Source of the DNA: a virus
Direction: 5' to 3' (one strand)
Length of the DNA: 64,000 nt
Virus record (IMG/VR): IMGVR_UViG_3300037070_001066
Span: 1-64,000 of that record
Shown here: one piece after another, positions 1 to 64,000 of the stretch
Layout: each line of letters starts with the position of its first letter
Position numbering within the stretch: position 1 is the stretch's first letter
Made by a program: the position numbers and the translations under genes
Notes under the pieces: model-generated
What the model saw: only the letters and a program-made list of their open reading frames with translations
Databases searched by the model: none
Told to the model about the DNA's origin: nothing

Positions 1-122
1 GGAGCAGTTGTCAATGGAGAAATCAATTGTGGTTGTGTACCAAAAATTGCTCCAATGTGATTTTTTAATGTAAGGCCAGACCATGCCTTGCCTTTAATCA
101 TTACAAACTTGCCTAAACTCAT
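1..122 (-). CDS. Partial CDS, N-terminus, possibly major capsid protein
   Basis: Reading leftward, an ATG at 120-122 opens a frame that stays open to the window edge (40 codons, starting MSLGKFVMIK). It follows the scaffold-like gene by 28 nt of AT-rich sequence and probably shares its transcript. I recognise no motif. The order terminase, portal, scaffold, then this gene is the usual tailed-phage order in which the major capsid protein comes next, so the capsid call rests on position only. Confidence 0.4.
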   Translation of the reverse strand, partial: MSLGKFVMIKGKAWSGLTLKNHIGAIFGTQPQLISPLTTA

Positions 123-150
123 TTAATTTTAATTTTAATTTATTATTTAT

Positions 151-1206
151 TTATAACACTAATTCAGAACCAAAGGAACCTCCGTAACTATTAGGATCAG
201 TCATAAAGTCTGGCGTTTTACCATCACCTTCAAAACTAGTCTTACGTAAAGCTTTCTCTAAATTCTTCGTTGCCTTAGATGTAACAGTGGTTTGAAACTT
301 ACCTAAATCAGTAAATCCATTAGTCAGCTCATAAAAGTAATACATCTTAGTATCAAATTTAATTGGATCTAATGAACGTTCTTTCATTAACTTATTCTCA
401 AGTTCACCTGTATTTGGATTCTTACTTACAATCTCAGTCATACTCTTATATACAGCAGTCTGCATTGCTTTAGTGTTAGGAATCCCCTTAACTATTTCAG
501 GAGAGTCAAAGATATAACCTTTGATAGCCTTGTCGATTTGTTCTTGCTCTAGTCTAGCATCTTTAATAGATTGCTCATAACGAGATCTTTCGTACTCCTC
601 TTGTCGTCTTTCAAATTCTTTTAAACTCTCTCTAGATTCAAGTGCGTCCTCTACTATAGTATCTTCACCTAAATCAATTGTTTTCTTAAGTATCTTTCTT
701 GCTCTATCTTCAGATAGACCTTGGTTCATTGCGTCTCTAAATATAATCTCTTTAGCTACTTCTAGATTGTTTCTAAGGAAATCCTCATCTATACTATCTA
801 ACTCCATTACATTTCTTCGAGACTCTGCAATCTTACTTACATCAAGGTTATCTAGATATTCATTTAATCTATTCTGAGCCTGAATATCAATCTCTTGTTT
901 AACAACTCCAACTAAATCGTCAGGTGTTAATATTTTATCAGAAGACTCTAGTGAAGGAATAATTCCTTGTTCAAAAAGAACATTGGCTAGGGAAGAATAA
1001 AGGTTGGGAGAAGATTCATCGCCTGAATCATCCTCTTCACTATCATCGCCTTCTTCCCCATCTACGTTCTCCGGATTTTCCTCCTCGACAGGTTCATTAT
1101 CATTAATTATATCATCGTCTTGTTCTTCGACATCATCGTCAAAGCCGTCGTAACTTAGTTCCATACCAGAACCAAATATTGACATTAAATCGTCATTCTC
1201 TTCCAT
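151..1206 (-). CDS. Acidic coiled-coil protein, probable capsid scaffold
   Basis: 351 residues. The first 65 or so are almost purely acidic, with runs of D and E (residues 16-63). A long charged helical region with many KE/RQ heptad-like stretches follows (roughly 100-235), then a less charged C-terminus. An acidic, helical protein just downstream of portal and before the probable capsid gene is the classic profile of a scaffolding protein, which directs procapsid assembly and leaves before packaging. No serine-protease motif is visible, so a fused maturation protease is not supported. It has its own promoter (-7 box 1233-1240, -33 box 1261-1264). The function is inferred from composition and gene order. 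Confidence 0.55.
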   Translation of the reverse strand: MEENDDLMSIFGSGMELSYDGFDDDVEEQDDDIINDNEPVEEENPENVDGEEGDDSEEDDSGDESSPNLYSSLANVLFEQGIIPSLESSDKILTPDDLVGVVKQEIDIQAQNRLNEYLDNLDVSKIAESRRNVMELDSIDEDFLRNNLEVAKEIIFRDAMNQGLSEDRARKILKKTIDLGEDTIVEDALESRESLKEFERRQEEYERSRYEQSIKDARLEQEQIDKAIKGYIFDSPEIVKGIPNTKAMQTAVYKSMTEIVSKNPNTGELENKLMKERSLDPIKFDTKMYYFYELTNGFTDLGKFQTTVTSKATKNLEKALRKTSFEGDGKTPDFMTDPNSYGGSFGSELVL

Positions 1207-1232
1207 AATTCTCCCATTTATTATAAAGTTAG

Positions 1233-1308
1233 CAAATATAACATAAAACTATTTTTTTTCCAAACAAAATCACAAATATTTTGATAAATTTGATATTAAG
1301 TAATAGCT
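1233..1308 (-). promoter_or_regulatory. Bacteroidota-type promoter with upstream conserved box (late promoter 1)
   Basis: Read leftward: AGCTATTACTTAATAT box at 1293-1308, 28 nt, TTTG at 1261-1264, 20 nt, TATATTTG at 1233-1240. The TTTG/TANNTTTG pair matches the known -33/-7 consensus of the Bacteroidota primary sigma factor. The box begins within 2 nt of the portal stop codon. The promoter drives the scaffold-like and probable capsid genes. The same box, at the same 28-nt distance, occurs at 3810-3825 and 13097-13112. Confidence 0.75.
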
Positions 1309-1309
1309 T

Positions 1310-3718
1310 TTATTTAGTTGTGGTTTTCTTCTTGATTCTAGATATGGAGTTAGATTCTTTTTTAAGCACTACATCGTCTGCATGTTTCTTCATGTCATTG
1401 TCTAATGCTTTCATTTTAAGAATGTAATCATCTCTTCTTTTTTGAACATCTAAATCAAACTTGTCTCTAGCAAGAGGATCTTCAATACCATCTTCGGCTT
1501 CAACTTCACCATCACCTACTGAAGCACTAAGTTCAGCTATATAACGTTTAGTATCATTATCTCTTTGATTAAGCATATCTTCTTGTTGCATTTTTTTATT
1601 CTCTAGATCAGCTTGTTGAGCCATTGCAGCTTGTTGGTCTTTAGATTGTTGTTGAGAAGCTTCTTGTGCTCTTTGATGTTGCAACTCTTCTGCTTCCTCT
1701 AATCTTCTTCTCATGTCCATTAATGAAGGGCTAAAGTAAATATCCATAATAGTAGACATGCTTCCGCCATTTTGAACGAATGCTTGTGCGCTTTGCTTAA
1801 TGAATTGTTCAAGCTCTTGTGTTTTACTAGAATTGGTACAAACTATCCCATAGTCATTTTCAGAGAACTCATCTCCTTCTAAATTAAGAATTTGAATAGA
1901 CTGATCATCTAGAATGTATTGGACTTTCTTATTGTTACCTTTCAATGCTATCTTAGCTGTCTCAAGGAATGTTTCAAGTACTCTTAACTTACACTCTTCA
2001 TGTAACATAAACCAATACTCTGTAATATGGCTAGACTGATTAACAGATCTTTCTACACCACCTACAGTCTCTCTATTACTAATTTGACCTTGACGTTGCG
2101 CTGTAACACCAGCAATCTCACCCATCTCCATTTTAATAAACTCAAGCAATTGAATGTGTTGTTGAATGTAAGAACCTGTCTCCATATCTATTACACGTCC
2201 ACCTTGAGTATTCATAGAACCAGCAAGCTTACCTGTAGCGGCACCTTGATTTCCCTCTTTAAACGAGTCGATCACAGCAATCTTATTTACGACTGCGAAG
2301 TGCATCCATTTATCAATCTCCCAGTTCTCAGGTACCTTAGCGATGTCTAATTCAAAGATCTTACCGTAGTTAGAAGCAATAGCCTTATTAAGTCTATCCC
2401 AAATAACATCATACATGTATTGGTAATTCTTACATCTATCTACTAGAGATACTGCTTTAGATTGATTAGTATTGTAAATCTGTCCTACAATCCCAGGACT
2501 ACATATTGATGGATTGTTTATTCTATTATATTGAACTTTACGTGGTTTAACATTTAGATAAATATCTTTACCTATCTTAACACCTTCCCACCATTCATTC
2601 ACCCATAGCTTCTCAACTTCTTCTCCTAATGTTGGATCTGGTATATATTCTTCTGATGCAATTTTAGATTGCTCATTACCATACTCATCATAGAATTTAA
2701 CTTTCTTAATCTGTTTAATTGATTTCCAGAACACTTTTAATACACGTATGTTGCCTGTATCATCTGTATAGTTAGATCCAAAGAAGTGACCATTAAGTTC
2801 AGCTAAGTTAAAGATTGTGTCATACATTCCTTCTACGCCAGTATTCAATGCATCACGTAACAATACGTGGTTGTTCTGATCATCTGAATAACTTCCTTTA
2901 GATGAAGTTGTAGAATACTCTAAGATATAATCTATATCCTCAGGTTTCAATTCATCATGATAGTTATCTATAATCTTATTAGGAGACCAGTGATCTTGTA
3001 TAATAATAATAGAAGAGTCTTCTATTCTGTCTGAATTACCTGATCTAACTGAGTGAACCTTAAGTGGATTAAGTTTAATAAGAACAGGTTCGTCTTGAAC
3101 TATATCACATTGATAGATCTCTTCAGCAAAGATTAAAGCATCTTTAAATCCATCATTAAATGTTCTTGCGAATCGTTGTTCTTGGTAATAGTGTCTTATA
3201 ATTTGATTTGCTGTCTTCTCTCTAATGTCTTGCCAAGTATACTTCATATGCTTACCAAGTTCTTCCATCTTAGCCTTTAACTCATCATCTTGATAGTTGG
3301 CTTCAAAGAACTCTTGCATCCTTTGTAAGAGAAAAGCTTTCTTGTCTTCCTCTTTCTTAGATATAGCATCTGGATTTGTAACTACAAAAGACCAATCAAA
3401 TCTTCTTTTAATTTCCTCACCTACTAATAGATCTATCTTAGGTACTAATATAGGATTGTGAGGCAAATTATCTGGTACGAAACTAGCATCTATCTGATGT
3501 GGATTAACCACATTAGTTAAATCTCTAATGTCAACAATACCATTATATAAATTAAGGTTTATAATTTTGTTTTGCAAACTCTTTCTAACCCTTTCATTAT
3601 TGTAGAATGAGTGTCTGTCTGCATAGTCAATGTTACTGATCCTCCATTCCTTAGTCTTCTCCTTGTAAGGAAGACGCTGTCTAGGCATTATCAGACTATT
3701 AATCATTGGTACTGGCAT
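1310..3718 (-). CDS. Portal protein
   Basis: 802 residues, the size range of crAss-like portals. Portals form the dodecameric ring at one capsid vertex through which DNA enters and leaves. The N-terminal 60 residues are basic (PRQRLPYKEKTKEW), followed by long alpha/beta segments rich in W, Y and N. The C-terminal 150 residues form a Q/E/K-rich helix (about 670-740) and end in a lysine tail (KKKTTTK). The position directly downstream of the large terminase, from which it is separated only by a promoter, supports the call. The large rightward open frames inside it are shadows. The family call comes from remembered sequence character and context, not from a search. Confidence 0.75.
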   Translation of the reverse strand: MPVPMINSLIMPRQRLPYKEKTKEWRISNIDYADRHSFYNNERVRKSLQNKIINLNLYNGIVDIRDLTNVVNPHQIDASFVPDNLPHNPILVPKIDLLVGEEIKRRFDWSFVVTNPDAISKKEEDKKAFLLQRMQEFFEANYQDDELKAKMEELGKHMKYTWQDIREKTANQIIRHYYQEQRFARTFNDGFKDALIFAEEIYQCDIVQDEPVLIKLNPLKVHSVRSGNSDRIEDSSIIIIQDHWSPNKIIDNYHDELKPEDIDYILEYSTTSSKGSYSDDQNNHVLLRDALNTGVEGMYDTIFNLAELNGHFFGSNYTDDTGNIRVLKVFWKSIKQIKKVKFYDEYGNEQSKIASEEYIPDPTLGEEVEKLWVNEWWEGVKIGKDIYLNVKPRKVQYNRINNPSICSPGIVGQIYNTNQSKAVSLVDRCKNYQYMYDVIWDRLNKAIASNYGKIFELDIAKVPENWEIDKWMHFAVVNKIAVIDSFKEGNQGAATGKLAGSMNTQGGRVIDMETGSYIQQHIQLLEFIKMEMGEIAGVTAQRQGQISNRETVGGVERSVNQSSHITEYWFMLHEECKLRVLETFLETAKIALKGNNKKVQYILDDQSIQILNLEGDEFSENDYGIVCTNSSKTQELEQFIKQSAQAFVQNGGSMSTIMDIYFSPSLMDMRRRLEEAEELQHQRAQEASQQQSKDQQAAMAQQADLENKKMQQEDMLNQRDNDTKRYIAELSASVGDGEVEAEDGIEDPLARDKFDLDVQKRRDDYILKMKALDNDMKKHADDVVLKKESNSISRIKKKTTTK

Positions 3719-3749
3719 ATCAATAAATTTATTTAATTAATTTAACCCG

Positions 3750-3825
3750 CAAATATAATACATTTTTCTTCTAAATGCAAACTATTATTGGGTTATTATC
3801 AAAATGTTAATATTAAGTAATAGCT
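3750..3825 (-). promoter_or_regulatory. Bacteroidota-type promoter with upstream conserved box (late promoter 2)
   Basis: Read leftward: AGCTATTACTTAATAT at 3810-3825, 28 nt, TTTG at 3778-3781, 20 nt, TATATTTG at 3750-3757. It lies in the 108-nt gap between terminase and portal and would start the portal transcript near 3743. The box sits immediately after the terminase stop codon. Confidence 0.75.
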
Positions 3826-3826
3826 A

Positions 3827-6037
3827 TTATTTAAAATTCCTGCTAAAGAAAGGATCTTCTGATATCTTCTTAATGCGTTTATGTTCATTACTTTTAGCAG
3901 AATTAGTTCTTTTAACTCTATCCTCTCTAAGTATAAATAACATACCTGCAGAAGACACCCTATCGAAGTTACCATCTGAGTTCCAGGCAATACATTCTTC
4001 TAAGTAAGGAATAGTTCTAATAAGGTGTAAATTAAGTCTTTGATCTTCTTCATCTCCTTCGTTGTGTCTTTTTAACATAAATTGAGCTTGCAACAGTCTA
4101 CCCCACTTGTTAACTTCTTTGTTAGCATGTGTACCTTTAGCCTTATTTCCATATAGATTAGTTGCTTTAACCATATCCATATCTTTAAGAATTTGAGGAA
4201 CATCCGCTAAATAGTGTAAACAATTACGAGCATCAAAATAACTAAACAATCCTTTTAAATTAGATTCATAGTTAGCTTCACCATTATAAAACTTCAATAC
4301 ACGTAAGGCTGTTTCATATGCATCATTAGCAAGTCTAGGTCTACCAGTATACTCACAAACTATACGATCTGTGAATGTATCAAATCCGATAATACTAAAT
4401 AAAGAAGTACCGGTATCAGCATCAATAGGGTCAATTCCAAATATATATCTACCCCTTGTAACCACCCCTTCATTATTCTTCTTAGGCATCTCAAATATCT
4501 CAAGACATCCAGTTCTATCTGTATCTGAACTATCATAAGCTCTTAAAGGAAACTTATCTGTAGGCTTCCATTCAACATCTCCAGTAGTTCCATACACTAG
4601 TTCTCCAATATAATGCTCTGCAAGAAAAGCCTCTTTACGAGGTCCAATTGATTCAAGGTAGTCTTTTATATCAGCAACAGGAAACACTGTCCCCTCTGTA
4701 CGCATAATAGCCTCCTGAGGCGTGATAGGTTCCTCTGCCTTTCTCTGAGTAATAGCAGAAGCATCTGATGAACTATATTTAATAGTATGACGTTCCATTA
4801 ATAATTCAAGTATAGCCTTGATAATATCTGGCTCGCCTGTCTTAATATCATAACATCCATTTCTATTTAAATATGCTCCCCAAAAGAATCCACATTCAGT
4901 TTCTCCATGAGCTCCTTTATCATATACATTAGGCAGTCCATATATATTATATGCTGCAGGTCTATAGAACAGCTTTTCAGAACCTGAGAATGAAGCACCT
5001 TCAACACCTCCAGTTCCACCTGCTAACATAAATCCTGTATTCACACTACCATCCTGTACTGCTTTCAAGTTAACGTTCCAAGCTTTCTCTAGATTAGGAA
5101 ACAAACCATCTTCTTCATAATGAATTAATGGTCCTCTAATACCTCTAGCTTTATCTGGGTTATCCTTCATTGATATACAGAATACAGACGATAGGAGCCC
5201 TTTACGTGAACCATATTCATCTTTGTATCCTAACTGTACGTTCATCTCTTTTGTTGCATCTATCGTACGCATACGAGGCAATGGAGTGTGTTCAGCTATC
5301 CAGTCAAGACAGTCAAGTACCTTACCCCATATACCCTTATCACCAGAAAGGAAACCTTTATCTGATGCAAGGTGGAAGTTAGGATTACCTGATCCAGGAA
5401 ACACATACATGTTCCTAGGAGACTCAGATGCATTCTTGAAACTAAATCCAATACCCCTTGTCTTAAGTATCTTACCATGTTTACCTAGGCGCTTTGCTCT
5501 TGCTGTATAGTGATAGTATAGATAATCTCCTAACCATGTCTTAGCAAAGTCTTTAACACGCTCTCCTTGTGAACGTTCTTCTTTCTTACCTTGAGCAATA
5601 ACCTTAGCTAACCATATAGGACTATAGTTCCAATAGAAATACAGCTCTCCTGGAATCCATTCTCCATCTTCACGTACCATTCCATACTTCCAACGTTTAA
5701 GTTCTTCTCTCCAGAATTCAGCATATTCAGATTTAGGATTACTATTTGGCGCTATATTTGTATACTTACCATTACGCTTAAAGAACAATGATCGTTCTCT
5801 AAAGTAATCCATGTTCTCAAGTATATGAGGATTAGTTATATCTACAAGTTTGCGTCCATCATCATACATTGTATCTACAGGTCTATCTTTAACAAACCCA
5901 CGTATATGTTCAGGAGCAATAAGGTTCTTTAAGAACTTTACTGTAGCTAAATACTCTAATAGATTATCCCATACTTCTTTAGGTACTGAATTCTGAAGTT
6001 CTTCTGTTATAGGTGTTTGATATCTGTTTAATTCCAT
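3827..6037 (-). CDS. terL: Terminase large subunit
   Basis: 736 residues. This is the packaging motor ATPase plus nuclease that cuts concatemers and pumps DNA into the procapsid. The N-terminal ATPase half contains the segment ELYFYWNYSPI (about 128-138) and the Arg/Gly-rich segment KTRGIGFSFKNASE (about 192-205) in the adenosine/Walker A region. It also has a Walker B-like acidic run, PLIHYEEDGLF (about 305-315). The nuclease half shows YIFGIDPIDADTGTS (about 535-550), a typical RNaseH-fold first aspartate strand, and a later YFDARNC acidic strand. It overlaps the chaperonin gene by 10 nt, so the two are translationally coupled. Length and motifs fit crAss-like large terminases. No small terminase is recognisable nearby. 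Confidence 0.88.
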   Translation of the reverse strand: MELNRYQTPITEELQNSVPKEVWDNLLEYLATVKFLKNLIAPEHIRGFVKDRPVDTMYDDGRKLVDITNPHILENMDYFRERSLFFKRNGKYTNIAPNSNPKSEYAEFWREELKRWKYGMVREDGEWIPGELYFYWNYSPIWLAKVIAQGKKEERSQGERVKDFAKTWLGDYLYYHYTARAKRLGKHGKILKTRGIGFSFKNASESPRNMYVFPGSGNPNFHLASDKGFLSGDKGIWGKVLDCLDWIAEHTPLPRMRTIDATKEMNVQLGYKDEYGSRKGLLSSVFCISMKDNPDKARGIRGPLIHYEEDGLFPNLEKAWNVNLKAVQDGSVNTGFMLAGGTGGVEGASFSGSEKLFYRPAAYNIYGLPNVYDKGAHGETECGFFWGAYLNRNGCYDIKTGEPDIIKAILELLMERHTIKYSSSDASAITQRKAEEPITPQEAIMRTEGTVFPVADIKDYLESIGPRKEAFLAEHYIGELVYGTTGDVEWKPTDKFPLRAYDSSDTDRTGCLEIFEMPKKNNEGVVTRGRYIFGIDPIDADTGTSLFSIIGFDTFTDRIVCEYTGRPRLANDAYETALRVLKFYNGEANYESNLKGLFSYFDARNCLHYLADVPQILKDMDMVKATNLYGNKAKGTHANKEVNKWGRLLQAQFMLKRHNEGDEEDQRLNLHLIRTIPYLEECIAWNSDGNFDRVSSAGMLFILREDRVKRTNSAKSNEHKRIKKISEDPFFSRNFK

Positions 6038-7491
6038 ACGCTTGGATTAAGTACTATACAGTCTGTAGATAGTACAGTTTTAGCTACTGACGCTGCATTC
6101 TCTAATGCACACCTAGTAACCTTTAATGGATCTATAATGTTATTTAAAAACATATTCTTACTTGTATTAATCTTAGTTCCATTTGCAGCAATCATTCTAA
6201 ATGGAGAAGTAAGCGACTCTGTTATTTGAAACTCTGGAGTGTTTTCTAAATAATCACCAAAGAATAGTTCTAAAGATTTGTACAAAGCAACCCCTCCACC
6301 TTCCACAATACCTTCTTCTAATGCACATGCCACTGCAAGTACTGCATCATCATATCTATCTTTGCGTTCTTTCATTTCAATCTCAGACTTACCGCCTACA
6401 CGTATTAGTGTAGCCTTGGCTGTAAGGTTTTCAATTCTTTTATTTAGAAGGTTCTTGTCGTAGTCAGACAAGTCAGGCAAGTCAGACAATCCTTTAATAC
6501 CATTTACTATCTCATCTACGTTTATATCTTCATGTTTTACAAGTAAAGAATGATTCTTTGTAATTGTACAAGACTCCAGCTTGCCTAAACAGTTCGAATG
6601 AGCTGCTTTTCCTTGCGCTAGAGACACGATCTCTGCTCCAGTGAAGTCTGATATATCTCGAAGAAAATCTTTCCTTACAGGGCCAAATCCAGGAGTCTTA
6701 ATTACACACAGATTTATGTTGCCTGACATTACATTTGTCTCTAACTTACGCATCTCTTTCTCAGACACATGTTCTGCAATGATAAGTAATGATTCATCTA
6801 CAATAGATATCTTTGTCAGAATAGTCTTAAGTAGGTTCAGGTCTTCAATCTTACCATCAACAATCAATACGTGTGGATTACTAAACTCACATGTTTCTTT
6901 AGGAGTGTTTGCAAACCTTTTAGAGAAGAACGACACATCCAATTTCATACCACTAATTTCCTCAATAGCATCTTCCAGACTATTAGACTCTTCTACTTTA
7001 ACTATAGAAGAAAAATTATAAGCCTGTTGAATAATATTACCAATCTGTATATCGTTATTAGCAGATATACTAGCAACATATTTAATGTCTTCACGTTTTA
7101 ATTCTCTTGAATTATCTTTTAAGTGTTGTAATACTTTAGGAATTATATCTTCAAAGGCTTTGTTAATCTCAAGTGAGTTGTAGCCTTTAAGGTTTTGTAT
7201 AAATGCATTTGCCAATACTATTGCTGTAGTAGTTCCATCACCTGCTTGATCTACTGTTCGTTCTGCGACCTCTTTGACAAGGATCGCACCAAGCTGCTCA
7301 ATTGGATCTTTAAAGTTAATTGCTCTAGCAACTGACACTCCATCTTTTGTAACTCGTGGTTGTCCGTACTCATCACATATAATGACAGTTCTCCCACTTG
7401 GTCCCATTGTAGACGCAACTCCAGAATGCAACTTTCTGACTCCTTCGAATAATCTGTTTCTTGCTTCATCTGTAAAAAATATTTCTCCCAT
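6028..7491 (-). CDS. groEL: GroEL-like chaperonin (phage-encoded)
   Basis: 487 residues, against about 545 in bacterial GroEL. It refolds proteins in an ATP-driven double ring in the cytoplasm; in phages it is thought to fold virion proteins. Clear signatures are VASTMGPSGRTV (25-36, nucleotide contact), VTKDGVSVARAI (47-58), the ATP-hydrolysis motif DGTTT (85-89) and EEGIVEGGGVALY near residue 380. The apical domain is present but diverged. The Gly-Gly-Met tail of host GroEL is missing, and the chain ends soon after TDCIVLNPSVWN. It sits directly before terminase with a 10-nt overlap, so it is co-expressed with packaging genes. A GroES-like gene lies 1 kb upstream in the same transcript. Confidence 0.9.
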   Translation of the reverse strand: MGEIFFTDEARNRLFEGVRKLHSGVASTMGPSGRTVIICDEYGQPRVTKDGVSVARAINFKDPIEQLGAILVKEVAERTVDQAGDGTTTAIVLANAFIQNLKGYNSLEINKAFEDIIPKVLQHLKDNSRELKREDIKYVASISANNDIQIGNIIQQAYNFSSIVKVEESNSLEDAIEEISGMKLDVSFFSKRFANTPKETCEFSNPHVLIVDGKIEDLNLLKTILTKISIVDESLLIIAEHVSEKEMRKLETNVMSGNINLCVIKTPGFGPVRKDFLRDISDFTGAEIVSLAQGKAAHSNCLGKLESCTITKNHSLLVKHEDINVDEIVNGIKGLSDLPDLSDYDKNLLNKRIENLTAKATLIRVGGKSEIEMKERKDRYDDAVLAVACALEEGIVEGGGVALYKSLELFFGDYLENTPEFQITESLTSPFRMIAANGTKINTSKNMFLNNIIDPLKVTRCALENAASVAKTVLSTDCIVLNPSVWN

Positions 7492-7493
7492 GA

Positions 7494-8090
7494 TTAATCT
7501 ATTACGAGACCATCCTCAAATAATCCCATTGTTCTACTTCCCCTAGTTCTTCCTTCTAATTCTTTTTGCTCAGCTAACACTTCTTTATAAGCAGCTTTTA
7601 AGTTCTGCATTATCTTTGGAAGCTTCTCTTGAGCAGTTGTAATCATAGGCAACGTAGTTACTGTTGCTCCATTATTAGTTCTCTCTCTTAATAGTTCATC
7701 TGTTATTCTAAGATACTCACTCATATCTCCTACAGATTTAAGTGCATCTTGATATAGTTTTCCAATAACACTTACACTTCTTTCTCTATAGAAAGCTATT
7801 GCTTCTTGTACTTGTCTATCCATTGTCCAATCTTCAGGTAGACCTACATCTTTAATTATCTCCTTTTCTCTTTCTAAATCATTTGTTATATACATATAGT
7901 CAGACCTAATATCTACATAGAAATATATAAATAACATTTCTTTAAATGCAGTTTCTTTATTCCTACTCTTGTCTTTCTTAAGTATAGCCTTGAATGGCAA
8001 TAGTCCCCATGCTTCTGGAGCAATTGTTAGACTGTAATCATGCATTTCAAATATCTTCATATAATGTTGTTTTAAAAAACTATGCCCCAT
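7494..8090 (-). CDS. Hypothetical protein, 198 aa, in packaging operon
   Basis: I do not recognise this protein. It begins MGHSFLKQHYMKIFEMHDYS; the internal Met at residue 11 (8060) is an equally good start. It is mainly helical, with an aromatic-rich segment near 48-60 and a charged C-terminal third (EVLAEQKELEGRTRGS). It stops 2 nt before the GroEL-like start, which implies coupled translation and a role in head morphogenesis or packaging. A small terminase or head-completion role is possible by position but has no motif support. Confidence 0.7.
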   Translation of the reverse strand: MGHSFLKQHYMKIFEMHDYSLTIAPEAWGLLPFKAILKKDKSRNKETAFKEMLFIYFYVDIRSDYMYITNDLEREKEIIKDVGLPEDWTMDRQVQEAIAFYRERSVSVIGKLYQDALKSVGDMSEYLRITDELLRERTNNGATVTTLPMITTAQEKLPKIMQNLKAAYKEVLAEQKELEGRTRGSRTMGLFEDGLVID

Positions 8091-8112
8091 ATAAAATATG
8101 AGGCTAGTTCTA

Positions 8113-8271
8113 TTAACTTACTAAATCATGCAACTTCTTTGTTAATTCAATAATGTAATTATCTTTTTGCTTTAACTCGCTATTCAATTTTTCTATTTGA
8201 ATATCTTTAAACGCATTCATTGATACCAATGCAATTACTACAAATACTAGTATAATTACTGTGTATGCCAT
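8113..8271 (-). CDS. Small membrane-anchored coiled-coil protein
   Basis: 52 residues. The N-terminal half is a single hydrophobic span (VIILVFVVIALVSM, residues 5-18). The rest is a charged helix with heptad-like spacing (IEKLNSELKQKDNYIIEL, about 26-43). The ATG is at 8269-8271, 1 nt before the stop of the 78-aa gene, and the frame closes with TAA at 8113. One membrane span plus a periplasmic coiled coil resembles an inner-membrane spanin or a Rz-like lysis subunit. The position in the structural operon is compatible, but the function is unproven. Confidence 0.65.
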   Translation of the reverse strand: MAYTVIILVFVVIALVSMNAFKDIQIEKLNSELKQKDNYIIELTKKLHDLVS

Positions 8272-8272
8272 C

Positions 8273-8509
8273 TTATGCTTTTTTAGCACGAACCTTTTTA
8301 ACAGGAACTTCTTTCTCTACTACTGGTTCAGATAAATCTTCATACTGACCAATAAACTTAACTACTGCGTCAAATGAATTAATAACTACTATTGCCTCTT
8401 GCAATGTAAATGCTCCAGACTTGTTTGCTGCGTTCAACGCGTTGTTTAATGTAATCAAATTCTCTCTCATAATCTTATCTATTATCTTTTGCTTTAATAA
8501 GTCTTTCAT
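8273..8509 (-). CDS. Hypothetical protein, 78 aa, basic tail
   Basis: Two helices (residues 1-60) are followed by a short acidic patch and a strongly basic C-terminus (VKKVRAKKA). The start at 8509 overlaps the GroES-like gene by 35 nt; a second Met at 8470 would remove the overlap. The basic tail may contact nucleic acid or membrane. The family is unknown. Confidence 0.6.
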   Translation of the reverse strand: MKDLLKQKIIDKIMRENLITLNNALNAANKSGAFTLQEAIVVINSFDAVVKFIGQYEDLSEPVVEKEVPVKKVRAKKA

Positions 8510-8828
8510 CTATTAGTGCATAAGGCACTCCATCTATTTCATATAAATCAACCTTAACCTGCATAACTGCTTCGTATGCATTATTGTCTTCCGACTTTGT
8601 GGCAACCATCATTCTTTCAATATCGATGATTACTTTTTGACCTGGAGATACTTTAATATTCTTCCATTGTATTTCTCCTGCAACTACATATTGAACATCA
8701 TCTAATACATTATCTGAAAATATCAATACACCATCTTCTTCTGCTTTATTCAAAGTAATGAATACTTTACCAAATAAAGGTTCTAAAGGAAATACATTTA
8801 TAACATCTAATACATCATCTTGATTCAT
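8475..8828 (-). CDS. groES: GroES-like co-chaperonin
   Basis: 117 residues from the ATG at 8826-8828. That start overlaps the preceding stop as ATGA, so it is preferred over the Met five codons upstream. The order of strands fits the GroES fold: an N-terminal PLFGKVFITLNK strand, a Gly-containing hairpin (EEDGVLIF) in the mobile-loop position, a VVAGEIQW strand, the KVSPGQKVIIDI turn, and a C-terminal KVDLYEIDGV strand. Co-occurrence with the GroEL-like gene in one transcript strengthens the call. GroES-type lids are very variable in phages (T4 gp31 is an example), so identity rests on pattern rather than close similarity. A structure prediction showing a seven-stranded beta-barrel with a flexible loop would settle it. 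Confidence 0.55.
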   Translation of the reverse strand: MNQDDVLDVINVFPLEPLFGKVFITLNKAEEDGVLIFSDNVLDDVQYVVAGEIQWKNIKVSPGQKVIIDIERMMVATKSEDNNAYEAVMQVKVDLYEIDGVPYALIDERLIKAKDNR

Positions 8829-9112
8829 TCTCTCTTCTCCCATTTCTCTATCAAATTACTTTTTTGTTTCTTAATCTTTTCATATACCATAAAATTAGTA
8901 TATAACTTTCCAATGTGTGTATATATAAAATTAGTTTTAAGTTCTTTAAATTCCTCTTCAGTCATATTATCTTTTACATCTAAATTAGAAATAGTTTCTC
9001 TTGTGAACTTAAACTGAGCTTGTACTATCTTCTTGACAATATCATCCTGTAAGTTAAACTCTAATCCTATACTATGTATTAATTTCTTAAGTCTAGGATC
9101 CTCCGCTTTCAT
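8825..9112 (-). CDS. Hypothetical protein, 95 aa
   Basis: An all-helical, charged small protein with repeated KK/EE pairs and a C-terminal IEKWEKRE helix. Its stop overlaps the GroES-like start as ATGA, and its start lies inside the end of the next upstream gene (20-nt overlap), so all are in one tightly packed operon. I recognise no motif. Confidence 0.65.
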   Translation of the reverse strand: MKAEDPRLKKLIHSIGLEFNLQDDIVKKIVQAQFKFTRETISNLDVKDNMTEEEFKELKTNFIYTHIGKLYTNFMVYEKIKKQKSNLIEKWEKRE

Positions 9113-9500
9113 TATCTACTATGTTAAAGTTAAATATTAATTTAAAGTTCTTTGCTTTTAAATCTAATTCAGGTATATATACTTTAGATATCTCTCCATC
9201 TACTATAACATTCTTCTTTCTCAAGTTAGTTAATATAGTCTGTAGAGCACTATCTGATAAACCATTCTCAAATACATCATCTTCCTTTATCTTCAACTTA
9301 GTATCGTAATCAAACAATACTCTCCATAGTATCTTATTGTTGGTGATGTCCTTTCTGTATTGATAATGGTAGTATAGGAAAAGAGCTAATACTTGTTGTT
9401 GTTGATTATTCAGCTTATGAAAAGGCTTAGTTATCTCCATCCACTTAAAGAACAAGTCTTTAAGCTTTACATTCATATTAGCAACTTTACTATTACTCAT
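9093..9500 (-). CDS. Hypothetical protein with winged-helix character
   Basis: About 135 residues from the ATG at 9498-9500 (MSNSKVANMNVK). That start overlaps the upstream stop as ATGAGTAA and avoids a 59-nt overlap with the real 58-aa gene. The middle part (FHKLNNQQQQVLALFLYY, then LSDSALQTILTNLRKKNVI and strands KVYIPEL, KLIFNFNI) has the helix, helix, two-strand rhythm of a winged helix. It may be a DNA-binding regulator. No family is recognised. Confidence 0.6.
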   Translation of the reverse strand: MSNSKVANMNVKLKDLFFKWMEITKPFHKLNNQQQQVLALFLYYHYQYRKDITNNKILWRVLFDYDTKLKIKEDDVFENGLSDSALQTILTNLRKKNVIVDGEISKVYIPELDLKAKNFKLIFNFNIVDNESGGS

Positions 9501-9669
9501 CTTCTCTGTCTTTAATTGTTCCTTCTCTTTGAGTGCTAATTTCGCTTGCAACTATACCGCTTATAAGATTTAATTTATATTTAAGACTATTAATATCGCT
9601 TCGTTGTTTAGCACATAATTCTGCTAAACGTTTTATTAAGTCATCTTTATCTGCATCATCACTACTCAT
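9493..9669 (-). CDS. Small helical protein, 58 aa
   Basis: A short frame between phoH and the winged-helix-like gene. The ATG at 9667-9669 overlaps the phoH stop, and the TAA at 9493-9495 overlaps the next start. Composition is acidic, then heptad-like (LIKRLAELCAKQRSDINSL, about 11-29), and ends in DREDE. The two tight stop/start overlaps support real translation. Function unknown. Confidence 0.65.
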   Translation of the reverse strand: MSSDDADKDDLIKRLAELCAKQRSDINSLKYKLNLISGIVASEISTQREGTIKDREDE

Positions 9670-10324
9670 TCTCTAAATATTTAATTATATCTGTTAATAT
9701 AGGATTTCTATGATTGGCAGTCAATGTCTTGAATCCTACTAATCCAGATTCCTGTAGCTTCATAATTCTATGAAGACAACTATTCCCATTGATAGACTTA
9801 TCTATCTGCTCTTTAGAGCCACAGAAAATCATTTTTGATCCTTCACCTAGTCTAGTTAAAATAGTCCTGAAATCATTATAATCCATGTCTTGGAACTCAT
9901 CTACTATAACTACTGACTTAATAAACGTAACACCTTTAGCTACTTCAATAGGCATAATCTTAATCTCACCTTCTTTCAACATCTTGTCTGTAGCTTCTTT
10001 ACCTTGGCAAACTTCTAAATTCTGAATGATTGGAAACGTATATGGAGCCATCTTTTCTTCTAATGTACCTGGCAGTGCGGCTAGGTTATTCTTAAGCATT
10101 GGCCTTGTAATCCATATGTGGTCAATCTTGAACTCTCTACTTCTTTTTCTAAATGCTTTAAGTGCTGTATGTACAGCTGCTAAAGACTTTCCAGAACCAA
10201 AATCTCCTAATAGGAAATTAACATCATATTCGTAGAATAAAGCAACAAACTCTTTTTGCTCATCATTTAATTCTACCTTAAGTTTAGGTTCTGTTTTAAG
10301 AGGTTCTTTTAATGAATTAATCAT
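9662..10324 (-). CDS. phoH: PhoH-family ATPase
   Basis: 220 residues, a single RecA-like domain. Walker A is GDFGSGKS (40-47) and Walker B is VIVDEFQDMD (about 139-148). A sensor-like strand MIFCGSKEQID and the conserved GLVGFKTLTANHRNP C-terminus (near 195-209) follow. PhoH ATPases are very common in phages. Their role is uncertain; RNA or phosphate-stress functions have been proposed. It overlaps neighbours on both sides by about 8 nt. Confidence 0.88.
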   Translation of the reverse strand: MINSLKEPLKTEPKLKVELNDEQKEFVALFYEYDVNFLLGDFGSGKSLAAVHTALKAFRKRSREFKIDHIWITRPMLKNNLAALPGTLEEKMAPYTFPIIQNLEVCQGKEATDKMLKEGEIKIMPIEVAKGVTFIKSVVIVDEFQDMDYNDFRTILTRLGEGSKMIFCGSKEQIDKSINGNSCLHRIMKLQESGLVGFKTLTANHRNPILTDIIKYLENE

Positions 10325-10640
10325 CTTTTGAATTTTTAAAGTTTAGGTATTCATTTATGTTATTAAAATTCTGTAACTCATTAATTGAGCCACAACGCAT
10401 ACATACGTTATTATCGACCTCATCTGAAACGATGTGTAAACTTTTACAAAATCTACAAGCCACTACTGGCTCCTCATCGTAATTTGTAATTTTATCTTCC
10501 ATTACTTCTCTTAATTTATTTTCAACGTCTTCAATATATTCTGAACCATAAATAGGAAATGGAGCTAAATTATCATAATATTTCAGGTGGCTCAATAAAC
10601 TCTTGAGAGCTGTCTCTATCTTTCTTTCCATACTTAACAT
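10317..10640 (-). CDS. Zinc-ribbon protein, 107 aa
   Basis: It has a helical N-terminal domain and, near residues 62-84, a zinc ribbon with CRFC and CMRC knuckles, then an acidic, Asn-rich tail. Such ribbons bind nucleic acid or protein partners. The start at 10640 overlaps the previous gene by 68 nt; the Met three codons in (10631) is as likely. The stop overlaps the phoH start by 8 nt. Confidence 0.65.
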   Translation of the reverse strand: MLSMERKIETALKSLLSHLKYYDNLAPFPIYGSEYIEDVENKLREVMEDKITNYDEEPVVACRFCKSLHIVSDEVDNNVCMRCGSINELQNFNNINEYLNFKNSKDD

Positions 10641-10794
10641 GTATTTTAGCCTTCCATTTACTTTTATGTTGAGAAATATTAATTGAATAAGAATAATCCT
10701 TGTGTATTGTTTTAAATGGTTCTATAATACTTACAGCCTCATCTACCTTATCCAACACCCATTTTAATTCTGCTCCCTCTATAATATATATCAT
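10573..10794 (-). CDS. Hypothetical protein, 73 aa
   Basis: A small alpha/beta protein: a helix at 8-26, then strands YSYSINISQH and WKAKIHVKYG, then a proline-containing tail (FIEPPEIL). It overlaps the upstream gene by 4 nt (ATGA type) and the downstream gene by 68 nt. No recognised family. Confidence 0.6.
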   Translation of the reverse strand: MIYIIEGAELKWVLDKVDEAVSIIEPFKTIHKDYSYSINISQHKSKWKAKIHVKYGKKDRDSSQEFIEPPEIL

Positions 10795-11078
10795 ATTCCA
10801 TTATCTGCTTTAAACTTAATCCAATCTTCATTACTCATTAGATTAGGAAACCTAGCTCCTTTGTTACAAGATTCTCCTACAGAAGTCTTTCCTCTAAAGT
10901 CACATCCACAATAAACACACTTGTTAGTTACTGCGCAATCATCCTTACATAGTAGTCTTCTATATACAATCTGCTCTCTTACATGTTCTGGTTGTAGTTT
11001 TAACTCCTCTAATATTAGTTGGGTATTACCTTCTAAATAAGAAAGTATATTAGTTATTGTTATCATTCTTCCTGTCAT
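10791..11078 (-). CDS. Cys-rich putative zinc-binding protein
   Basis: 95 residues. The C-terminal half contains several Cys (CKDDC, CVYCGCDF and ESCNKG, about 48-80), enough for one or two zinc sites. The N-terminal helix may mediate pairing. The Met at 11066 is an alternative start closer to the previous stop. Likely a small nucleic-acid or protein-binding factor; function unknown. Confidence 0.65.
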   Translation of the reverse strand: MTGRMITITNILSYLEGNTQLILEELKLQPEHVREQIVYRRLLCKDDCAVTNKCVYCGCDFRGKTSVGESCNKGARFPNLMSNEDWIKFKADNGI

Positions 11079-11295
11079 TTATCTTACCTAATACTAAGAA
11101 CTTCTCCATAGGATCTAAGTCTCTATAGTCTAGATAATCATTTATATTGTCTTCATTGTATTCTATAGAGAGATCTACCTTATCTGCTAATGCTTGCATA
11201 TCATCCATTATCTTATAGAAAGCTTTAAGATGTGCTTTAACTTTTTTATCATTCTGAAGTTTATCCTTTCTGTATCCTTGCTTTAAAAAACTCAT
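11050..11295 (-). CDS. Hypothetical protein, 81 aa
   Basis: Basic N-terminus (FLKQGYRKDKLQNDKK), central helices, and an acidic then Asn/Asp-rich C-terminus. The start overlaps the upstream stop by one base, so translation is coupled. No motif recognised. Confidence 0.6.
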   Translation of the reverse strand: MSFLKQGYRKDKLQNDKKVKAHLKAFYKIMDDMQALADKVDLSIEYNEDNINDYLDYRDLDPMEKFLVLGKINDRKNDNNN

Positions 11296-11570
11296 TAGTT
11301 ACATAGTTTTAAGTAATTAAACTCTGTTTCTTTTAACTCCATAAATCTAGACCTAGTCATCAATATTAAGTCAATCTCGAATTCAACGTCTACTTCATTA
11401 TTCTGAGGATAGGAGACCTTATTATCAACTAAATAGTAATATCTACTCATAGTGTCTCTGATCATCTTTTCCTTTAAACCATCTATATGATCTTTATGTA
11501 TTAAACCATTCTTTGACGGTAACGTATCTTTAACCACTTCTCTAATCTCTATCTCTAACTTCTGGTTCAT
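11295..11570 (-). CDS. Hypothetical protein, 91 aa
   Basis: An alpha/beta protein with a central YYYLVDNKVSYPQNN strand-turn and an acidic EVDVEFEIDLILM strand. The start is within the last 29 nt of the upstream gene. The operon position is the only clue to its role. Confidence 0.6.
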   Translation of the reverse strand: MNQKLEIEIREVVKDTLPSKNGLIHKDHIDGLKEKMIRDTMSRYYYLVDNKVSYPQNNEVDVEFEIDLILMTRSRFMELKETEFNYLKLCN

Positions 11571-11826
11571 ATGTCTTCATTATAAGGTTTGAATCTACTA
11601 CTCTCTTGTCTCTTATTGTAATCTGTTCTCTTATTCTAGTATACTTATCAGCTACATAGATCTGAACTATATCTTCCTTCTCATTAAGTCTAAAGATACC
11701 AACATTAACGTCTAGTCTTCTATCCTTACTTCTATACTTATGTGTATAGTAATGAGACATATTAATCAAATCTTCCTGATGCCTTACTAAATCTTGTCTT
11801 ATGTAAAAATACAATTTCTCTATCAT
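11542..11826 (-). CDS. Hypothetical protein, 94 aa
   Basis: Strand-rich and highly charged, with segments DRRLDVNVGIFRLN, IVQIYVADKYTRI and EQITIRDKRVV suggesting a small beta fold. It overlaps the upstream stop by one base. Unknown family. Confidence 0.6.
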   Translation of the reverse strand: MIEKLYFYIRQDLVRHQEDLINMSHYYTHKYRSKDRRLDVNVGIFRLNEKEDIVQIYVADKYTRIREQITIRDKRVVDSNLIMKTYEPEVRDRD

Positions 11827-12020
11827 TACCTATAGTATATTTCAATGTTAAAAAATAATAAACCAATAACGAATCTATTCATTCTAATGATCTCTTCTCC
11901 TTCAATAGGATTACCATCATCATCAACTTTAAATCCTTCTAATGCTTGATTATAGAAACCTAGCATGATTTCAGTATTTTGGTCTCCCCATACAAACTCT
12001 AACCAAGTTGGTAATTTCAT
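11826..12020 (-). CDS. Hypothetical protein, 64 aa
   Basis: I place the start at the ATG at 12018-12020 (MKLPTWLEFVWG). The longer frame to 12047 would overlap the -7 box of the promoter at 12045-12076 and start upstream of its expected transcription start. It is the first gene of the transcript leading to phoH and the chaperonins. Acidic, with a hydrophobic C-terminus (VIGLLFFNIEIYY). Confidence 0.6.
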   Translation of the reverse strand: MKLPTWLEFVWGDQNTEIMLGFYNQALEGFKVDDDGNPIEGEEIIRMNRFVIGLLFFNIEIYYR

Positions 12021-12044
12021 ATCTATGATTTTTAAATTATAATA

Positions 12045-12076
12045 CAAAGGTATGTAAAAAAAATGACATATGCAAA
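12045..12076 (-). promoter_or_regulatory. Bacteroidota-type promoter without the box
   Basis: Leftward TTTG at 12073-12076, 20 nt, TACCTTTG at 12045-12052. It matches host -33/-7 elements and has the same 20-nt spacer as the other promoters here, but no conserved box 28 nt further upstream. It probably starts the 12.0-6.0 kb operon. Confidence 0.65.
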
Positions 12077-12094
12077 TAAAATTGCAATTATTTT

Positions 12095-12280
12095 TTAAAA
12101 ATTTGGATGATCAGTTAATTCATACTCTGAACACACATATTCTGTATTCCATGTAGTAGCTACTGTATAAGCATACTTATCTATAGAAAACATATAAGTT
12201 ATCTCTACAATAACTCCCTTACCTGAATCAGGTGTAACATGATACACAGTATCTCCTATACTAAATTTGTTGCTTGTCAT
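12095..12280 (-). CDS. Small SH3-like hypothetical protein
   Basis: 61 residues. FSIGDTVYHVTPDSGKGVIVEI (about 6-27), followed by two more strands, resembles a small SH3-like barrel of the KOW/YorA kind seen in many phage early proteins. Followed directly by the promoter at 12045-12076. Function unknown. Confidence 0.55.
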   Translation of the reverse strand: MTSNKFSIGDTVYHVTPDSGKGVIVEITYMFSIDKYAYTVATTWNTEYVCSEYELTDHPNF

Positions 12281-12449
12281 CTTTCCTATATTTATGGTTA
12301 TACAATTCTTCCAAATACTTATTAAACCCTTCTAAATTAAAACCTTTATGTGACGTCCACCTTCCCTTATCCAATGTATTACCATCAGGCAGTATTACCT
12401 TATACTGCGTATGTACTATACTTTTCTTCCATTCACTAAAGTTCTCCAT
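12261..12449 (-). CDS. Hypothetical protein, paralogue of its upstream neighbour
   Basis: 62 residues. It shares the pattern of a W-containing head, a QYKVILPDGNTLDKG-like strand-turn and a C-terminal FNKYLEELY helix with the 12436-12675 product, which has CKYTILIPDGTTTFAK then FTVYILNRY. The two are probably a tandem duplication. No known family. Confidence 0.6.
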   Translation of the reverse strand: MENFSEWKKSIVHTQYKVILPDGNTLDKGRWTSHKGFNLEGFNKYLEELYNHKYRKDDKQQI

Positions 12450-12675
12450 ATCTATTTAGTATATATACTGTAAACGCTTCATTGTCAAATCTCTGATTCA
12501 TGTCCATAAACAACTTAGCAAACGTTGTTGTCCCATCTGGAATAAGTATCGTATACTTACACTGCTTAATCCCCTTAACCCATTCTTTAAACCCTCTAGG
12601 TTGCCCTTCTCTAATTATAACTTCTGCTTCAAACCAAGGTTCTTGTTCTGAGCAATCTTCACTTACTTTTATCAT
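12436..12675 (-). CDS. Hypothetical protein, first gene of leftward block
   Basis: 79 residues from the ATG at 12673-12675 (MIKVSEDCSEQEPW). The longer frame to 12702 is rejected because the promoter -7 box (12692-12699) falls inside it. It contains the strand-turn CKYTILIPDGTT shared with the next gene. Unknown function. Confidence 0.6.
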   Translation of the reverse strand: MIKVSEDCSEQEPWFEAEVIIREGQPRGFKEWVKGIKQCKYTILIPDGTTTFAKLFMDMNQRFDNEAFTVYILNRYGEL

Positions 12676-12691
12676 TTCTCTTAATTTTAAA

Positions 12692-12723
12692 CAAAGATAC
12701 AAAATATTTATTTAATTTCCAAA
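12692..12723 (-). promoter_or_regulatory. Bacteroidota-type promoter of leftward block
   Basis: TTTG at 12720-12723, 20 nt, TATCTTTG at 12692-12699, read leftward. It lies just downstream of an intrinsic terminator (12743-12783), so it restarts transcription for the 12.7 kb genes separately from the RNA gene upstream. It has no conserved box. Confidence 0.65.
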
Positions 12724-12742
12724 CTTTTTCTCACTTATTTTC

Positions 12743-12783
12743 AAAAAAAAAGTCCCTACAGCTTTTTTAAGGCCATAAGGACT
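12743..12783 (-). terminator. Strong intrinsic terminator
   Basis: Read leftward: a 12-bp stem with a few G-U pairs (12783-12772 with 12762-12751) and a 9-nt loop, followed by eight or more U (12750-12743). It would end the RNA that starts near 13030. Confidence 0.85.
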
Positions 12784-13030
12784 CTACCAAAGGTAGCACG
12801 GATCTTTAACTAATGTTGTTGTTGTATAAGGTTATATAATATATATAATATTTAACTATTAGGCATAAGAAGGTTTCCACGATTTTTGTCGTGAGCCTCT
12901 TGGCTAGCCAGTGTTGTAGAAGTTGTCATACCTTCAAAACCCGTTATCCCCCAAACTCATCCTGTGAGCAGTCCCGTTTCAATCTTTAAGGGGGCAACTA
13001 CATCCTAAACTAGTTGCTTAATATTTTACT
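12743..13030 (-). ncRNA. Putative phage structured RNA, about 280 nt
   Basis: This stretch has no plausible open frame, a strong promoter just upstream (13037-13112, with the late-type box) and an intrinsic terminator at its end. Read leftward, several stems are visible by eye. GCAACTA pairs with TAGTTGC (13018-12994 region). CCCCC pairs with GGGGG around a CTCA/TGAG hairpin. GAAGGT closes on ACCTTC around AGCC-AAGA-GGCT and CACGA/TCGTG hairpins. CTACC-TTT-GGTAG precedes the terminator. I do not recognise a family; 6S, RNase P and tmRNA signatures are absent. Transcription from a box-type promoter suggests it is made with the virion genes. It could instead be a long untranslated remnant. Confidence 0.6.
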
Positions 13031-13036
13031 TGAGCA

Positions 13037-13112
13037 CAAAGATAATACATTAATTTGACATATGCAAGTATTTTGGCAATTATTTTCAATATATTTGTAT
13101 TAGGTAATAGCT
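13037..13112 (-). promoter_or_regulatory. Boxed Bacteroidota-type promoter of the RNA gene (late promoter 3)
   Basis: Read leftward: AGCTATTACCTAATAC at 13097-13112, 28 nt, CTTG at 13065-13068, 20 nt, TATCTTTG at 13037-13044. Box sequence and both spacings equal those of the scaffold and portal promoters. It would start RNA near 13030. Confidence 0.72.
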
Positions 13113-13277
13113 TTTATGAAAAATAGACTTTTTAAAATATTTTTTTCTAGAAAATTTTTCATGAATGTGAGAGTGGGCTAACCCAAGATCATACCCCGAC
13201 TCTTTTCAAATTTTGGGCATACCCGTTCACTTAGAGCGGCTTGCAAAAACATATCACAAACGTATAAATGTATTATT
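13113..13277 (+). promoter_or_regulatory. Divergent leader with inverted repeats
   Basis: A 165-nt stretch before the first rightward gene. It holds an exact 9-bp inverted repeat, ATGAAAAAT (13116-13124) with ATTTTTCAT (13154-13162), and a hairpin pairing AGAGTGGG (13170-13177) with CCC-G-ACTCT (13195-13203) followed by TTTTC. The hairpin may be an attenuator or processing site in the leader of the 13278 gene. I see no clear -33/-7 pair for the rightward gene. Confidence 0.4.
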
Positions 13278-13823
13278 ATGGAAATTACGCAAAAGGTTGC
13301 AGAGAACATTATCGAGAGTAGAGTTATCATTGAGGAAGCTATGACACCATATAAAGGTGTTGAGGTTACATACGTAGGCTTTACTGACGCTGAGGGTGAA
13401 CAATTCTTATGGAATGATGAGGACGGTGACCCTGACCCATCTAGACCATTCGCTATTGTATCATTCAATGCTATGAACTTGCATTTGCTTGAGCAGAGTG
13501 TTGATGAGTATCAGGCAGGTATGTATGATGAGTGTGTGAACCACAACTTGTCAGTTCGTATGGACGCTGATAAAGCTCGTGAATTGTCTAAAGGCACTCC
13601 AGGTACGTTGATTTGTCATAATGTTCATCTTAAGGATGAGGATGGTGAATTGATGTACGATGAGAAGACTGAAGAGCCTGTTATGGGCTTGTTGGTGAAA
13701 AGCTTCGCTCCAGTAGCTGCTAAGTTTGCTAAGAAAGCTAGTCTTGCTGACATCTTGGCTAAAAGAGCTCCTAAGGAAGAGCCTAAGGCTGTACCTGAGA
13801 AAAAGGTGAAGATAACTGCCTAG
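13278..13823 (+). CDS. Hypothetical acidic protein with basic Ala/Lys/Pro tail
   Basis: 181 residues. A compact alpha/beta domain (1-150) contains VTYVGFTDAEGEQF and the very acidic NDEDGDPDPSRPF turn (about 50-62). A C-terminal tail rich in A, K and P (AKRAPKEEPKAVPEKKVK) follows. It stands alone with its own terminator at 13832-13855. Codon use is visibly richer in G and C than in its neighbours, which suggests high expression or separate ancestry. The acidic core plus basic tail could bind DNA or a DNA-mimicking partner. I do not recognise the family. Confidence 0.8.
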   Translation: MEITQKVAENIIESRVIIEEAMTPYKGVEVTYVGFTDAEGEQFLWNDEDGDPDPSRPFAIVSFNAMNLHLLEQSVDEYQAGMYDECVNHNLSVRMDADKARELSKGTPGTLICHNVHLKDEDGELMYDEKTEEPVMGLLVKSFAPVAAKFAKKASLADILAKRAPKEEPKAVPEKKVKITA

Positions 13824-13831
13824 ATTGAGAT

Positions 13832-13855
13832 TGCCCCTTCGGGGGCATTTCTTTT
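13832..13855 (+). terminator. Intrinsic terminator
   Basis: TGCCCC-TTCG-GGGGCA, a six-pair stem with a UUCG tetraloop, then TTTCTTTT. It ends the 13278 transcript right after the stop codon. Confidence 0.92.
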
Positions 13856-13889
13856 GACCTTTAGTGGTAAGATTAGCATCTAAATAAAG

Positions 13890-14050
13890 AGTGTTTACTT
13901 TGTCCTATATATGTTACCCGAGCTGTTTACCTTATGGTTACAGTATGTTTACGTTAGTGCTACGTGTGTCTACGTTGGTGCTCTCTGTGGGGTTACTATC
14001 GTTTACAGTATGGTTACTGCGTGTTTATAGTACGTGCTACGTGTGTTTAC
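13890..14050. repeat. Iteron-like GTTTAC repeat region, candidate origin or operator
   Basis: About 160 bp without a gene. It holds GTTTAC five times, plus GGTTAC three times, GTTACC once and GTCTAC once. A longer direct repeat GTGCTACGTGTGTYTAC lies at 13957-13973 and 14034-14050, and TTACAGTATG repeats at 13938-13947 and 14003-14012. Local G content on this strand is much higher than around it. Clustered short direct repeats beside a divergent control region are typical of replication origins or multi-site operators. Confidence 0.6.
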
Positions 14051-14313
14051 ATATTTAGTCTTGTAACGTACCACTATCAAACCCTCAAACCCTTATTTAA
14101 TGGTGTAATTGGGAGATATTTGGCGTACTAAGTGCGTTATTCCCATTATCTTACTCTCCCTTTTGTGATAATACCCTCAATAATGCAATTTAAGCATATA
14201 TAAATAGCTTTTAAGGCACTATTACCATAAATACATACAAGTACATCGACAATAAATTATCGTTGCTTAAATGCAATATTTACATTAAATTACGAACCAC
14301 AAATACATAAATT
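14051..14313. other. Non-coding leader of the small-gene operon
   Basis: No gene found. The stretch contains short inverted pieces (GGGAG at 14111-14115 with CTCCC at 14156-14160) and an AT-rich end (ATTTACATTAAATTACG) before the first ATG at 14314. It probably carries the promoter for the rightward small-gene operon, but no host-type -33/-7 pair stands out. Confidence 0.3.
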
Positions 14314-14580
14314 ATGAATACATTAGAGGCTAAGCCATCAATTACAGAAGTACAAATGCTGTTTGTACCTAAAGACATTACACAAGATTCTGAAACATCT
14401 GCTAATATTGCATCATTTGACTATTATTCAGGCATAAGATATTGTCAGTTACTTGGCATTAAACAACATACTCACTTCAATGCAGTTAATGATTGGAAAC
14501 ATTTCATTGTATGTTGTGGTGATGTTATGGTTAGAGTTAAATCAACAGATTATCCTAATATTGAACGTAGAATATTATGA
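14314..14580 (+). CDS. Hypothetical protein, 88 aa
   Basis: A small soluble alpha/beta protein. Its stop overlaps the next start as ATGA. It opens the run of tiny rightward genes. No family recognised. Confidence 0.6.
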   Translation: MNTLEAKPSITEVQMLFVPKDITQDSETSANIASFDYYSGIRYCQLLGIKQHTHFNAVNDWKHFIVCCGDVMVRVKSTDYPNIERRIL

Positions 14581-14768
14581 AGAGATTAATACAAGGTATA
14601 ATGGTTATAGTAACTGTTATACCATTTATCATTGGTTATTTATGTTATACAATTAGTATATCTTGTTTCAAGAACTTCTTGATATTTGGTGTACCAATGA
14701 TAATAGTAAGATTTGTACATATGTTATTAATGATGCCTAAAACATTTACACAATGGAAAAGAGATTAA
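14577..14768 (+). CDS. Small membrane protein, two spans
   Basis: 63 residues with two hydrophobic segments (GIMVIVTVIPFIIGYLCY, about 6-23, and FLIFGVPMIIVRFVHMLL, about 34-51) and a basic C-terminus. Overlaps its neighbours by 4 and 16 nt. Small phage membrane proteins of this kind often target host envelope functions or superinfection; nothing here shows which. Confidence 0.6.
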   Translation: MKRLIQGIMVIVTVIPFIIGYLCYTISISCFKNFLIFGVPMIIVRFVHMLLMMPKTFTQWKRD

Positions 14769-14953
14769 GATTAGCACATTTGGCATTTATGGTGTCATTT
14801 GTATTATGGATTATTGTATTAGCTGTTACACCTGTAGGTGGATGGCACGAGAGTAATCCTTGGAGAGAATATTATATGACTGCATTTAGTATAACTAGTG
14901 TATTAACACTATTAACATTATGTGTGTGGTATAGATATGATAAAATAGTTTAA
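14753..14953 (+). CDS. Small membrane protein, two spans
   Basis: 66 residues. Spans lie at about 8-25 (LAFMVSFVLWIIVLAV) and 43-60 (FSITSVLTLLTLCVWY), joined by a W-rich loop. Followed by a hairpin at 14962-14998. Unknown function. Confidence 0.6.
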   Translation: MEKRLRLAHLAFMVSFVLWIIVLAVTPVGGWHESNPWREYYMTAFSITSVLTLLTLCVWYRYDKIV

Positions 14954-14961
14954 TCCATAGA

Positions 14962-14998
14962 CAGCTGGGGGAAGTAAGGGGTTATGTCACCTCAGCTG
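14962..14998 (+). other. Intergenic RNA hairpin
   Basis: CAGCTGGGG (14962-14970) pairs with CCTCAGCTG (14990-14998), nine pairs with one G-U, around a 19-nt G-rich loop. No U-run follows, so it is a processing or stability element rather than a classic terminator. An AACCATCTAAATA motif comes 8 nt later. Confidence 0.5.
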
Positions 14999-15027
14999 GG
15001 ATTATTTAACCATCTAAATAGATAAAT

Positions 15028-15264
15028 ATGACAACAGCAGAAATACTAGTAACAGCAGTTTCATTCTTTATATTAATATTATTTATTAATATATCTAGAA
15101 TACCCAAAGACGCAGAAGATATTGATCTTAATAAAGTCGTTCTCATGGAATGTCAATATATTGGAAATCTAGATTTATATATGTTAGATAATCCTGTTTA
15201 TATTGGTGAAAAAGATAATTATAAGATATATTTATCTAAAGGTAAATTATACAGAACAATATAA
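15028..15264 (+). CDS. Membrane-anchored small protein
   Basis: 78 residues. An N-terminal span (ILVTAVSFFILILFINI, about 6-22) is followed by a soluble domain. The stop codon overlaps the next start by one base. It is preceded by CTAAATA beginning exactly 14 nt before the ATG, a spacing shared with the genes at 18377 and 26562. Confidence 0.6.
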   Translation: MTTAEILVTAVSFFILILFINISRIPKDAEDIDLNKVVLMECQYIGNLDLYMLDNPVYIGEKDNYKIYLSKGKLYRTI

Positions 15265-15548
15265 TGTTTGACGTAACTAATGGTTGGACAGATAAATGTG
15301 ATAAACAACTAGACGAATTAATAGACTATTTATATAACAAACACTTTAAAACTATGATTATCACTCATCAAACTGATGTTGTTAAACCAGCATCTACAAT
15401 TATTTTATGTCAATTGGCATTAAATAAAGAGATTCAAGATTTCTTAGCTAAACATAGTTTAACACAAACGTATTATTATGCTAATGGTAGTACATTGTAT
15501 TTATACATACATCTAAATGATGGTAGTTGTGTAATTGCAAAATATTAA
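15264..15548 (+). CDS. Hypothetical protein, 94 aa
   Basis: Soluble alpha/beta protein, ending in strands YYYANGSTLYLYIHL and CVIAKY. The C-terminal strand pattern recurs in the 15635 gene product (TMYIYLPNNGRLEVKY), so the two may be distant paralogues. Followed by a terminator. Confidence 0.6.
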   Translation: MFDVTNGWTDKCDKQLDELIDYLYNKHFKTMIITHQTDVVKPASTIILCQLALNKEIQDFLAKHSLTQTYYYANGSTLYLYIHLNDGSCVIAKY

Positions 15549-15580
15549 AATGGCGGTCACATATAATAAGCCCTGCTGAA

Positions 15581-15610
15581 GTAGAGTATTAAGCATCCTC
15601 TACATTTTTT
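15581..15610 (+). terminator. Intrinsic terminator
   Basis: GTAGAG (15581-15586) pairs with CTCTAC (15598-15603), with an 11-nt loop, followed by ATTTTTT. It separates two groups of small genes. Confidence 0.7.
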
Positions 15611-15634
15611 AACTAACTTTAATAACGATAACCA

Positions 15635-15835
15635 ATGACAATTACTCACAACAAAAGAATTGTGGCATCATCAATGCCAACACATCAAGTATCATTTAAT
15701 GTATTACATCAGTTAATACAACGTTATTTAACCAATAATTTAATGGTACACAAGTATTATAAGATTAGAGATGATCTTCAAGGAACAATGTATATCTATT
15801 TACCTAATAATGGTAGATTAGAAGTAAAATATTAA
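15635..15835 (+). CDS. Hypothetical protein, 66 aa
   Basis: Short alpha/beta protein resembling the C-terminal half of the 15264 product: a Gln-rich helix, then YYKIRDDLQGTMYIYL and LEVKY. Unknown function. Confidence 0.6.
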   Translation: MTITHNKRIVASSMPTHQVSFNVLHQLIQRYLTNNLMVHKYYKIRDDLQGTMYIYLPNNGRLEVKY

Positions 15836-15854
15836 TATTTAAAAACATACCACA

Positions 15855-15962
15855 ATGAAAACAATATTTATATTATCAACAATATTACTAGTAAGTGCTA
15901 TAGTATCAAACTATGTAATTCAATATGTATTCAACTTCATAAATTATTTAAATCAATTGTAA
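15855..15962 (+). CDS. Single-span membrane peptide, 35 aa
   Basis: ATG at 15855, TAA at 15960-15962. Almost entirely hydrophobic (IFILSTILLVSAIVSNYVI, about 4-22). The stop overlaps the next ATG. It follows an A-rich leader (ACATACCACA) like those of other genes here. Too short for family assignment. Confidence 0.5.
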   Translation: MKTIFILSTILLVSAIVSNYVIQYVFNFINYLNQL

Positions 15963-16129
15963 TGAATGAATTGATTGCTAAATTATCTCAAACATATTTT
16001 GTTAAGGTAATTGATAATAATAACTTTGTATTAATTGCTCGTGATGAAAATGAATTACGAGCAATTGCTATTAAGTATAATTTAATAATAGTTAAAATGC
16101 ACACTAGTATTCAAGATGCATTAAGATAA
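15962..16129 (+). CDS. Hypothetical protein, 55 aa
   Basis: The ATG overlaps the stop of the preceding peptide, and the TAA is at 16127-16129. The strand, strand, helix, strand pattern (TYFVKVID, NFVLIARD, ELRAIAIKYN, LIIVKMH) suggests a compact small domain. Unknown function. Confidence 0.55.
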   Translation: MNELIAKLSQTYFVKVIDNNNFVLIARDENELRAIAIKYNLIIVKMHTSIQDALR

Positions 16130-16141
16130 ATAACATACCAC

Positions 16142-16372
16142 ATGAAAAAGATTATAGTTAATGACTTAACAGTCGCATCAATAGTATTATTCTCAGTATT
16201 TGTATTGGGATTATTTTTACCAATGTTAGTAGTATCATTTTTAGCCTTATTTACTAATTATAAGCTTATTGATATGGTATTATCAGGACCATTCTGGTTT
16301 TTAACAGGTATAGGATGGATAATGGCGGCATTTTATATGAATGATTCTGTAAAGAAACACCCTAATGGCTAA
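16142..16372 (+). CDS. Two-span membrane protein, 76 aa
   Basis: Spans lie at about 13-37 (ASIVLFSVFVLGLFLPMLVV) and 50-66 (FWFLTGIGWIMAAFY). Overlaps the next gene by 8 nt. Unknown role at the membrane. Confidence 0.6.
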   Translation: MKKIIVNDLTVASIVLFSVFVLGLFLPMLVVSFLALFTNYKLIDMVLSGPFWFLTGIGWIMAAFYMNDSVKKHPNG

Positions 16373-16598
16373 TATTGTATTCACAATAGAGCACGATTCA
16401 TTTGCATTTGGACCGTTTCCTGTTGATGAATTAAATGAGTTAGATGGATTAAATGTAACTTCAAAGATTGTAACTAGTCTTAAAGAAGAGGTTACATTTA
16501 CATTCCACGATGATGATGATGTCCATGCTGCAATATTTGTAATAGGACAATACGCTTATAAATTAATGCATATAAATAGAATAGAAAAACAAAATTAA
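16365..16598 (+). CDS. Hypothetical acidic protein, 77 aa
   Basis: Soluble, acidic, with FTIEHDSFAFGPF and TFTFHDDDDVHAAIFVIG segments. Short start/stop overlap with the membrane gene upstream. No family recognised. Confidence 0.55.
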   Translation: MANIVFTIEHDSFAFGPFPVDELNELDGLNVTSKIVTSLKEEVTFTFHDDDDVHAAIFVIGQYAYKLMHINRIEKQN

Positions 16599-16599
16599 T

Positions 16600-16686
16600 A
16601 TGAATGCGCATAAGTTTATGAATATAATACTTGTACTTGAAGTTATTACAATATTTATAGTAATAATATATTTAAATACAAGATAA
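16600..16686 (+). CDS. Single-span membrane peptide, 28 aa
   Basis: ATG at 16600-16602 one base after the previous stop, TAA at 16684-16686. The sequence is one hydrophobic span (IILVLEVITIFIVIIYL, about 9-25) with short polar ends. Confidence 0.4.
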   Translation: MNAHKFMNIILVLEVITIFIVIIYLNTR

Positions 16687-16710
16687 ACGAATTACTAATT
16701 CAATAACCAC

Positions 16711-16802
16711 AAAAAACAAATAACATTCCAAGTTATTGAGGACACCAAGTTTCTATATATTAATATTGACTAGACATAGTATAAATATATAGTTTTAGGT
16801 GT
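16711..16802 (+). other. Two intergenic RNA hairpins
   Basis: CAATAAC (16711-16717) pairs with GTTATTG (16732-16738). Then ACACC (16742-16746) pairs with GGTGT (16798-16802), enclosing CTATATAT/ATATATAG arms. The region lacks an open frame and lies before the 16828 ATG. It may be a leader structure or RNA processing site. Confidence 0.45.
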
Positions 16803-16827
16803 AAAATACAATTTTAAAACGATACAA

Positions 16828-16989
16828 ATGAACAATAAAACTGGTTATAGCATATTAATGGTAATTAATACATTTACAATTATTGCAAGCTTGTATTATT
16901 TATTCTCAACAAGAAATCTATATTTTATATTCCCACTATCAATAGGATTATTATCATTCTATTCATCAGCTCAAATGTATAACAAATAA
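16828..16989 (+). CDS. Two-span membrane protein, 53 aa
   Basis: Spans lie at about 8-25 (SILMVINTFTIIASLYYL) and 32-47 (FIFPLSIGLLSFYSS). ATG at 16828, TAA at 16987-16989. Unknown. Confidence 0.5.
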   Translation: MNNKTGYSILMVINTFTIIASLYYLFSTRNLYFIFPLSIGLLSFYSSAQMYNK

Positions 16990-16999
16990 ACTTAAACAA

Positions 17000-17221
17000 A
17001 TGAAAACAACAGACAAATTAAAACCAACAGAAAAAGCAATGGTTTGTGTTATTATATCAGTAGTATTAATGTTAATATCTATTCTTACTTTATCATTTAA
17101 TTTAGTATTTATAGAAGAATTAGTATCTTTTAAAACAGCATTATTAATAGCTCCATTCATATTATTTGCCATATCTATGGTAGTTTATGATATATTATGG
17201 GAAAAAGAACATTTAAGATGA
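17000..17221 (+). CDS. Two-span membrane protein, 73 aa
   Basis: Spans lie at about 14-36 and 46-64 (LLIAPFILFAISMVVY). Polar head MKTTDKLKPTEK. Its TGA overlaps the next ATG as ATGA at 17218. Confidence 0.6.
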   Translation: MKTTDKLKPTEKAMVCVIISVVLMLISILTLSFNLVFIEELVSFKTALLIAPFILFAISMVVYDILWEKEHLR

Positions 17222-17430
17222 AAATAAGTATTTATAATATTTATTTAGGTCAATCATTATGGGATGTAAGGTATGGTAAAGTTTCTGTAACTAAATTAAA
17301 AGGAGATTATCCTATTAGTGCAGTAACACAAAATGGTACTACATTACATTATGATGAAGAAGGTAAGGCTTGTATTGGCCATAATTATCCAGTATTATAT
17401 ACAAAAAACCCTATAAATGAAATATCCTAA
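17218..17430 (+). CDS. Hypothetical protein, 70 aa
   Basis: I choose the ATG at 17218 (MKISIYNIYLGQSLW), which overlaps the upstream stop as ATGA, over the ATG at 17197. Small beta-rich domain with GDYPISAVTQNGTTLHYDEE. Unknown function. Confidence 0.55.
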   Translation: MKISIYNIYLGQSLWDVRYGKVSVTKLKGDYPISAVTQNGTTLHYDEEGKACIGHNYPVLYTKNPINEIS

Positions 17431-17707
17431 GTTAATGCTTGTGTCAGATAATAATATATCTTGGCACAAAAGAATAGTATTATTTAAAAACGCAAAAGGT
17501 TACATTGCATTTACTGAATATGAATCTATAGACGATATAGATAAATGTCAAAGTACAAGTAAGTGGAGATTTGCAAAAGATATTGTTGAACAAAAAATAG
17601 TTAAACTAAATGAAAACAGAAACAATAGTAATATCAATCTCAGACGTCTTATTAGTGATAGTCCCGCTAGTTGTGCAATTTATAATGTGGAAGATATATA
17701 TTCTTAA
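17417..17707 (+). CDS. Hypothetical protein, 96 aa
   Basis: Soluble N-terminal 65 residues (YPKLMLVSDNNISWHKRIVL, then KGYIAFTEYESIDDIDK). The last 30 codons overlap the next gene by 98 nt in another frame, unusually long for this genome. Both frames have sensible composition, so I keep both; the tail of this one is the less certain part. Confidence 0.5.
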   Translation: MKYPKLMLVSDNNISWHKRIVLFKNAKGYIAFTEYESIDDIDKCQSTSKWRFAKDIVEQKIVKLNENRNNSNINLRRLISDSPASCAIYNVEDIYS

Positions 17708-17819
17708 GAACAATAGTATGGATAACATGCAAAGAAATATTGCCTCAGGATTTTTTACTTTTGTAGGAATGATAATTTATTTCTTTATTATGTCATTTAA
17801 TTGGAGAATAACTTGGTAA
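17610..17819 (+). CDS. Two-span membrane protein, 69 aa
   Basis: Spans lie at about 6-31 (IVISISDVLLVIVPLVVQFI) and 44-62 (GFFTFVGMIIYFFIMSF). Starts inside the upstream gene and its stop overlaps the next ATG by one base. Confidence 0.5.
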   Translation: MKTETIVISISDVLLVIVPLVVQFIMWKIYILKNNSMDNMQRNIASGFFTFVGMIIYFFIMSFNWRITW

Positions 17820-18043
17820 TGAAGCTAATTAAAGTTACATTAATCAAGAAAGATAAGTTTAATACAATTGTAGAAATTACTTACAGCGATAAGAAAATAT
17901 TTAAAGAACCAGAAACTTTTACTAGAATGGCATTTAATGATGGCATGTACTATAAATGGTTAGATGATGGTTCTTATATTCATGAATTAGATAGGTCAAT
18001 TAAAGTTATAGTTGATTTAGGATTTACTGATTTTGATGTATAA
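17819..18043 (+). CDS. Hypothetical protein, 74 aa
   Basis: Start chosen at 17819 (MKLIKVTLIKKDKF), overlapping the previous TAA, instead of an in-frame Met six codons upstream. Beta-rich N-terminus, Tyr/Trp-rich middle (MYYKWLDDGSYIHEL). Unknown. Confidence 0.55.
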   Translation: MKLIKVTLIKKDKFNTIVEITYSDKKIFKEPETFTRMAFNDGMYYKWLDDGSYIHELDRSIKVIVDLGFTDFDV

Positions 18044-18376
18044 ATTTCTATATTTAGAAGCTATCTAGTTCTTTACAGGTGAACTTAAAATAACTGTTGA
18101 TTCCCTAGTCTAGAAGAACGAGGACTCACAGGTGCAAGAGTATAAACAAAGCATTCAAACTATTACATTGACATTGCAAGTGTTGTATTGTAATAGAATA
18201 GTGAGAAGTCGTAGATGGGCGGACCACTTTTAGACAAAAAAACCTAAATAATTAAAGATGTTGTTAACGCCTTGGTTCTAATATCTCTGCATTACTATAG
18301 CAGTAACATCGCTCAATAGTTTTGGATGTATTAGTTTTAGGCGTAGACATCTTTTTAACCATCTAAATAATAATAT
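18044..18376 (+). ncRNA. Structured non-coding region, putative RNA ending at a stem plus U-run
   Basis: 333 nt with no credible gene. The first part has GTTCTT/AAGAAC pairing (about 18070 with 18113) and a TATTACA/TGTAATA hairpin (about 18161-18196). The second part is closed by AGATGT (18256-18261) with ACATCT (18347-18352), with CGCC/GGCG and CTGC/GCAG inside, and ends in TTTTT. It is followed by AACCATCTAAATA and the 18377 start. Family unknown. It could be one or two RNAs. Confidence 0.5.
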
Positions 18377-18559
18377 ATGTATACAGAATTAATAATATAT
18401 TCTTCATTATGTTGGTTGCTTGCAATTTTATTTTATGGAGCAAATGTAAAAGATGATGAAGAAGTAGATATTTGGTTAGTACTTATAACAATATTTGCGC
18501 CAATAGCATTACCTATGTGTTTTATATATGTAACATTTATGGCGGCAATAGAATCTTAA
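18377..18559 (+). CDS. Two-span membrane protein, 60 aa
   Basis: Spans lie at about 5-22 (LIIYSSLCWLLAILFYGA) and 34-56 (LVLITIFAPIALPMCFIYVT), with an acidic DDEEVD loop. CTAAATA begins exactly 14 nt before its ATG. Confidence 0.6.
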   Translation: MYTELIIYSSLCWLLAILFYGANVKDDEEVDIWLVLITIFAPIALPMCFIYVTFMAAIES

Positions 18560-18579
18560 CCTTTAAAAACTTAAAAAAC

Positions 18580-18762
18580 ATGCCAGAGAAATTAATAATA
18601 CTAATCCTACTTATAGGATTAAATGCATTGTATTGGATGGATTATCTAAAAACATTCAACAATACTAGTGATGATGGGGCAGTTGGTAAAGCTTTATTAG
18701 GCTTATTATTGTTAATACCATCAGGATTAATATTATTTAATTTAGATTTTTTATTACGATGA
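18580..18762 (+). CDS. Two-span membrane protein, 60 aa
   Basis: Start at the ATG at 18580 (MPEKLIILILLIG) after an A-rich leader; the longer frame from 18472 is rejected because it lies inside the previous gene. Spans lie at about 4-20 and 42-58. Overlaps the next gene by 4 nt. Confidence 0.55.
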   Translation: MPEKLIILILLIGLNALYWMDYLKTFNNTSDDGAVGKALLGLLLLIPSGLILFNLDFLLR

Positions 18763-18992
18763 TACCTAATGTATTTCATCTAAGGCTAGTATCAGAAGCT
18801 TATAAGATTAAATATAGATCCGTAGTATGGAGAGCTAGAAAACTTGGAATAACTTCATCTGAAGTTACAAATGAACAAGCTTTTGATATTGCTAACTACA
18901 GAAAGAAACCTAAATTAGAGGTAATAGTAGTTTATGTCACGTTTGAAATTATACCATCAAGAATGAATTATACCACGTTAGAAGATTTATAG
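18759..18992 (+). CDS. Small basic helix-turn-helix-like protein
   Basis: 77 residues. LVSEAYKIKYRSVVWRARKLG followed by EVTNEQAFDIANYRKKPKLE (about 7-48) reads like a helix-turn-helix with Arg/Lys-rich recognition surface, then a beta tail. Possible small DNA-binding regulator. It precedes the tmRNA by 62 nt. Confidence 0.5.
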   Translation: MIPNVFHLRLVSEAYKIKYRSVVWRARKLGITSSEVTNEQAFDIANYRKKPKLEVIVVYVTFEIIPSRMNYTTLEDL

Positions 18993-19029
18993 TACAGTGG
19001 TTTTGTGTGGTATCGTTTCCATTGTGCAG

Positions 19030-19048
19030 GGGAGAGCAATCTCCCCAA
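19030..19048 (+). other. GNRA-capped hairpin before the tmRNA
   Basis: GGGGAGA-GCAA-TCTCCCC is a perfect 7-bp stem with a GCAA tetraloop, ending a few nt before the mature 5' end of the tmRNA. It may guide 5' processing or act as a weak terminator (AACTTTT follows). Confidence 0.6.
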
Positions 19049-19053
19049 CTTTT

Positions 19054-19367
19054 GGGGCTGTTTTGGTTTTGACTGGTAGTGAGTAGGTAAATAGTTCAGT
19101 GAGAGATAACTCTAAACATAGGTGAATTGAATAAATGGAAAACAAATTGACGCCAATATGGCAAAAGTTCGTAGCTTAATCAACTCTGAGGAGTTTGAAT
19201 TAGCAGCATAATTATTCTAAAGATTTATCATTTAGATTAAAATGATTGGTGGATTGTTAGCTAAAACTAGTTAACCCCTTTGAACGTAACAATTTAAAAA
19301 CGTGAAACTGTATACAACTATTTAGCGAATGCTAATCAGGACGCGGGTTCGAATCCCGCCAGCTCCA
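19054..19367 (+). ncRNA. ssrA: Phage-encoded tmRNA (ssrA)
   Basis: The 5' end GGGGCTGTTTTGGTTTTGAC matches the universal tmRNA opening. The 3' end has a T-arm (GCGGG-TTCGAAT-CCCGC) and CAGCTCC, which pairs with GGGGCTG over 7 bp with one G-U. The encoded 3' end is ACAC, so CCA is presumably added by the host. The likely tag reading frame starts at GCA 19161 (possibly one codon earlier) and ends at TAA 19209-19211, giving a tag of about 16 residues, AKVRSLINSEEFELAA. tmRNA with SmpB frees stalled ribosomes and tags the product for proteolysis. Total length 314 nt, slightly shorter than bacterial tmRNAs. No smpB is seen in this window. Confidence 0.92.
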
Positions 19368-19383
19368 CACTCCTAGAGTGGTT

Positions 19384-19457
19384 CCACATGCCATGAGTTA
19401 GGCTAGCAAATACGACAGGACTGTATTTGTGATGAGGTTCGACTCCTTAAATGTGAC
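19384..19457 (+). other. tRNA-like remnant
   Basis: It contains a T-arm (TGAGG-TTCGACT-CCTTA, 19433-19449), an anticodon-arm-like 7-bp hairpin (CAAATAC/GTATTTG, 19407-19429) with a 9-nt loop, and a partial acceptor (CACAT with ATGTG). The D-arm and U33 are missing. It is probably a decayed tRNA or a tRNA mimic cotranscribed with the tmRNA. Confidence 0.3.
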
Positions 19458-19477
19458 TAACATTAAATAATAATAGA

Positions 19478-19720
19478 ATGAAGAACAATTTTTTTACAGG
19501 GTTAATATTGGGAATAGTTGCTATGATTTTAGTGGGATTTGTTGCTGCACAAAACAAAACTATCTTTCAACCAGCTGCTCCAGCTGTAGTTAGTGCAAGA
19601 ATGTGTAACACACAATTAGAAATAATTGCTGCTCTTAAATTCTATGCTGATAGAGAATATCTTGTTGATATTCATCAGTTAGGTTCAGGAACAGTAATTG
19701 TTGTTGGTAAAAAATATTAA
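19478..19720 (+). CDS. Secreted or membrane-anchored small protein
   Basis: 80 residues. N-terminal hydrophobic segment (FFTGLILGIVAMILVGFVAA, about 5-24), then a soluble domain ending in GSGTVIVVGKKY. Either an uncleaved anchor or a signal peptide cut after VAAQ. Unknown function. Confidence 0.6.
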   Translation: MKNNFFTGLILGIVAMILVGFVAAQNKTIFQPAAPAVVSARMCNTQLEIIAALKFYADREYLVDIHQLGSGTVIVVGKKY

Positions 19721-19737
19721 TTTTAAATTGATTTATT

Positions 19738-19926
19738 ATGGCCAGAGAAGGAAAACAAAAGAGAAAGATTTATTTTACTGTTAGTGAACCAGGAGAATTA
19801 AAATTCAAAAACGTTTCAGCAGGTAAATTTACAAAAAAAGTAAGAAAACACAAAGCTACTCGTAATTTACAATTTGTTAAATCATTAGGTTTAGAGCCTA
19901 TGGGTAAAATAGTATATGATGCCTAA
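19738..19926 (+). CDS. Small basic protein, 62 aa
   Basis: Strongly basic (REGKQKRKIYF, FTKKVRKHKATR), with two strands, compatible with a nucleic-acid binding protein. Overlaps the next gene by 8 nt. Confidence 0.55.
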   Translation: MAREGKQKRKIYFTVSEPGELKFKNVSAGKFTKKVRKHKATRNLQFVKSLGLEPMGKIVYDA

Positions 19927-20068
19927 AATAGTATTATTTAAAAAACTATTAGGAAACAGGGGAGGCTGTCCTAAATGTGGTGGTGAGCTAGATGGAGACA
20001 ATATGGCTGCCTGGTGTACAAGATGCGATTGGAATAACTTTGGAACTTATTTAACATGGCAAAAATAA
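19919..20068 (+). CDS. Small zinc-ribbon protein, 49 aa
   Basis: ATG at 19919, TAA at 20066-20068. Knuckles GCPKCGGEL and WCTRCDW form a four-Cys zinc ribbon. Basic N-terminus. It overlaps the next ATG by 13 nt. Likely a small nucleic-acid or RNAP-binding factor. Confidence 0.6.
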   Translation: MPKIVLFKKLLGNRGGCPKCGGELDGDNMAAWCTRCDWNNFGTYLTWQK

Positions 20069-20316
20069 CATTAAAACAAATTAGAAAAGAGCTTGACGAG
20101 CTCATGAAAGAAAAAAAGAAAGGTTTAACAAGTTCAAAAGAGATTAATTTAGCTGTAAATAGAGCTAGATTTGAAATCAATTTGAAATATGGTAAGAATT
20201 GGAGAGAAAGATTCAAGACTAATCATAAAAAATCATATGATTTCAGCAAACCATCTCAAGCTCAAGATTTAGGAGATGAATGGGATCATTATGCTTGGAC
20301 TGCTGACGATTATTAA
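20056..20316 (+). CDS. Basic helical protein, 86 aa
   Basis: Lys-rich helices (KITLKQIRKELDELMKEKKK, about 3-22) with a C-terminal acidic/aromatic end (GDEWDHYAWTADDY). Unknown function. Confidence 0.6.
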   Translation: MAKITLKQIRKELDELMKEKKKGLTSSKEINLAVNRARFEINLKYGKNWRERFKTNHKKSYDFSKPSQAQDLGDEWDHYAWTADDY

Positions 20317-20317
20317 T

Positions 20318-20584
20318 ATGGAAGAAACAACCACAGCAGAACAATATTTAGATGATGATGTAGAAATTGCATTATATAATCTAAGACACGATCATCCTAA
20401 TCTATTTTCTCTATTAACTAAAAAGTTAATTGGATTTGCGGCAATACATTGTAAAGTGCAACAAGAAGCTATCTTAGAAAGTGCATATATTAATACATCT
20501 AGAGATAAGAATCGTAACATTACAAGTGCTAGAATAAACAAAGAATCAGTATTAACAGCTTATCCAGTTGAAAACATTAAATAA
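20318..20584 (+). CDS. Hypothetical protein, 88 aa
   Basis: Start at the ATG at 20318 (MEETTTAEQYLDDD), one base after the previous stop; the longer frame from 20276 lies within the upstream gene. Acidic N-terminus, then a helical domain. Unknown. Confidence 0.6.
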   Translation: MEETTTAEQYLDDDVEIALYNLRHDHPNLFSLLTKKLIGFAAIHCKVQQEAILESAYINTSRDKNRNITSARINKESVLTAYPVENIK

Positions 20585-20587
20585 GTT

Positions 20588-20701
20588 ATGGAAAATAAAG
20601 AATTAAAACAATATACTAAGTATCTATTAGTATATTTTGCAATATCAATTGCATTAATAGGAATATTATATTATTTTGGATTAGTAGATTTATCTAAATA
20701 A
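20588..20701 (+). CDS. Single-span membrane peptide, 37 aa
   Basis: ATG at 20588, TAA at 20699-20701. Polar head (ENKELKQYTKY), then one span (LLVYFAISIALIGILYYFGL, about 13-32). Confidence 0.5.
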   Translation: MENKELKQYTKYLLVYFAISIALIGILYYFGLVDLSK

Positions 20702-20765
20702 TTAAAGAAACCAGGGTAAGCCGAAAACTGGAACTAGAGTAGGCAAAACAAATAAATAAATTTTT

Positions 20766-21779
20766 ATGAGAAATGTTTTAAAAAACACAATGTTCGCAAT
20801 CTTAGCATTTATTGCTTTAAGTTTAACTTCCTGTACCGACAACGGTGATGACAAAGGTTCTTCTGCTGATCCAAATGCTATTGAAAAAACAAGTGTTTCT
20901 TTCAATGTGACTACACCTAAACCAGTATCAACAGGAAGAAGTGTTGTTCGTGGTACTATAGACACTAAAGTTAGCGCTATTACAATTAAAGCTGTAAAAG
21001 TATGGACACCTGGATCTAATCTTCCTGGATTCCCTAACTATAATGTTCAAGGTACATTTGAATTAGTTCCTAATGGAACTGTGGGTGCATTACCTGGATT
21101 TGACTTACAAGATGTTGCTATTGGTACTAACAATTTCTATGCTACTACTGAAGCAGCAGGTACACCAACATTTAAAGTAGATTTGGATAATCATCCTTGG
21201 ACTACAAATGCAGCTGAGGCTATCTTTGCTAACAACAAACTTAATACGTATAAAGCAGCAATTCCTTTTGCTACATATACTGGTGAAGTTTTAAACAAAG
21301 TTATCTACAAACCAGAAGCTAGTAATAATATTGGCAACAATGTTGCGTTCAATATGACTACTCAAAATGGTAGAATTACTTCAGCTATCACATTAGATGA
21401 TTACTTGGTACAATTAGAGTACAGATTAAAAGTTATCATTGACGTTTACACTCCTTCAGGTGTGCTTATTGAAAGATTATCTCCTTCTACACAAATGGTA
21501 GGTGGTGATGTAATGTTGTTTCAATGGAGTAACGCACATTCTGTAGCAGGTGCTAAAGTTAAATATACTGTTGAGATTAAAGAATTAGGTCAATTACAAT
21601 CTTTAAGCGCACCATTATACACTTATTCTTTTGAAGATGTTGTAGTTGCTTCTGCTTCTAAAAATACTCATTATACTATTGGTAGAGACAAAGCTCAGGT
21701 TACTTTAAATGGTACTGACGACTTTACATTCAATATTCCTGAGTGGATTGAAGGTAACAATACAGTAGGGACGAACTAA
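20766..21779 (+). CDS. Lipoprotein, probably surface exposed
   Basis: 337 residues. Signal peptide with lipobox LTSC (Cys at about 23), followed by TDNGDDKGSS. In Bacteroidota an acidic stretch right after the lipidated Cys acts as a lipoprotein export signal to the cell surface. The rest is beta-rich with repeated Thr/Val/Gly strands, like Bacteroidota adhesin or fimbrillin-type lipoproteins. A phage-made surface lipoprotein most simply suggests superinfection exclusion or receptor masking (inference). It overlaps a second lipoprotein gene. Confidence 0.8.
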   Translation: MRNVLKNTMFAILAFIALSLTSCTDNGDDKGSSADPNAIEKTSVSFNVTTPKPVSTGRSVVRGTIDTKVSAITIKAVKVWTPGSNLPGFPNYNVQGTFELVPNGTVGALPGFDLQDVAIGTNNFYATTEAAGTPTFKVDLDNHPWTTNAAEAIFANNKLNTYKAAIPFATYTGEVLNKVIYKPEASNNIGNNVAFNMTTQNGRITSAITLDDYLVQLEYRLKVIIDVYTPSGVLIERLSPSTQMVGGDVMLFQWSNAHSVAGAKVKYTVEIKELGQLQSLSAPLYTYSFEDVVVASASKNTHYTIGRDKAQVTLNGTDDFTFNIPEWIEGNNTVGTN

Positions 21780-21949
21780 TGAGAAAGTTATTAATTGCAT
21801 TAGTTATTGTCTTTACATCTTGTACTGACGACGATATTTATATTATAAATTATTGTCCTAGAGACTGTAATGTAGATCATTGTCATAATTTCACTAAAGC
21901 TGATTTTGATTGGCAAAAGTGGCAAGAAGAACAAAATAAAAAAGGATAA
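21779..21949 (+). CDS. Small Cys-rich lipoprotein, 56 aa
   Basis: The ATG overlaps the stop of the large lipoprotein; TAA at 21947-21949. Signal peptide with lipobox FTSC (Cys at 15), then the acidic TDDDI, again a likely surface-export signal. A Cys/His cluster (CPRDCNVDHCHNF) may bind metal or form disulfides. Probably works with its neighbour. Confidence 0.7.
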   Translation: MRKLLIALVIVFTSCTDDDIYIINYCPRDCNVDHCHNFTKADFDWQKWQEEQNKKG

Positions 21950-21954
21950 TACTA

Positions 21955-21988
21955 GAAAGGAGCTCTATTAATTTAGGGCTCTTTTTTT
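21955..21988 (+). terminator. Intrinsic terminator
   Basis: GGAGC/GGCTC arms around TCTATTAATTTAG, followed by seven T. It ends the lipoprotein transcript. Confidence 0.75.
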
Positions 21989-22010
21989 ATTAACATTTAA
22001 ATTATTTAAG

Positions 22011-22304
22011 ATGAAAAGATTATTTTTGCTTGGATTATTACTATTTAGTGGGATTGTATTTTCCCAAAATAACCATGAATTTTCAACTGTGTATCCTGAG
22101 AGAACAAATTGGAATGTTCAAGGTAAAGTTCTATATGCAGACTATGCAGACAGTGAAAAAGGTAGGTTTAAAAAAGTTGTTAGATACAAATATGAACCTA
22201 TTAACTGTACAAATGTTTGGACAGTAGAATATCCTAAACAACGTATTAAATATATTATACGTGTTAATGGAAACAAATCATTAATAACTAAATATAGAAT
22301 ATAA
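22011..22304 (+). CDS. Secreted protein, 97 aa
   Basis: Classical signal peptide MKRLFLLGLLLFSGIVFSQ, then a basic beta-rich domain (FKKVVRYKYEPINC). The stop overlaps the next start by one base. Periplasmic or outer-membrane acting; function unknown. Confidence 0.65.
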   Translation: MKRLFLLGLLLFSGIVFSQNNHEFSTVYPERTNWNVQGKVLYADYADSEKGRFKKVVRYKYEPINCTNVWTVEYPKQRIKYIIRVNGNKSLITKYRI

Positions 22305-22699
22305 TGAAGAAACTAATTTTATTGTTATTATTAGCAACAAGTTTAACATCATTTGCTCAAGCGTTAGAGCCTTCTACATATTATAGTGCAGAGATTACAA
22401 CTGATGGAAACAAAACTTACACATACTATTTTTATGTAAATAAGAATAATTATGTAAGAATGGTAAATGCAAACAAGGGTCTTGAAGAAACATCAGTTAA
22501 TCAAACTATGGTACACGGTACAACAACTACATATGGCTGGCAAAATGCTGGAGGTGTATGGTCAGAATGCCAGAACTTTGTATTTACTAAAGATTTAAAA
22601 TCAGGTAATATATATGTGCATTTTATGAGAGTAGTGCAAAATGAAGGATCTGTTCCATGGTCTGTTATAGGCGTTGGGAACGTAGATAAATTCTATTAA
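22304..22699 (+). CDS. Secreted protein, 131 aa
   Basis: Signal peptide MKKLILLLLLATSLTSFAQ, then a beta-rich domain with WQNAGGVWSEC and IYVHFMRVV. Coupled to the secreted protein upstream, so the pair probably modifies the envelope together. Unknown family. Confidence 0.65.
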   Translation: MKKLILLLLLATSLTSFAQALEPSTYYSAEITTDGNKTYTYYFYVNKNNYVRMVNANKGLEETSVNQTMVHGTTTTYGWQNAGGVWSECQNFVFTKDLKSGNIYVHFMRVVQNEGSVPWSVIGVGNVDKFY

Positions 22700-22712
22700 T
22701 AAAAATAATCAG

Positions 22713-22859
22713 ATGATTTCACTTTTAAAAATTAAGAAAAAATATACTCAAGACGAAATAGATTATATATCTAGTAAAATACCAGACATTGAATTCTATT
22801 TAATATCAGATGGATTAAGAGAATTTTGGCTTGAGTGGAGAGAAAAAAACGAAAAATAA
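22713..22859 (+). CDS. Hypothetical protein, 48 aa
   Basis: ATG at 22713, TAA at 22857-22859. Lys-rich N-terminus, then a helix and a W-rich C-terminal helix (LREFWLEWREKNEK). Unknown. Confidence 0.5.
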   Translation: MISLLKIKKKYTQDEIDYISSKIPDIEFYLISDGLREFWLEWREKNEK

Positions 22860-22885
22860 ATCAAAACTAATAAAAAAACAATACC

Positions 22886-23296
22886 ATGAGCGAGGTTAAC
22901 AAGTTAGATATGGCCGAAGAGCCTATCACAGTAAAGAAAAATAGGTCAGTAAAGAAGTATTCAGTTATTGAGGAGCAAATAATTATGGATTTAGTTATGC
23001 TATATCCAGATAATATGGCTCACGCATTCTCAGAAGCTTCTAAAAAATTAAAAAACAGGGCTAAACATAGCATTGCCCAAAAATATTATTCAATGATAAA
23101 TAAAGGCAGTAAAAAGAGTCCTGTTGTTACAGGCTCTGCAGCAGGGTTTTCCGCTAACAAAAGTACAAAGAGAGTAAAAGGTCAATTTATTAGAAAAGAG
23201 CCTTTACAACCGCTTATAGTGATCTTTAAACAGCTGTTAGAGTGTGATCCTGTACAGAGAAAAAAGATTATGGAATTTCTTAAGACTATTGAGTAG
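22886..23296 (+). CDS. Myb/SANT-like DNA-binding protein
   Basis: 136 residues. Residues about 25-70 (YSVIEEQIIMDLVMLYPDN, then AFSEASKKLKNRAKHSIAQK, then YYSMI) show the three-helix spacing of a Myb/SANT domain. A basic Ser/Gly linker and a C-terminal helical region (VIFKQLLECDPVQRKKIMEF) follow. Probably a transcription or replication regulator of the phage. The domain call is by pattern only. Confidence 0.55.
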   Translation: MSEVNKLDMAEEPITVKKNRSVKKYSVIEEQIIMDLVMLYPDNMAHAFSEASKKLKNRAKHSIAQKYYSMINKGSKKSPVVTGSAAGFSANKSTKRVKGQFIRKEPLQPLIVIFKQLLECDPVQRKKIMEFLKTIE

Positions 23297-23320
23297 AATT
23301 TTTAACTAAATCTGATTATT

Positions 23321-23479
23321 ATGAGCAAAGAACAGGAAATTATTCGCAGAAGTGATAAAAAATATCACTACAACCCTGAGAAAACCTTTCATACAAAGGA
23401 ACAACTTCAGGCTTATTTCGTTGACAAGATGACAACAAACAGGAATAAGAGGTTTAATATGCATGTCATCTTAACTTAA
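23321..23479 (+). CDS. Small basic protein, 52 aa
   Basis: ATG at 23321, TAA at 23477-23479. Highly charged (IIRRSDKKYHYNPEKTFHTK). Unknown function, possibly nucleic-acid binding. Confidence 0.5.
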   Translation: MSKEQEIIRRSDKKYHYNPEKTFHTKEQLQAYFVDKMTTNRNKRFNMHVILT

Positions 23480-23489
23480 AATACACATC

Positions 23490-23762
23490 ATGAGAAATAG
23501 ATTCAGAAGATTTATACTACATCTATTTATTAAGTATGTGCCAAGTGCGAATAAAATAGCGAAGGACGAAGCCAAGAGATTGGCTGCCTATGTTTTCGAG
23601 AACTTTTCAGAAGAAGAAGGATTGCTTATCCTAGAAAAGATGAAAGGTTTTACAATAGAACTCATAGAGGCTCAGATATCAGAAAACAAGTCTGAATTAG
23701 ACAAAAAATTAAAAGGATTAGATAATTTAAAAAAAACACTAAGCAAACTACAAGAGAAATGA
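23490..23762 (+). CDS. Helical coiled-coil protein, 90 aa
   Basis: Basic N-terminus (RNRFRRFILHLFIKY), then long helices with heptads (ELDKKLKGLDNLKKTLSKL, about 69-87). Overlaps the next gene by 4 nt (ATGA). Unknown. Confidence 0.6.
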   Translation: MRNRFRRFILHLFIKYVPSANKIAKDEAKRLAAYVFENFSEEEGLLILEKMKGFTIELIEAQISENKSELDKKLKGLDNLKKTLSKLQEK

Positions 23763-24094
23763 AAAAAATTGAATTAAAAGCAGAGCACATGGCGAAGATA
23801 TTCGATATGTGTAACCATTATTTTCCAGAAAGAGTAATTACTGGAGCAATAATTGTAGATGGAATAGTATTATTCAAAGATGTTAGCGGAGATTTTGTTA
23901 AACTACATTGGATAGAATTATGTTTGACGCATTTGTCAAAGAAGATAATCTTTACACTTTCAAAACCAAAACATTTTGCACAAGATACGCATTTTAGATT
24001 GGTTGACAATTTAATGAGATTATTTAACGATGATGACAAGTTTATACATCCTGTTGATTTTCTTCATAACGAATACTTGAAAAGCAAGAAGTAA
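23759..24094 (+). CDS. Hypothetical protein, 111 aa
   Basis: Alpha/beta protein with VITGAIIVDGIVLFKDVSGD and a His-rich middle (FVKLHWIELCLTHLSKK). No family recognised. Followed by a structured non-coding region. Confidence 0.6.
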   Translation: MKKIELKAEHMAKIFDMCNHYFPERVITGAIIVDGIVLFKDVSGDFVKLHWIELCLTHLSKKIIFTLSKPKHFAQDTHFRLVDNLMRLFNDDDKFIHPVDFLHNEYLKSKK

Positions 24095-24321
24095 GGGATA
24101 ATCACCAGGTAAAATGGTCACACTAGAACAGGGTACACAGCACGCAGTGCATTCGTCTATTTCTCAGTATGGTTCCTGCACTAGCCACAGGGGTGGTGAT
24201 TAATTTAGGTAGGACAGTATTTAATACTAGTAGATAATTAAGCAGTGTGTCTTAATTATGGACGATGTAAGCGATATTGTCTTATCTCTCTTACATTATT
24301 TAATCTTAAAACAATAAAGTT
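24095..24321 (+). ncRNA. Structured non-coding region with three hairpins
   Basis: 227 nt, no gene. TAATCACCA pairs with TGGTGATTA over 9 bp (about 24101-24202) around an inner AGTGCA/TGCACT stem. Then AATTAAG/CTTAATT and ATGTAAG/CTTACAT hairpins follow. Mature RNA or a leader structure of the 24322 membrane gene; family unknown. Confidence 0.5.
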
Positions 24322-24618
24322 ATGACAGTAAGTAAATTTTTTGGAATATTAGCTAGATTGTTATTATATCCATTTATATTATATTGGGCGTATGTATATT
24401 ACTTTGCAAATGAAAAGAATCAAGACTTTGGAGAAATAATAAACAACAAAGGCATTGTTTTAATATCATTTGTCTTATTTTGTATCTTTGCTGGCATTAT
24501 GTTGATATGCTTTGTGGCATTTTGCATTAAAAACAGTGGTAAAGCTTTAACAATAGTCTTTTCGCCTAAATATTTATATACTAACCATTGGAAAGACATT
24601 GAAAAACAATTCGATTAA
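24322..24618 (+). CDS. Two-span membrane protein, 98 aa
   Basis: Spans lie at about 7-28 (GILARLLLYPFILYWAYVYY) and 45-70 (GIVLISFVLFCIFAGIMLIC). Unknown. Confidence 0.6.
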   Translation: MTVSKFFGILARLLLYPFILYWAYVYYFANEKNQDFGEIINNKGIVLISFVLFCIFAGIMLICFVAFCIKNSGKALTIVFSPKYLYTNHWKDIEKQFD

Positions 24619-24636
24619 TCATTAACAAATTTAAAA

Positions 24637-25185
24637 ATGAAAAAATTCTTATTTATGGCCTTATTAGGCTCAATGACAATGTTTGCACAGTCTGATAAGA
24701 TTTCTAAATCTATTGACAAGAATGTTGATAAGATCGAAAAGGGCACAAGTACAGTGTATGGAGACGTCAAGGACGGCACTAAAACAGTGTATCAAGACGC
24801 AAAAGATGTTGTTAAATATCTTACTCCAGAAGCTAAGAATATGATCATTAAGATAGCTAATAAGCTTGAAAAGACTACTGATCAAGTGTGGGACATACTT
24901 GTAAGACAACAAAAAGTGTGGTCTTGGTGCTATTTATTGCTATCAATATCTGCTTTGGTATTGTGGTATAGATTTTATTTACAATTTAATGTAACAAAAA
25001 CTGATTTAACAGACGTAAGTGAAGTTAAAGAGATTAATGTTATATTCTCTGTTGTATTATTTATATTCGCAACATCTGCATCTGCATTCTCTTCATTTCA
25101 TTTCGTTGATATGATGACTGGATTTATGAACCCAGAGTATGGTGCAATGAAAAGTATCTATCACGTGTATCAATCAATTAGGTAA
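24637..25185 (+). CDS. Membrane protein with signal peptide and helical domain
   Basis: 182 residues. Signal-like N-terminus (MKKFLFMALLGSMTMFAQ), then an amphipathic repeated helix (SIDKNVDKIEKGT, VYGDVKDGTKTVYQDAKDV, about 25-62) reminiscent of LEA/YtxH-type repeats. Two spans follow (about 99-116 and 131-152). The stop overlaps the next start by one base. With the next two genes it forms a membrane-protein set. Confidence 0.6.
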   Translation: MKKFLFMALLGSMTMFAQSDKISKSIDKNVDKIEKGTSTVYGDVKDGTKTVYQDAKDVVKYLTPEAKNMIIKIANKLEKTTDQVWDILVRQQKVWSWCYLLLSISALVLWYRFYLQFNVTKTDLTDVSEVKEINVIFSVVLFIFATSASAFSSFHFVDMMTGFMNPEYGAMKSIYHVYQSIR

Positions 25186-25958
25186 TGGATCAAGTTAGTA
25201 AAAATATCCTGAATTTAGATAAGATCTCTAAACAGGATAGATCAAATACAGTTAAAAATGTATCTGATACGTTGTTACTATTGCAAGGAGACGTTATTCC
25301 TGAAGAAATATCCATATTAAAACAGATTGGATTAGATAATCATATACAAAAAGCTGAAACAGCTAAGAGAAACATCAATAGATTCACTGCTTTTGAGACA
25401 AAATATGGACGCAATGTCTATGCTGGATCTCAAATAAAAAAGTATTGTGAATCTAATGGCTTTAAAATGATTAGGGTTGATAGGTTTAAGCATGAAGTTC
25501 CATTAGAAGTAGGTAAAGCAATCATTAATTTCAACGAAGAGCAATCATATGAACATGAAAAGTCTGAAGAGAAAACTGTGAAGAAGTCTAGAATAGACTT
25601 ACAACCACAACATTTCTTCTTACTTGTATCAATTCAAGCTGTAAATGGTGCTCCAGTTAAATCTGCAACATTATTCTACAGAGAAGAGTACAGTCATGAT
25701 TTCTATGAGACAGCATCAGAGAAAGATATGTTTGTAGAGGTATTTTCTTGGGGAATTCCAGGAACTGACAAGAATCTATTCTGGTACTATGTTAAGGCAA
25801 CAGATTATTTAATTATATTCCCAGTAATCTTCTTAGTTATAGGTCTTTTATGCCTAATACTTGGAGAAAACTCACATGGAATACTGTTGTTCCTATCTAT
25901 ATGTACTTTGATAGCAATATTAACTTCTAAAAAACCATCATTCTTCAAATGGAACTAA
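25185..25958 (+). CDS. Membrane protein with cytoplasmic domain
   Basis: 257 residues. Soluble region 1-205, with a Lys/Glu-rich linker and an ILVSIQAVNG strand set, then two C-terminal spans (YLIIFPVIFLVIGLLCLIL and ILLFLSICTLIAILT, about 208-250). Unknown function; coupled to its neighbours. Confidence 0.6.
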   Translation: MDQVSKNILNLDKISKQDRSNTVKNVSDTLLLLQGDVIPEEISILKQIGLDNHIQKAETAKRNINRFTAFETKYGRNVYAGSQIKKYCESNGFKMIRVDRFKHEVPLEVGKAIINFNEEQSYEHEKSEEKTVKKSRIDLQPQHFFLLVSIQAVNGAPVKSATLFYREEYSHDFYETASEKDMFVEVFSWGIPGTDKNLFWYYVKATDYLIIFPVIFLVIGLLCLILGENSHGILLFLSICTLIAILTSKKPSFFKWN

Positions 25959-26251
25959 AGCTAAAACTCAGGTATGCAGGAATAATGATGCTATTATTCT
26001 TGGCAATGATTATGATTGATTGGTATAAAAATATCGATTATGTTAATGTCTATGATGAAACGATTAAAGAGTCTGTTCCTAACGGGGAACTATATAAATA
26101 CTCTTCGAATTACACATTAGACTTTAACAAGGACTATATGTGGATGAATGCAACTACTGTTAAAAAAACTAAAACTTCAGTTCCCTTTATATTTAATAGA
26201 GAAGTATTGAAAGCTAGTAAACGCGAACTGTATTTAGATCCACGGCAATAA
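25949..26251 (+). CDS. Single-span membrane protein, 100 aa
   Basis: One N-terminal span (YAGIMMLLFLAMIMIDWY, about 9-26), then a soluble domain rich in Tyr, Asn and Lys. Overlaps the previous gene by 10 nt. Confidence 0.55.
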   Translation: MELKLKLRYAGIMMLLFLAMIMIDWYKNIDYVNVYDETIKESVPNGELYKYSSNYTLDFNKDYMWMNATTVKKTKTSVPFIFNREVLKASKRELYLDPRQ

Positions 26252-26252
26252 T

Positions 26253-26319
26253 GCAATATGTGCTAGTTTATATGTAAAACTCATAATTTCCTAGGTTCGA
26301 CTCCTTGGAGCGATATTGC
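26253..26319 (+). other. tRNA-Met(CAT)-like element, degenerate
   Basis: A perfect 7-bp acceptor-like stem (GCAATAT 26253-26259 with ATATTGC 26313-26319), a textbook anticodon loop CTCATAA (26280-26286) and a T-loop TTCGACT are present in order. The D-arm is poor, the variable loop is missing, and 5 nt separate the T-arm from the acceptor. It may be a decayed tRNA or a mimic. Confidence 0.3.
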
Positions 26320-26390
26320 GCCTAGTCTAGATAGAAAGAAAGTGCACTGAACTGTACAGGGGAGAGAACCCATATCTAGACAAACCAAGG
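26320..26390 (+). other. Intergenic inverted repeat
   Basis: GTCTAGATA (about 26325) and TATCTAGAC (about 26373) form a 9-bp inverted repeat around an internal GTGCACTGAACTGTACAGG segment. It lies between the two tRNA-like elements and may be a spacer structure in the same precursor RNA. Confidence 0.4.
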
Positions 26391-26457
26391 GTAATCTTCT
26401 AAATGGTAAGATGCAAGCACGTTGCTTGTGAATATAGGTTCGAATCCTGTTTATCCG
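26391..26457 (+). other. tRNA-like element, possible anticodon CGT
   Basis: A GGGTAA/TTATCC acceptor-like stem, D-stem TCTT/AAGA with GG in the loop, a 17-nt anticodon arm (GCAAG-CACGTTG-CTTGT) and a T-arm (ATAGG-TTCGAAT-CCTGT) are present at nearly normal spacing. Position 33 is A, not U, and bases 8-9 are missing, so function in decoding is doubtful. An intrinsic terminator follows 40 nt later. Confidence 0.4.
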
Positions 26458-26497
26458 CAAATATTTTACTCCTGAGTATTTATTTATTAGTTTTGAG

Positions 26498-26530
26498 TGT
26501 GGGTGAATCATAGTAGCCCACATTTTTTTT
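26498..26530 (+). terminator. Intrinsic terminator
   Basis: TGTGGG (26498-26503) pairs with CCCACA (26517-26522), followed by eight T. It ends the transcript carrying the tRNA-like elements and separates the membrane genes from the metabolic block. Confidence 0.9.
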
Positions 26531-26561
26531 AATATAAGTATAACCAACTAAATATAGAAAT

Positions 26562-27275
26562 ATGGAAGAAAACTTAATGCTTATACCTATAATAAAACCA
26601 GGAATGAGGGTCATGATTAGGCCTGGAACAAGGTATTATAATAGAGGGCCAGGCAATCCTGGAGGAACAAAAGGTAAAATTGTTCAAGGTGATTCTAGTT
26701 GGATAAGAGTCAGATGGGATAGTGGTTACACAAATACTTATGAAGAATATGATCTTGATTTTGAAAGTATACCAGAAATGTTTGAAACTAACATCAATAG
26801 AATATACTTCAAAGAAAATGGTATTAAAATATCTAGCATGAAACAGTTGTTAGATATATTATATCCTGAAAACAAACCAACTGCAGCAACATATTATTTT
26901 GTAACAGCCACTGGAGAGAAGTTCTTGCATTGTACAGAAGGTAAAATGAGATCATTTGATGATATCTGGATACTTGCTGATACATACATGCCTGGAATTG
27001 AGGTTAAAGAAGTCTTTAGAGAATTGCTTTTACATGGAGTGACTGAAAAGCATGTAAAGGATGAAATATTTAAAAAATCATTATCTCATTGTTCTACTAT
27101 GAGAAGAATAAGGTTTACTACAGATGCTGCTAGACCTCATATGATGATGGCTTCTGCTGATTGTAATAAATACGACTCTATATATAGTTGGAGAAACTTA
27201 TTTAACATGCTTAACATAAAAGATTCTGCAGATTTACTAAAATTTTACAAACAATCAATTAAAGTAGAAGTATAA
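26562..27275 (+). CDS. MIB/HERC2-like SH3 domain fused to phage paralogous domain
   Basis: 237 residues. Residues about 10-65 (KPGMRVMIRPGTRYYNRG, GTKGKIV, SSWIRVRWDSGYTNTYEEYD) match the pattern of MIB/HERC2 SH3-like domains, known mainly from eukaryotic ubiquitin ligases. Residues about 105-190 carry the phage-specific paralogous domain (FLHCTEGKMRSFDDIWILAD, then a Cys and MRRIRF), also seen in five other products here. CTAAATA begins 14 nt before the ATG. It overlaps its paralogue downstream by one base. Function unknown; the SH3 part may bind a peptide. Confidence 0.6.
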   Translation: MEENLMLIPIIKPGMRVMIRPGTRYYNRGPGNPGGTKGKIVQGDSSWIRVRWDSGYTNTYEEYDLDFESIPEMFETNINRIYFKENGIKISSMKQLLDILYPENKPTAATYYFVTATGEKFLHCTEGKMRSFDDIWILADTYMPGIEVKEVFRELLLHGVTEKHVKDEIFKKSLSHCSTMRRIRFTTDAARPHMMMASADCNKYDSIYSWRNLFNMLNIKDSADLLKFYKQSIKVEV

Positions 27276-27742
27276 TGGAACTGTATGTACAATTTGCGCA
27301 AGAAGAACTTCCTAGAACTGTTGCCTCATTTATTAAAAAATATTACACAAAACGAGTAGATCCATATATTGCAATAGGACACAATACATTTTTTGATCCT
27401 GAATGTACTAAATTGCATTGCAGTAAATCTTATAGAAGTTTTGATGATTTATATGATTTGGTAAAAACGTATTATCCTGATACAACAAAAAAAGAAATGA
27501 TTCATCATCTTATTACTGTAAATATACCAACACAAAATGGTAGATCTTTTCCTAATTTAGGAACATGTAATACTATGAATAGAATTAGATTCATACCTTA
27601 CCAAAAAATGAATGATCGTCCTGAGCATTTAGAAATGAAAATGTTACATTCTGAAAACACCTGGATGGAATTACTTGGTTTAATAGGAATAAAAAGTGAA
27701 AAAGAATTACAAGAATACATTAAAAACAATAGAGAACCTTAA
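27275..27742 (+). CDS. Member of phage paralogous domain family
   Basis: 155 residues. Core: LHCSKSYRSFDDLYDLVKTY, YPDTTKKEMIHHLI, then TCNTMNRIRF. The pattern is a beta hairpin ending in Cys, [FY]RS, an acidic pair, a helix, the YFPDxT turn and a second helix, and it recurs in the products at 26562, 28080, 32846, 35390 and 37573. No known family. Coupled to the gene upstream. Confidence 0.6.
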   Translation: MELYVQFAQEELPRTVASFIKKYYTKRVDPYIAIGHNTFFDPECTKLHCSKSYRSFDDLYDLVKTYYPDTTKKEMIHHLITVNIPTQNGRSFPNLGTCNTMNRIRFIPYQKMNDRPEHLEMKMLHSENTWMELLGLIGIKSEKELQEYIKNNREP

Positions 27743-27753
27743 ATTAATTTATC

Positions 27754-28080
27754 ATGACAAAGCTAGGAGAGATTAAAATCGCGTTTAAGTACAGAGGAAT
27801 CGAAAGACAAAAAACTTACATCATTGTAAGAGATTCTGCGGGAGAAGTATTGATGGAAACATCTGTTAAAAGATGTGTCGAAGATCAACATGACAAATTG
27901 TTAGCTAGATTCCAAGCATTCAGAAAGGCTATGCATCGTCTTATGATTGAGAATCGTATAACAAGACAACAACGCAAAGAGATTTGGGCTGCATTCGTTG
28001 AAAATGTTAAAGTGCCTTCTAAGATCAATTTGGACTCACCAAAGAGAGAAAAGAAAGTTAAAGCAATGATAGCAGTATAA
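27754..28080 (+). CDS. Basic hypothetical protein, 108 aa
   Basis: Two-strand N-terminus (GEIKIAFKYRG, KTYIIVRDSAGEVLMET), then a long basic helix (FRKAMHRLMIENRITRQQRK, about 49-68) and a Lys-rich tail. Likely nucleic-acid binding. It overlaps the next ATG by one base. Confidence 0.6.
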   Translation: MTKLGEIKIAFKYRGIERQKTYIIVRDSAGEVLMETSVKRCVEDQHDKLLARFQAFRKAMHRLMIENRITRQQRKEIWAAFVENVKVPSKINLDSPKREKKVKAMIAV

Positions 28081-28253
28081 TGGATATCCCAAATACTGTT
28101 ACTTATCACTTTGAGAATGGTGCAAAACAAATTTGTTCTATAAATGATAAAGTCATTTATAATGTCAAAGGACGTTTAAGAAGTCGTAATGAATTATATG
28201 ACATCTTTGCCACCACAGCTCATGACTTAGGAGCGATTAAATTCGAAATCTAA
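28080..28253 (+). CDS. Minimal member of phage paralogous domain family, 57 aa
   Basis: The ATG overlaps the previous stop; TAA at 28251-28253 overlaps the next ATG. It contains CSINDKVIYNVKGRLRSRNE then LYDIFATT, matching the hairpin-RS-helix core of the paralogous family but stopping before the YFPD turn. Could be a truncated copy. Confidence 0.5.
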   Translation: MDIPNTVTYHFENGAKQICSINDKVIYNVKGRLRSRNELYDIFATTAHDLGAIKFEI

Positions 28254-28693
28254 TGCTCCAAATAGGTCTAATGAATGATGATTCGTGTGAATTCATCATC
28301 GAGAACACTATAACGGAATGTAATAGAGTTCTATACAATTGGAAACTAAATAAGAAGAATATCGATTACGATGATAAAATTTCTTTATTTAGAAGTTATC
28401 TAGCCAAGTTCTTTAAACAGAAGTTTGGTTATGCTGCATATCATAGATATATCAGAGCTTATACCCCACTTGTAGTAATTGAGAATTACATGCTAATTGA
28501 CATAGATTTTAATGTAACACATGCTAATTGCAAAGCAAATATTTATTTAGTAGCTCTAAGTAACTATACTCGAAAAATGGACATATTAAAATTTAGTCAA
28601 TTGCAAGAAATGAAACCTATGTCTATAATCGAAGACAATAGGATTCTAGAAACTGTTGATTATACAAAAATTGCTAACATTAGATTTAATTAA
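28253..28693 (+). CDS. Hypothetical protein, 146 aa
   Basis: Helical N-terminal half with basic/aromatic residues (FKQKFGYAAYHRYIRAY), then strands (VVIENYMLIDIDFNVTHANC). No family recognised. Coupled at both ends. Confidence 0.6.
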   Translation: MLQIGLMNDDSCEFIIENTITECNRVLYNWKLNKKNIDYDDKISLFRSYLAKFFKQKFGYAAYHRYIRAYTPLVVIENYMLIDIDFNVTHANCKANIYLVALSNYTRKMDILKFSQLQEMKPMSIIEDNRILETVDYTKIANIRFN

Positions 28694-28694
28694 A

Positions 28695-29129
28695 ATGGCT
28701 GACGTACAACAAAACGAAGAACAAGGAAAAGAAGCTAAAAAAGTATTAGCCAATTTCGAACAGACAGTAAACAAACTTACTGCAATTGTAAGAGGACCTG
28801 AAAATCTTAAATTACCTACTAGAGTAAAGAAAGACAATGTGCAAGTTCTTGTTGAAGAACTATTCAAGGAAGAGAGTGAAGCTACGATTAAAGAGGTAAA
28901 AGAGGGTGTTAAAGCATTATTAAAAGGATATGTTGCTTTAAATTCTTCTTTAGCTGAAGAGCGTAAGAAACTTGATTTACTTGAAGTTGCTAAAAAGAAG
29001 GAATTCAATGCAACTGCTGCAAGATTGTTTTCTAAAATTGATGGCATTGACAATATTAATAGGGAGTATCAAGCTGCCTTAGGTGCTGCTCAAGCTGCTG
29101 TTGAAAACAAGGAAGAAGATCCTGAATAA
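28695..29129 (+). CDS. Coiled-coil protein, 144 aa
   Basis: Start at the ATG at 28695 (MADVQQNEEQGKEAKK); the longer frame from 28656 overlaps the previous gene. Nearly all helical, charged, with an Ala-rich C-terminal helix (YQAALGAAQAAVENKEE). Could be a structural or scaffold-like factor. Unknown. Confidence 0.6.
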   Translation: MADVQQNEEQGKEAKKVLANFEQTVNKLTAIVRGPENLKLPTRVKKDNVQVLVEELFKEESEATIKEVKEGVKALLKGYVALNSSLAEERKKLDLLEVAKKKEFNATAARLFSKIDGIDNINREYQAALGAAQAAVENKEEDPE

Positions 29130-29130
29130 T

Positions 29131-29547
29131 ATGTGTAAATACTCGAATAGACTCTATAAAGAGTGGATAGCGTATGGCAAGATAATATTATCAGTAGACT
29201 TTGATGATACATTATATCCATGGGGATTACTTCAAAACGATAAAGATAGAGCTAAAACTATCAAATTAGTTAAGAAGGCAAAAGGTATTGGAGCATATAT
29301 AGTTATATTCACTGCGTCTGATAAAGAAAGATACAATGAAATAATTAAATATTGCAAAGCCTTAGGTATTGACATTGATACAATTAATCAAAACCCTATT
29401 GATTTACCATTTGGTAACAATGGAGGTAAAATCTTCTACAATCACAATCTATGTGATAGAAGTGGATTAACTGAATCATTAAGAATCCTTAAAAAAGCAA
29501 TGAAACGTTACAGGAAATATAAACAAAAAATAATCTTAACAAGTTAA
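29131..29547 (+). CDS. HAD-superfamily hydrolase
   Basis: 138 residues from the ATG at 29131, 1 nt after the previous stop. HAD motif I is VDFDDTLYPWG (about 22-32), motif II Thr is in VIFTASDKE (about 57-65), and a basic residue region and late acidic strand follow. Small single-domain HADs in phages act on nucleotides or on polynucleotide 3' or 5' phosphates. It lies just before the NAD+ genes, so a role in nucleotide clean-up is plausible. Confidence 0.7.
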   Translation: MCKYSNRLYKEWIAYGKIILSVDFDDTLYPWGLLQNDKDRAKTIKLVKKAKGIGAYIVIFTASDKERYNEIIKYCKALGIDIDTINQNPIDLPFGNNGGKIFYNHNLCDRSGLTESLRILKKAMKRYRKYKQKIILTS

Positions 29548-29551
29548 AAAC

Positions 29552-31243
29552 ATGAGTGATTTAAATCCGATGTTGTTTGTCGACAGTTACAAACTTCATC
29601 ACAAGCCTATGTATCCAAATGGTATGGTAAAACTATATTCTAACGGAACACCTAGAGCTAGTAGAATGCCAGGAGTTAAAGAAGTAGTTGTGTTTACAAT
29701 GCAACATACTATTAGAGAGTATCTTATTGAGAAATTTAATAAAAACTTCTTTATGACCGAAGAGAGAGAACGATGTTTAAACCAATCATGGGCTCTTGAG
29801 GCTTTAAAAGGAAAGATGGTTGCAGACTACAAACGTCACTGTCCTGTCGATACTAAACACATCGAAGATTTATGGGACTTAGGATATCTTCCTATTGAGA
29901 TTAAAGCTCTTGAAGAAGGCACATTATGTCCAATTGGAGTTCCAGTATTCACGATTACAAACACTCATCCTAGTTTTGCTTGGTTAGTGAATTATTTGGA
30001 AACTTTAATTTCCTGTTGTATTTGGCAAGGTATGACCTCAGCTACAATCACTCATGAGTATAAGAAAATATTAACCAAACACGCTTTAGAATCAGATGAA
30101 GAAAACGTCGAATTCGTTAACTGGCAAGCTCATGACTTTAGCATGCGTGGCATGTCTAGTGTCGAATCTGCTATTACTTCTGGAATGGGTCATTTGCTAT
30201 CAGTCACAGGCAGCGACAATATACCAGCAATCTACCAACTTGAGAAGAGTTATTCAGGTTCTGGGCTTATTGGAGCTTCTATTCCTGCTACTGAGCATTC
30301 TGTCATGTGCATGGGTAATAAAGAGAATGAGGTAGATACATTTAGACGTCTTCTAACTTTATATCCTGAAGGAAACTTAGCAATAGTTTCAGACACTTGG
30401 GACTTATGGGATGTAGCAGAATTCTATTTACCTGTATTGAGAGATTTAATTATGTCTCGTAATGGTAAGTTAGTAATACGTCCTGATTCAGGTAATCCTG
30501 CAGATATTCTATGTGGATTAGATTATGAAGAGATTGATCATCGTGATGAAGTTTACTTAATAGACGACCCTAAAGTTGTATATGTAAGAAACGAAGATGC
30601 TTTCTTTAGAGTTAAAAAGATAGAAAAATCTGGAACTTTTGATTACGTTTATTCAGAAGTTAGAGAAGCAGAGGTTAAAGGGCTCGTACAGCTACTTTGG
30701 GACGCATTTGCGGGCACAACTAATACTCAAGGGTATAAAGTATTAGATTCACATATTGGAGCGATCTACGGCGATTCTATTACGTTGGCACGTGCTGAAG
30801 AAATCTGTACTAGACTTAGAGAAAATGGCTTTGCATCTACAAATGTTGTACTTGGTATTGGAAGTTATACTTACCAATATAATACAAGAGATACTTTTGG
30901 ATTTGCTATCAAAGCTACATATGGTGAGGTAATGAGTTCAGATGGTACTTGCACTTGTGAGAATACTTCGTCATGTGAATGTGGTAAGATTGATAGAAGA
31001 GAAATCTACAAAGATCCTATTACTGACGATGGTACTAAGAAATCTAAGAGAGGCTTGTTAAGAGTAGACATGGAAGACGGTAAAATCGTTTGCTATGAAA
31101 GCCAAACTCCTTTCGAAGAGACTCAAGGTTTACTACAAACTGTATTCAAAGATGGCAAGTTATATAACCAAACCACTCTAGAGAGAATTCGAGAAAAACT
31201 TAAATCACAATTTCATGTTGAGCCAGCGGGATCAGGACGATAA
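29552..31243 (+). CDS. Nicotinamide phosphoribosyltransferase-like enzyme (Namat-type, NAD+ restoration)
   Basis: 563 residues, longer than NAMPT (about 490). NAMPT signatures: VDSYKLHHKPMYPNGM (10-25), SIPATEHSVM (about 245), LVIRPDSGNPAD (about 305) and SYTYQYNTRDTFGFAIKAT (about 440-458). A Cys-rich insertion (CTCENTSSCECG, about 469-480) may bind metal. It is followed by a PRPP-synthetase-like gene. In phages that pairing is known as the NARP1 pathway: the Prs-like protein makes ADP-ribose pyrophosphate and the NAMPT-like protein joins it to nicotinamide, rebuilding NAD+ destroyed by host defence. A standard NAMPT salvage role is the alternative. Confidence 0.85.
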   Translation: MSDLNPMLFVDSYKLHHKPMYPNGMVKLYSNGTPRASRMPGVKEVVVFTMQHTIREYLIEKFNKNFFMTEERERCLNQSWALEALKGKMVADYKRHCPVDTKHIEDLWDLGYLPIEIKALEEGTLCPIGVPVFTITNTHPSFAWLVNYLETLISCCIWQGMTSATITHEYKKILTKHALESDEENVEFVNWQAHDFSMRGMSSVESAITSGMGHLLSVTGSDNIPAIYQLEKSYSGSGLIGASIPATEHSVMCMGNKENEVDTFRRLLTLYPEGNLAIVSDTWDLWDVAEFYLPVLRDLIMSRNGKLVIRPDSGNPADILCGLDYEEIDHRDEVYLIDDPKVVYVRNEDAFFRVKKIEKSGTFDYVYSEVREAEVKGLVQLLWDAFAGTTNTQGYKVLDSHIGAIYGDSITLARAEEICTRLRENGFASTNVVLGIGSYTYQYNTRDTFGFAIKATYGEVMSSDGTCTCENTSSCECGKIDRREIYKDPITDDGTKKSKRGLLRVDMEDGKIVCYESQTPFEETQGLLQTVFKDGKLYNQTTLERIREKLKSQFHVEPAGSGR

Positions 31244-31334
31244 TCCTAGAAGCCCAGGCTTTACAGGTTGCCCTAAATGTGAAAAACCAAAAGGGCTTTG
31301 TACGTGTAAACCAAAAACAGGAAAAAAATGCTAA
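31215..31334 (+). CDS. Tiny Cys-rich protein between the NAD+ genes
   Basis: 39 residues, ATG at 31215, TAA at 31332-31334. It overlaps the end of the NAMPT-like gene by 29 nt and the start of the Prs-like gene by 7 nt. Five Cys are arranged as CPKCEKPKGLCTC and a terminal KKC, typical of a small zinc-binding unit. It fills the otherwise empty 84-nt gap exactly. It could be a third component, a coupling peptide or a chance frame. Confidence 0.45.
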   Translation: MLSQRDQDDNPRSPGFTGCPKCEKPKGLCTCKPKTGKKC

Positions 31335-32209
31335 GTCTAAATTTAACTAACCAAGAAACGTCTGACATCCATTTTAAAATTTATAATTTTCCAGATGGAC
31401 AAAGACAAGTAAAGATAGAGTCGCCTGTAAAGGCGCTCTACTCTTTCAAAGAAACTCCTGTTACTATAATGTCTAGAATGAATAACTTTCAAGATCTTGA
31501 ATTGATTATTTGTTCAGTTAAATCATTGAGAGGATTAGGATTTAAAGAGTTAAATCTTTATTGTCCACTTTTCCTTGGTTCAAGAAGTGATAGAGTTTTC
31601 GAACCTGGTACAAATAACTATCTTAAAGATGTTATATGTCCAATTATAAACTCATTAGAGTTTGAATCTGTTATTGTAGTAGATCCTCATTCAGATGTCT
31701 TAGAAGCATGTTTAAATAACTTTAAAAAGATTAGCAATCTCGCTTTAGTTGAATTTGCTTTAAAAGACTTTAAAGATGAAGACTTTACATTAGTATCGCC
31801 TGATGCAGGAGCATTAAAAAAAGTCTTTAATATTGCTGAAAAGATTAAATACGAAGGCAGTATTTTAACTTGTACTAAAACAAGAGATGAACACGGGAAA
31901 CTCTCAAACTTAAATATCCCTCTAAATTATGAACATGTATGCAAACCCATAATTATCATTGATGATATATGTGATGGTGGAGCTACATTTGCTAGAATCG
32001 GTAGGGCTATATATGGTTATAGAGTTGCAACTGGAGCTGATTCAAAAACATTTGGAAAAGTTTCCTTAATTATCACGCATGGAATGTTTAATAATGGATT
32101 CGCTGAATTAGCTAGATATTTTAATTCTATGTATACAACGAATAGTTATAAAAACATAAATAAAGCTTTCTTGACTGCGCATAAAATTAAACAGTTAGAT
32201 GTATTTTAA
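31328..32209 (+). CDS. Ribose-phosphate pyrophosphokinase-like enzyme (Adps-type)
   Basis: 293 residues, close to the PRPP synthetase length of about 315. Signatures: LGSRSDRVFEPGTNN (about 83-97), the pyrophosphokinase strand VVDPHSD (about 117-123; DLHS in housekeeping Prs), and the phosphoribosyl-binding loop IIIIDDICDGGATFARIG (about 209-226). The family normally makes PRPP from ribose-5-phosphate. Next to a NAMPT-like gene in a phage it more likely pyrophosphorylates ADP-ribose. The stop overlaps the next start by one base. Confidence 0.85.
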   Translation: MLSLNLTNQETSDIHFKIYNFPDGQRQVKIESPVKALYSFKETPVTIMSRMNNFQDLELIICSVKSLRGLGFKELNLYCPLFLGSRSDRVFEPGTNNYLKDVICPIINSLEFESVIVVDPHSDVLEACLNNFKKISNLALVEFALKDFKDEDFTLVSPDAGALKKVFNIAEKIKYEGSILTCTKTRDEHGKLSNLNIPLNYEHVCKPIIIIDDICDGGATFARIGRAIYGYRVATGADSKTFGKVSLIITHGMFNNGFAELARYFNSMYTTNSYKNINKAFLTAHKIKQLDVF

Positions 32210-32616
32210 TGAATGGAAACACTAGAAAAGTTGCTCGTACGGGGTCCATAATGGTCAGGATCAATAATAAGTTTTATGAAGTTCCAGATAATGTTTTATT
32301 ATTTAAATCTCATGATGGAAAAGATATCTATCTTTCTGGTGTAAAAAATGATTCTAAAAATGATTTTAGAAAAGACTGGGTTGGAATTGTTAAATTTATT
32401 GAAGATGATAAATTTGAAAACGTTCCTTTGGCGTTATTAGAAAAGTTTATGGATGAACCATATAAGAAATTTGTTATAGATGATGAGGAATATGATATCC
32501 CTTTGCATCTATCAGATGATTGTAGACAAAAGATTTCCAAAATATCTAAGTATGTACCAAGAATTTTAAGAGAATTAAAAGAATCTTACAAAGATTTTCT
32601 ATTTAAAAGTAATTAA
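32209..32616 (+). CDS. Hypothetical protein, 135 aa
   Basis: Beta-rich N-terminus with two similar strand-turns (NKFYEVPDNVLLFKS; KFVIDDEEYDIPLHLSDD), which suggests an internal duplication, and a helical C-terminus. Coupled by one base to the Prs-like gene, so possibly part of the same function, but no family is recognised. Confidence 0.6.
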   Translation: MNGNTRKVARTGSIMVRINNKFYEVPDNVLLFKSHDGKDIYLSGVKNDSKNDFRKDWVGIVKFIEDDKFENVPLALLEKFMDEPYKKFVIDDEEYDIPLHLSDDCRQKISKISKYVPRILRELKESYKDFLFKSN

Positions 32617-32627
32617 AATAAACGTAT

Positions 32628-32843
32628 ATGTCTAAAAAGTTGTATTCACAAATGGCCATGGCTATAGATTTAGTTTCGTTTGAATATAGAACAGGTAATC
32701 CAATTATACTTGCTGAAAAGATACATCAAGATTTAGGTATAGATTACTCTATTCACCAAATTTCTGATTACCTAGACATCAATAGAATTGATGATTACGA
32801 AAAACAGTCAAAACAAATAGAGTATGAATTCAAAAACATTTAA
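32628..32843 (+). CDS. Small helix-turn-helix-like protein, 71 aa
   Basis: IILAEKIHQDLGIDYSIHQI then SDYLDINRIDD (about 25-55) resembles a short helix-turn-helix. Possible regulator. Unknown family. Confidence 0.55.
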   Translation: MSKKLYSQMAMAIDLVSFEYRTGNPIILAEKIHQDLGIDYSIHQISDYLDINRIDDYEKQSKQIEYEFKNI

Positions 32844-32845
32844 AA

Positions 32846-33586
32846 ATGGCAAACTTTATAATAAAGATTCTTGAAAAAAACAGAGAACATGTTGAATCAC
32901 TTAAAGACTCAGTAGTATCACGCAATGGCTTTTTCTTAAACGAATGGGCTTATGATAATTTGGGTATTATAGTAGCGCTATACACTGTCTTCGTTTTAAT
33001 ATTTATTGCGTTATTTGCAATATTTATGTTACCTATATCAATAGTTATGATATCTATAAATGCTTGTTACAAAGGATTTAAGGCAATAAGAGGATCATAT
33101 TACTTTTATAGGAAACACATACGAGAATCAATAAAGGAATATGAAGCTTCTCTTAACAAGAAGAATACATATTTTCTATGCGATAAAGGGGATCTAAATG
33201 ATTGGACATGTATTGTCCTAGAATCACAATTAGAAGAATTCCTTATCAAGTTCTTTAACCACTATAATTCTACATATGACACTTATGAAATGAACACTAA
33301 TGAGTGTGTGTGTACTAGATATAGAAGGAGAAGCATAGGAGATCTTTATTTAATTTGCAAGAGTTATTTTCCAGACACTAATCTCGATGAAGTTATCATA
33401 TGCTTAATTAAGCTAGTTAATGACAACGTGATAGCTGTTTCTAAATGTAGCGATATAAAGAGATACGTCTTTGTTAAGAAAGATACTTATACAGGAAATT
33501 ATCAAAACAAGGAAGTAGAATTTATAAGCGGCGTTAACTTTGAACAATTAACTGCGTATTATGAACGAAACGGAAGAATGTCCTAA
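32846..33586 (+). CDS. Membrane protein carrying the phage paralogous domain
   Basis: 246 residues. Hydrophobic spans near 33-70 (LGIIVALYTVFVLIFIALFA; FMLPISIVMISI), a basic linker, then the paralogous domain at about 150-210 (CVCTRYRRRSIGDLYLICKS, YFPDTNLDEV, KCSDIKRYVF). This copy ties the family to the membrane. It overlaps the next gene by 26 nt. Confidence 0.6.
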   Translation: MANFIIKILEKNREHVESLKDSVVSRNGFFLNEWAYDNLGIIVALYTVFVLIFIALFAIFMLPISIVMISINACYKGFKAIRGSYYFYRKHIRESIKEYEASLNKKNTYFLCDKGDLNDWTCIVLESQLEEFLIKFFNHYNSTYDTYEMNTNECVCTRYRRRSIGDLYLICKSYFPDTNLDEVIICLIKLVNDNVIAVSKCSDIKRYVFVKKDTYTGNYQNKEVEFISGVNFEQLTAYYERNGRMS

Positions 33587-33746
33587 ATGCTTTGGTTCTA
33601 CGGAAACTATGGAAGCCAAAGAAACTAAGGGGTTTGAATACAATAAATGCAGTCTGTGTAAAGGAGAAGGTGTTGTTTTAGCTGAAATAGCTGAAGACTT
33701 CATATTTTCAATCACAGAAGATAATTTTAATGATGAAACAATTTGA
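33561..33746 (+). CDS. DnaJ-type zinc-finger protein, 61 aa
   Basis: Two knuckles, CPKCFGS (about 7-13) and CSLCKGEG (about 30-37), match the CxxCxGxG style of DnaJ zinc centres. The rest is acidic. No J-domain. Might assist chaperones or bind another protein; uncertain. Confidence 0.6.
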   Translation: MNETEECPKCFGSTETMEAKETKGFEYNKCSLCKGEGVVLAEIAEDFIFSITEDNFNDETI

Positions 33747-33749
33747 CAC

Positions 33750-34148
33750 ATGGAAAGAAACAATTTAATAGCAGTTTACGGTACATTACGAAAGGGATGC
33801 GGAAATCACAGTCATTTTTTAAGAAATGCTGATTTTAAAGGAGAGTTTTCTACTGAACCAGTTTACAGTTTATATAGCTTAGGAGGTTTTCCTGGGTTAA
33901 AGGCTAATGGCAATACGTCTGTTAAGATGGAAGTATATGCAGTTAATGATGATGAAGCAGATACTGTAGATTCATTGGAGGGATATTCTAAAAATAGAAC
34001 TCCTCACTTTTATGATAAAGAGGAAATCGAGACTCCTTGGGGAACAGCTAGTGTATACACTTATGTTAGAGATGTGAATGAAGATTCATTTATTCCAACT
34101 GGTGACTGGCTTAACAGGGTAGTTATGGAGCCTGTTTATCGTTTTTAA
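33750..34148 (+). CDS. Gamma-glutamylcyclotransferase-like protein (AIG2/GGACT family)
   Basis: 132 residues. The signature AVYGTLRKGCGNHSHFL (8-24) is the substrate-binding loop, and the candidate catalytic Glu lies in SLEGYSKN (about 73-80). This family cleaves gamma-glutamyl or epsilon-gamma-glutamyl amides to 5-oxoproline plus amine. A second, more diverged copy is at 40661, next to amide-ligase genes, so both may process isopeptide or gamma-glutamyl products of that cluster. Confidence 0.82.
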   Translation: MERNNLIAVYGTLRKGCGNHSHFLRNADFKGEFSTEPVYSLYSLGGFPGLKANGNTSVKMEVYAVNDDEADTVDSLEGYSKNRTPHFYDKEEIETPWGTASVYTYVRDVNEDSFIPTGDWLNRVVMEPVYRF

Positions 34149-34159
34149 TATTATTCACA

Positions 34160-34738
34160 ATGAACATAAACTCTTTTGTTTTAGACTTTAGTCTATTAGA
34201 GGAGCAAAATCTTTCTGTAGAAGAGTTCATTGCATTGATAAGTTTGGTTAATGGAGTTGAATATCCTAATCAATACCTATCATTGCAATCAAAACAATTT
34301 GTCAAGATAACAGAAGACAATGAAATAATATTAAGGGAAAAAGGAAAATTGTTTGTTGAATTAGTTTCAATAGATAAGGTTAGCTCTAGTGGCAAAAAAA
34401 AGATATCTAAGCCTGTTGTAGTGGATGGTTTTGATGAGTTTATATTTGAATATAGATTGCAATGGAAAGGAAGGAAAGCTGGAAGTATGGGATCATTGTC
34501 TAGTTGTAAAGAGAAAATGATTCGTTGGATGGAAGAAAATCCTACATACACTAAAGAAGAGATCCTTAAAGCCGCAAAACTATATCTAAACACATTAGAA
34601 AATATACGTTATCTTCAAAGAGCTGACTTTTTCATCTTCAAGAAGGATGAGAATAAGGAAGAAAGCTCAAGATTAAGTGCATTCATTGAGGAAATAGATG
34701 AAAGACCCGTAGAAGATTGGACTAACATATTATTGTAG
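34160..34738 (+). CDS. Probable replication organiser, winged-helix type
   Basis: 192 residues. An N-terminal winged-helix-like region (LSVEEFIALISLVNG, with strands FVKITEDNEIILREKG) is followed by a basic linker and a C-terminal helical domain ending with YLQRADFFIFKKDE then SSRLSAFIEEID. The W-G-R-KAG stretch and the final motif resemble phage replisome-organiser proteins that load the helicase, encoded nearby at 35892. Call by pattern and context. Confidence 0.45.
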   Translation: MNINSFVLDFSLLEEQNLSVEEFIALISLVNGVEYPNQYLSLQSKQFVKITEDNEIILREKGKLFVELVSIDKVSSSGKKKISKPVVVDGFDEFIFEYRLQWKGRKAGSMGSLSSCKEKMIRWMEENPTYTKEEILKAAKLYLNTLENIRYLQRADFFIFKKDENKEESSRLSAFIEEIDERPVEDWTNILL

Positions 34739-34743
34739 TTTTA

Positions 34744-34793
34744 TTAGGAAAAATCAATTATTTTTCGTATATTTGTATAAAATTTATACAAAT
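34744..34793 (+). promoter_or_regulatory. Promoter and palindromic operator of the homing nuclease
   Basis: TTAG (34744-34747), 20 nt, TATATTTG (34768-34775) fit a host-type promoter with a weak -33. A perfect 11-bp inverted repeat with a 1-nt centre (ATTTGTATAAA, A, TTTATACAAAT, 34771-34793) runs from the -7 box into the start codon. It is a good site for autoregulation. Confidence 0.6.
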
Positions 34794-35382
34794 GATAGGA
34801 ATATATAAAATTACATCTCCATCAAATAAAATATACATTGGTCAAAGTACGGATATTGAAAAAAGATTTAGTCAATATTTAAAGTTAAATTGTAAATTTC
34901 AAAAAAGATTGTTCAATTCATTTACCAAATATGGTGTTGAAAACCATAAATTTGAAATATTGACATTGTGTTATGAAGAACAATTAAGTATATTTGAACG
35001 AGATTTTCAAGAAGCTTATGATGTTATTGGTAAAAATGGATTAAATTGTATATTAACAAATACAAGTTCATTAAAAAAGATTTTATCTGAAGAAACTAGG
35101 ATAAAAATGTCTAATTCTAGAATTGGTTTTAAATTTTCTGATGAATCTAAACTTAAAATGAGTATAGCTAAAAAAGGAAGAAAAAGAACTGAAAAAGAGT
35201 TGAAATCTTACGAGTTATATCATAGTTCTAAATCTAAACCAATAATTTGTACTAAAACAAATAAAGAATGGTATTCTTTAAGAAAATGTGCTAAAGAGCA
35301 TGGAATTTCAAAAAGCATATTAAGTAATTATTTGAATGGTAAAAATCCTAATAAAACAACATTGATTTATAAAAATTCTTAA
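34792..35382 (+). CDS. GIY-YIG homing endonuclease
   Basis: 196 residues. The GIY-YIG catalytic domain begins GIYKITSPSNKIYIGQS (3-19) and holds an Arg helix (DIEKRFSQY) and a metal-binding Glu region (NHKFEIL). C-terminal DNA-binding modules follow: a NUMOD3-like repeat (SEETRIKMSNSRIG; SDESKLKMSIAKKGRK, about 99-130) and a NUMOD1-like helix-turn-helix (SLRKCAKEHGISKSILSNYL). It is AT-rich, with its own promoter, inserted between replication genes, typical of a free-standing homing gene. No intron is obvious around it. Confidence 0.88.
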   Translation: MIGIYKITSPSNKIYIGQSTDIEKRFSQYLKLNCKFQKRLFNSFTKYGVENHKFEILTLCYEEQLSIFERDFQEAYDVIGKNGLNCILTNTSSLKKILSEETRIKMSNSRIGFKFSDESKLKMSIAKKGRKRTEKELKSYELYHSSKSKPIICTKTNKEWYSLRKCAKEHGISKSILSNYLNGKNPNKTTLIYKNS

Positions 35383-35389
35383 AAGAACA

Positions 35390-35815
35390 ATGGAAAAAAC
35401 AAACCTAATCTACGTTAGACTTGGTGATATTCCTGCCACAAAAACACGTAAGGGATTCATTAAGAAACTTTTAACTTCAAAAGGTGTATTGACTTATTTA
35501 GATGAGGATTGTTCAAAATTGCAATGTGCTAAAAAGGGAGCTTTTAGGAGTGTTAGCGAGTTGCATTTAATTGTACGTTCTCGTTTTAAGTTTACATCAT
35601 TGGAAGCTTTATTGAAGATTTTGAAAGAAATCATTGATGAAGAAAAATGTGTTGCATTAATTTGGTGTACACAAATTCACAAAGTAGTTGTTAAGTATCA
35701 AGAAAACACACCCAAAGAGTATATTACTCAATATAGTAAAAGTAATCACTATGAATCAAAAGGGGTAGATGGTTGGTCACTTAAAGATTACGAAGAAATT
35801 ATTAACAAATTGTAG
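35390..35815 (+). CDS. Member of phage paralogous domain family
   Basis: 141 residues. Core: KLQCAKKGAFRSVSELHLIV, then RSRFKFTSLEALLKIL, then WCTQIHKVVV, aligning with the other family copies, although the PD turn is changed to KF. Function unknown. Confidence 0.6.
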   Translation: MEKTNLIYVRLGDIPATKTRKGFIKKLLTSKGVLTYLDEDCSKLQCAKKGAFRSVSELHLIVRSRFKFTSLEALLKILKEIIDEEKCVALIWCTQIHKVVVKYQENTPKEYITQYSKSNHYESKGVDGWSLKDYEEIINKL

Positions 35816-35891
35816 GATATTCATAAAAACAATATCAAACAATAAGAACCGACTAAATAGAGTATCTTATGATTAAATCTAGCAAATTTAA

Positions 35892-36998
35892 TTGGAGAAA
35901 CAAAGTTTATTTGAAAGAACATTTAATAGAATTTCAGAACGTAGACAGCGTGTTTTAGATGGTAAGATAAATTGTATCCCATGGAATTTGCCTAGATTTG
36001 AAGAATCTTGTCCAGGTATTGAACAAGGTAAATACTATTTAGTATCTGCAAATCAAAAAGTAGGTAAAACACAGATAACTGACTGGTTGTTTGTGTATAA
36101 CCCTATTCAACAGATACTAGATGGAAATTTAAACATCAAACTTAAAATCTTCTATTTCTCTTTAGAGATGTCTAAAGAAGAGAAAATGCTGTCTTGTTTT
36201 GCAAATATATTGTATGTTAAAGAAGGCATTAGAGTGAGTCCTATCGACTTAAAATCTACGAGGGCAAGTAATGTCCTTTCTGCGGAGATCTTGTCTGTAA
36301 TCGAACGTTACAGGCCTTATTTCGAACGTATAGAGGAGACCGTCGAGTTCATTGATGATATACGCCATGGTTTTGGTATGTATAACCTAGTTAGAGAGTA
36401 TGCTTTAGCTAATGGAACTATACATACAAGAAAGATAGAGATAGACGGAAAAGTTACAGAAGTAGAGGATTATTATGAATCTAATGATCCTGACGAATAT
36501 GTAATGATCTTAATTGACCACATCAGTCTAATATCACCAGAAAAAAGAAATGGTTTACAACTAACTTTACATGAAAGTATATCTTCATTATCAGCAGACT
36601 ATTTAATTAAGCTTAGAAATAGGTTTAACTATATACCTGTAGTAATTCAACAACAAAGTGCTTCCCAAGAGGGTATTGAGAACAAAAAGGCTAACAAGCT
36701 TAAGCCAACAATGGACGGGTTAGGAGACAATAAGCTAACTGGTAGAGATCCAAATGTAATGTTAGGGTTGTTTAGTCCATTTAGACATGAAATCCCTGAT
36801 TATTTTGGATATGATATTACCCAATTCAAGGATAATATTAGGTTCTTAGAAATTATGGGCTCTCGTGACGGTGGTGCTGGTGCAATTTGTCCATTATATT
36901 TTGATGGAGCTACCAATTATTTTAGAGAATTGCCAAGACCTGAAGATAAAGAACAGTTAATGAGAGTGTATGATTTTTTAAAAACAATGAAAAAATGA
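35892..36998 (+). CDS. DnaB-family replicative helicase (RecA-type domain)
   Basis: 368 residues. It corresponds to the C-terminal motor of DnaB; the N-terminal domain is absent. Walker A is SANQKVGKTQ (about 52-61), H1a-like strand YFSLEMSKEE (about 92-101), Walker B VMILIDHISLI (about 208-218), Gln-rich motif VVIQQQSA (about 253-260). It unwinds DNA at the fork. The start must be TTG at 35892, because an in-frame TAA lies just before it and no early ATG follows. A 29-codon frame from the ATG at 35869 overlaps this start and may couple translation. Stop overlaps the next gene as ATGA. Confidence 0.82.
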   Translation: MEKQSLFERTFNRISERRQRVLDGKINCIPWNLPRFEESCPGIEQGKYYLVSANQKVGKTQITDWLFVYNPIQQILDGNLNIKLKIFYFSLEMSKEEKMLSCFANILYVKEGIRVSPIDLKSTRASNVLSAEILSVIERYRPYFERIEETVEFIDDIRHGFGMYNLVREYALANGTIHTRKIEIDGKVTEVEDYYESNDPDEYVMILIDHISLISPEKRNGLQLTLHESISSLSADYLIKLRNRFNYIPVVIQQQSASQEGIENKKANKLKPTMDGLGDNKLTGRDPNVMLGLFSPFRHEIPDYFGYDITQFKDNIRFLEIMGSRDGGAGAICPLYFDGATNYFRELPRPEDKEQLMRVYDFLKTMKK

Positions 36999-37558
36999 GA
37001 AAAACTTATGAATGGGGAAAAGCTAATTACCAAATTTTATTAAAAGAGAAGATTGTTCTTGATTGTAAGAGAGGTGTAGCTTGTTTTTCTGACTTTATGT
37101 CAAGAGGTAGCATAGAATCTTATGATACCATAAAAATCTATAACATTGATTCTGAGCCTACAGTAGATTATAAAAACTTTTTTCTACAATACGTAATTGA
37201 CATGTATGGATTAACAGGTTCTTTTGATGATGATCACTTTGAGTTTAAATCACTCGGTCACAAAATTAAAGATGTTTTAGTTATGTCTACAGTTAGGTTA
37301 TTGTGGGAGAACTTAGGTAGTATGACGCCTCATGTTGATACTGCTAATTTACTATTTAAAAGGTTAAGAGACGATGAGTGTCCTCATGAAGATAAACTTG
37401 AAAGATTTTGTTATTTTTACAAAGCATTAGATAATCATAAAGGTTATTTCTCTGATGGACATTCTTGGCCTCCTAAAAATACATTAATAAAATCCTGCAA
37501 GGACTTTAAGACACGTGTTGATTGGCCGTCTGTTAATGGATTTTTTACAAGAATTTAA
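36995..37558 (+). CDS. Hypothetical protein, 187 aa
   Basis: Alpha/beta protein with no motif I know. The first 40 residues form strands (VLDCKRGVACFSDFMS), the middle is acidic (GSFDDDHFEFKSLG), and the rest is helical with several Trp. Translationally coupled to the helicase, so a replication role is plausible. Confidence 0.6.
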   Translation: MRKTYEWGKANYQILLKEKIVLDCKRGVACFSDFMSRGSIESYDTIKIYNIDSEPTVDYKNFFLQYVIDMYGLTGSFDDDHFEFKSLGHKIKDVLVMSTVRLLWENLGSMTPHVDTANLLFKRLRDDECPHEDKLERFCYFYKALDNHKGYFSDGHSWPPKNTLIKSCKDFKTRVDWPSVNGFFTRI

Positions 37559-37572
37559 CAAAACTAAAGGTA

Positions 37573-38043
37573 ATGAAAAAGAGCGATGTAAAGGATTTTG
37601 ACACATTAGAAGAATATTACGATAAAGTTAGGAAGATTAAGTTTGATGATAACGTTCAGATTGAATCTTTGGACGATATATACAATAACTTGTTTACACT
37701 ACACAGAGTTGGGTTTTCTCAACGACCAACATTCTTCTCCAGAGGCAAGCTACAATGTTCTTCTGGAAGATTTCGTAGTATAGATGACTTCGTAAAACTT
37801 GTTAAAAAGTACTTCCCTGACAAAACACTAAAAGAAATATTTCAATACTTGAAAGATAAAGAAGATACATTTAAAAAAGATGATCTTATTCAAAGTTTCA
37901 GATATTGTGGAACTATTAGGAAATATAATTTCAGCGGCTTAATACCTTCAAGATATTCTCAGCATATGGAAATTGAGAAGTATAGACTAAGAGATTTAAA
38001 TCCTAATTTAGGAGTTGCCACAGTAGCTGATCTTTTAACTTAA
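37573..38043 (+). CDS. Member of phage paralogous domain family
   Basis: 156 residues. The best-preserved copy: KLQCSSGRFRSIDDFVKLVK, KYFPDKTLKEIFQYLK, then a Cys and TIRKYNF. The N-terminal 45 residues are acidic and copy-specific. Function unknown. Confidence 0.6.
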   Translation: MKKSDVKDFDTLEEYYDKVRKIKFDDNVQIESLDDIYNNLFTLHRVGFSQRPTFFSRGKLQCSSGRFRSIDDFVKLVKKYFPDKTLKEIFQYLKDKEDTFKKDDLIQSFRYCGTIRKYNFSGLIPSRYSQHMEIEKYRLRDLNPNLGVATVADLLT

Positions 38044-38064
38044 TAGTGGTCGGTATGGGTCGGA

Positions 38065-38838
38065 ATGATGATGATGATTGAATTACCAATTAAAAAGCAA
38101 GATCCTGTTCAGATTAATCCTAAAAAATTAATATTGTTCAGTCAGCCTAAAACAGGCAAAACAGAAGCACTAAGCAGACTTGAGGGTAATCTTATATTAG
38201 ACCTTGAAGATGGAGCTGGATATGTATCTGGGTTAGTTATAAACGTATTGGACGTTGCTAGAAAGAATAAAGTTAAGCCTATTGGCGCTTTAAAATCTAT
38301 TATTGAGGAAATCAGTGAAGCAAACGAATTAGTAGAAGGTTACGCTTATAAATATATAACTATAGATACAATATCTGCTCTTGAGGATTATTATGCGCCA
38401 GATTTGGCATTGGGGATGTATAAGGCTACTCCTATAGGGCGTAATTATCAAGGAGACAATATATTAGATTTGCCACAAGGAGCTGGATGGGCTATCTTAA
38501 GGAATGCAATTCTGATTATTATAGCAGAACTAGAAGCTTTATGCGAAACATTAATTATATCAGGTCATACTAAAGACAAACTCGTAGAGTTCAATGGAAA
38601 AGAAATGAATCAACGTGGACTAGATTTGTCAGGTAAAACACCAGGTATACTTTGTTCGAAATCAGATGCAATTGCATATTTGTACCGTAAGGACAATCAA
38701 ACTATAGCAAACTTTCAGTCTGCAGAAACATTGATTGTAGGCGCAAGAAGTAAGCATTTGAAAAATAGAGAGATAGTTATCTTAGAATCAGATGAAGAAG
38801 GAAACTTCACGTCCCATTGGGATAAGATTTTCCTATAA
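38065..38838 (+). CDS. Sak4-like RecA-fold ATPase
   Basis: 257 residues. Walker A is LFSQPKTGKTEA (about 25-36), followed by LDLEDGAGYVSG and a Walker B strand YKYITIDTISALEDYY. A late ISGHTKDK strand is the sensor position. Phage Sak4-type ATPases of this size promote single-strand annealing or strand exchange with an SSB. The SSB-like gene 38970 follows. The start shows four tandem ATG codons; any of the first could be used. Confidence 0.75.
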   Translation: MMMMIELPIKKQDPVQINPKKLILFSQPKTGKTEALSRLEGNLILDLEDGAGYVSGLVINVLDVARKNKVKPIGALKSIIEEISEANELVEGYAYKYITIDTISALEDYYAPDLALGMYKATPIGRNYQGDNILDLPQGAGWAILRNAILIIIAELEALCETLIISGHTKDKLVEFNGKEMNQRGLDLSGKTPGILCSKSDAIAYLYRKDNQTIANFQSAETLIVGARSKHLKNREIVILESDEEGNFTSHWDKIFL

Positions 38839-38840
38839 TA

Positions 38841-38969
38841 TGTGCCCCTGATCAGGGATCGTAAGCATGGTAAAGCCTCTTGCGTAAGCAATGTAACCAT
38901 CTAAGATCGTAAGCTTAGCGCATTGGAGCCATGCGGCTTAGTAGGTTCCTCTAAACCTTAAAACGAGAG
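38841..38969 (+). other. Structured intergenic region with a repeated 10-mer
   Basis: No gene. CCCTGATCAGGG is a perfect 12-bp palindrome (about 38847-38858), and GATCGTAAGC occurs twice (about 38857 and 38905). TAAGC/GCTTA arms enclose the second half. It could be a leader RNA controlling the SSB-like gene or a protein-binding site. No U-run terminator. Confidence 0.45.
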
Positions 38970-39575
38970 ATGATGATTGATTTAAATGGAAGTGAGTTTA
39001 ATAGACCAACAGTGTCTATTTTCAATAATGGTGTAGCGGGAAGAGTTAATAACGTTACTATGAGTGTTGAACGTGTTCATAAGCTAGATATGGCGGATAA
39101 GAATCCAGATTATCAGGTTATATTCACAGACGAGATTGGTAGTATCAATTTAGGGATTTATTACCCAGGTGAGGAATCTACAGATTCTAAAAATAAGATC
39201 TTAGCACAGAAATGTACAGATTTAGTTAAAGCTGTGGCAGGAGATAATTATATATTTCCATCATATAACTCTTACAAAGAAATGGTCGATTCTTGTATGA
39301 AAATTATTTCTGAGAACAGTAAAGGCAAATTGGTAAACGTAATGGCTACGTATGGTACTGTTGGATTCCCTAAGAAATTCTTAGGTATTTACAAAAACTT
39401 TAATTTTGTTGAGGCAGCTGGTTCTACTCCGACTAAATTAAAAGTATCTAAGAATCCAAACAAAGCTGAATACGATGATTTGTTTGAAAGAATTGTTGAA
39501 GACGCTCCTCTTGGAAGCGTAGATATTAGTCGTATAGTTGAACAAACTCCGACTAAGTCACCTTGGGCATTGTAA
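38970..39575 (+). CDS. Putative single-strand DNA-binding protein
   Basis: 201 residues. Beta-rich N-terminal 150 residues (AGRVNNVTMSVERVHKL, YQVIFTDEIGSINLGIYY, LVNVMATYGTVGF) compatible with an OB-type fold, and an acidic/Ser/Pro C-terminal tail ending SPWAL. It sits between a Sak4-like ATPase and primase, with its own leader structure and terminator, as expected for an abundant SSB. It lacks the usual DDDIPF-type tip, so the call is contextual. Confidence 0.5.
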   Translation: MMIDLNGSEFNRPTVSIFNNGVAGRVNNVTMSVERVHKLDMADKNPDYQVIFTDEIGSINLGIYYPGEESTDSKNKILAQKCTDLVKAVAGDNYIFPSYNSYKEMVDSCMKIISENSKGKLVNVMATYGTVGFPKKFLGIYKNFNFVEAAGSTPTKLKVSKNPNKAEYDDLFERIVEDAPLGSVDISRIVEQTPTKSPWAL

Positions 39576-39588
39576 TATTTAATAGAGG

Positions 39589-39608
39589 GGGGCAGAAATG
39601 CCCCTTTT
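39589..39608 (+). terminator. Intrinsic terminator
   Basis: GGGGCA-GAAA-TGCCCC with a GNRA tetraloop, then TTTTCTTT. It ends the SSB-like transcript. Confidence 0.9.
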
Positions 39609-39626
39609 CTTTAATAAACAAAAAAG

Positions 39627-40658
39627 ATGACAGAAATAAATTTAAATAAAGTTTTTGTTACAAAATCTAATCTTTTGAATCATATATCAGACTATGAAAT
39701 ATACAAAATGTATATAGGTAACACTGCTATAAATACAAAAGGGAGGATAAGATCTCCGTTAAGAGAAGATGAATCTCCTTCATTTGGATTCTTTATTGGA
39801 GAGACTGGTGAATTATGTTTTAAAGACTTTGTTCTTGGTTCAGGTGATTGTGTAAGGTTTGTTATGTTTAAATTTGGACTTACTTATTTTGAAGCATTAA
39901 GCCAGATTGCAATAGACGCTAACTTAGATGATAAATTTATTATAAAAGCTTCGTTTAAAACAAGCGTAATAAGTGACAGTAAAGGAAAAAGAGAAGACTT
40001 CGTTAAAACAGTAAATTCGAACTATCTTGGTAAAACAAGTAGGAATTGGGAAATAAGAGACTACGTCTTTTGGAATCAATTTGGTATAACTAAGCCAATA
40101 TTAGAGAGGTATAATGTTCAACCTGTAGCATATCTACATGTTGGAATAGATAAGAAGATAGTTAAACCTGATTTTCATACGTATTGTTACAATGAAATGA
40201 AAGATGGAATTAATTCTTTTAAAATATATCAACCTAATAAAGAGGAATACAAATGGTTAAACAACCATAATGATTCTGTATGGCAAGGATGGACTCAATT
40301 ACCAGAAAAAGGAGATACTCTTATAATTACTAAATCATTAAAAGATGTTATGGCTATTGCTGGAGTAACAGGAATACCTGCTGTAAGCTTACAAGCTGAA
40401 GGTAGTAAACCTAAACAAAGCGTGATAGACGAACTTCAAGAAAGATTTGAAACTATATTCGTATTATATGACAACGATTATGATAAAACTGTCAATTGGG
40501 GTAGAGAGTTTGGACGAAAACTTTCTAGCGCACATGGATTTTGTCAAGTTGAAATAGAAGAGGCTTATAGATCAAAGGATTTCAGTGACTTAGTAATGAA
40601 TCATGGCGAAAAGCTTTCAAGAAAATACTTAGAAGAACTAATAGAAAGACCTTTTTAA
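39627..40658 (+). CDS. DnaG-type primase, diverged
   Basis: 343 residues. The N-terminal region IRSPLREDESPSFGFF (about 31-46) and CFKDFVLGSGDCVRFVM match the CHC2 domain strands, but the usual zinc-binding Cys/His set is missing. The TOPRIM part shows TLIITKSLKDVMA (about 232-244), where most TOPRIM proteins have EGxxD, and FVLYDNDYD (about 282-290) as the DxD motif. It would make primers for the DnaB-like helicase. The missing Glu and zinc ligands are real oddities; Bacteroidota phage primases may commonly share them. Confidence 0.75.
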   Translation: MTEINLNKVFVTKSNLLNHISDYEIYKMYIGNTAINTKGRIRSPLREDESPSFGFFIGETGELCFKDFVLGSGDCVRFVMFKFGLTYFEALSQIAIDANLDDKFIIKASFKTSVISDSKGKREDFVKTVNSNYLGKTSRNWEIRDYVFWNQFGITKPILERYNVQPVAYLHVGIDKKIVKPDFHTYCYNEMKDGINSFKIYQPNKEEYKWLNNHNDSVWQGWTQLPEKGDTLIITKSLKDVMAIAGVTGIPAVSLQAEGSKPKQSVIDELQERFETIFVLYDNDYDKTVNWGREFGRKLSSAHGFCQVEIEEAYRSKDFSDLVMNHGEKLSRKYLEELIERPF

Positions 40659-40660
40659 AA

Positions 40661-41083
40661 ATGGAAGAAAAAATCATAGTTGGAGTATATGATGGCCTTA
40701 GAAAAAATGGAGAATCTCATGATTTATTTATGTCAAAAGCTAACTACTTAGGCACATTTTATACTGAGCCAGAATTCTCACTATTTTCATTCTCTAAAAA
40801 ATATCCAGCACTAAGTTTAGGAGGTTCCACTTCTGTTTTGTTAGAAGTCTATGAGGTTACTGAAGAAATTTTAAAGACAATAGATTACTATGAAGGGTGT
40901 AATGACATAGATCCTTATATGAATATCTATAATAAAGCAGAGATTGAAACTCCGTTTGGTGAATGTATTATCTATATCTACAACAGGATGGTAGTAAACA
41001 AGCCGCTTATTGAATCAGGTGATTGGTTTAGATTTAAAAAAGAAGTAAGACAACGAATAGAAGAAACAAGAAAAATAGTATAA
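40661..41083 (+). CDS. Diverged gamma-glutamylcyclotransferase-like protein
   Basis: 140 residues, a paralogue of the 33750 product. The loop reads GVYDGLRKNGESHDLFM (8-24), so Thr of YGTLR is changed to Gly with Asp before it; the Glu region is YYEGCNDID (about 78-86). First gene of the amide-bond cluster, starting 2 nt after the primase stop. It probably hydrolyses or cyclises gamma-glutamyl amides, or has become a binding subunit. Confidence 0.75.
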   Translation: MEEKIIVGVYDGLRKNGESHDLFMSKANYLGTFYTEPEFSLFSFSKKYPALSLGGSTSVLLEVYEVTEEILKTIDYYEGCNDIDPYMNIYNKAEIETPFGECIIYIYNRMVVNKPLIESGDWFRFKKEVRQRIEETRKIV

Positions 41084-41086
41084 ATC

Positions 41087-41965
41087 ATGGTAATAAACAT
41101 TAATTCAAAAAAGAAAGTAGGAGATGTTCTATTATCAGTTGCATTAAGAACTGGTAAATATGTTCCAATGATTAGAAGCAGACATCCTTCTCATGCAGGT
41201 TTAAGAAGAGCTTTACCTAAACTTCCGTTTAGAAGTGTCATCAGACTAGGCTCTCTGACTGTATTAGAGGACGATAGCAGCAAGAAAGGGAACAGGGTGG
41301 AACTGAACAGTGCATTGGCTATAAAGAATAGCTCTAGCAAGCTTAAAATGAAGCAATGTTTTACTCAAGGAGGCGTTAAAACAGCTGAATGGATATATTC
41401 TACAAGTGAGAATGATATCATAAATTGGCTGAAGGAATATCCAATTGTGGCTAAAAGCCATATGGGTTCTCGCGGAAGAGGAAATACATTGTTGAAAACT
41501 GAAGCTGAAGTAAGAGCTTTTATTAGAAGCAAGGATCTTTCACATTACATTTTTGAAAAGTATTATAACTACAACAAGGAGTATAGATTGCATGTCAGTG
41601 CTGACGGTTGCTTTTATGCTTGTAGAAAAATGCTTAAGAATGAATTTAAAGATCATCCTAATGCGTGGCAAAGACATGATGACAATTGTTCTTGGATACT
41701 TGAAGAGAATGAAATGTTTGACAAACCTACAAATTGGGCTAATATAATTGATCATTGCGTTAAAGCATTGATTAGTTGTGGTCTTGATTTTGGAGCATGT
41801 GATTTGAGAGTTCAAAACAATATTGATAAAGAAGGAGTTAGAAGACTTCAACCTGACTTCATTGTTGTAGAGATTAATTCTGCGCCATCATTTGGTAAAG
41901 TTACTCTTGAAAAATACAAAGAAGTATTACCTCAACTTTTAGTTAAAAAACATGAAAATCGTTAA
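41087..41965 (+). CDS. RimK-like ATP-grasp amide ligase
   Basis: 292 residues. ATP-grasp features in order: a substrate/pre-ATP region (to about 85), LKMKQCFTQGGVKT, the nucleotide strand YPIVAKSHMGSRGRGN (about 122-137) with its Gly-rich loop, EYRLHVSADG (about 164-173), LDFGACDLRVQ (about 233-243) and the metal-binding VVEINSAPSFGK (about 264-275). Such enzymes join a carboxylate to an amine via acyl-phosphate. Overlaps the next gene by 14 nt. Confidence 0.85.
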   Translation: MVININSKKKVGDVLLSVALRTGKYVPMIRSRHPSHAGLRRALPKLPFRSVIRLGSLTVLEDDSSKKGNRVELNSALAIKNSSSKLKMKQCFTQGGVKTAEWIYSTSENDIINWLKEYPIVAKSHMGSRGRGNTLLKTEAEVRAFIRSKDLSHYIFEKYYNYNKEYRLHVSADGCFYACRKMLKNEFKDHPNAWQRHDDNCSWILEENEMFDKPTNWANIIDHCVKALISCGLDFGACDLRVQNNIDKEGVRRLQPDFIVVEINSAPSFGKVTLEKYKEVLPQLLVKKHENR

Positions 41966-42173
41966 AAAAGGAGATGAACCAACTTTTGTTCCTATAACCT
42001 TATATATTACTATAGAGAGCAAAGAGGAGCAAGAGACGTTATTATCATTATTTAAAACAATAACTTCTCATGAGTTAACAACAATTGCTTTAAAGAATAC
42101 AAAAGAACATCTTAACCAAAAGGTTATTAGCACATTTATAGGAGGTTTTTATAATTCATTATTAGATAAATAA
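41952..42173 (+). CDS. Hypothetical protein, 73 aa, in the amide-bond cluster
   Basis: Strand-helix protein: PITLYITIESKEEQETLLSL (about 15-34), then a helix and FIGGFYNSLLDK. Short enough to be a carrier, substrate peptide or small subunit for the adjacent ligases. It ends in a free Lys (LLDK), but this may be chance. No family recognised. Confidence 0.6.
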   Translation: MKIVKKGDEPTFVPITLYITIESKEEQETLLSLFKTITSHELTTIALKNTKEHLNQKVISTFIGGFYNSLLDK

Positions 42174-42180
42174 AAAAAAC

Positions 42181-42921
42181 ATGAAAAAAATAATTGGAGT
42201 TTATGCTGATGTAGCAAATGGTAGAGTTGGTCAAACAGCTCCGTATATGCAATTCTTAGGTCAATTTGGTAATGTACGTTTAATACTACCTACTGACAAT
42301 TTAAGAGAGGTTGCAAAAAGTATTGATATGTTAGTATTGCCTGGAGGTTCTGATATAAATTCTGCCAAATATAATCAAGCGCCAGATATTATGACAGGAC
42401 GTCCTAATATGCATTTTGATTATTTAGATGCTAATCTGTTGCCTTTGGTAATTGAGATGAAGAAACCTATTTTAGGTATTTGTCGAGGTATGCAAGCATT
42501 AAATGTTCACTTTGGTGGTACATTAAATCAGCATGTTATTGGTCATCACCAAGGAGACAATCGTGCTGCTACAAAGCAAGAAATTCAATTTGAAGACGGA
42601 AAGAAACCGCATATGATTAACTCTATGCACCATCAATCTGTTAACATTTTAGGAGATGGTTTTGAAATTGTAGCTTATAGCCAATGTTATCAAGGATGTT
42701 ATTCTGAAAAGAAACATGTTAGAAACTGGTATTTTGTTGATGACAAGAAGAAGAAAGAATTCTTTGAATGTATTGTCATCATTGAGATGATTAAGCACAA
42801 AAATCTTCCTATTGTTGGAGTTCAATGGCATCCAGAGGAGTTCAATTGTAAAGTTACAGTTGATTGTATTAACACTTTATTAAAAGAATATGAAGAAAAA
42901 GTTAGCAGTCCTAGTAAATGA
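42181..42921 (+). CDS. Class I glutamine amidotransferase-like hydrolase (peptidase C26)
   Basis: 246 residues. Nucleophile elbow GICRGMQ (Cys101), the LPGGSDINSAKYNQ loop (53-66) and the catalytic His-Glu in VQWHPEEF (His217, Glu219) are intact. The family includes gamma-glutamyl-GABA hydrolase, which releases amines from gamma-glutamyl conjugates. Followed by a paralogue overlapping by 32 nt. Confidence 0.85.
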   Translation: MKKIIGVYADVANGRVGQTAPYMQFLGQFGNVRLILPTDNLREVAKSIDMLVLPGGSDINSAKYNQAPDIMTGRPNMHFDYLDANLLPLVIEMKKPILGICRGMQALNVHFGGTLNQHVIGHHQGDNRAATKQEIQFEDGKKPHMINSMHHQSVNILGDGFEIVAYSQCYQGCYSEKKHVRNWYFVDDKKKKEFFECIVIIEMIKHKNLPIVGVQWHPEEFNCKVTVDCINTLLKEYEEKVSSPSK

Positions 42922-43570
42922 TTCAGCAGATTATGAATCTTATGTTGCGTTCCTTAAACTAAAATATGATATTGAGCTTGTAAAGCTTTCTTCTATTGCA
43001 AAGAAAGAAACGATTCCTGAGATTGATTTAATGTTGTTTACTGGAGGAGAAGATGTTGATCCAGCTTATTACAATGAGAAACCTGGAAAAAGAACATTCT
43101 ATAATCCTTCAAGAGACAATGATGAATCTAAAATGTTTAGAATGCTAAATCAAAAGATTCCAAAACTTGGAATTTGTAGAGGAAGTCAATTCTTAACTGT
43201 AATGAGTGGTGGTAAATTAATACAACATGTGGAAAATCATGGTATTGGTGGAACTCATTCAATTACATTTGATTATATTCATAATCATAAAATGCAGATT
43301 ACGTCAACGCATCACCAAATGATGTATCCTTTTGATTTATCAAAGAAAGAATATATACTTTGTGCTTATGCAACCAACTATTTAAGTCCTATATACTTAA
43401 ATGGTAATGACAGAAACATTGAAGTGCCTGAAGAATTCTTGGAGCCAGAGATTGTATTCTATCCTAGAAGTAATTCTTTAGCAATTCAAGGTCATCCTGA
43501 ATCTGGTATTATGTCAGATGATGGAAAAATGTTTATATTGAACTATATAGACAATGTATTAAAGCTTTAA
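42890..43570 (+). CDS. Second class I glutamine amidotransferase-like hydrolase
   Basis: 226 residues. GICRGSQ (Cys96), FTGGEDVDPAYYNE (50-63) and IQGHPESG (His202, Glu204) are intact. Related to the preceding product and probably a tandem duplicate with changed specificity. It may trim or hydrolyse gamma-glutamyl products made by the neighbouring ligases. Confidence 0.83.
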   Translation: MKKKLAVLVNDSADYESYVAFLKLKYDIELVKLSSIAKKETIPEIDLMLFTGGEDVDPAYYNEKPGKRTFYNPSRDNDESKMFRMLNQKIPKLGICRGSQFLTVMSGGKLIQHVENHGIGGTHSITFDYIHNHKMQITSTHHQMMYPFDLSKKEYILCAYATNYLSPIYLNGNDRNIEVPEEFLEPEIVFYPRSNSLAIQGHPESGIMSDDGKMFILNYIDNVLKL

Positions 43571-43595
43571 CATTAAACCTTTAAATTATAAAAAC

Positions 43596-44414
43596 ATGGA
43601 AAAAATTGTAGAAAACAAGCATGGAGTTACCTTAGGTAGTGATCCTGAGATTTTTATATGTAATGCTGAAGAGATCGTCTCAGCAGAAGGTTTAACAGGT
43701 GGAACGAAACACGATCCCGTTCCAATTAGCGAGGAAGGACATATGATTCAAGAAGATGGTATTGCTCTCGAGTATAACATACCAGCTTGCTCCACAGTAG
43801 AGGAGTTTATTGCTCATCATGAATTTGTTCAAGACTATTTTAAAGTTTTAATCGCCGCTCATGGTTATGAGTTTAGCAAAGAAAGAAGTGCGGATATTAA
43901 TCCAATCTTCTTGCAAACTGAGCAAGCTCAAACATTTGGGTGTGAACCTGATTATAACGTTTATACTAGAAGCGAGAACGAAGCTCCTGAATCAGGACAG
44001 AATTTAAGATGTGTTGGAGGTCATATTCACATTGGATATCCAGATCCAGACCAAGACGTTACTGAGAAAATTGTAATGATGTTTGACATGTTTGCAACCT
44101 TGCCATCTCTATTTAAAGACAATGATACGCGTCGTAGAGAATTGTATGGTAAAGCCGGTAGTTTTAGGTTTAAGATTTTTGGATTAGAATGTAGAGCATT
44201 GTCTAACTTTTGGATTCATACAAGAGAAGACATGACTTGGGTATGGAATCAAACAATGAGAGCTGTTAATTGTGTTCTTGACGGAGAGTCTGATGCTTTA
44301 ATTGAAAAGTATTCTTCTGATGTTAGAAATGCAATTAATACTGCTGATTTAAAATTAGCAGCTGAATTGATGATCATGATTGATCATGAAGTACAAAAAG
44401 AAGTGGTAGAATAG
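43596..44414 (+). CDS. COOH-NH2 ligase (glutamine-synthetase-like fold, type 2)
   Basis: 272 residues. GVTLGSDPEIFICN (9-22) with its metal/ATP acidic pair, an IALEYNIPAC strand (about 57-66), VGGHIHIGYPDP (about 144-155) and the RELYGKAGSFRFK with LECRALSNFW block (about 187-212) match the phage COOH-NH2 ligase type 2 family. It uses ATP to form amide bonds between a carboxylate and an amine; in phages the substrate is unknown. Confidence 0.8.
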   Translation: MEKIVENKHGVTLGSDPEIFICNAEEIVSAEGLTGGTKHDPVPISEEGHMIQEDGIALEYNIPACSTVEEFIAHHEFVQDYFKVLIAAHGYEFSKERSADINPIFLQTEQAQTFGCEPDYNVYTRSENEAPESGQNLRCVGGHIHIGYPDPDQDVTEKIVMMFDMFATLPSLFKDNDTRRRELYGKAGSFRFKIFGLECRALSNFWIHTREDMTWVWNQTMRAVNCVLDGESDALIEKYSSDVRNAINTADLKLAAELMIMIDHEVQKEVVE

Positions 44415-44435
44415 ACAAACAAACAAGACTAAATA

Positions 44436-46403
44436 ATGGAAATAAAAATTTTATTACTACTATTATTAGCACATTATATACTCTTCTTTCTATTTAGAGG
44501 GAAGGGTGATGTGCTCGCTTGCGGTATATTTGGATGGTCTGGAAGCAGAACTACAAGATTTAACAAGCAAAAATTTGATATTCTAGGACTTTTTAACAAT
44601 TCAAGAGGTGGAGATTCATGTGGAGTGTCTACAGATGGAGAAATCTATTATGGTACACTTTTAAACAAAAGTTATGATGACTTTGTTGTTAACAAGAATT
44701 ATCTTTCTCCTGTAAGAATTCCTGTTGTTATTGGACATTCTCGTAAAGCAAGTGTTGGAGCTGTAAGTGAAACAAATGCTCATCCATTTGGATTTGGAGA
44801 TTTAGGAGAAGGTCATGCTTTTATTGGGTGTCATAATGGTACTTTAAGCAATTATGAGGAACTTGGTAAAAAATATGAAGTCGAAACTTCTGTCTACAGT
44901 GAAAGAAATATGTTCCTAAGGACTAAAGTAGATTCTGAAATACTATTGGAGATACTATATAAAACTAAAGATACGGAAGTATTACAAGAATATATAGGAG
45001 GAGCTGCTTTATTATTCCAAAATTTAGAAGAACCTAACACATTATTTGCATTTCATGGAGCTTCTAAAAAAGAAGTTGGAGATAGAGGTGAAACTTTATA
45101 CGAAGAAAGACCTTTATATTACTATCAAGAAGCAAAAGATTCAGTTTACATTTCTTCAATAGAAGAAGCTTTAATATTCATAGGTGGAGAAAAAGACAAA
45201 ACTGTTTTTGAATTTGATCACAATCTTTTGTACAAAATCAAAGATGGAAATGTTGATAAAGCTGTAACTTATGAAGTGGACAGGAGAGGAGCTGGCCAAA
45301 AGAAACCCTATGGGGGTGCGGGTTTTTGCATGGGTGGGACGGCTACTGGGACTAATACTGCCAGAAACCACGGTCCTGCCAAAAGGGGAAAGCGAAAAGA
45401 AAGAAGTAAATCTAGACGGTTCAAACAAATAGCAAATGTCGCAAATATATACGATGAAACTGTTATTGAGGGAGACTTTAAATCTGCAATATATTATAAC
45501 AAATTAAGATATTGGAGAAATGGTCACTTAATAGATGGTGTTTTCACATATATTAAAGGATTTGGTTTGTATAAGATCGGAGATCAAGCTTCTGATTCAA
45601 ATAATAAATTGTATCAATTGATGGGAGAACACTTTAGTCTTGAAGATGGTATGTTTTTAGATACTGTTTATTTAGAACAAAGACTCGCTCTTGATGAAAC
45701 TATATTTGTACCATTTGAATTTAGTACAAAGGAACCACCTGTATTCTTCTTTCATAATGGAATCATGCTAGAAACAATGCATGACTTTGCTGCATTAAAT
45801 GGAGAGTATGCAAGTAAATTTTCCTTTGAACATTTATCGCAAATGTCTAAATACCCTATCTGTAGAATGCGCAAGAATCGGCCAGACAATAACAGACAAG
45901 AAATACTTTATAATGGTCAGCCTTATACCAATAATTTTATACCTTTGCAATGTAATAATTGCTACAATATTGAAAATGGTAATTTAATCAATATAGATAG
46001 GTTAGAAGAAATTGTTGTGAAAGAAGCTGAAATTTGTTGTTCTGTTAAGATTCCTTCTACTAATGAGGTGATACAGTTGCCCATGGAATTTGATGCTCCA
46101 ATTATGGGGCCGAATAGTTTGATCAATGCATATCATCCTGCTAGACCAACTGTTGAATTTCTGGATGAAGATCCTCCTATTGAAGATTATTTCCAAAAAA
46201 AGGGAGATGATGAAAAGGTTTTGAGCATCATTAATAAGCACATTATGCCAGTTTACACACAATTGCAAACTTGTAATGAGGATCTTAAAAATGAAGAAGA
46301 TGAAACTATTCAAGAGCTTATTGACTTAAACAAGGATTACTTATTGAGTGTTGACTGTATTGTTGAATCAAAATCCAAAGAAAATGAAGGAGAAGCTAGT
46401 TAA
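44436..46403 (+). CDS. Class II glutamine amidotransferase with N-terminal hydrophobic leader
   Basis: 655 residues. The Ntn nucleophile is predicted at Cys29 in LACGIFGWSGSR; HSRKASVGAVSETNAHPF (about 99-116) and CHNGTLSNYEEL (about 131-142) complete the glutaminase fold. Residues 5-20 are strongly hydrophobic (ILLLLLLAHYILFFLF), so the enzyme has a leader that must be cleaved to expose Cys29, or translation starts internally at GTG 44511. The C-terminal 370 residues are a beta-rich domain of unknown function. It probably supplies ammonia or glutamyl groups. Its end overlaps the amidoligase gene by 20 nt. Confidence 0.8.
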   Translation: MEIKILLLLLLAHYILFFLFRGKGDVLACGIFGWSGSRTTRFNKQKFDILGLFNNSRGGDSCGVSTDGEIYYGTLLNKSYDDFVVNKNYLSPVRIPVVIGHSRKASVGAVSETNAHPFGFGDLGEGHAFIGCHNGTLSNYEELGKKYEVETSVYSERNMFLRTKVDSEILLEILYKTKDTEVLQEYIGGAALLFQNLEEPNTLFAFHGASKKEVGDRGETLYEERPLYYYQEAKDSVYISSIEEALIFIGGEKDKTVFEFDHNLLYKIKDGNVDKAVTYEVDRRGAGQKKPYGGAGFCMGGTATGTNTARNHGPAKRGKRKERSKSRRFKQIANVANIYDETVIEGDFKSAIYYNKLRYWRNGHLIDGVFTYIKGFGLYKIGDQASDSNNKLYQLMGEHFSLEDGMFLDTVYLEQRLALDETIFVPFEFSTKEPPVFFFHNGIMLETMHDFAALNGEYASKFSFEHLSQMSKYPICRMRKNRPDNNRQEILYNGQPYTNNFIPLQCNNCYNIENGNLINIDRLEEIVVKEAEICCSVKIPSTNEVIQLPMEFDAPIMGPNSLINAYHPARPTVEFLDEDPPIEDYFQKKGDDEKVLSIINKHIMPVYTQLQTCNEDLKNEEDETIQELIDLNKDYLLSVDCIVESKSKENEGEAS

Positions 46404-48396
46404 AACAATTAAAGGAGAAGATCGTAATGAGAAAGACTGTAGACTTATTGATGGACAATACTATTATATAGGGGACATCCATAGAGAAAACTCTGGAGAT
46501 ATATATCTAATTAACAATAGATATATAAGAGCGTCTACTGAAAGAATCGTATTCGATCATTTTGAAGGTGAGTATAAGTTGAAAAATAGCAGTTTAACTC
46601 ATGGTATAATTGATATTGAAGACGGAACTCCTGTATTTGGTTATTTCTCTAAAAATGATCTTTATAACGTAAAGGTTATAGTTAAGGATTTGAGCGAAAG
46701 AGTTGCAATTTCAGCAAATGTACTTGGATATGAATTCAGAGAAAGAAGATCTGATGGAGTGTTCTATCACATTTCCCTTTTAGATGCTAATAAGTTTAAC
46801 CTGCTTAGAGGTATTTCAAGAGAAATAAAAGAAAGCTTTCCTTATGATTCTAAAGGGTCTATTGCTAAAATTACAAAAACATTTGAGTCTAATTACAAAC
46901 CTGTTATTTGTAGAAATGCAGAAATTGTAGGTAAAACTTTAAAGGATTATACATTTGGATTAGAGTTTGAAACATGTGCTGGAATAATACCTAATAATAA
47001 ATTAGTATACTTGCCATTAATACCATTGAGAGATGGTTCAATTAGCGGTATAGAATATGCTACAATTCCATTAAAAGGTCCAGTAGGAGTTCAAGCATTA
47101 ATTGATTCTGTAGATGAATTGAAAAGAAGAACATCCTATAGTGATGAATGCTCTTTACATATACATGTTGGTGGTATGCCAAGAACGACTGAGTATATAT
47201 TAGCATTCTACAAGACTATATCATTGTTGCAAAATGACATATTTTCAATGTTCCCGCTTTACAAGAAATATAATTTTGGCGTTAAACGTAAAAACTATAG
47301 CGCGCCATTTCCATTTGAAGAGATTAACTTTAGAATGGATCCGATCATAAATTATAATGATAAAAAGCAGGTTAATAAGAATTTTGATCATTTGTTCACA
47401 TATTTATCTGGAGGTGTAACTTTCGCAGAATATGGTAATGATTTAAGTCAAGTACTTGTACATCCTCAAGATCCTCAAGGAGCTGCTAAATGGAATATTA
47501 AGCATAGATATTCTTTTGTAAACTTAATTCCTTTAATATTTGGAAATCATCAAACTATTGAATTTAGAATTCATACACCAACGTATGATATAAATAAAAT
47601 ATTGGATTTCTTGATGTTGAATATTTATATAATTGATTATGTTAACATAAACTATAAATTGATTCTTGCAGGCAAAGATACTTTATCTATCATGAGACCA
47701 AGCTTGCAGTTTATGTTAAATGATTATGTAAATAACATTGAAGGAAGTAGTAGAAAAACTATATTTAATGAGTTAAATCGTTATATTAGTGAAAGAAAAC
47801 ATGCTTCTGAAGACATTGCAAGAACAAAAGGTGTTGTTTACCAAGAAGAAGACTTAAGACTTCCTAAAGGTTTAGGATTTAATACCTACAAATACCATAG
47901 ATCAAATGGATCTTATTTTTCAGCTTCATATCTTGAAGATATTCTATACGAAAGTAGTCTGAGTAGCTTTGACAGCCCTTTTGCTGAGGCTTCTATTAAA
48001 TTCGAAGATGTAAATCCTTCTGCTAAATTAAAACTTCGCAGTGATGTTGGAGTTTCTCCTAAAAGGAGGCCAAGAGATTTAGCTAGAGAGAAAGAAGTTT
48101 TAGAATCTTCAAGAAAAGCTCTTGAACAGATACAAGCATCTGAAAAAGAACGTTTAGATAAGGGGTTAGGTGGAGGTTTATATGAGCAAATGAGACAAGC
48201 TGCTGAAATTAGATATTCTCTTAAAGACAATGGAACTAGGCCTGTAATTTCAGATCCTGGAACTTTATCTGGACTTGGTGTATCTACTTTTGGAACTAGC
48301 GGCTCTGTTCAAGTTAAAGAAAGTTCTTATGATTGGACTCTTAAGGCTTCTAAGTCTAATGATGATTGGGAAGAATCTATACATAAACCAGAATAG
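46384..48396 (+). CDS. Amidoligase (glutamine-synthetase-like fold)
   Basis: 670 residues from the ATG at 46384, preferred over an upstream GTG at 46348. The amidoligase core lies at about 190-420: FGLEFETCAG (192-201) with metal-binding Glu, SISGIEYATIPLKG, CSLHIHVGG (about 256-264), and a late TIEFRIHTPTYD (about 390-401) with the Arg of the family. The N-terminal 180 residues and the Ser-rich, Arg/Lys-rich C-terminal 150 are extra. It should catalyse ATP-dependent amide bond formation, probably on a peptide or cell-wall carboxylate. The long termini suggest a protein partner. Confidence 0.8.
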   Translation: MKEKLVKTIKGEDRNEKDCRLIDGQYYYIGDIHRENSGDIYLINNRYIRASTERIVFDHFEGEYKLKNSSLTHGIIDIEDGTPVFGYFSKNDLYNVKVIVKDLSERVAISANVLGYEFRERRSDGVFYHISLLDANKFNLLRGISREIKESFPYDSKGSIAKITKTFESNYKPVICRNAEIVGKTLKDYTFGLEFETCAGIIPNNKLVYLPLIPLRDGSISGIEYATIPLKGPVGVQALIDSVDELKRRTSYSDECSLHIHVGGMPRTTEYILAFYKTISLLQNDIFSMFPLYKKYNFGVKRKNYSAPFPFEEINFRMDPIINYNDKKQVNKNFDHLFTYLSGGVTFAEYGNDLSQVLVHPQDPQGAAKWNIKHRYSFVNLIPLIFGNHQTIEFRIHTPTYDINKILDFLMLNIYIIDYVNINYKLILAGKDTLSIMRPSLQFMLNDYVNNIEGSSRKTIFNELNRYISERKHASEDIARTKGVVYQEEDLRLPKGLGFNTYKYHRSNGSYFSASYLEDILYESSLSSFDSPFAEASIKFEDVNPSAKLKLRSDVGVSPKRRPRDLAREKEVLESSRKALEQIQASEKERLDKGLGGGLYEQMRQAAEIRYSLKDNGTRPVISDPGTLSGLGVSTFGTSGSVQVKESSYDWTLKASKSNDDWEESIHKPE

Positions 48397-48398
48397 AC

Positions 48399-49097
48399 AT
48401 GAAGGTAATCTATTACAAAGAAGATAGTAGCTTTAATTTGGCTGTTGATTATGGTAAAATGATTGGTAATGGTTGGTCTAGAAGATTGAAAGAATATCTT
48501 CACAGTAAGGATATGCAAGATACTATGTATGAAGTTTCTAAATTATACACTAACAAGCATTTAGCTATGTTTCCTGCAAAGGATCAAATTTTCGCTTCAT
48601 TAGGTAAAATGGATCTTACTGAGATTAATGTTGCCATAATAAATTGTAATCCTACGTTTAATTATAGAAGTAATGGCGTTGCCTTTTCTAATACATCTAA
48701 GCACAGAGGAGATATCGACCTTCAATTGTCTAACTTATTTGATAAGATAAACATCTATGAAAGAAGAACATCTTCTGCTGAGGATTACACTTTAGACCAT
48801 TGGATAGAACAAAGTGTGTTTTTATTCAATGTATCATTAACTGGATTCACTAGTTATAACCAACGTTCTTTATGGTTTGGATTCTCAAGAGCTGTTATTG
48901 AGACCATTAGTAGATGTAGGCAAGGATTAGTTTTCTTATTTATAGGTACAGAAGAACAATGCAAGCTTTACAGCGAAAAAGTCGACCAACGAAAACATAC
49001 GATTTTAAGACACGATACACTTAGCTATGACGCGCTAAATGAAGTCAACCTTGAAATCGATAGTATAGATGGTAAAGATTATAGAATTAAATGGTGA
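48399..49097 (+). CDS. Uracil-DNA glycosylase-superfamily protein, catalytically diverged
   Basis: 232 residues. The UDG order of motifs is visible: INVAIINCNPTFNYRSNGVA (about 75-94) stands where GQDPYH...GLAFS lies, VFLFNVSLTGF (about 137-147) where LLLNxxLTV lies, LVFLFIGTEEQCKLYS (about 180-195) and HTILRHDTLSYDAL (about 202-215) where HPSPLS lies. The catalytic Asp and the HPSPLS His-Pro are altered, so repair activity is doubtful. It could be a DNA-binding processivity factor, as for poxvirus D4. Upstream of a RusA-like resolvase with a 29-nt overlap. Confidence 0.6.
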   Translation: MKVIYYKEDSSFNLAVDYGKMIGNGWSRRLKEYLHSKDMQDTMYEVSKLYTNKHLAMFPAKDQIFASLGKMDLTEINVAIINCNPTFNYRSNGVAFSNTSKHRGDIDLQLSNLFDKINIYERRTSSAEDYTLDHWIEQSVFLFNVSLTGFTSYNQRSLWFGFSRAVIETISRCRQGLVFLFIGTEEQCKLYSEKVDQRKHTILRHDTLSYDALNEVNLEIDSIDGKDYRIKW

Positions 49098-49536
49098 AGA
49101 CTTCCTATTTATACAAGGGAATGTCCCGTCACTTAAAAATGCCAAGATAAAGACTACAAGAGGTATATTCTCATCGAAAACGGTGCAGAATTACCTTAGG
49201 TCTCTTGGTATCCAAAGATACTCTTCAAGTAAAAAGATCGTAGTAAAGTATGCACGCAAGGATAATGAATTCCAGAAGTGTTCAGCTTATTTCGATAAAT
49301 ACCTTGTTGAAGTTCCTCACGAAGTTGGGTTTCATTTCATTAGAGGTTCTAAGCACAGATTCGATTTCAATAATGCTTCACAGATACTAGCAGATTTAAT
49401 GACTGCTCATGACTTCATAGAAGATGATGATATGGATAATTTCCTTCCATATCCAATGAAAATCGATGGAAAAGCTTATTCCTACGATAAAGAGAATCCT
49501 GGAGTATTAATTAAAATACTTAATAAAAATGGATAA
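49069..49536 (+). CDS. RusA-like Holliday-junction resolvase
   Basis: 155 residues. Typical RusA layout: an N-terminal FIQGNVPSLKNAKIK strand-loop (about 14-28), a central basic region, then FDFNNASQILADLMTAHDFI (about 97-116) in the DxDN helix position and EDDDMDNFLP acidic cluster (about 117-126), which would bind metal. RusA cuts four-way junctions before packaging. The spacing Asp, Asn, helix, DD is convincing, although the first Asp motif reads FDFNN. Confidence 0.65.
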   Translation: MVKIIELNGEDFLFIQGNVPSLKNAKIKTTRGIFSSKTVQNYLRSLGIQRYSSSKKIVVKYARKDNEFQKCSAYFDKYLVEVPHEVGFHFIRGSKHRFDFNNASQILADLMTAHDFIEDDDMDNFLPYPMKIDGKAYSYDKENPGVLIKILNKNG

Positions 49537-49777
49537 AACTATATCAAACATCAAAAGCCTAGCTTTATCTGTACTTAATTATGATGAATATGTCACATTT
49601 ATGTCTTATATCTATAATGGTGAATACAATCTAGCTAGGTTGTTTTTAAAAAGCTATTATCATCACGATGATGCTGAAAACCATAATAGATTAGAAGACA
49701 TTCTGATCGATTTAATCATGAAGAAGGAAGATGAAGGAGGAGATGAAAGTGAACAAGCTAACAGAGATTCTGGATAG
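49529..49777 (+). CDS. Hypothetical helical protein, 82 aa
   Basis: All-helical, acidic C-terminus (KKEDEGGDESEQANRD). Overlaps both neighbours by 8 and 35 nt. Unknown. Confidence 0.55.
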   Translation: MDKTISNIKSLALSVLNYDEYVTFMSYIYNGEYNLARLFLKSYYHHDDAENHNRLEDILIDLIMKKEDEGGDESEQANRDSG

Positions 49778-50753
49778 CAGTGAAACCATAGATTTATTTG
49801 TGTCCTATAGTAAATTATCTGATTTTGATCGAAATGGCCCTAGTTGCTTAGTCCACAAGACCAGTGGAGGTAAAGAAGCGGTTAAGCTTGGATCTTTAGT
49901 AGATGACTTGCTGTTTTTAGACAAATCAGCATTTGATGAAAAGTATTATCTATATGATGGTGACAAGCCATCAGCCACATTAGGATTGTTATGTGATGTT
50001 ATAACCAACAACTACATGGAGATACCTTCTAAAGAAGATGTCATCAAGATTGGTGTTACAAACAATTTCTGGACAAACATTAAAAAACCTGAATTATATT
50101 TAGCAAAATTCAATGTCCCAGAATTCTGGGATTATTTAGATACCATGTTTAAAGTTAGCAATAGAACCATTATAACATCGTCTGAACTTAACACAGCAAC
50201 AGATCTCGCTGAGATCCTTCGAACTCATCCGTATTCAAAGAGTATTCTTGACAATGAACTCGATAACTATTACCAAGTTAAATTCCAATACGATTATAAT
50301 GGTTTTAAAGTTAGGGGAATTATTGATATTTTAAGTGTAGACCATAAGAGTAAAAAAGTCGTTATGACTGACTTGAAAACTGGAAAAGGGTCTTCTACAG
50401 AATTTGAAGAGAGCTTCGTTAAATGGAGATACTACTTTCAAGCCGCACTATATGTGAAAGCATTCCAAGAGATTTGTGATGCATTGGAGCTTAAAGATTA
50501 TACTCTAGAACCTTTTCAATTTCTATATATTTCTAGATCAGACAAAACACCTTTATTATTTATCACCACAGACAAATGGATTAAAGCCGCTTGGAAAGGG
50601 TTCCGTATTAGTAAATACATATATAAAGGGATCGACGAGATATTAGAAGAAATATACTGGTGTTGGAAGAACAAAGAATACATTATTCCAAAACGTGTAG
50701 CAGAAGCTAACGGAGTTGTTGAACTTAAAGATAATTTTATTGAAGTTGACTAG
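49743..50753 (+). CDS. PD-(D/E)XK nuclease, RecB/Cas4-like
   Basis: 336 residues from the ATG at 49743. The nuclease core reads KVRGIIDILSVD (about 184-195) and VVMTDLKTGKG (about 201-211), giving the D...DxK set, and the RecB-type helix YYFQAALYVKAF (about 224-235). An early VKLGSLVDDLLF helix corresponds to the Glu/His region of the superfamily. Phage versions act as exonucleases paired with annealing proteins such as the Sak4-like ATPase at 38065. Confidence 0.78.
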   Translation: MKVNKLTEILDSSETIDLFVSYSKLSDFDRNGPSCLVHKTSGGKEAVKLGSLVDDLLFLDKSAFDEKYYLYDGDKPSATLGLLCDVITNNYMEIPSKEDVIKIGVTNNFWTNIKKPELYLAKFNVPEFWDYLDTMFKVSNRTIITSSELNTATDLAEILRTHPYSKSILDNELDNYYQVKFQYDYNGFKVRGIIDILSVDHKSKKVVMTDLKTGKGSSTEFEESFVKWRYYFQAALYVKAFQEICDALELKDYTLEPFQFLYISRSDKTPLLFITTDKWIKAAWKGFRISKYIYKGIDEILEEIYWCWKNKEYIIPKRVAEANGVVELKDNFIEVD

Positions 50754-51315
50754 TAAGAGTAGATATAACAAGTCCAAAACCTATCTTTTACCATTGATCT
50801 CTGAGGTCGTTGGTATAGAAAGTGACTTCATAGACTACTTGGAAGATACTTACTTGTTTGATGAACAAGGCGAATTTAAAAATTGTATTTTTATAAAGTA
50901 TGAATCTGATTTTAGGAATCCTGATTTTACTTCATATGAGTATAAATTGACGAATAGTTCTTATTTTGTTAAGCACGTAGATATTGGAAATAAAGTAGTC
51001 TATGTTTTCAACTTTCCAGAAGAATATCTTCCTGAGTATAATCATTTTATAAACGGGGAATATTCAAGATTTGGAGAGGATGCTAAGATTTTAATCTTGC
51101 ATTTTTGGACTCAAATGTATGGTAGAACTGCTTCTGGAATCAACGCGATTCTTAAGATAAAACAAGTACTATATAGAGACAAAAAACTAAAGCAACAAAT
51201 AGAAGAGCGTTTAAGTTCAGAGCACTGTCGCATTATCTTAGATGATAATGCTGAATTAGGGGATTTGGTTTTATTGGAAGATGAAACTTTTAAATTAAAT
51301 GATAGTGATTTATGA
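50746..51315 (+). CDS. Hypothetical protein with non-ATG start
   Basis: About 190 residues. No ATG is available upstream of residue 130, so a TTG start is required; I choose 50746, overlapping the nuclease stop by 8 nt (alternatives are 50740 and 50716). Alpha/beta, with Phe/Tyr-rich strands (VVYVFNFPEEYLPEYNHF) and a C-terminal charged helix (YRDKKLKQQIEERL). Unknown function. Confidence 0.6.
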   Translation: MTSKSRYNKSKTYLLPLISEVVGIESDFIDYLEDTYLFDEQGEFKNCIFIKYESDFRNPDFTSYEYKLTNSSYFVKHVDIGNKVVYVFNFPEEYLPEYNHFINGEYSRFGEDAKILILHFWTQMYGRTASGINAILKIKQVLYRDKKLKQQIEERLSSEHCRIILDDNAELGDLVLLEDETFKLNDSDL

Positions 51316-51328
51316 AAGGGGATATTAA

Positions 51329-53197
51329 ATGAATTTGAACTTAGATAAGCAAATATTAAGTGATATAACGGTACATACAAAGTACGCGAAATACTTACCT
51401 GTAGAACAACGTAGAGAGACGTGGGCGGAATTAGTCAATAGGAATATGAACATGCACATTAAGAAGCATCCAACTTTAGAGGAGGATATCAAATATGTGT
51501 ATGAACATTACGTAATGACGAAGAAAATCCTACCTTCCATGCGAAGTCTTCAGTTTGGTGGTAAAGCCATTGAGTTAAATAATAGTAGAATATATAATTG
51601 TGCATTCTTGCCTATTGATGATATACGGAGTTTCAGTGAAACAATGTTCTTATTGTTAGGTGGATGTGGAGTTGGATATAGTGTTCAAGGACATCATATC
51701 GATAAGTTACCTGAGATTAGGAAGCCTAACTATAGCCGTAGAAAGCGATATGTAGTACAGGATAGTATAATTGGGTGGGCTGATGCTATAAAAACTTTAT
51801 TTAAATCATATACTGGCTCTATTAATTCACATATTGAATTTGATTTATCAGATATAAGGCCAAAAGGAGCACTTTTGGTGACAGCAGGTGGTAAAGCGCC
51901 AGGCCCGGAGCCTTTGCGTATTGCCCTTGTTAAAATAGAAGCAATTCTTCGAGAGAAGAATGACACTTCAAAACTTACAGACATTGAATGCCACAGAATT
52001 CAATGTTTTATCGCAGATGCTGTACTAGCGGGTGGCATAAGAAGAGCAGCTATGATAAGCTTATTCGATTTAGATAGTGATTCTATGTTAAATTGCAAAG
52101 CTGGTAGCTGGTGGGAGACTATGCCAGAATTAGGTAGAGCGAACAATTCAGTCGTATTACTTAGACATAAAATTGATAAAAAGACTTTTGACAAAGTTTG
52201 GGAACGTATAGAAGTTTCAGGTTCCGGCGAGCCAGGTATATACCTTACTAATGACAAAGATTGGGGAACTAACCCTTGTTGTGAAATTGCGCTTAGACCT
52301 TATCAATTCTGTAACCTATGCGAGATCAATATGTCTAACATACAATCACAGGCCGATCTTAATGAAAGAGCGAGTGCAGCTTCCTTCGTAGGCACGTTAC
52401 AAGCCTCGTATACGGACTTTCATTACCTTCGTGATGTATGGAGAAAGAATACAGAAAAGGATGCCTTAATTGGTGTCTCAATGACTGGAATTGCATCAAA
52501 AAGTAATCTTGAATTAGACTATTCAGTAGCTAGTGAAATAGTTGTTGAACAGAACAGAGTTACAGCTGAAAGGCTTGGAATAAATCAGGCAGCTCGTACT
52601 ACAGCAGTTAAGCCTGCAGGAACAACTTCGTTGGTCTTAGGTACGTCATCTGGAATCCATGCTTGGCATAATGATTATTATATTCGTAGAATTAGATTAG
52701 GAAAGAATGAAGCAATTTATACTTACCTTTCTATCTATCATCCAGAGCTTCTAGAAGATGAATATTTTAATCCTAAGTCACAAGCAATCATCGCTGTACC
52801 ACAGAAGGCTCCTGAAGGGGCTATAACTCGTCATGAATCAACGATCGACCTATTAGAGAGGGTAAAGCTCATTTCAAAAGAATGGGTTAAAACAGGGCAC
52901 TTAAAAGGGCAAAACACGCACAATGTTTCTTGCACAGTATCTGTTAGACCTGACGAATGGAAAATAGTTGGAGAGTGGATGTGGGTTAATAAAGATTATT
53001 ATAATGGACTTTCTGTATTGCCATTTGATGGTGGTACATATAAACAAACTCCGTTCGAGGATTGTTCTAAAGAGACTTATGACAATATGATGAAAACATT
53101 GAAAGGTGTAGATTTATCTAAAGTTGTAGAGCTTCAAGACAATACATCGCTGAATGAAAATTTAGCGTGTGGACCAGGAGGATGTGAAATATTGTAA
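51329..53197 (+). CDS. Class II (B12-dependent) ribonucleotide reductase, RTPR type
   Basis: 622 residues, shorter than the 739 of Lactobacillus RTPR. It reduces ribonucleotides to deoxyribonucleotides using adenosylcobalamin. Active-site motif NPCCEI gives Asn315, Cys317 and Glu319; redox Cys pair candidates are Cys91 and Cys328, and the C-terminal shuttle pair is CGPGGC (Cys614, Cys619). MRSLQFGG (71-78) and GGCGVGYSVQ (111-120) are further family marks. Monomeric, needs no small subunit. Supplies dNTPs with ThyA. No B12 riboswitch was recognised upstream. Confidence 0.88.
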   Translation: MNLNLDKQILSDITVHTKYAKYLPVEQRRETWAELVNRNMNMHIKKHPTLEEDIKYVYEHYVMTKKILPSMRSLQFGGKAIELNNSRIYNCAFLPIDDIRSFSETMFLLLGGCGVGYSVQGHHIDKLPEIRKPNYSRRKRYVVQDSIIGWADAIKTLFKSYTGSINSHIEFDLSDIRPKGALLVTAGGKAPGPEPLRIALVKIEAILREKNDTSKLTDIECHRIQCFIADAVLAGGIRRAAMISLFDLDSDSMLNCKAGSWWETMPELGRANNSVVLLRHKIDKKTFDKVWERIEVSGSGEPGIYLTNDKDWGTNPCCEIALRPYQFCNLCEINMSNIQSQADLNERASAASFVGTLQASYTDFHYLRDVWRKNTEKDALIGVSMTGIASKSNLELDYSVASEIVVEQNRVTAERLGINQAARTTAVKPAGTTSLVLGTSSGIHAWHNDYYIRRIRLGKNEAIYTYLSIYHPELLEDEYFNPKSQAIIAVPQKAPEGAITRHESTIDLLERVKLISKEWVKTGHLKGQNTHNVSCTVSVRPDEWKIVGEWMWVNKDYYNGLSVLPFDGGTYKQTPFEDCSKETYDNMMKTLKGVDLSKVVELQDNTSLNENLACGPGGCEIL

Positions 53198-53209
53198 GGT
53201 TAAAGGGTT

Positions 53210-53226
53210 GGGGGAATATTTCCCCC
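53210..53226 (+). terminator. Terminator-like hairpin
   Basis: GGGGGAA-TAT-TTCCCCC, a 7-bp stem with a 3-nt loop, followed by TTCC and later TTT. The U-run is weak, so termination may be partial. Confidence 0.65.
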
Positions 53227-53250
53227 TTCCTAACTTTAAAAAAGATAATT

Positions 53251-53439
53251 ATGGAAATTTTATTTTTTGCTTTATTTGTAATTTACTCATTAATTACAGC
53301 CTTATGGGTGGCTAATCTTGCTGAATCTAAAGGCATTGAATTTTTAAATGCATTTTTGGTATCTTTCTTTTTAGGTCCAATCATTGGGTTACTGTATGTT
53401 GTTGTTAAATCTCTTGATTCAAATTGTAGTTGTAAATAA
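53251..53439 (+). CDS. Two-span membrane protein, 62 aa
   Basis: Spans lie at about 2-22 (EILFFALFVIYSLITALWVA) and 33-52 (NAFLVSFFLGPIIGLLYVVV). C-terminal NCSCK. Unknown role. Confidence 0.6.
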   Translation: MEILFFALFVIYSLITALWVANLAESKGIEFLNAFLVSFFLGPIIGLLYVVVKSLDSNCSCK

Positions 53440-53483
53440 TTATTTTTAGTGGATGCACATGCGTCATTTAAACATGTTATTCT

Positions 53484-54764
53484 ATGGAAGCAAATGAATT
53501 AAAGAATACTATACAAGATTTTGCTATTGAGAAATGGAAATCCAAAGATAAGGTTGGAACTATAGAAACACCTTCATTAAACAGTAAAACTTTTATATTT
53601 CTGAAAGCTCTTTATACTATGCCTAAAGACGATAAGAAGACAATTCACTTGTTCTTATCTGAAACTATGACTAGGGAAAAAGAAGCTTTGGCTGAGATAG
53701 TTAAGTTTGATGAAATTTTTAATTTAGATGTTTTAAGAGATTATAATCTGCAGTTCTTTTCATATGTTGGAGTTTCATCTTGGCAGAATAGAGAATTTGG
53801 CTTAGTTTGTTGTGATAAATTTCAAGAACAATTAACCGTTGGGAATTTTAAATTCCATCTAAATAATAAGTATAAAGCTCTAATTGGAGTTACCAATTCT
53901 ATAAACAAGTATAGTTTCTTTAGTATCAAATCTGATCTATTATTATCATCTTATTTCGATAAGAAAGTGGTTAGTAAAGAAGAAATGCTTGATAAAATTG
54001 CTCCTGTCTGCTTTAAATATAATATTAGAGGTGATTACAAGAAACCAGTCAAGAATAAATTGAACATCTTTGTTATTAAGAACAAATTAGATGCAACAAA
54101 TCGTAATGTTAGACATGAAACTTTCAAATCTATAACTTACAAAACTGAAGAAGATTCATACAACCTTATAATGAGTGAGATCAATGAACTTAAACTTAGG
54201 ATTCCTGAAGAGGGAGAAGATTTGTTTGAGTTTACTGAAAATAAGATTGCAAGAATGAAGATACTTCTAAATAGAAGAAACAAACTACTTTATACGCTAG
54301 GCTCTAAAAAGATATTAGCTGAAGGTCTTTTGTTTAGGCTAAGAGGAAGAACAATGATTTTTGGCAACAATCTTCAATCATTGGAAATACTTACTGTAAG
54401 TAAGGTATTGTGTATGAAAAATACAGACGAAAGAAACTCTTTAATAAAGAGAACTTTTGATAATGGAAAATTGAGAGCAATTAGCAACTATTGTGATATG
54501 GAAGAAAATCCTGATATATCAATGGCTGACAATTGTTTATTCAAAGATGTTCCACAATCAAAAGAAGACTTTGTTGAAAAGATTGCTAGCTTAAGAACTT
54601 TAAACAAGGAAAAAGCTGGTAATGTCTTTATTTTTGTAACTGAAGGAACACAAGAAGTTGCGTGGTTGAATGAGTCTCTAAAAGGACTTAATGAACACAA
54701 ATACATGCTTTGTGACAATTTAATTTCAACTTTTAACAAATATTCAATAATTGAAGACTACTAA
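53484..54764 (+). CDS. Degenerate SF2 helicase-like protein
   Basis: 426 residues. The layout of an SF2 helicase is recognisable: TPSLNSKTFIFLKAL (about 29-43) in the motif I position, IHLFLSETMTREK (Ia), GLVCCDKFQEQLT (about 106-118) where DExH lies, ALIGVTNSIN (motif III), RTMIFGNNLQSLEIL (motif IV) and AISNYCDMEENPDIS (motif V). The Walker A Gly residues and the DE pair are changed, so ATPase activity may be lost. It may be a structural or DNA-binding relic. Confidence 0.5.
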   Translation: MEANELKNTIQDFAIEKWKSKDKVGTIETPSLNSKTFIFLKALYTMPKDDKKTIHLFLSETMTREKEALAEIVKFDEIFNLDVLRDYNLQFFSYVGVSSWQNREFGLVCCDKFQEQLTVGNFKFHLNNKYKALIGVTNSINKYSFFSIKSDLLLSSYFDKKVVSKEEMLDKIAPVCFKYNIRGDYKKPVKNKLNIFVIKNKLDATNRNVRHETFKSITYKTEEDSYNLIMSEINELKLRIPEEGEDLFEFTENKIARMKILLNRRNKLLYTLGSKKILAEGLLFRLRGRTMIFGNNLQSLEILTVSKVLCMKNTDERNSLIKRTFDNGKLRAISNYCDMEENPDISMADNCLFKDVPQSKEDFVEKIASLRTLNKEKAGNVFIFVTEGTQEVAWLNESLKGLNEHKYMLCDNLISTFNKYSIIEDY

Positions 54765-54765
54765 T

Positions 54766-55065
54766 ATGATTACAAAGGAAGAAAAAGATCAAGTGTACCA
54801 ACACTTGGTTGAAAAGAATTATCATCACTATAATCTTTTAAAAGCTTCTGAAGAACTACAAGAGTTAGCTCTTATATTGACACAGAAGGTTAATAAGAAG
54901 AATAATGTGCCTGATCAAAAGATTATTGATGAAATAGGAGATGTGAAGATAAGACTTAAGGTTTTAGAGAAAATGTTTCCTAAAGAATTAATAGACGAAA
55001 GAGTAAATAAAAAATTAACTTCATTTCAAAGTTATATCCAAACTGAGAAATACAAAAACATTTAA
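54766..55065 (+). CDS. MazG-like nucleotide pyrophosphohydrolase
   Basis: 99 residues from the ATG at 54766; an upstream TTG at 54751 overlaps the previous gene. The helical NTP-PPase pattern is present: KASEELQELALIL (about 23-35) with the Glu pair, and IIDEIGDVKIRLKVLE (about 48-63) with the ExxD motif. MazG-type enzymes remove dNTP or (p)ppGpp-type nucleotides, lowering host starvation signals or dUTP. Confidence 0.68.
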   Translation: MITKEEKDQVYQHLVEKNYHHYNLLKASEELQELALILTQKVNKKNNVPDQKIIDEIGDVKIRLKVLEKMFPKELIDERVNKKLTSFQSYIQTEKYKNI

Positions 55066-55069
55066 AAAC

Positions 55070-55888
55070 ATGAGAACAGTAGAATGTAAAAAGTTAGGAA
55101 GCGTTACGTCTTTAACAGTTGGAAAAGTATATAATATCATTGAAGAAACTAATGATCGATTTTCTATTGAAAACGACAAAGGCGTTCAGATGAGGTATGG
55201 TAAGAATTTGTTTAATAATCCTGTAGAAGTTCCTGTAGAAGACAATCCATTATTAGGATTACCAGGAGCACCTGTAAGAAGAGGTCCTGGAAGACCAAGA
55301 GGAAGAGCAGTAGGTCAAGAAGGTAGAATGCTTGCTCCAGAAATGGCTCAAGTTCCTGCTCCAGCACCTGCACCTGTACCTGTTGTTAATCAAATTCAAA
55401 TTAACACTTCTGCAAGCAATTCTAATGGACTTGTATCATTTAGAGTAGAGTCTATATTCTTGCAAGATGTAGTTCATACATATTCTACTGGGAATATTAT
55501 CTCTACAAATGGTATTTCTGCATCTTGTGGTATTCAATCTTTAAGTGGTCTTGATGAATTAAGATATCATATTACTCAATTAAGATCTGAATTTACGATC
55601 TTCGTAAATGAAAATCGAGGAAGATTTATATTAGCTGGAGATATTGACTTAAATTTACTATTTGAAGAAATTGCTGTTGCATTGGTTCAAGACCTTGTAG
55701 CTTCTTATCAAGGAGGAGATGCAGACATCAAAGCAGGTATCTTGATTTTATCTACAACAGAAGATTCAATCAGACAAGAACCTTGTTTAAGAAGAGCACT
55801 TAATAATGCCTCTGCTGGAAACATTCCTGTTTACAATCCAAATAGCGGTAATGATATTGTTATGTGGAATATACCTGTTGAGGCATAA
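55070..55888 (+). CDS. AT-hook protein with SH3-like N-terminus
   Basis: 272 residues. An N-terminal SH3-like fold (LTVGKVYNIIEE, FSIENDKGVQMRYG, about 15-45), a core AT-hook in RRGPGRPRGRAVG (about 69-81), a Pro/Ala linker (VPAPAPAPVPVV), and a C-terminal alpha/beta domain of about 160 residues. AT-hooks bind the minor groove of AT-rich DNA, well suited to this genome. Possibly a phage nucleoid or transcription protein. Followed by a 9-bp hairpin. Confidence 0.7.
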   Translation: MRTVECKKLGSVTSLTVGKVYNIIEETNDRFSIENDKGVQMRYGKNLFNNPVEVPVEDNPLLGLPGAPVRRGPGRPRGRAVGQEGRMLAPEMAQVPAPAPAPVPVVNQIQINTSASNSNGLVSFRVESIFLQDVVHTYSTGNIISTNGISASCGIQSLSGLDELRYHITQLRSEFTIFVNENRGRFILAGDIDLNLLFEEIAVALVQDLVASYQGGDADIKAGILILSTTEDSIRQEPCLRRALNNASAGNIPVYNPNSGNDIVMWNIPVEA

Positions 55889-55895
55889 AATAAAA

Positions 55896-55925
55896 AGCCC
55901 TGTAGACAATTAAGTTTACAGGGCT
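55896..55925. terminator. Hairpin, probable terminator
   Basis: AGCCCTGTA (55896-55904) pairs with TACAGGGCT (55917-55925), a perfect 9-bp stem. On this strand no U-run follows, but A-rich sequence precedes it, so it would terminate better in reverse. An ACCTTCTAAATA motif comes right after. Confidence 0.6.
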
Positions 55926-55966
55926 ATAATACCTTCTAAATAGATAATAACAAAAACAGTGACAAA

Positions 55967-56188
55967 ATGGCAAATCGTGTTTTATTTACAAATGTTAAGT
56001 ACTGGGTTGGAGGTGGTAAAAGTGGGAAGCCTTTAAGGATTCGAAAACACCAAAACATTCATTTGACGATTCATATGCCAGTTGATGGAATAAAACCATA
56101 TTACTTGGATATACTGTCTGATGGAAAATACATGTCTACAAAACTAACCAAAATTAAAATTAGAAATCATGAGCAACTACAAGAATAG
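55967..56188 (+). CDS. Basic hypothetical protein, 73 aa
   Basis: Beta-rich and Lys-rich (VGGGKSGKPLRIRKHQNIHL). The GGGKSGK stretch looks like a P-loop but lacks the surrounding fold. It overlaps the next gene by 20 nt. Unknown. Confidence 0.55.
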   Translation: MANRVLFTNVKYWVGGGKSGKPLRIRKHQNIHLTIHMPVDGIKPYYLDILSDGKYMSTKLTKIKIRNHEQLQE

Positions 56189-56423
56189 ATATACTAATAG
56201 ATTGATTACGGAAACTGAATATTACAATTTGTTTCCATCTGAAAGAGGTGATTATGAAAGAATTAGTATTCATGATGTTCCTCAAAGAGATTCTGGTGGA
56301 GATTTTATGACATCTGCTGTGATTGGAGCTGTAACAGATTCTGCATTCCTAGGAGGTTTTATTGGAGGAGATATGCTAGGAGGAATTGTTGGAGATATAA
56401 TTGACGGTGATTTAGGAGACTAA
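56169..56423 (+). CDS. Small glycine-zipper protein, 84 aa
   Basis: C-terminal half is a glycine zipper (AVIGAVTDSAFLGGFIGGDM, then LGGIVGDIIDGDLGD, about 50-84), a pattern found in membrane-inserting or pore-like peptides. The N-terminal half is polar. It could act on the host membrane, for example as a holin-like factor; unproven. Confidence 0.6.
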   Translation: MSNYKNRYTNRLITETEYYNLFPSERGDYERISIHDVPQRDSGGDFMTSAVIGAVTDSAFLGGFIGGDMLGGIVGDIIDGDLGD

Positions 56424-56914
56424 TGAGCGTCGTTAGATATATTTCTGACCTTCATCTTGGACACTTAAATATGGCTACTAAAAGAGGCTTTAAAGACCAA
56501 CATGAAATGAATGACCACATTATTAAGAGCTGGAACTCTGTAGTTGGAAGGAAAGATGTCACTTGGATACTTGGAGACATAACTATGGAGAAAGCGGTTC
56601 ACTATCATATGTTAAACAGACTTAATGGACTTAAAAAAGTTGTATTAGGAAATCATGATAGACCAGAACATGTGCCTCATTTACTAAATTACGTAAATAG
56701 TGTTTGCTCAATGAAATATCATAAAGATAAAGAATTTGGCAACGTTATATTTACACATGCTCCTATTCATCCTTGTGAATTAGACTATAGATTTACTATA
56801 AATATTCATGGTCATGATCACGAGAGAAATCTTAAGGATGAAAGATATATAAATATTTGTGCAGAATTTATAGACTATAAACCTAAATTACTAAGTGAAT
56901 TGATATGTCGATAA
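56423..56914 (+). CDS. Calcineurin-like metallophosphoesterase
   Basis: 163 residues. All metal motifs are present: SDLHLGH (8-14), WILGDITM (about 49-56), VVLGNHDRPE (about 71-80), FTHAPIHP (about 112-119) and INIHGHDHER (about 133-142). Small phage enzymes of this kind hydrolyse phosphodiesters of nucleic acids or cyclic nucleotides, so anti-signalling activity against cyclic-oligonucleotide defence is conceivable. The stop overlaps the tiny gene below. Confidence 0.88.
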   Translation: MSVVRYISDLHLGHLNMATKRGFKDQHEMNDHIIKSWNSVVGRKDVTWILGDITMEKAVHYHMLNRLNGLKKVVLGNHDRPEHVPHLLNYVNSVCSMKYHKDKEFGNVIFTHAPIHPCELDYRFTINIHGHDHERNLKDERYINICAEFIDYKPKLLSELICR

Positions 56915-57036
56915 TAAAATCAATAATTAATGGCAATGAAGTTTATGTATATTGGAATGGTGAATTGATTTACAAGAAATGGTTTAATCAAGAACACGGT
57001 GTTGTTTTTCAAAATTACAAAAGATGGCATACATAG
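56905..57036 (+). CDS. Hypothetical protein, 43 aa
   Basis: ATG at 56905, TAG at 57034-57036. Small beta-rich domain (GNEVYVYWNGELIYKKWF). It overlaps the phosphoesterase by 10 nt and thyA by 13 nt, filling the gap exactly. Unknown function. Confidence 0.55.
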   Translation: MSIIKSIINGNEVYVYWNGELIYKKWFNQEHGVVFQNYKRWHT

Positions 57037-58106
57037 ACAGAGAATACCATAAATTGCTAAATGCAATTAAAAGAGATGGTTATACGTACGAAGATCCTAA
57101 CAGAGAAGGAGTTTTTAGGACAGAGATTACAAGTTTTACAATAAGGCATTTGTTTAAAAATGGATTTCCATTGATAAGTACAAGGGAGTTGAATTATAAT
57201 AATATTATAGTCGAACTTCTTTGGTTTCTTAAAGGAGATACAAACATTAAATATTTAGTTGACAGAGGTTGTAATATTTGGAATAAAGATGCTTATAAGT
57301 ATTATTTAAAAAAAGGAGGACACGCTTCTGAAAAAATGTTTAAAACTTTAGTATCACAACAAGATGAATTTGACTCAAGGATTAAAGATTATAAGTATGG
57401 TGATTTAGGTCCAGTTTATGGTAGACAGTGGCGTAATTTTAATGGAGTTGACCAAATAGCTAAGTTGATTAAAGGTCTTAAAGAAAAACCTTTAGGAACT
57501 GAACATATTGTAAACTCTTGGAATCCAGCAGATATTCCTGATATGGCTTTACCTCCTTGTCATTATGGATTTCAAGTTGTAGTTAGACCATTAACCGTAT
57601 CTGAAAGGTTTCATGCAACTCCTGGTGCTAATCTAAAAGATGTTGATGTGTTTGTTGAGAACGCACATATTATTTATTTAGATGGAATAGGGGCGCCTAA
57701 ATATGGCTTCGAATTACACTGGGAACAAAGATCTGTAGATACCTTCTTAGGTTTACCCTATAATATAGCCTCCTACGCTTCATTAGCGTTGATCTTAGAG
57801 AAGATAACAGGTCATGTGGCACTAGGTATCCAAGGAAATTTAAAGAAGGTGCATTTGTACGATAATAGCCTCAATGCAGTAGCTCAACAATTGAAGAATG
57901 ATCAGTATTTGAATGACGAATGTAAATTAGTATTTCCTGAAGACGAAGTTAATCCAGATGGACTTGATTTTAATCTTAGAATGGGATATTTAAGGGGGAA
58001 TTTGAGCCTAAATGATTTCATTGAGGAAATGAAACCTGAGTGGTTTTCTATTGAAGGGTATTCACCTTATCCTTCAATTAATGTACCAATGTTAGCAAAA
58101 GATTAA
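57024..58106 (+). CDS. thyA: Thymidylate synthase
   Basis: 360 residues, longer than the usual 264-320. It converts dUMP to dTMP with methylene-tetrahydrofolate. FRTEITSFTIRH (31-42) is the phosphate-loop region, the catalytic Cys179 is in LPPCHYGFQ, and QRSVDTFLGLPYNIASYA (235-252) includes Asn247, the residue that selects dUMP over dCMP, so this is a synthase rather than a dCMP hydroxymethylase. An insertion of about 40 residues lies between these motifs (about 190-230), as in some phage enzymes. Last main gene of the rightward block. Confidence 0.9.
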   Translation: MAYIDREYHKLLNAIKRDGYTYEDPNREGVFRTEITSFTIRHLFKNGFPLISTRELNYNNIIVELLWFLKGDTNIKYLVDRGCNIWNKDAYKYYLKKGGHASEKMFKTLVSQQDEFDSRIKDYKYGDLGPVYGRQWRNFNGVDQIAKLIKGLKEKPLGTEHIVNSWNPADIPDMALPPCHYGFQVVVRPLTVSERFHATPGANLKDVDVFVENAHIIYLDGIGAPKYGFELHWEQRSVDTFLGLPYNIASYASLALILEKITGHVALGIQGNLKKVHLYDNSLNAVAQQLKNDQYLNDECKLVFPEDEVNPDGLDFNLRMGYLRGNLSLNDFIEEMKPEWFSIEGYSPYPSINVPMLAKD

Positions 58107-58108
58107 TT

Positions 58109-58165
58109 ATGTGGTGGATTGTTATTATTATAATTGTGTGGATATTATTATCTGAGGATTAAAAA
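58109..58165 (+). CDS. Possible 18-aa membrane peptide
   Basis: ATG at 58109, 2 nt after the thyA stop. WWIVIIIIIVWILLSED is one hydrophobic span. Very short, but similar micro-membrane frames are common in this genome. Weakly supported. Confidence 0.25.
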
Positions 58166-58168
58166 TGG

Positions 58169-58214
58169 AAAAACCGCTAGAAGACCTTAATTGGTTGTCT
58201 AGCGGTTTTTTTTT
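58169..58214. terminator. Bidirectional intrinsic terminator
   Basis: AAAAACCGCTAGA (58169-58181) pairs with TCTAGCGGTTTTT (58198-58210). A T-run follows on this strand and the matching A-run serves the other. It separates the convergent thyA and virion-protein transcripts. Confidence 0.93.
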
Positions 58215-58227
58215 GACTTTTCAGAAG

Positions 58228-61200
58228 CTACTCTAATATCGTGTATAATTGATAATAATCTTTATCTAACTGAGACCATATTGGCACAAGTCTTTTAGTT
58301 GCTTTAACTAATTCATTCTTGTGTTTAGCGTCTTCATCTAAATATGAAAAGAAATTTTCATCATCCTCTGGGAAGAAGTTAATTGGAGTTACAACTTGTT
58401 GTATAAAGTCTAAACCTGTTTGTATTAATTTAATACCTGCAACAGGATTTGTTAAAATCTTAGCTGTCTCTCTAGGATCTCTAAATTGAGATAATTCAGA
58501 CTCTAATCTTCTAAGTTGATATACTAAGAACCATAATTCATCATCATCAGGGGCTGCTGCTCCTGCAATTAATGCTCCAATAGCTGGTAAAATTACAGAT
58601 GTTAACATTATCTCAAGAGTTGCTTTCTTTAAATTAGCCTTCTCGTGGTCTGATAATGAGTTATATACATCTTTCATATACATCAATTGCATAGACTTCA
58701 TTGATGGAACAACTCCATTTACGAAATATCTAGCTAAAGATGTGTAAATACCTTCAGTATATTCTTTCTTAGCAGAACTATAGTTTAATTCATCTTCAGT
58801 TAAGTCTTCTCTACTTTTAAGTGATGTAGATATACCTGTATATCTGTAAGCAAGAGCGCCTAAGAAGAAGTTTTTAAACATCATCACTAGTTTACCTGAG
58901 ATAGTTTTAGACAATTCATTCTTAAAGTTATTATCATAAACACCATACAAGTCAAATACTTTGCTCTTAATCAAAAGATTTATATGAGTTTTACCTCCTT
59001 TAGCATATTCAGTAGTAAGATTGTGTTTGGTAAATTTAACTTTATCGTCCATTACTAACTTACCTTTGTTGTCCATCTTAAGCATATCTAATAATGAAGA
59101 AGCTTTAGATTCATCTACAACTTTACCATTCTTATCTATAAATTTATTGTCAGAATTCATCACTTTAAGAGAGTCTAGTACGGCCATAGTAAGTATAGAG
59201 TTCATCATGTGCTCTCCAACTTCGTTTATACCATTCATATTCTTTCTAGAAGCTAACTTCTTTGCCAATGTATTTCTAAGATATTCTTGTGTAGCAGGAT
59301 CAAATCCTCCAAATACATCATACATTTCTAAAGTTTGATTTACAAAAGATGTTTTAACTGGATTACTTAAGTCAGACAATGTGTTAGGAAGTTCAGTTCC
59401 ATAAAGTTTCTCAGCTTTAAGTAAATTCTTAGGACTAATAACGTCTCCTCCAAATGACTCTATAAACAATTGAGTGAATCCATTGAATAAGTTAGCAGTT
59501 CCTGATGCTACGTTTAGAGACATAGCAATACTTGCAGTAGCTCCATTTACGTAAGATACAATCTTATTTCCATCTAAAGGACCTAATCTTCCTCCATGTT
59601 CATGAAATACATCATATATCATCCTGTCCATTAAACCTTTTATTCTCTTATATTCATTAGTAAATTCACCTGGAATAGTTACAACTGGCTGATTCTTGTT
59701 CCAAATATTCATTAAAGGAAGTCCAGTTTTAGTAGAAGTTTGAAAATACCTTTTACTTTTAGATACATCTGCCAACATAATAGCATTAGTTTCGACCTTA
59801 CTTTTCTCTCTAAAGCTAATAACATTGAAATATTCTTTTCTCAGCATTGTAGCTACGTCTAAAGATTGAGTTTTTGGATCTATATCACCTCTATAATGAA
59901 CTTTAACACCGCGAACAGACTCACCTGTTTTGTTATCTATAGCTTCACCATATCCAACATCATCTGGTTTAATCTCAGTAGCATCTGTCCACTTTTGTTT
60001 AACTAAGCCTTTAAAGTCTTTCTCTACACCTCTTTCGAAATCAGATTTAGTTATAGATGGAAACTTATAGAAACTTACTTGGCCTGTCTTTCTAACAAGA
60101 CTCCTACTTCCGCCTGTAGTTGTGTGACCTAATTTGGCTAAAGAAACTGCTTCTTTAAGCATTTCAGCACTAGCTCCAGTTGGTTTAGTATTTCTATATT
60201 TGTCTTTAGGATACCATTTAAGACCATGTTCATCAGATTGATCTCTAACTGTATGCTCTTTCATCCAGGCTTTAGTCTTCTGATACAATGCTTTGTATTC
60301 ATCATTCTTCATGAAATCTTTAGCCATTACAGCTCCTTCTGCTTTAAGTTTATCCTTCAATTCACTAAGCTCTAATTCCATAGGTTTGTATTCTTCTAAA
60401 TAGATATCTCTAAATTTTACACTATAAATACCTTTAAAGAAGTAATTACCATCTTTGTCTTGCTCATATATATCTTTATATAACTCAGACGGAGCAAGGT
60501 TACCTTTTTCTTTAACTAAATCATTAAAAACATTTTTAAGAGCTAAATCATAATCTTTGTACAAATCTATAATAGTATCTCTTGCTGCACTAATCATATT
60601 AGTGATTATTTGTATAAGTTTACTGTTAGTATTTAAAGGGTCTTCAAAGTTCTTTTTAAATGAACTTATGTCGAATGCTGGATTGTATACAATTTTCTCT
60701 GCAGCTTTAATTAAATCTTCTTCAAATAAATCTTTATCTCTAGTAGTCAACATTCTAGATGCATATTCAATTCTAGATTCACCAGTTATTTTCTTATCTA
60801 CATATTCTTTGTAAAGTCTATTTCTGTGATCTGTCTCTACTTGTGTATTAAACTTTGGATTAGCAAGAAATTTAACAGCTTGTTCGTTTTTTATAGCGTG
60901 AAACTGAGATTTAAGTGATTTACTTTCACCTGCAGCATAAGATATAATCTTTCTTATAGAATTAAAATCTTCAACTTCCTCTTCAGTTAAGTCTTTTTTA
61001 AGGACAGAGGCTCCAACAAGTTTACTTATATCATCAATAAGATCATATGCGGCTAGATACTCTTCATAACTATTTATAGTCTTAAGTAGATCTTCGTCTC
61101 TATAGTCTTTTGTTTTCTTATGAAGTCTTTCTAAACCTTTTGTAACTTGAATAACAGTTTTGTTTAATGTATTAGCATAACCTAAAATAACTTTAACTTT

Positions 61201-62364
61201 TTGAGTCTCAGACATTTTGTCCATCTCTTTAATTAAAGCATCTATATTCTTCAAGTGATCTTTTTTGTCTTTCCTTGATATAGGTTTTTTTGTCTTAGCA
61301 GTTCTAGCTCTAGCTTGAGCAATTCTATCTTTAGTTTCTTTTACAAGCTCATCAAGTTTGTTTTCAAAACTAGTCATCTCTGGTTTAACAAATTCAAGCT
61401 CTTTAGCAAACACACCTTTATATTGAGTCTCTTCATTTTCATCCTGAACATTTTGTTCATTGAAGTCCATTATCGTGTTGAATAAGGTTGTATATTCACT
61501 ATTTAGTGGTATATTGAAAAATCTTCTTATTGCGTTAATGAATTGATTCCACAATCCTTCAGATTCAGATTTAACTTGATCTCTAAATTCAGGATTAGAA
61601 TAAAACTCAGCAACAAATTCAAATTCATTTTTAAATCCATATTCCTCTGCTAAATCACTATCTTTGTATTTCTTCATAAACTTGTCAACAACTTCAACAA
61701 GTTCTTTCTCTGCAAGAGTTCTATTCTTAGGATCTTTAGCTAAAGCATCAGCAGTAATACTATGAACAACTTCATGAAGAAAAGCTACAACAACATCTTT
61801 CTCACTAAGACCTTTAATTCTCTCTGAAGAAACTTGAATTTTCTTAGATACTGGGTCATATTGCATAACTGCAGAAGTAGATATCATGACTTCTTCATCA
61901 ACTAATTCAACTTTTGCTTTCGATCCACCCATAATACGTGCCGCTCTAGTAGCTAAATCTTGCGCGTAAGGCGTTAAATCAGAAATTCCAGTACTTATAT
62001 TAGATAAAATATTATCGACGCTTAAATCGCCTTTAAATAGGTTTTCAGTAAATACTTCAACTTCAGGATCATATGAAATTTCTTCATCAAGAGTATTTGG
62101 AGCATTTTCATCAACTAAATCATGAAAATTTACTTCATCTGACAATCCTATCTCACTAATTGGTTCTGTTAATTTTTGTTCAGGTTTTGCATTTTCTTTA
62201 ACAACTGATGCAGTATGTAGTTCGTCTACTGTAGGAAACTTTTCAAGTCCATTTACTTCTTGCCACAAAGATATCTTAGCAGCAGCAATTAGGGGACTAA
62301 CCCCTAACTCGCTAGCCAAATCAATAACAGCATGACTCTTATGATTAACACAATGTATTGCCAT
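58228..62364 (-). CDS. Giant virion-associated protein with HExxH metalloprotease motif
   Basis: 1378 residues. HEVVH (197-201) in a helix, with preceding strand MISTSAVMQYDP (about 160-171), is a zincin active-site pattern (HExxH); a downstream Glu-rich helix (about 218-245) may give the third ligand. The middle (about 330-700) is Lys/Glu-rich coiled coil; the C-terminal third has a hydrophobic span (LTSVILPAIGALIAGAAA, about 1254-1271). Size, mix of protease, coiled coil and membrane segment, and position in the leftward virion block suggest an internal protein injected with DNA. It is followed by the bidirectional terminator. Confidence 0.7.
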   Translation of the reverse strand: MAIHCVNHKSHAVIDLASELGVSPLIAAAKISLWQEVNGLEKFPTVDELHTASVVKENAKPEQKLTEPISEIGLSDEVNFHDLVDENAPNTLDEEISYDPEVEVFTENLFKGDLSVDNILSNISTGISDLTPYAQDLATRAARIMGGSKAKVELVDEEVMISTSAVMQYDPVSKKIQVSSERIKGLSEKDVVVAFLHEVVHSITADALAKDPKNRTLAEKELVEVVDKFMKKYKDSDLAEEYGFKNEFEFVAEFYSNPEFRDQVKSESEGLWNQFINAIRRFFNIPLNSEYTTLFNTIMDFNEQNVQDENEETQYKGVFAKELEFVKPEMTSFENKLDELVKETKDRIAQARARTAKTKKPISRKDKKDHLKNIDALIKEMDKMSETQKVKVILGYANTLNKTVIQVTKGLERLHKKTKDYRDEDLLKTINSYEEYLAAYDLIDDISKLVGASVLKKDLTEEEVEDFNSIRKIISYAAGESKSLKSQFHAIKNEQAVKFLANPKFNTQVETDHRNRLYKEYVDKKITGESRIEYASRMLTTRDKDLFEEDLIKAAEKIVYNPAFDISSFKKNFEDPLNTNSKLIQIITNMISAARDTIIDLYKDYDLALKNVFNDLVKEKGNLAPSELYKDIYEQDKDGNYFFKGIYSVKFRDIYLEEYKPMELELSELKDKLKAEGAVMAKDFMKNDEYKALYQKTKAWMKEHTVRDQSDEHGLKWYPKDKYRNTKPTGASAEMLKEAVSLAKLGHTTTGGSRSLVRKTGQVSFYKFPSITKSDFERGVEKDFKGLVKQKWTDATEIKPDDVGYGEAIDNKTGESVRGVKVHYRGDIDPKTQSLDVATMLRKEYFNVISFREKSKVETNAIMLADVSKSKRYFQTSTKTGLPLMNIWNKNQPVVTIPGEFTNEYKRIKGLMDRMIYDVFHEHGGRLGPLDGNKIVSYVNGATASIAMSLNVASGTANLFNGFTQLFIESFGGDVISPKNLLKAEKLYGTELPNTLSDLSNPVKTSFVNQTLEMYDVFGGFDPATQEYLRNTLAKKLASRKNMNGINEVGEHMMNSILTMAVLDSLKVMNSDNKFIDKNGKVVDESKASSLLDMLKMDNKGKLVMDDKVKFTKHNLTTEYAKGGKTHINLLIKSKVFDLYGVYDNNFKNELSKTISGKLVMMFKNFFLGALAYRYTGISTSLKSREDLTEDELNYSSAKKEYTEGIYTSLARYFVNGVVPSMKSMQLMYMKDVYNSLSDHEKANLKKATLEIMLTSVILPAIGALIAGAAAPDDDELWFLVYQLRRLESELSQFRDPRETAKILTNPVAGIKLIQTGLDFIQQVVTPINFFPEDDENFFSYLDEDAKHKNELVKATKRLVPIWSQLDKDYYQLYTILE

Positions 62365-62370
62365 ATATTT

Positions 62371-62733
62371 TTATTTTAAAAATTTTAATTTATATAGCGT
62401 ACTATATATTAATTCTAATATGTCATCAATTATTTGTTGTAGATATCCGCAGTCACTTAAAGACTCTCTAAAGGATTTAAAAGACTCAATAAATCCTTCT
62501 AAATAAGAAATTGGACTAATGCTTTCAGAAATAGAAAACGACTTATAGCCTTTTATAATTCCATATTCTCCTTGGTAAGACTCAATGAATCTATCTCTAA
62601 GATCTACAATATCTCTATATAATCCATCTAAAGCTTTATGCTCTGCAAAACTAGATGTTTGCAAGTGAGCAATATGTGCATTTACTTCTATTGCAAATAG
62701 GTTAGACACAAACTCTTGTACTTTATTTTCCAT
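62371..62733 (-). CDS. Hypothetical helical protein, 120 aa
   Basis: All-helical, with a Ser-rich middle (YKSFSISESISPISYLEGFI) and Leu-rich C-terminal helix (IIDDILELIYSTLYKL). Overlaps the helicase stop by 11 nt and ends 6 nt before the giant protein, so it is likely a virion or injection partner. Confidence 0.6.
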   Translation of the reverse strand: MENKVQEFVSNLFAIEVNAHIAHLQTSSFAEHKALDGLYRDIVDLRDRFIESYQGEYGIIKGYKSFSISESISPISYLEGFIESFKSFRESLSDCGYLQQIIDDILELIYSTLYKLKFLK

Positions 62734-64000
62734 AACATTCTATTAATTTTTCTTTTTCATCGTCACTTAACGCCATGAATGACTCCTTAGTCATAGTAGG
62801 ATCTGCTTGTTGGAAAGCCTTAGAATGCTTATTCCATGAATCTTCAATAAACTTATCATAATCTTGTTCAGTAGTCTCTTCTCCAGTTAAATTCAATGCT
62901 CTTGAGGCATTTCCTTCAATAGTCTCAGCTTTGTTACTAATTCCAATTACAGTAGTTTTAGCTCTAGTTAAAGCCGTATAAATACTTCTAGATTTAGATT
63001 TTGCTGATAAAGGACCAACACTATTGATGTCTTGGATATCTACTATAACACTATCATATGTAGAACCTTGAGATTTATGTGAAGTTATAGCATAAGCATA
63101 ATCTATGTTAGCAAAAGACTTTTTAAGTCCCCATGCTTGTGCATACATTTGCTTTCTTAATGCTCCAGGAGGCATTTGTTTAGCCTTAGCGAACATCTCA
63201 GCTACTCTTTCATTAAACTCAACTTTAGATTCATCTGCAAGTACTGGAAATGACATATCAGTATTAGTTCCATCACCACGCTCTACAGTAACTGCATAAG
63301 CTTGAAAACCATTATATGTAGTCTTTCTAACACCTTTTATAGAGAATTCATCACTATTAGATACCTTAGTTCTAGAATCAACATCAAAGTTGTCTTGGAA
63401 CATTATAATATCATTCTCAATTAATTGAGGCACATCTTCTCCGAATACAGCTTTTCTAATATCATTATTGTAAGCAGTTCTTGTAGCGTTTCTATATGTA
63501 ACAACTTTGATTACATTAGGGTTTTGCTCAAGTATACCTCTTTTAAATGAGTCTACTACATCTTCAAATATATGACCAAATGATCTTACAAATACTAAAT
63601 TACCTTTAGGAGATAATGTATCTTTCATAACTCCATCTGGAACAGGATCTTGTTGAGAAGTTTCTAACTCAGAGTTATCCCAATAATAATCTGCAAATGG
63701 AAGTATAGGAGACTCTTCTCCTTGACGAACACGTTCAGTTAGGCTAGCTTTATTCTCAGAATCAAATACAGGACTAATGCTATCTAAATCAGTTTTAGAC
63801 CATCCATGATAATAAGGATTTTTAAGATCTCTAATAGGAGGCAATTGACCTCTATCTCCCAAGAACACTAATTTAGCAGATCTTCTTTTCATCTCCATCA
63901 TCATCTCAATAGCCTCTTCATTAACCATAGAAGCTTCATCTATAATAATAATATCATGTTTAGTAATCTTAGCATCTTCAGAAAATGAATCAGTAAACTC
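62723..64000 (-). CDS. SF1 helicase, RecD/Dda-like, partial
   Basis: At least 425 residues; the frame remains open at the window edge, so the N-terminus including Walker A lies outside. Motif II is DIIIIDEASM (ending near 63924), motif III is KLVFLGDRGQLPPI, motif V is YAITSHKSQGSTYDSVIVD, and motif VI is IYTALTRAKTTVIG. These define an SF1B helicase with UvrD-like C-terminal domain. An insertion of about 90 residues lies between motifs III and V. In the leftward virion block it could be a packaged or late helicase. Confidence 0.85.
   Translation of the reverse strand, partial: EFTDSFSEDAKITKHDIIIIDEASMVNEEAIEMMMEMKRRSAKLVFLGDRGQLPPIRDLKNPYYHGWSKTDLDSISPVFDSENKASLTERVRQGEESPILPFADYYWDNSELETSQQDPVPDGVMKDTLSPKGNLVFVRSFGHIFEDVVDSFKRGILEQNPNVIKVVTYRNATRTAYNNDIRKAVFGEDVPQLIENDIIMFQDNFDVDSRTKVSNSDEFSIKGVRKTTYNGFQAYAVTVERGDGTNTDMSFPVLADESKVEFNERVAEMFAKAKQMPPGALRKQMYAQAWGLKKSFANIDYAYAITSHKSQGSTYDSVIVDIQDINSVGPLSAKSKSRSIYTALTRAKTTVIGISNKAETIEGNASRALNLTGEETTEQDYDKFIEDSWNKHSKAFQQADPTMTKESFMALSDDEKEKLIECYGK

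Follow-up and report, generated by a model that had tools for sequence, protein, structure and literature searches.

NARP1 pairs of the enzymes Adps and Namat have been validated in Bacillus phage SPbetaL1 and P. foliorum (PMC12774641) and in mycobacteriophage DyoEdafos (PMC13232231), and the pair of Vibrio phage ICP1, NrsAB, has been validated in vivo (PMC11559045). By analogy with these relatives, the pair described below probably catalyzes both reactions of the pathway and acts in counter-defence: a host NADase would cut NAD+ into ADP-ribose and nicotinamide, Adps would transfer pyrophosphate from ATP to ADP-ribose, yielding ADPR-PP, and Namat would couple nicotinamide to ADPR-PP, giving NAD+ in one step without an NMN adenylyltransferase. 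A survey of viral NAD+-ADPr systems from 2022 describes NadV together with NadM/NadR; its text, figures aside, holds no PRPP-synthetase term, and no passage linking NadV to a HAD protein was found in it (PMC9503650).

The window considered here is the whole analysed stretch of DNA, 64,000 nt of a 104,771-base virus record. The phage is crAss-like, and the locus is very probably its NARP1 operon, which has the three-gene form HAD-Namat-Adps. Sequence comparison establishes to which families the enzymes belong, which specificity residues they carry, that the genes are tightly clustered, what type of phage this is, and that HAD recurs as a neighbour.

Gene order and coordinates of the operon

The initial annotation had described two genes as a likely NARP1-type pair, and both reading frames are open at exactly the positions it gave (29552-31243, 563 aa, and 31328-32209, 293 aa, + strand). 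They form one operon on the same strand with a gap of 84 nt (Table 1). A third operon gene was missed: it encodes a HAD phosphatase and lies 4 nt upstream of Namat. HAD, Namat, and Adps are thus on one strand with gaps of 4 to 84 nt, and the next gene, encoding a 135-aa protein (32209..32616), overlaps. For this protein no match was found in PHROG or Pfam, and it is kept only in two loci (L033 and L038). These are the nearest relatives found, having the HAD-Namat-Adps order and most flanking genes in common with the window. A scan for promoters and terminators returned a site count no higher than chance.

Table 1. Positions in the 64,000-nt window of the operon genes and of features in their predicted products
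Feature	Position	Strand	Basis or remark
HAD-family phosphatase, capless, 138 aa	29131..29547	+	PHROG 1238, E 2e-17; ends 4 nt before Namat
Namat, predicted nicotinamide ADP-ribose transferase, 563 aa	29552..31243	+	PHROG 448, E 7e-176; Pfam NAPRTase, 7e-33
Namat R38, clamp-loop Arg (R40 of SPbetaL1)	29663..29665	+	alignment
Namat H249, catalytic His	30296..30298	+	invariant alignment column
Namat variable loop, residues 323-375, 53 aa	30518..30676	+	median 24 aa in relatives
Namat clamp helix motif GSYTYQYNTRD, residues 437-447	30860..30892	+	published motif and alignment
Possible 39-aa Cys-rich ORF (CPKC...CTC), may be chance	31215..31334	+	overlaps Namat end
Adps, predicted ADP-ribose pyrophosphate synthetase-type protein, 293 aa	31328..32209	+	PHROG 619, E 2e-52
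Adps DPHS motif, residues 119-122	31682..31693	+	comparison of Adps with Prs
Adps loop DDICDGGATF, residues 212-221	31961..31990	+	columns of E. coli DDMIDTGGTL
135-aa predicted protein, same operon	32209..32616	+	1-nt overlap with Adps stop

The 39-aa reading frame (MLSQ...GCPKCEKPKGLCTCKPKTGKKC) is in a different frame from Namat, and its stop overlaps the start codon of Adps (ATGCTAA). It was considered as a frame-shifted, Cys-rich tail of Namat, but the relatives examined have no such tail, and we therefore list it only as a small ORF that may exist. Cys-rich sequence is also seen in the Namat loop at residues 460-482.

Namat and Adps compared with Nampt and Prs

Namats have a clamp helix with the motif GSx(phi)x(phi)x(phi)TRD, in which positions 3 and 7 are aromatic, and a clamp loop (SCL) bearing a stacking Arg, Lys, or Tyr (PMC12774641). 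The window protein agrees with the published motif (GSYTYQYNTRD), and its R38 aligns with R40 of SPbetaL1 in the clamp loop. In the alignment every published position of the conserved Nampt catalytic core is kept, including the catalytic His, and GGxLLQ, the motif of clamp-less Nampt, is absent. Human Nampt (GGGLLQ) and the bacterial Nampt 7yqo (GGALLQ) both differ from the clamp motif, as do the phage Nampts of MD18, BcepSaruman, and nt-1, and H. ducreyi NadV (GAQTYQRNTRD) is without both aromatics. Among non-redundant Namat relatives with Adps in the locus, the first clamp position is F or Y in 84/86 and the second in 77/86. A tree built from 26 proteins sets the three phage Nampts apart at 100/100 and has the window protein among the validated Namats. 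The nearest solved chains are 9w5x (E 1e-133) and 9w5w; both entries are titled nicotinamide phosphoribosyltransferase, and from their sequence and the paper we take them to be SPbetaL1 Namat. Identity to the closest Namat of solved structure is about 44-51%. The assignment of 29552-31243 to a putative Namat, not an ordinary Nampt, holds.

It had also been remarked that the protein is longer than usual. Its 563 aa are indeed long but not unusual: 96 non-redundant relatives have a median of 507 aa and a range of 354-598 aa, and 15 of them have at least 550 aa. The additional residues form two variable loops, that at residues 323-375 supplying most of them, and length was therefore dropped as a special feature.

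For Adps, an AlphaFold2 model calculated from a 20-sequence alignment (mean pLDDT 90) has the predicted fold of a PRPP synthetase (E. coli Prs, E 6e-16). In the Adps tree the three Prs included, that of E. coli among them, split off at 100/100, and the window protein is found with the phage Adps. The DPHS motif, which the initial annotation had pointed out as a departure from a usual DLHS, is present, but it is no oddity, being the commonest form in phage Adps (56/86); all three true Prs compared have DLHA. In Prs, a loop (DDMIDTGGTL in E. coli) binds the 5-phosphate of ribose-5-phosphate. The same alignment columns are occupied in Adps by DDICDGGATF, a change that would agree with a substrate bearing ADP on the 5-carbon. 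The evidence supports a predicted Adps-type enzyme at 31328-32209, outside true Prs.

An alternative is that the two proteins are Prs and Nampt after all and make PRPP and NMN, in which case a host NMN adenylyltransferase would be needed and the pair would belong to auxiliary metabolism, not to NARP1. The Namat and Adps families do derive from Nampt and Prs, and the database names follow this descent: PHROG 448 is annotated as nicotinamide phosphoribosyl transferase and PHROG 619 as ribose-phosphate pyrophosphokinase. Moreover, SPbetaL1 Namat retains with PRPP about half of the activity of human Nampt, giving NMN in vitro (PMC12774641). Such canonical salvage is nevertheless very improbable here, because clamp motif and loop Arg are present in Namat, neither protein groups with the Nampts or Prs compared (100/100 in each tree), and the ribose-5-phosphate loop of Prs is replaced in Adps; the clamp residues and both trees led us to reject a plain Nampt/Prs reading of the pair. 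In the 104,771-base record, which may be incomplete, no match was found to PF01467, the NMN adenylyltransferase superfamily (14/14 control genomes were positive), nor to macro or Nudix domains, nor, in a search without positive control, to the RyR domain. The record therefore looks unlike the NadV-NadM route. As far as sequence can tell, the NARP1-type pairing first proposed is borne out by the clamp signature, the clamp-loop Arg, the catalytic core, both trees, the pairing in an operon, and the lack of an NMN adenylyltransferase superfamily match.

The HAD-family phosphatase gene and its possible substrate

The protein encoded upstream of Namat has the sequence characteristics of the HAD superfamily (DxDxT, a Ser/Thr in motif II, a Lys, and an acidic motif); among 20 relatives D23, D25, T27, K100, and D109 are invariant and T61 nearly so. 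HAD folds head the VIA-align structure list obtained with its AlphaFold2 model (pLDDT 91), which gives the fold and does not indicate substrate or function. The model is similar to Bacteroides thetaiotaomicron BT_0820 (Z 10.8, with an rmsd of 4.2 across 105 residues), with weaker likeness to the 3'-phosphatase of T4 Pnkp, KdsC, and the phage pentose-bisphosphate phosphatase 9iqw. A Foldseek search produced no match to a HAD protein at E values up to 0.001.

How often the gene accompanies NARP1 was approached from both sides. Starting from the pair, HAD accompanies the NARP1 genes, next to them or in between, in 24/86 non-redundant Namat+Adps loci, in one of them at some distance. Starting from HAD, the window protein alone was searched against 50,697 phage records and found adjoining Namat in DAC15, cr126_1, PhAER-3, VPT02, and PTm1, the Namats of which bear clamp-type motifs; in Lak phages a distant HAD copy is located elsewhere. 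A HAD alignment of 20 sequences contained no region of sufficient conservation for searching. Two HAD alignments, which were drawn from NARP1 neighbourhoods and are biased in this respect, were then searched against IMG/VR and yielded 108 non-redundant loci; Namat or Adps is present within the fetched stretch of 91 of these, and in 79 it is within 300 nt on the same strand. For scale, 1,937 of the 50,697 phage records (about 4%) have any Namat relative. A HAD search of bacterial genomes gave one weak partial match. In the HAD loci with a Namat-family gene (n=89), the clamp is present in 83 and Adps in 84; HAD is therefore associated with the chemistry of ADPR-PP rather than that of NMN. The gene orders seen are AhN, NhA, hNA, ANh, and hAN, and HAD presence requires 17 changes on the Namat tree, from which it follows that the gene was gained and lost often.

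It could be argued that HAD, though often found nearby, is functionally unconnected with NARP1, and its occurrence in less than a third of the NARP1 loci, as well as the position of the distant Lak phage copies, would be in line with this. We consider it unlikely in view of the direct adjacency in 79/108 HAD-first loci and in several gene orders, of the many changes on the Namat tree, and of the low share of phage records with a Namat relative. HAD is, by these comparisons, a recurrent third gene of predicted NARP1 loci, and the present locus a predicted three-gene variant. The NARP1 literature searched, as far as its texts were accessible and with the founding NARP1 paper not among them, makes no mention of a HAD gene, and the novelty of the third gene is uncertain.

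We tentatively propose that HAD, at times replaced by a macro-domain protein, is an undescribed third NARP1 enzyme, which would convert ADP-ribose phosphates to ADP-ribose and thus counter NAD+ destruction beyond what Adps and Namat can. HAD would remove phosphate from a dead-end ADP-ribose species and make it usable by Adps. The best candidate substrate may be ADPR-1''-phosphate, which would be supplied by RES-type NAD+ phosphorylases or by the spoilage of ADPR-PP; ADPR-2'-phosphate (with NADP+ as its source), pyrophosphate, and RNA 3'-ends would be other candidates. According to the 2022 survey, RES-type toxins form ADPR-1''-phosphate by phosphorolysis of NAD+, and macro domains can hydrolyse this product (PMC9503650). 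ADPR-1''-phosphate should be a dead end for NARP1 unless dephosphorylated, because a free 1''-OH is presumably required by Adps, and a HAD or macro enzyme might relieve it.

It is also conceivable, and we hold this no less tentatively, that HAD belongs to the operon but acts on something other than ADP-ribose phosphates, either as an inorganic pyrophosphatase that pulls the reaction of Namat forward or as a phosphatase of RNA 3'-ends. In favour of this reading, Namat releases pyrophosphate, as is the chemistry of its family, the fold relatives include T4 Pnkp 3'-phosphatase and KdsC (Z about 6-7), and, according to the same survey, HAD phosphatases occur in phage RNA-repair neighbourhoods (PMC9503650). 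Against both stand the clamp-type Namat accompanying HAD in 83/89 loci and the presence, in a similar place in other loci, of a macro-domain gene, known for ADP-ribose chemistry.

A macro-domain gene occupies a slot similar to that of HAD in 14 other loci and may fill its job in those phages. HAD and macro genes are both near the pair in none of the 86 Namat+Adps loci (p 0.008); strict mutual exclusion is weakened, however, by the 7/108 HAD-first loci with a macro gene within the stretch. Macro-domain genes in HAD's slot, in or beside NARP1 operons, were noted in L017, L018, L042, L051, L056, L057, L060, L103, and L108. The Bennett 'phosphatase' adjoining Namat was considered as a further HAD and proved to be a macro domain.

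A gene for a PF15891 nucleoside 2-deoxyribosyltransferase-like protein (about 158 aa) was observed in 28/96 non-redundant NARP1 loci (among them L010, L011, L046, L050, L051, L053, L055, and L079), frequently in the space that separates Adps from Namat or directly behind Namat, and is absent near the window operon. It could be another accessory enzyme.

With HAD, NARP1 gains a recurrent third gene with a directly testable substrate. If it is true that HAD or macro proteins turn ADPR-1''-P into ADPR, this would account for the recovery of phages not only from hydrolases but also from NAD+ phosphorylases, and a general rule would suggest itself, namely that the accessory enzymes of NARP1 (RyDEP, HAD, macro) supply ADP-ribose to Adps.

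The phage and its place among known systems

The best matches of TerL are Steigviridae crAss phages (about 40% identity, full length) and the portal protein matches PHROG 6547 (E 2e-162), from which it follows that the virus belongs to the crAss-like phages and is only distantly related to the gut genera in culture. An Adps gene is present in 86/96 non-redundant Namat-family loci, and the Namat-first order is in the minority (15/86). Window Adps clusters at 100/100 with that of Leptolyngbya phage Lbo-JY46 and two environmental contigs, not with gut crAss phages, and the Namat tree is in agreement (93/80). Thus, the NARP1 genes of the window lineage and of gut crAss phages appear to have separate histories, and this crAss-like lineage would have come by its pathway for rebuilding NAD+ along another line than the gut phages did.

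Several other genes of the window deserve mention. A GroEL-type chaperonin gene (6028-7491, -; PHROG 5725, E 1e-112) adjoins the terminase, and a tmRNA gene is at 19054-19368 (+; tag GKQIDANMAKVRSLINSEEFELAA); no tRNA genes were found in the 64,000-nt window. A gamma-glutamyl cyclotransferase gene (33750-34148, +) lies 1.5 kb after Adps, and in Lbo-JY46 a relative lies 0.6 kb after its Adps. The same gene block has a GIY-YIG homing endonuclease with a NUMOD3 motif (34792-35382, +). A cluster at 41087-48396 (+) comprises genes for an ATP-grasp/RimK-like ligase, two glutamine amidotransferase-like proteins, a COOH.NH2 ligase, a glutamine-fructose-6-phosphate aminotransferase-like protein, and an amidoligase; Lbo-JY46 has similar genes beside its NARP1.

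How does the operon compare with described systems? The phage salvage systems of MD18 and BcepSaruman (NadV/Nampt plus NadM) have the Nampt-family fold and catalytic residues in common with it; they differ in having no adenine clamp and a nucleotidyltransferase gene in place of Adps. ICP1 NrsAB is, like the window pair, an Adps-Namat pair and restores NAD+ against host defence in vivo (PMC11559045); its order is Adps-Namat and it has no HAD gene. The ICP1 pair is reported to be costly where the host is without Nezha (PMC11559045). The observation that Adps is frame-shifted at about 2237-2244 in ICP1 2019_Mat_D (L012) and intact in 2015_Dha_A is in keeping with such a cost.

SPbetaL1 NARP1 agrees with the window operon in both enzymes, the core residues, and the clamp (Namat 44% identity over 96% of the length, tblastn), whereas its order is Adps-Namat, its Namat is shorter (491 aa), and a HAD gene is absent. 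The RyDEP-NARP1 of DyoEdafos likewise has a third gene, the product of which makes ADP-ribose for Adps (PMC13232231); there, however, it is a RyR-domain glycosidase, and in the window phage a HAD phosphatase. The gut crAss phages cr111_1, cr126_1, and DAC15 also belong to the Crassvirales, have Namat before Adps, and include in the operon a HAD gene from the same PHROG. In these, however, HAD lies between Namat and Adps, the enzymes form a separate clade, and the core Asp215 of Namat is Glu, unlike in the window Namat.

Follow-up and report, generated by a model that had tools for sequence, protein, structure and literature searches.

What does a phage make with a compact set of genes whose products both form and break amide bonds? 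The question is raised by a run of genes in the window, by which we mean the whole 64,000-nucleotide stretch of DNA analysed here (positions 1 to 64,000 of the IMG/VR record IMGVR_UViG_3300037070_001066). Our answer, which we hold at a probability of about 0.5, is that these genes belong to a phage-only cassette that uses gamma-glutamyl chemistry to build an amide-linked product. The cassette is a variant of an already described phage amide-ligase cassette, not a new kind of system, and hundreds of phages of distant bacteria (those of Pseudomonas and E. coli, and crAss-like phages) carry it. Comparison among these relatives narrows the search for its substrate to a molecule with a terminal gamma-glutamyl group, and a leader on the glutaminase provides a physical clue to membrane location.

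A conserved gene run inside a replication operon

The record is that of a 104,771-bp virus which, judged from its terminase and gene order, is a crAss-like phage; the large subunit of its terminase shares 38-42% identity with those of crAss-like phages. The cassette lies within the replication operon of this virus as eight plus-strand genes in one tightly packed run (Table 1), with intergenic gaps of -32 to +25 bp, and the run is unbroken from the primase, 2 bp upstream, through the cassette to the UDG, RusA and exonuclease genes downstream. The coordinates, together with significant Pfam and PHROG matches, bear out the eight-gene rightward run of named families reported in a preliminary description of this DNA, and codon usage backs every ORF in it, including that of 73 aa. 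For the last gene, the start common to relatives is the ATG at 46384, not the GTG at 46348, which confirms the 670-aa length first given for the amidoligase.

Table 1. Features of the amide-ligase cassette, with a related gene outside the run (window coordinates).
Feature	Coordinates	Strand	Evidence
GGCT/GGACT-like gamma-glutamyl(amine) cyclotransferase, 140 aa	40661..41083	+	PF06094 E 6e-14; PHROG 2520
RimK-like ATP-grasp carboxylate-amine ligase, 292 aa	41087..41965	+	PHROG 2599 E 9e-34
73-aa lineage-specific ORFan	41952..42173	+	codon score like that of its neighbours
C26a, class I amidotransferase-fold gamma-glutamyl hydrolase (SpuA/PuuD-like)	42181..42921	+	PF07722 7e-32
C26b, second C26 hydrolase	42890..43570	+	PF07722 8e-20
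COOH-NH2 ligase type 2 (phiEco32-like), 272 aa	43596..44414	+	PF14395 E 3e-6, above cut-off; PHROG 3815 E 7e-72
Class II (Ntn) glutaminase / gamma-glutamyl hydrolase fold, 655 aa, C-terminal region conserved	44436..46403	+	PF13522 (GATase_6) 6e-10
Glutaminase N-terminal leader, 28 residues: hydrophobic helix, basic patch, ending VLA before the Cys	44436..44519	+	
Amidoligase_2, GS/GCS-like ligase, 670 aa	46384..48396	+	PF12224 E 1e-4, just above cut-off; PHROG 2443 3e-23
Amidoligase N-terminal beta-rich domain	46384..46947	+	reciprocal presence; model
Second GGCT paralogue, outside the run	33750..34148	+	PF06094 5e-20; PHROG 2520

In alignments, the invariant residues of the cassette families fit the expected catalytic sites of their enzyme classes. 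Specifically, K85, E165, R167, K181, D239 and E262 are invariant in the ATP-grasp protein; the COOH-NH2 ligase has 21 invariant columns, including E18, D54, E59, H143, R180, E198 and R200; and E206, E208, D229, H271, H273, E405 and R407 (numbered from the GTG) are invariant in the amidoligase. The glutaminase conserves C29, R57, G100-H101-R103, H133-N134-G135 and D166, and has the features of class II enzymes, namely the Ntn fold, the catalytic Cys, a glutamyl-binding Arg and Asp, and the HNG oxyanion motif. C101, H217 and E219 are invariant in C26a, as is the same C-H-E set in C26b, a paralogue 28% identical to it, while the cassette GGCT keeps its catalytic-type Glu (YYEGC) and has a substrate loop that reads YDGL as against YGTL. 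Its paralogue outside the run has both the YGTL loop and the Glu intact, and may supply the same activity. The preliminary description had proposed a pathway that both makes and breaks amide bonds and had set loss of catalytic residues in homologues against it; checked by alignment, these residues are conserved, and the pathway is supported. Because the catalytic residues are conserved in the alignments and the gene set across dozens of phages, the cassette is not a chance assembly.

The nearest solved relatives of the cassette enzymes are mostly handlers of glutamyl or gamma-glutamyl groups, which supports gamma-glutamyl chemistry as the likely theme. The ATP-grasp profile matches structures of RimK, alpha-L-glutamate ligase and cyanophycin synthetase, as well as D-Ala-D-Ala ligases; solved relatives of the GGCT are YtfP and AIG2-like proteins; and the C26 profile matches 7d4r and 7d50, which we take to be SpuA, and PuuD 6vtv. 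The glutaminase model matches the glutaminase domains of GFAT, PurF, AsnB and EgtC; the matches listed in this fold search were all class II glutaminase proteins, none of them informative for the C-terminal region. For the COOH-NH2 ligase, the amidoligase and a family of ~200-aa proteins considered below, sequence searches against the PDB returned nothing usable, and the amidoligase model has weak fold matches (best E 0.009) to a 1-naphthylamine GS, YbdK and glutamine synthetases, with a further weak match to the depupylase Dop. The two COOH-NH2-type ligases are probably members of one superfamily (glutamine synthetase/GCS-like), and the initial count of three unrelated ligase/glutaminase folds is then probably too high.

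Distribution and published relatives

Relatives of the COOH-NH2 ligase number at least 448 in viral contigs and 314 in phage records. In cellular genomes (84,980 species, one genome each) there are 10, all in MAG contigs, most of which carry further cassette genes alongside it, and none was found in plasmids; on this distribution, the gene looks phage-restricted. We analysed 118 loci, 78 of which have full flanks and form the basis of the gene counts; because the scan started from the COOH-NH2 ligase, these counts hold for loci that have this gene. The glutaminase and the amidoligase are each present in all 78, the ATP-grasp in 74, C26 in 60 and GGCT in 50; the core ligases plus glutaminase are complete in 74, the ATP-grasp not having been found in four large-phage loci, and a primase/helicase gene lies near the cassette in 65. 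Several loci vary the core enzymes. Privateer-like phages (L008:15238-17097, L052:15694-16953) encode an ATP-grasp with a long C-terminal extension, in proteins of 419-619 aa, and neither GGCT nor C26 was found in these phages. An additional class II glutaminase-like gene directly follows the amidoligase in loci L087, L088, L091, L092, L096, L098, L101 and L103; its products are 215-530 aa long, and most of them begin MC[IVL].

The preliminary description was right that these families had been noted together in phages, but it underestimated the record, as the whole cassette, not just loose associations, has been described. The RIO-1-like version has been called a seven-gene "peptidoglycan modification cassette", and the same cassette was listed for phiEco32, 7-11, PA11, tf, LUZ24, PaP3 and CW02 (PMC5498523); PhiM6 has seven ORFs for peptide-bond synthesis (PMC6256558); and for phiEco32 a superinfection idea has been repeated (PMC10580990). 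Iyer 2009 and Hardies 2013 are source papers, whose content we take from the papers citing them. Iyer et al. 2009 is cited in the papers on PhiM6 and OM43 phage, and the peptidoglycan role in print for RIO-1-like phages, PhiM6 and phiEco32 cites that source. In agreement with the preliminary description, the papers found report no product. By its assigned families, the window cassette belongs to the known one, with COOH-NH2 ligase, Amidoligase_2, ATP-grasp, glutaminase, GGCT and two C26.

Among the known versions, those of LUZ24-like phages (PaP3 ORF42-48, tf, UFV-P2) share with the window the COOH-NH2 ligase type 2, Amidoligase_2, class II glutaminase, ATP-grasp and GGCT beside the primase/helicase. 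They differ in that a stand-alone ~200-aa gene (PHROG 4877) separates their two GS-like ligases and in that they have neither C26 nor leader, whereas the window has two C26 genes, a long amidoligase N-terminal domain and a glutaminase leader. The RIO-1-like phages (PSA-HP1, RIO-1; PMC5498523) and PhiM6 (PMC6256558), which trace to the same 2009 source (Iyer et al.) as cited there, resemble the window in enzyme kinds and in a position amid replication genes, but they are podoviruses of Proteobacteria, and their published role is a hypothesis only. The gene order is shared by phi14:2 and cr108_1 (Asinivirinae, Crassvirales), with primase-(GGCT)-ATP-grasp-COOH-NH2-GAT-II-amidoligase-UDG-...-exonuclease; phi14:2 is without C26, and cr108_1 is without GGCT and without the leader. 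Two C26 genes occur in the window clade and in some other relatives. In PaP3, ORF42-48 belong with the polymerase and primase to the middle genes, and they peak at 10-30 min (PMC4707531). This timing fits a product required while replication is under way and is hardly informative on lysis. By analogy with PaP3, and from its operon position, the window cassette would also be middle-expressed.

Two enzymes for gamma-glutamyl removal, possibly alternatives

At least one enzyme that removes gamma-glutamyl groups, GGCT or C26, is present in 73/78 full-flank loci: GGCT only in 13, C26 only in 23 and both in 37, leaving five with neither. The two cleave the same bond type by different chemistry, and across cassettes they seem, on these patterns of presence, to replace each other. 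In a first locus set, one or the other occurred in 19/19 sequence clusters, a clear negative association (one-sided p about 0.008); in a larger cluster set, this association between them was weaker and borderline and confounded by phylogeny (Fisher p 0.085), and two clusters plus three Privateer-like loci had neither. Further, GGCT copies have lost their catalytic-type Glu in 15/59 cases alongside C26 and in 0/14 without C26, a comparison that phylogeny again confounds. Because GGCT and C26 seem mutually replacing, a gamma-glutamyl cap that needs removal is suggested, and we infer that such a cap, bearing a free alpha-amine, does occur as an intermediate. In several crAss-like relatives (loci L077-L083, L086, L094), a GGCT-like paralogue of 163-246 aa without the catalytic-type Glu lies upstream of an intact GGCT, possibly a repurposed GGCT fold.

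The glutaminase and its leader

EgtC, one of the glutaminase matches, takes off a gamma-glutamyl group in the ergothioneine pathway, so an enzyme of class II fold can act as a gamma-glutamyl hydrolase and not as an ammonia source; the cassette enzyme may be either a glutaminase or a gamma-glutamyl hydrolase, both of which fit the homology. The hydrophobic leader that the preliminary description had seen on it is present, and leaders of this type occur in 29 phage loci, in 11 or 12 sequence clusters. In the window protein, the model places a helix at residues 2-19 and the catalytic Cys at 29. Ahead of this cysteine the relatives share Leu at -2 (24/27), Asn at -4 and Lys at -6 (17/27 each), mostly Ser, Asn or Gly at -1, and a basic patch of K/R, and across the pooled leaders pS (0.41) exceeds pN (0.28). 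A glutaminase leader with a conserved motif before the catalytic cysteine is apparently undescribed. It is absent in about half of close relatives and hence is not essential to the chemistry; many other glutaminase relatives start Met-Cys.

A mis-called start is an unlikely source of the leader, as many relatives repeat its start, length and motif; the only in-frame ATG, GTG or TTG between the start and the Cys in the window is a GTG at residue 26, which would give MLAC, and the leader by itself gives no informative codon score. A lipoprotein signal peptide was also rejected, in that the lipobox [LVI][ASTVI][GAS]C is absent directly after the hydrophobic core; the basic patch lies between this core and the Cys, and the conserved Leu stands at -2, where a lipobox would have it at -3. 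Class II enzymes need an N-terminal Cys, and the leader must therefore be removed, of which a membrane-held proenzyme would be the natural reading. Since the basic patch of this membrane-type leader would put the active site on the cytoplasmic side, we lean, for the crAss version, towards a membrane-proximal acceptor. It is possible, although we regard it as doubtful in its full form, that the glutaminase of crAss-like and related phages is a membrane-anchored zymogen on the inner face, in which cleavage between N-x-L-[S/N/G] and Cys would free the catalytic cysteine, with release of ammonia or glutamate and assembly of the product taking place at the membrane, where the acceptor would be lipid-linked or a membrane protein.

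The amidoligase N-terminal domain and the 73-aa protein

The first ~190 residues of the amidoligase form a domain that the model predicts to be beta-rich at high pLDDT. An amidoligase extension of at least 129 aa is found in 59/59 loci without a separate ~200-aa PHROG 4877/11055 gene, which is absent as a gene in the window, and the extension is short in most of the 47 loci that have that gene. From this reciprocity, the domain is probably the fused counterpart of the ~200-aa cassette gene; a standard HMM comparison of the two gave no match, and a permissive HMM-HMM run gave p 0.02-0.04 only. That such a domain stands where the ~200-aa gene is missing is apparently undescribed.

The 73-aa protein, by contrast with the conserved genes, is an accessory ORFan: coding, and outside the conserved cassette. 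It occurs in 1/78 full-flank loci, and its only homologue is an identical copy in a contig; tblastn against 50,697 phage records gave no match even at E=10, and no Pfam or PHROG match was obtained. The corresponding slot in relatives holds other ORFs or none, and the small proteins at similar places in PaP3 and in loci L013-L016 bear no relation to it. The part of substrate or carrier, which the preliminary description had offered it, is rejected on this lineage restriction. Its C-terminus is LLDK, not GGE or GGQ. An acyl carrier protein was not found in the cassette either, the run holding no other small gene.

Proposed chemistry and its rivals

In the gamma-glutamyl scheme that we prefer, three ATP-dependent ligases (two glutamine-synthetase/GCS-like and one RimK-like ATP-grasp) would couple an amine to glutamate or a glutamyl unit and would extend or transfer that unit. 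The class II enzyme would take glutamine or a gamma-glutamyl amide and yield ammonia or glutamate, while gamma-glutamyl caps would be taken off by GGCT, C26 or both. Such a protect-ligate-deprotect sequence would be like those of the butirosin and polyamine pathways. In the Puu/Spu polyamine pathways (PuuA-PuuD, SpuI-SpuA), a GS-like enzyme gamma-glutamylates an amine and a C26-family hydrolase then acts, as could be the case here, but in the window no PuuA/GlnA-type ligase was recognised, and there are extra ATP-grasp and class II enzymes. In butirosin (BtrJ/BtrG) and ergothioneine (EgtA/EgtC) synthesis, a ligase adds a gamma-glutamyl group that a GGCT (BtrG) or a class II Ntn fold (EgtC) removes; in contrast, the cassette shows no acyl carrier protein or ergothioneine gene. 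As the acceptor, a small amine or metabolite, or a carrier-bound amine, is the leading candidate, tentatively and at less than even odds; a peptidoglycan precursor comes after it as a possibility that we rate as doubtful, a protein tag is unlikely, and any other acceptor has a small chance. The GGCT-only phages PaP3 and tf are the simplest test systems.

The published peptidoglycan proposal, that ligases amidate the stem peptides of wall precursors or add unusual amide links to them, thereby altering the surface of the cell or shutting out other phages, is one we consider possible but doubtful. GGCT enzymes use the free alpha-amine of the gamma-glutamyl residue, so the N-acylated D-Glu of a stem peptide, which lacks it, is not their usual substrate; this need argues against a peptidoglycan-degrading role, and a gamma-glutamyl branch elsewhere on a wall precursor would be compatible with it. 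The D-Ala-D-Ala ligase matches of the ATP-grasp profile favour the proposal, as would a glutaminase anchored, as predicted, at the cytoplasmic face of the membrane, which would suit lipid-linked precursors, but the cassette lies among replication genes, with no recognised gene for export, lysis or a flippase in the module. Tagging of a host or phage protein, to which the RimK-like ATP-grasp and the other ligases would add glutamyl or other residues that the hydrolases remove or edit, we judge unlikely. The best structural-sequence relatives of the ATP-grasp are indeed ribosomal protein S6 glutamate ligases, the amidoligase has its weak fold match to Dop, and protein-modification roles have been proposed for other phage ATP-grasps; yet the cassette has no Pup-like or other conserved small substrate, the 73-aa protein with its LLDK end included, and two extra GS-like ligases plus a glutaminase exceed the needs of a RimK-type system.

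Two further readings have little probability. Recycling of nitrogen and amino acids, in which glutamate, ammonia and 5-oxoproline would be freed from host gamma-glutamyl compounds for phage synthesis, has been suggested in print for Phage-ZRK32 and would agree with the four hydrolase-type genes of the window cassette. Three ATP-consuming ligases with invariant catalytic residues would nonetheless be senseless for pure breakdown, and across loci the ligases are more constant than the hydrolases, which makes this reading very improbable. Modification of DNA bases by amide chemistry is the least probable of all: it would draw on the frequent primase/helicase linkage and on the ThyA-like and UDG-like genes nearby in the window, but middle-gene grouping explains that linkage equally well, and no hydroxymethylase, deazaguanine or glycosyltransferase initiator was recognised in the stretches examined.

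Other genes in the window

Elsewhere in the window, inspection by eye suggested a multi-copy family of small proteins (26562-27275, 27275-27742, 32846-33586, 35390-35815 and 37573-38043, all on the plus strand) with the common pattern C..G.FRS..DL..I...YFP; the two members searched had no PHROG match at E 0.001. A GroEL-type chaperonin is encoded at 6028-7491 on the minus strand (PF00118 E 2e-44), and the gene at 8475-8843 on the same strand may, by eye, be a GroES-like partner of this phage chaperonin. A NAMPT-like gene (29552-31243, plus strand; PHROG 448 E 7e-176) and a PRPP-synthetase-like gene (31328-32209, plus strand; PHROG 619 E 2e-52) form a pair whose predicted function could be either NMN synthesis or NARP1 NAD+ restoration, countering NAD-depleting defence. 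Finally, the window contains a tmRNA gene at 19054-19370 on the plus strand (Rfam RF00023, 82 bits), for which ARAGORN gives the tag GKQIDANMAKVRSLINSEEFELAA; to our knowledge, phage tmRNAs are uncommon.
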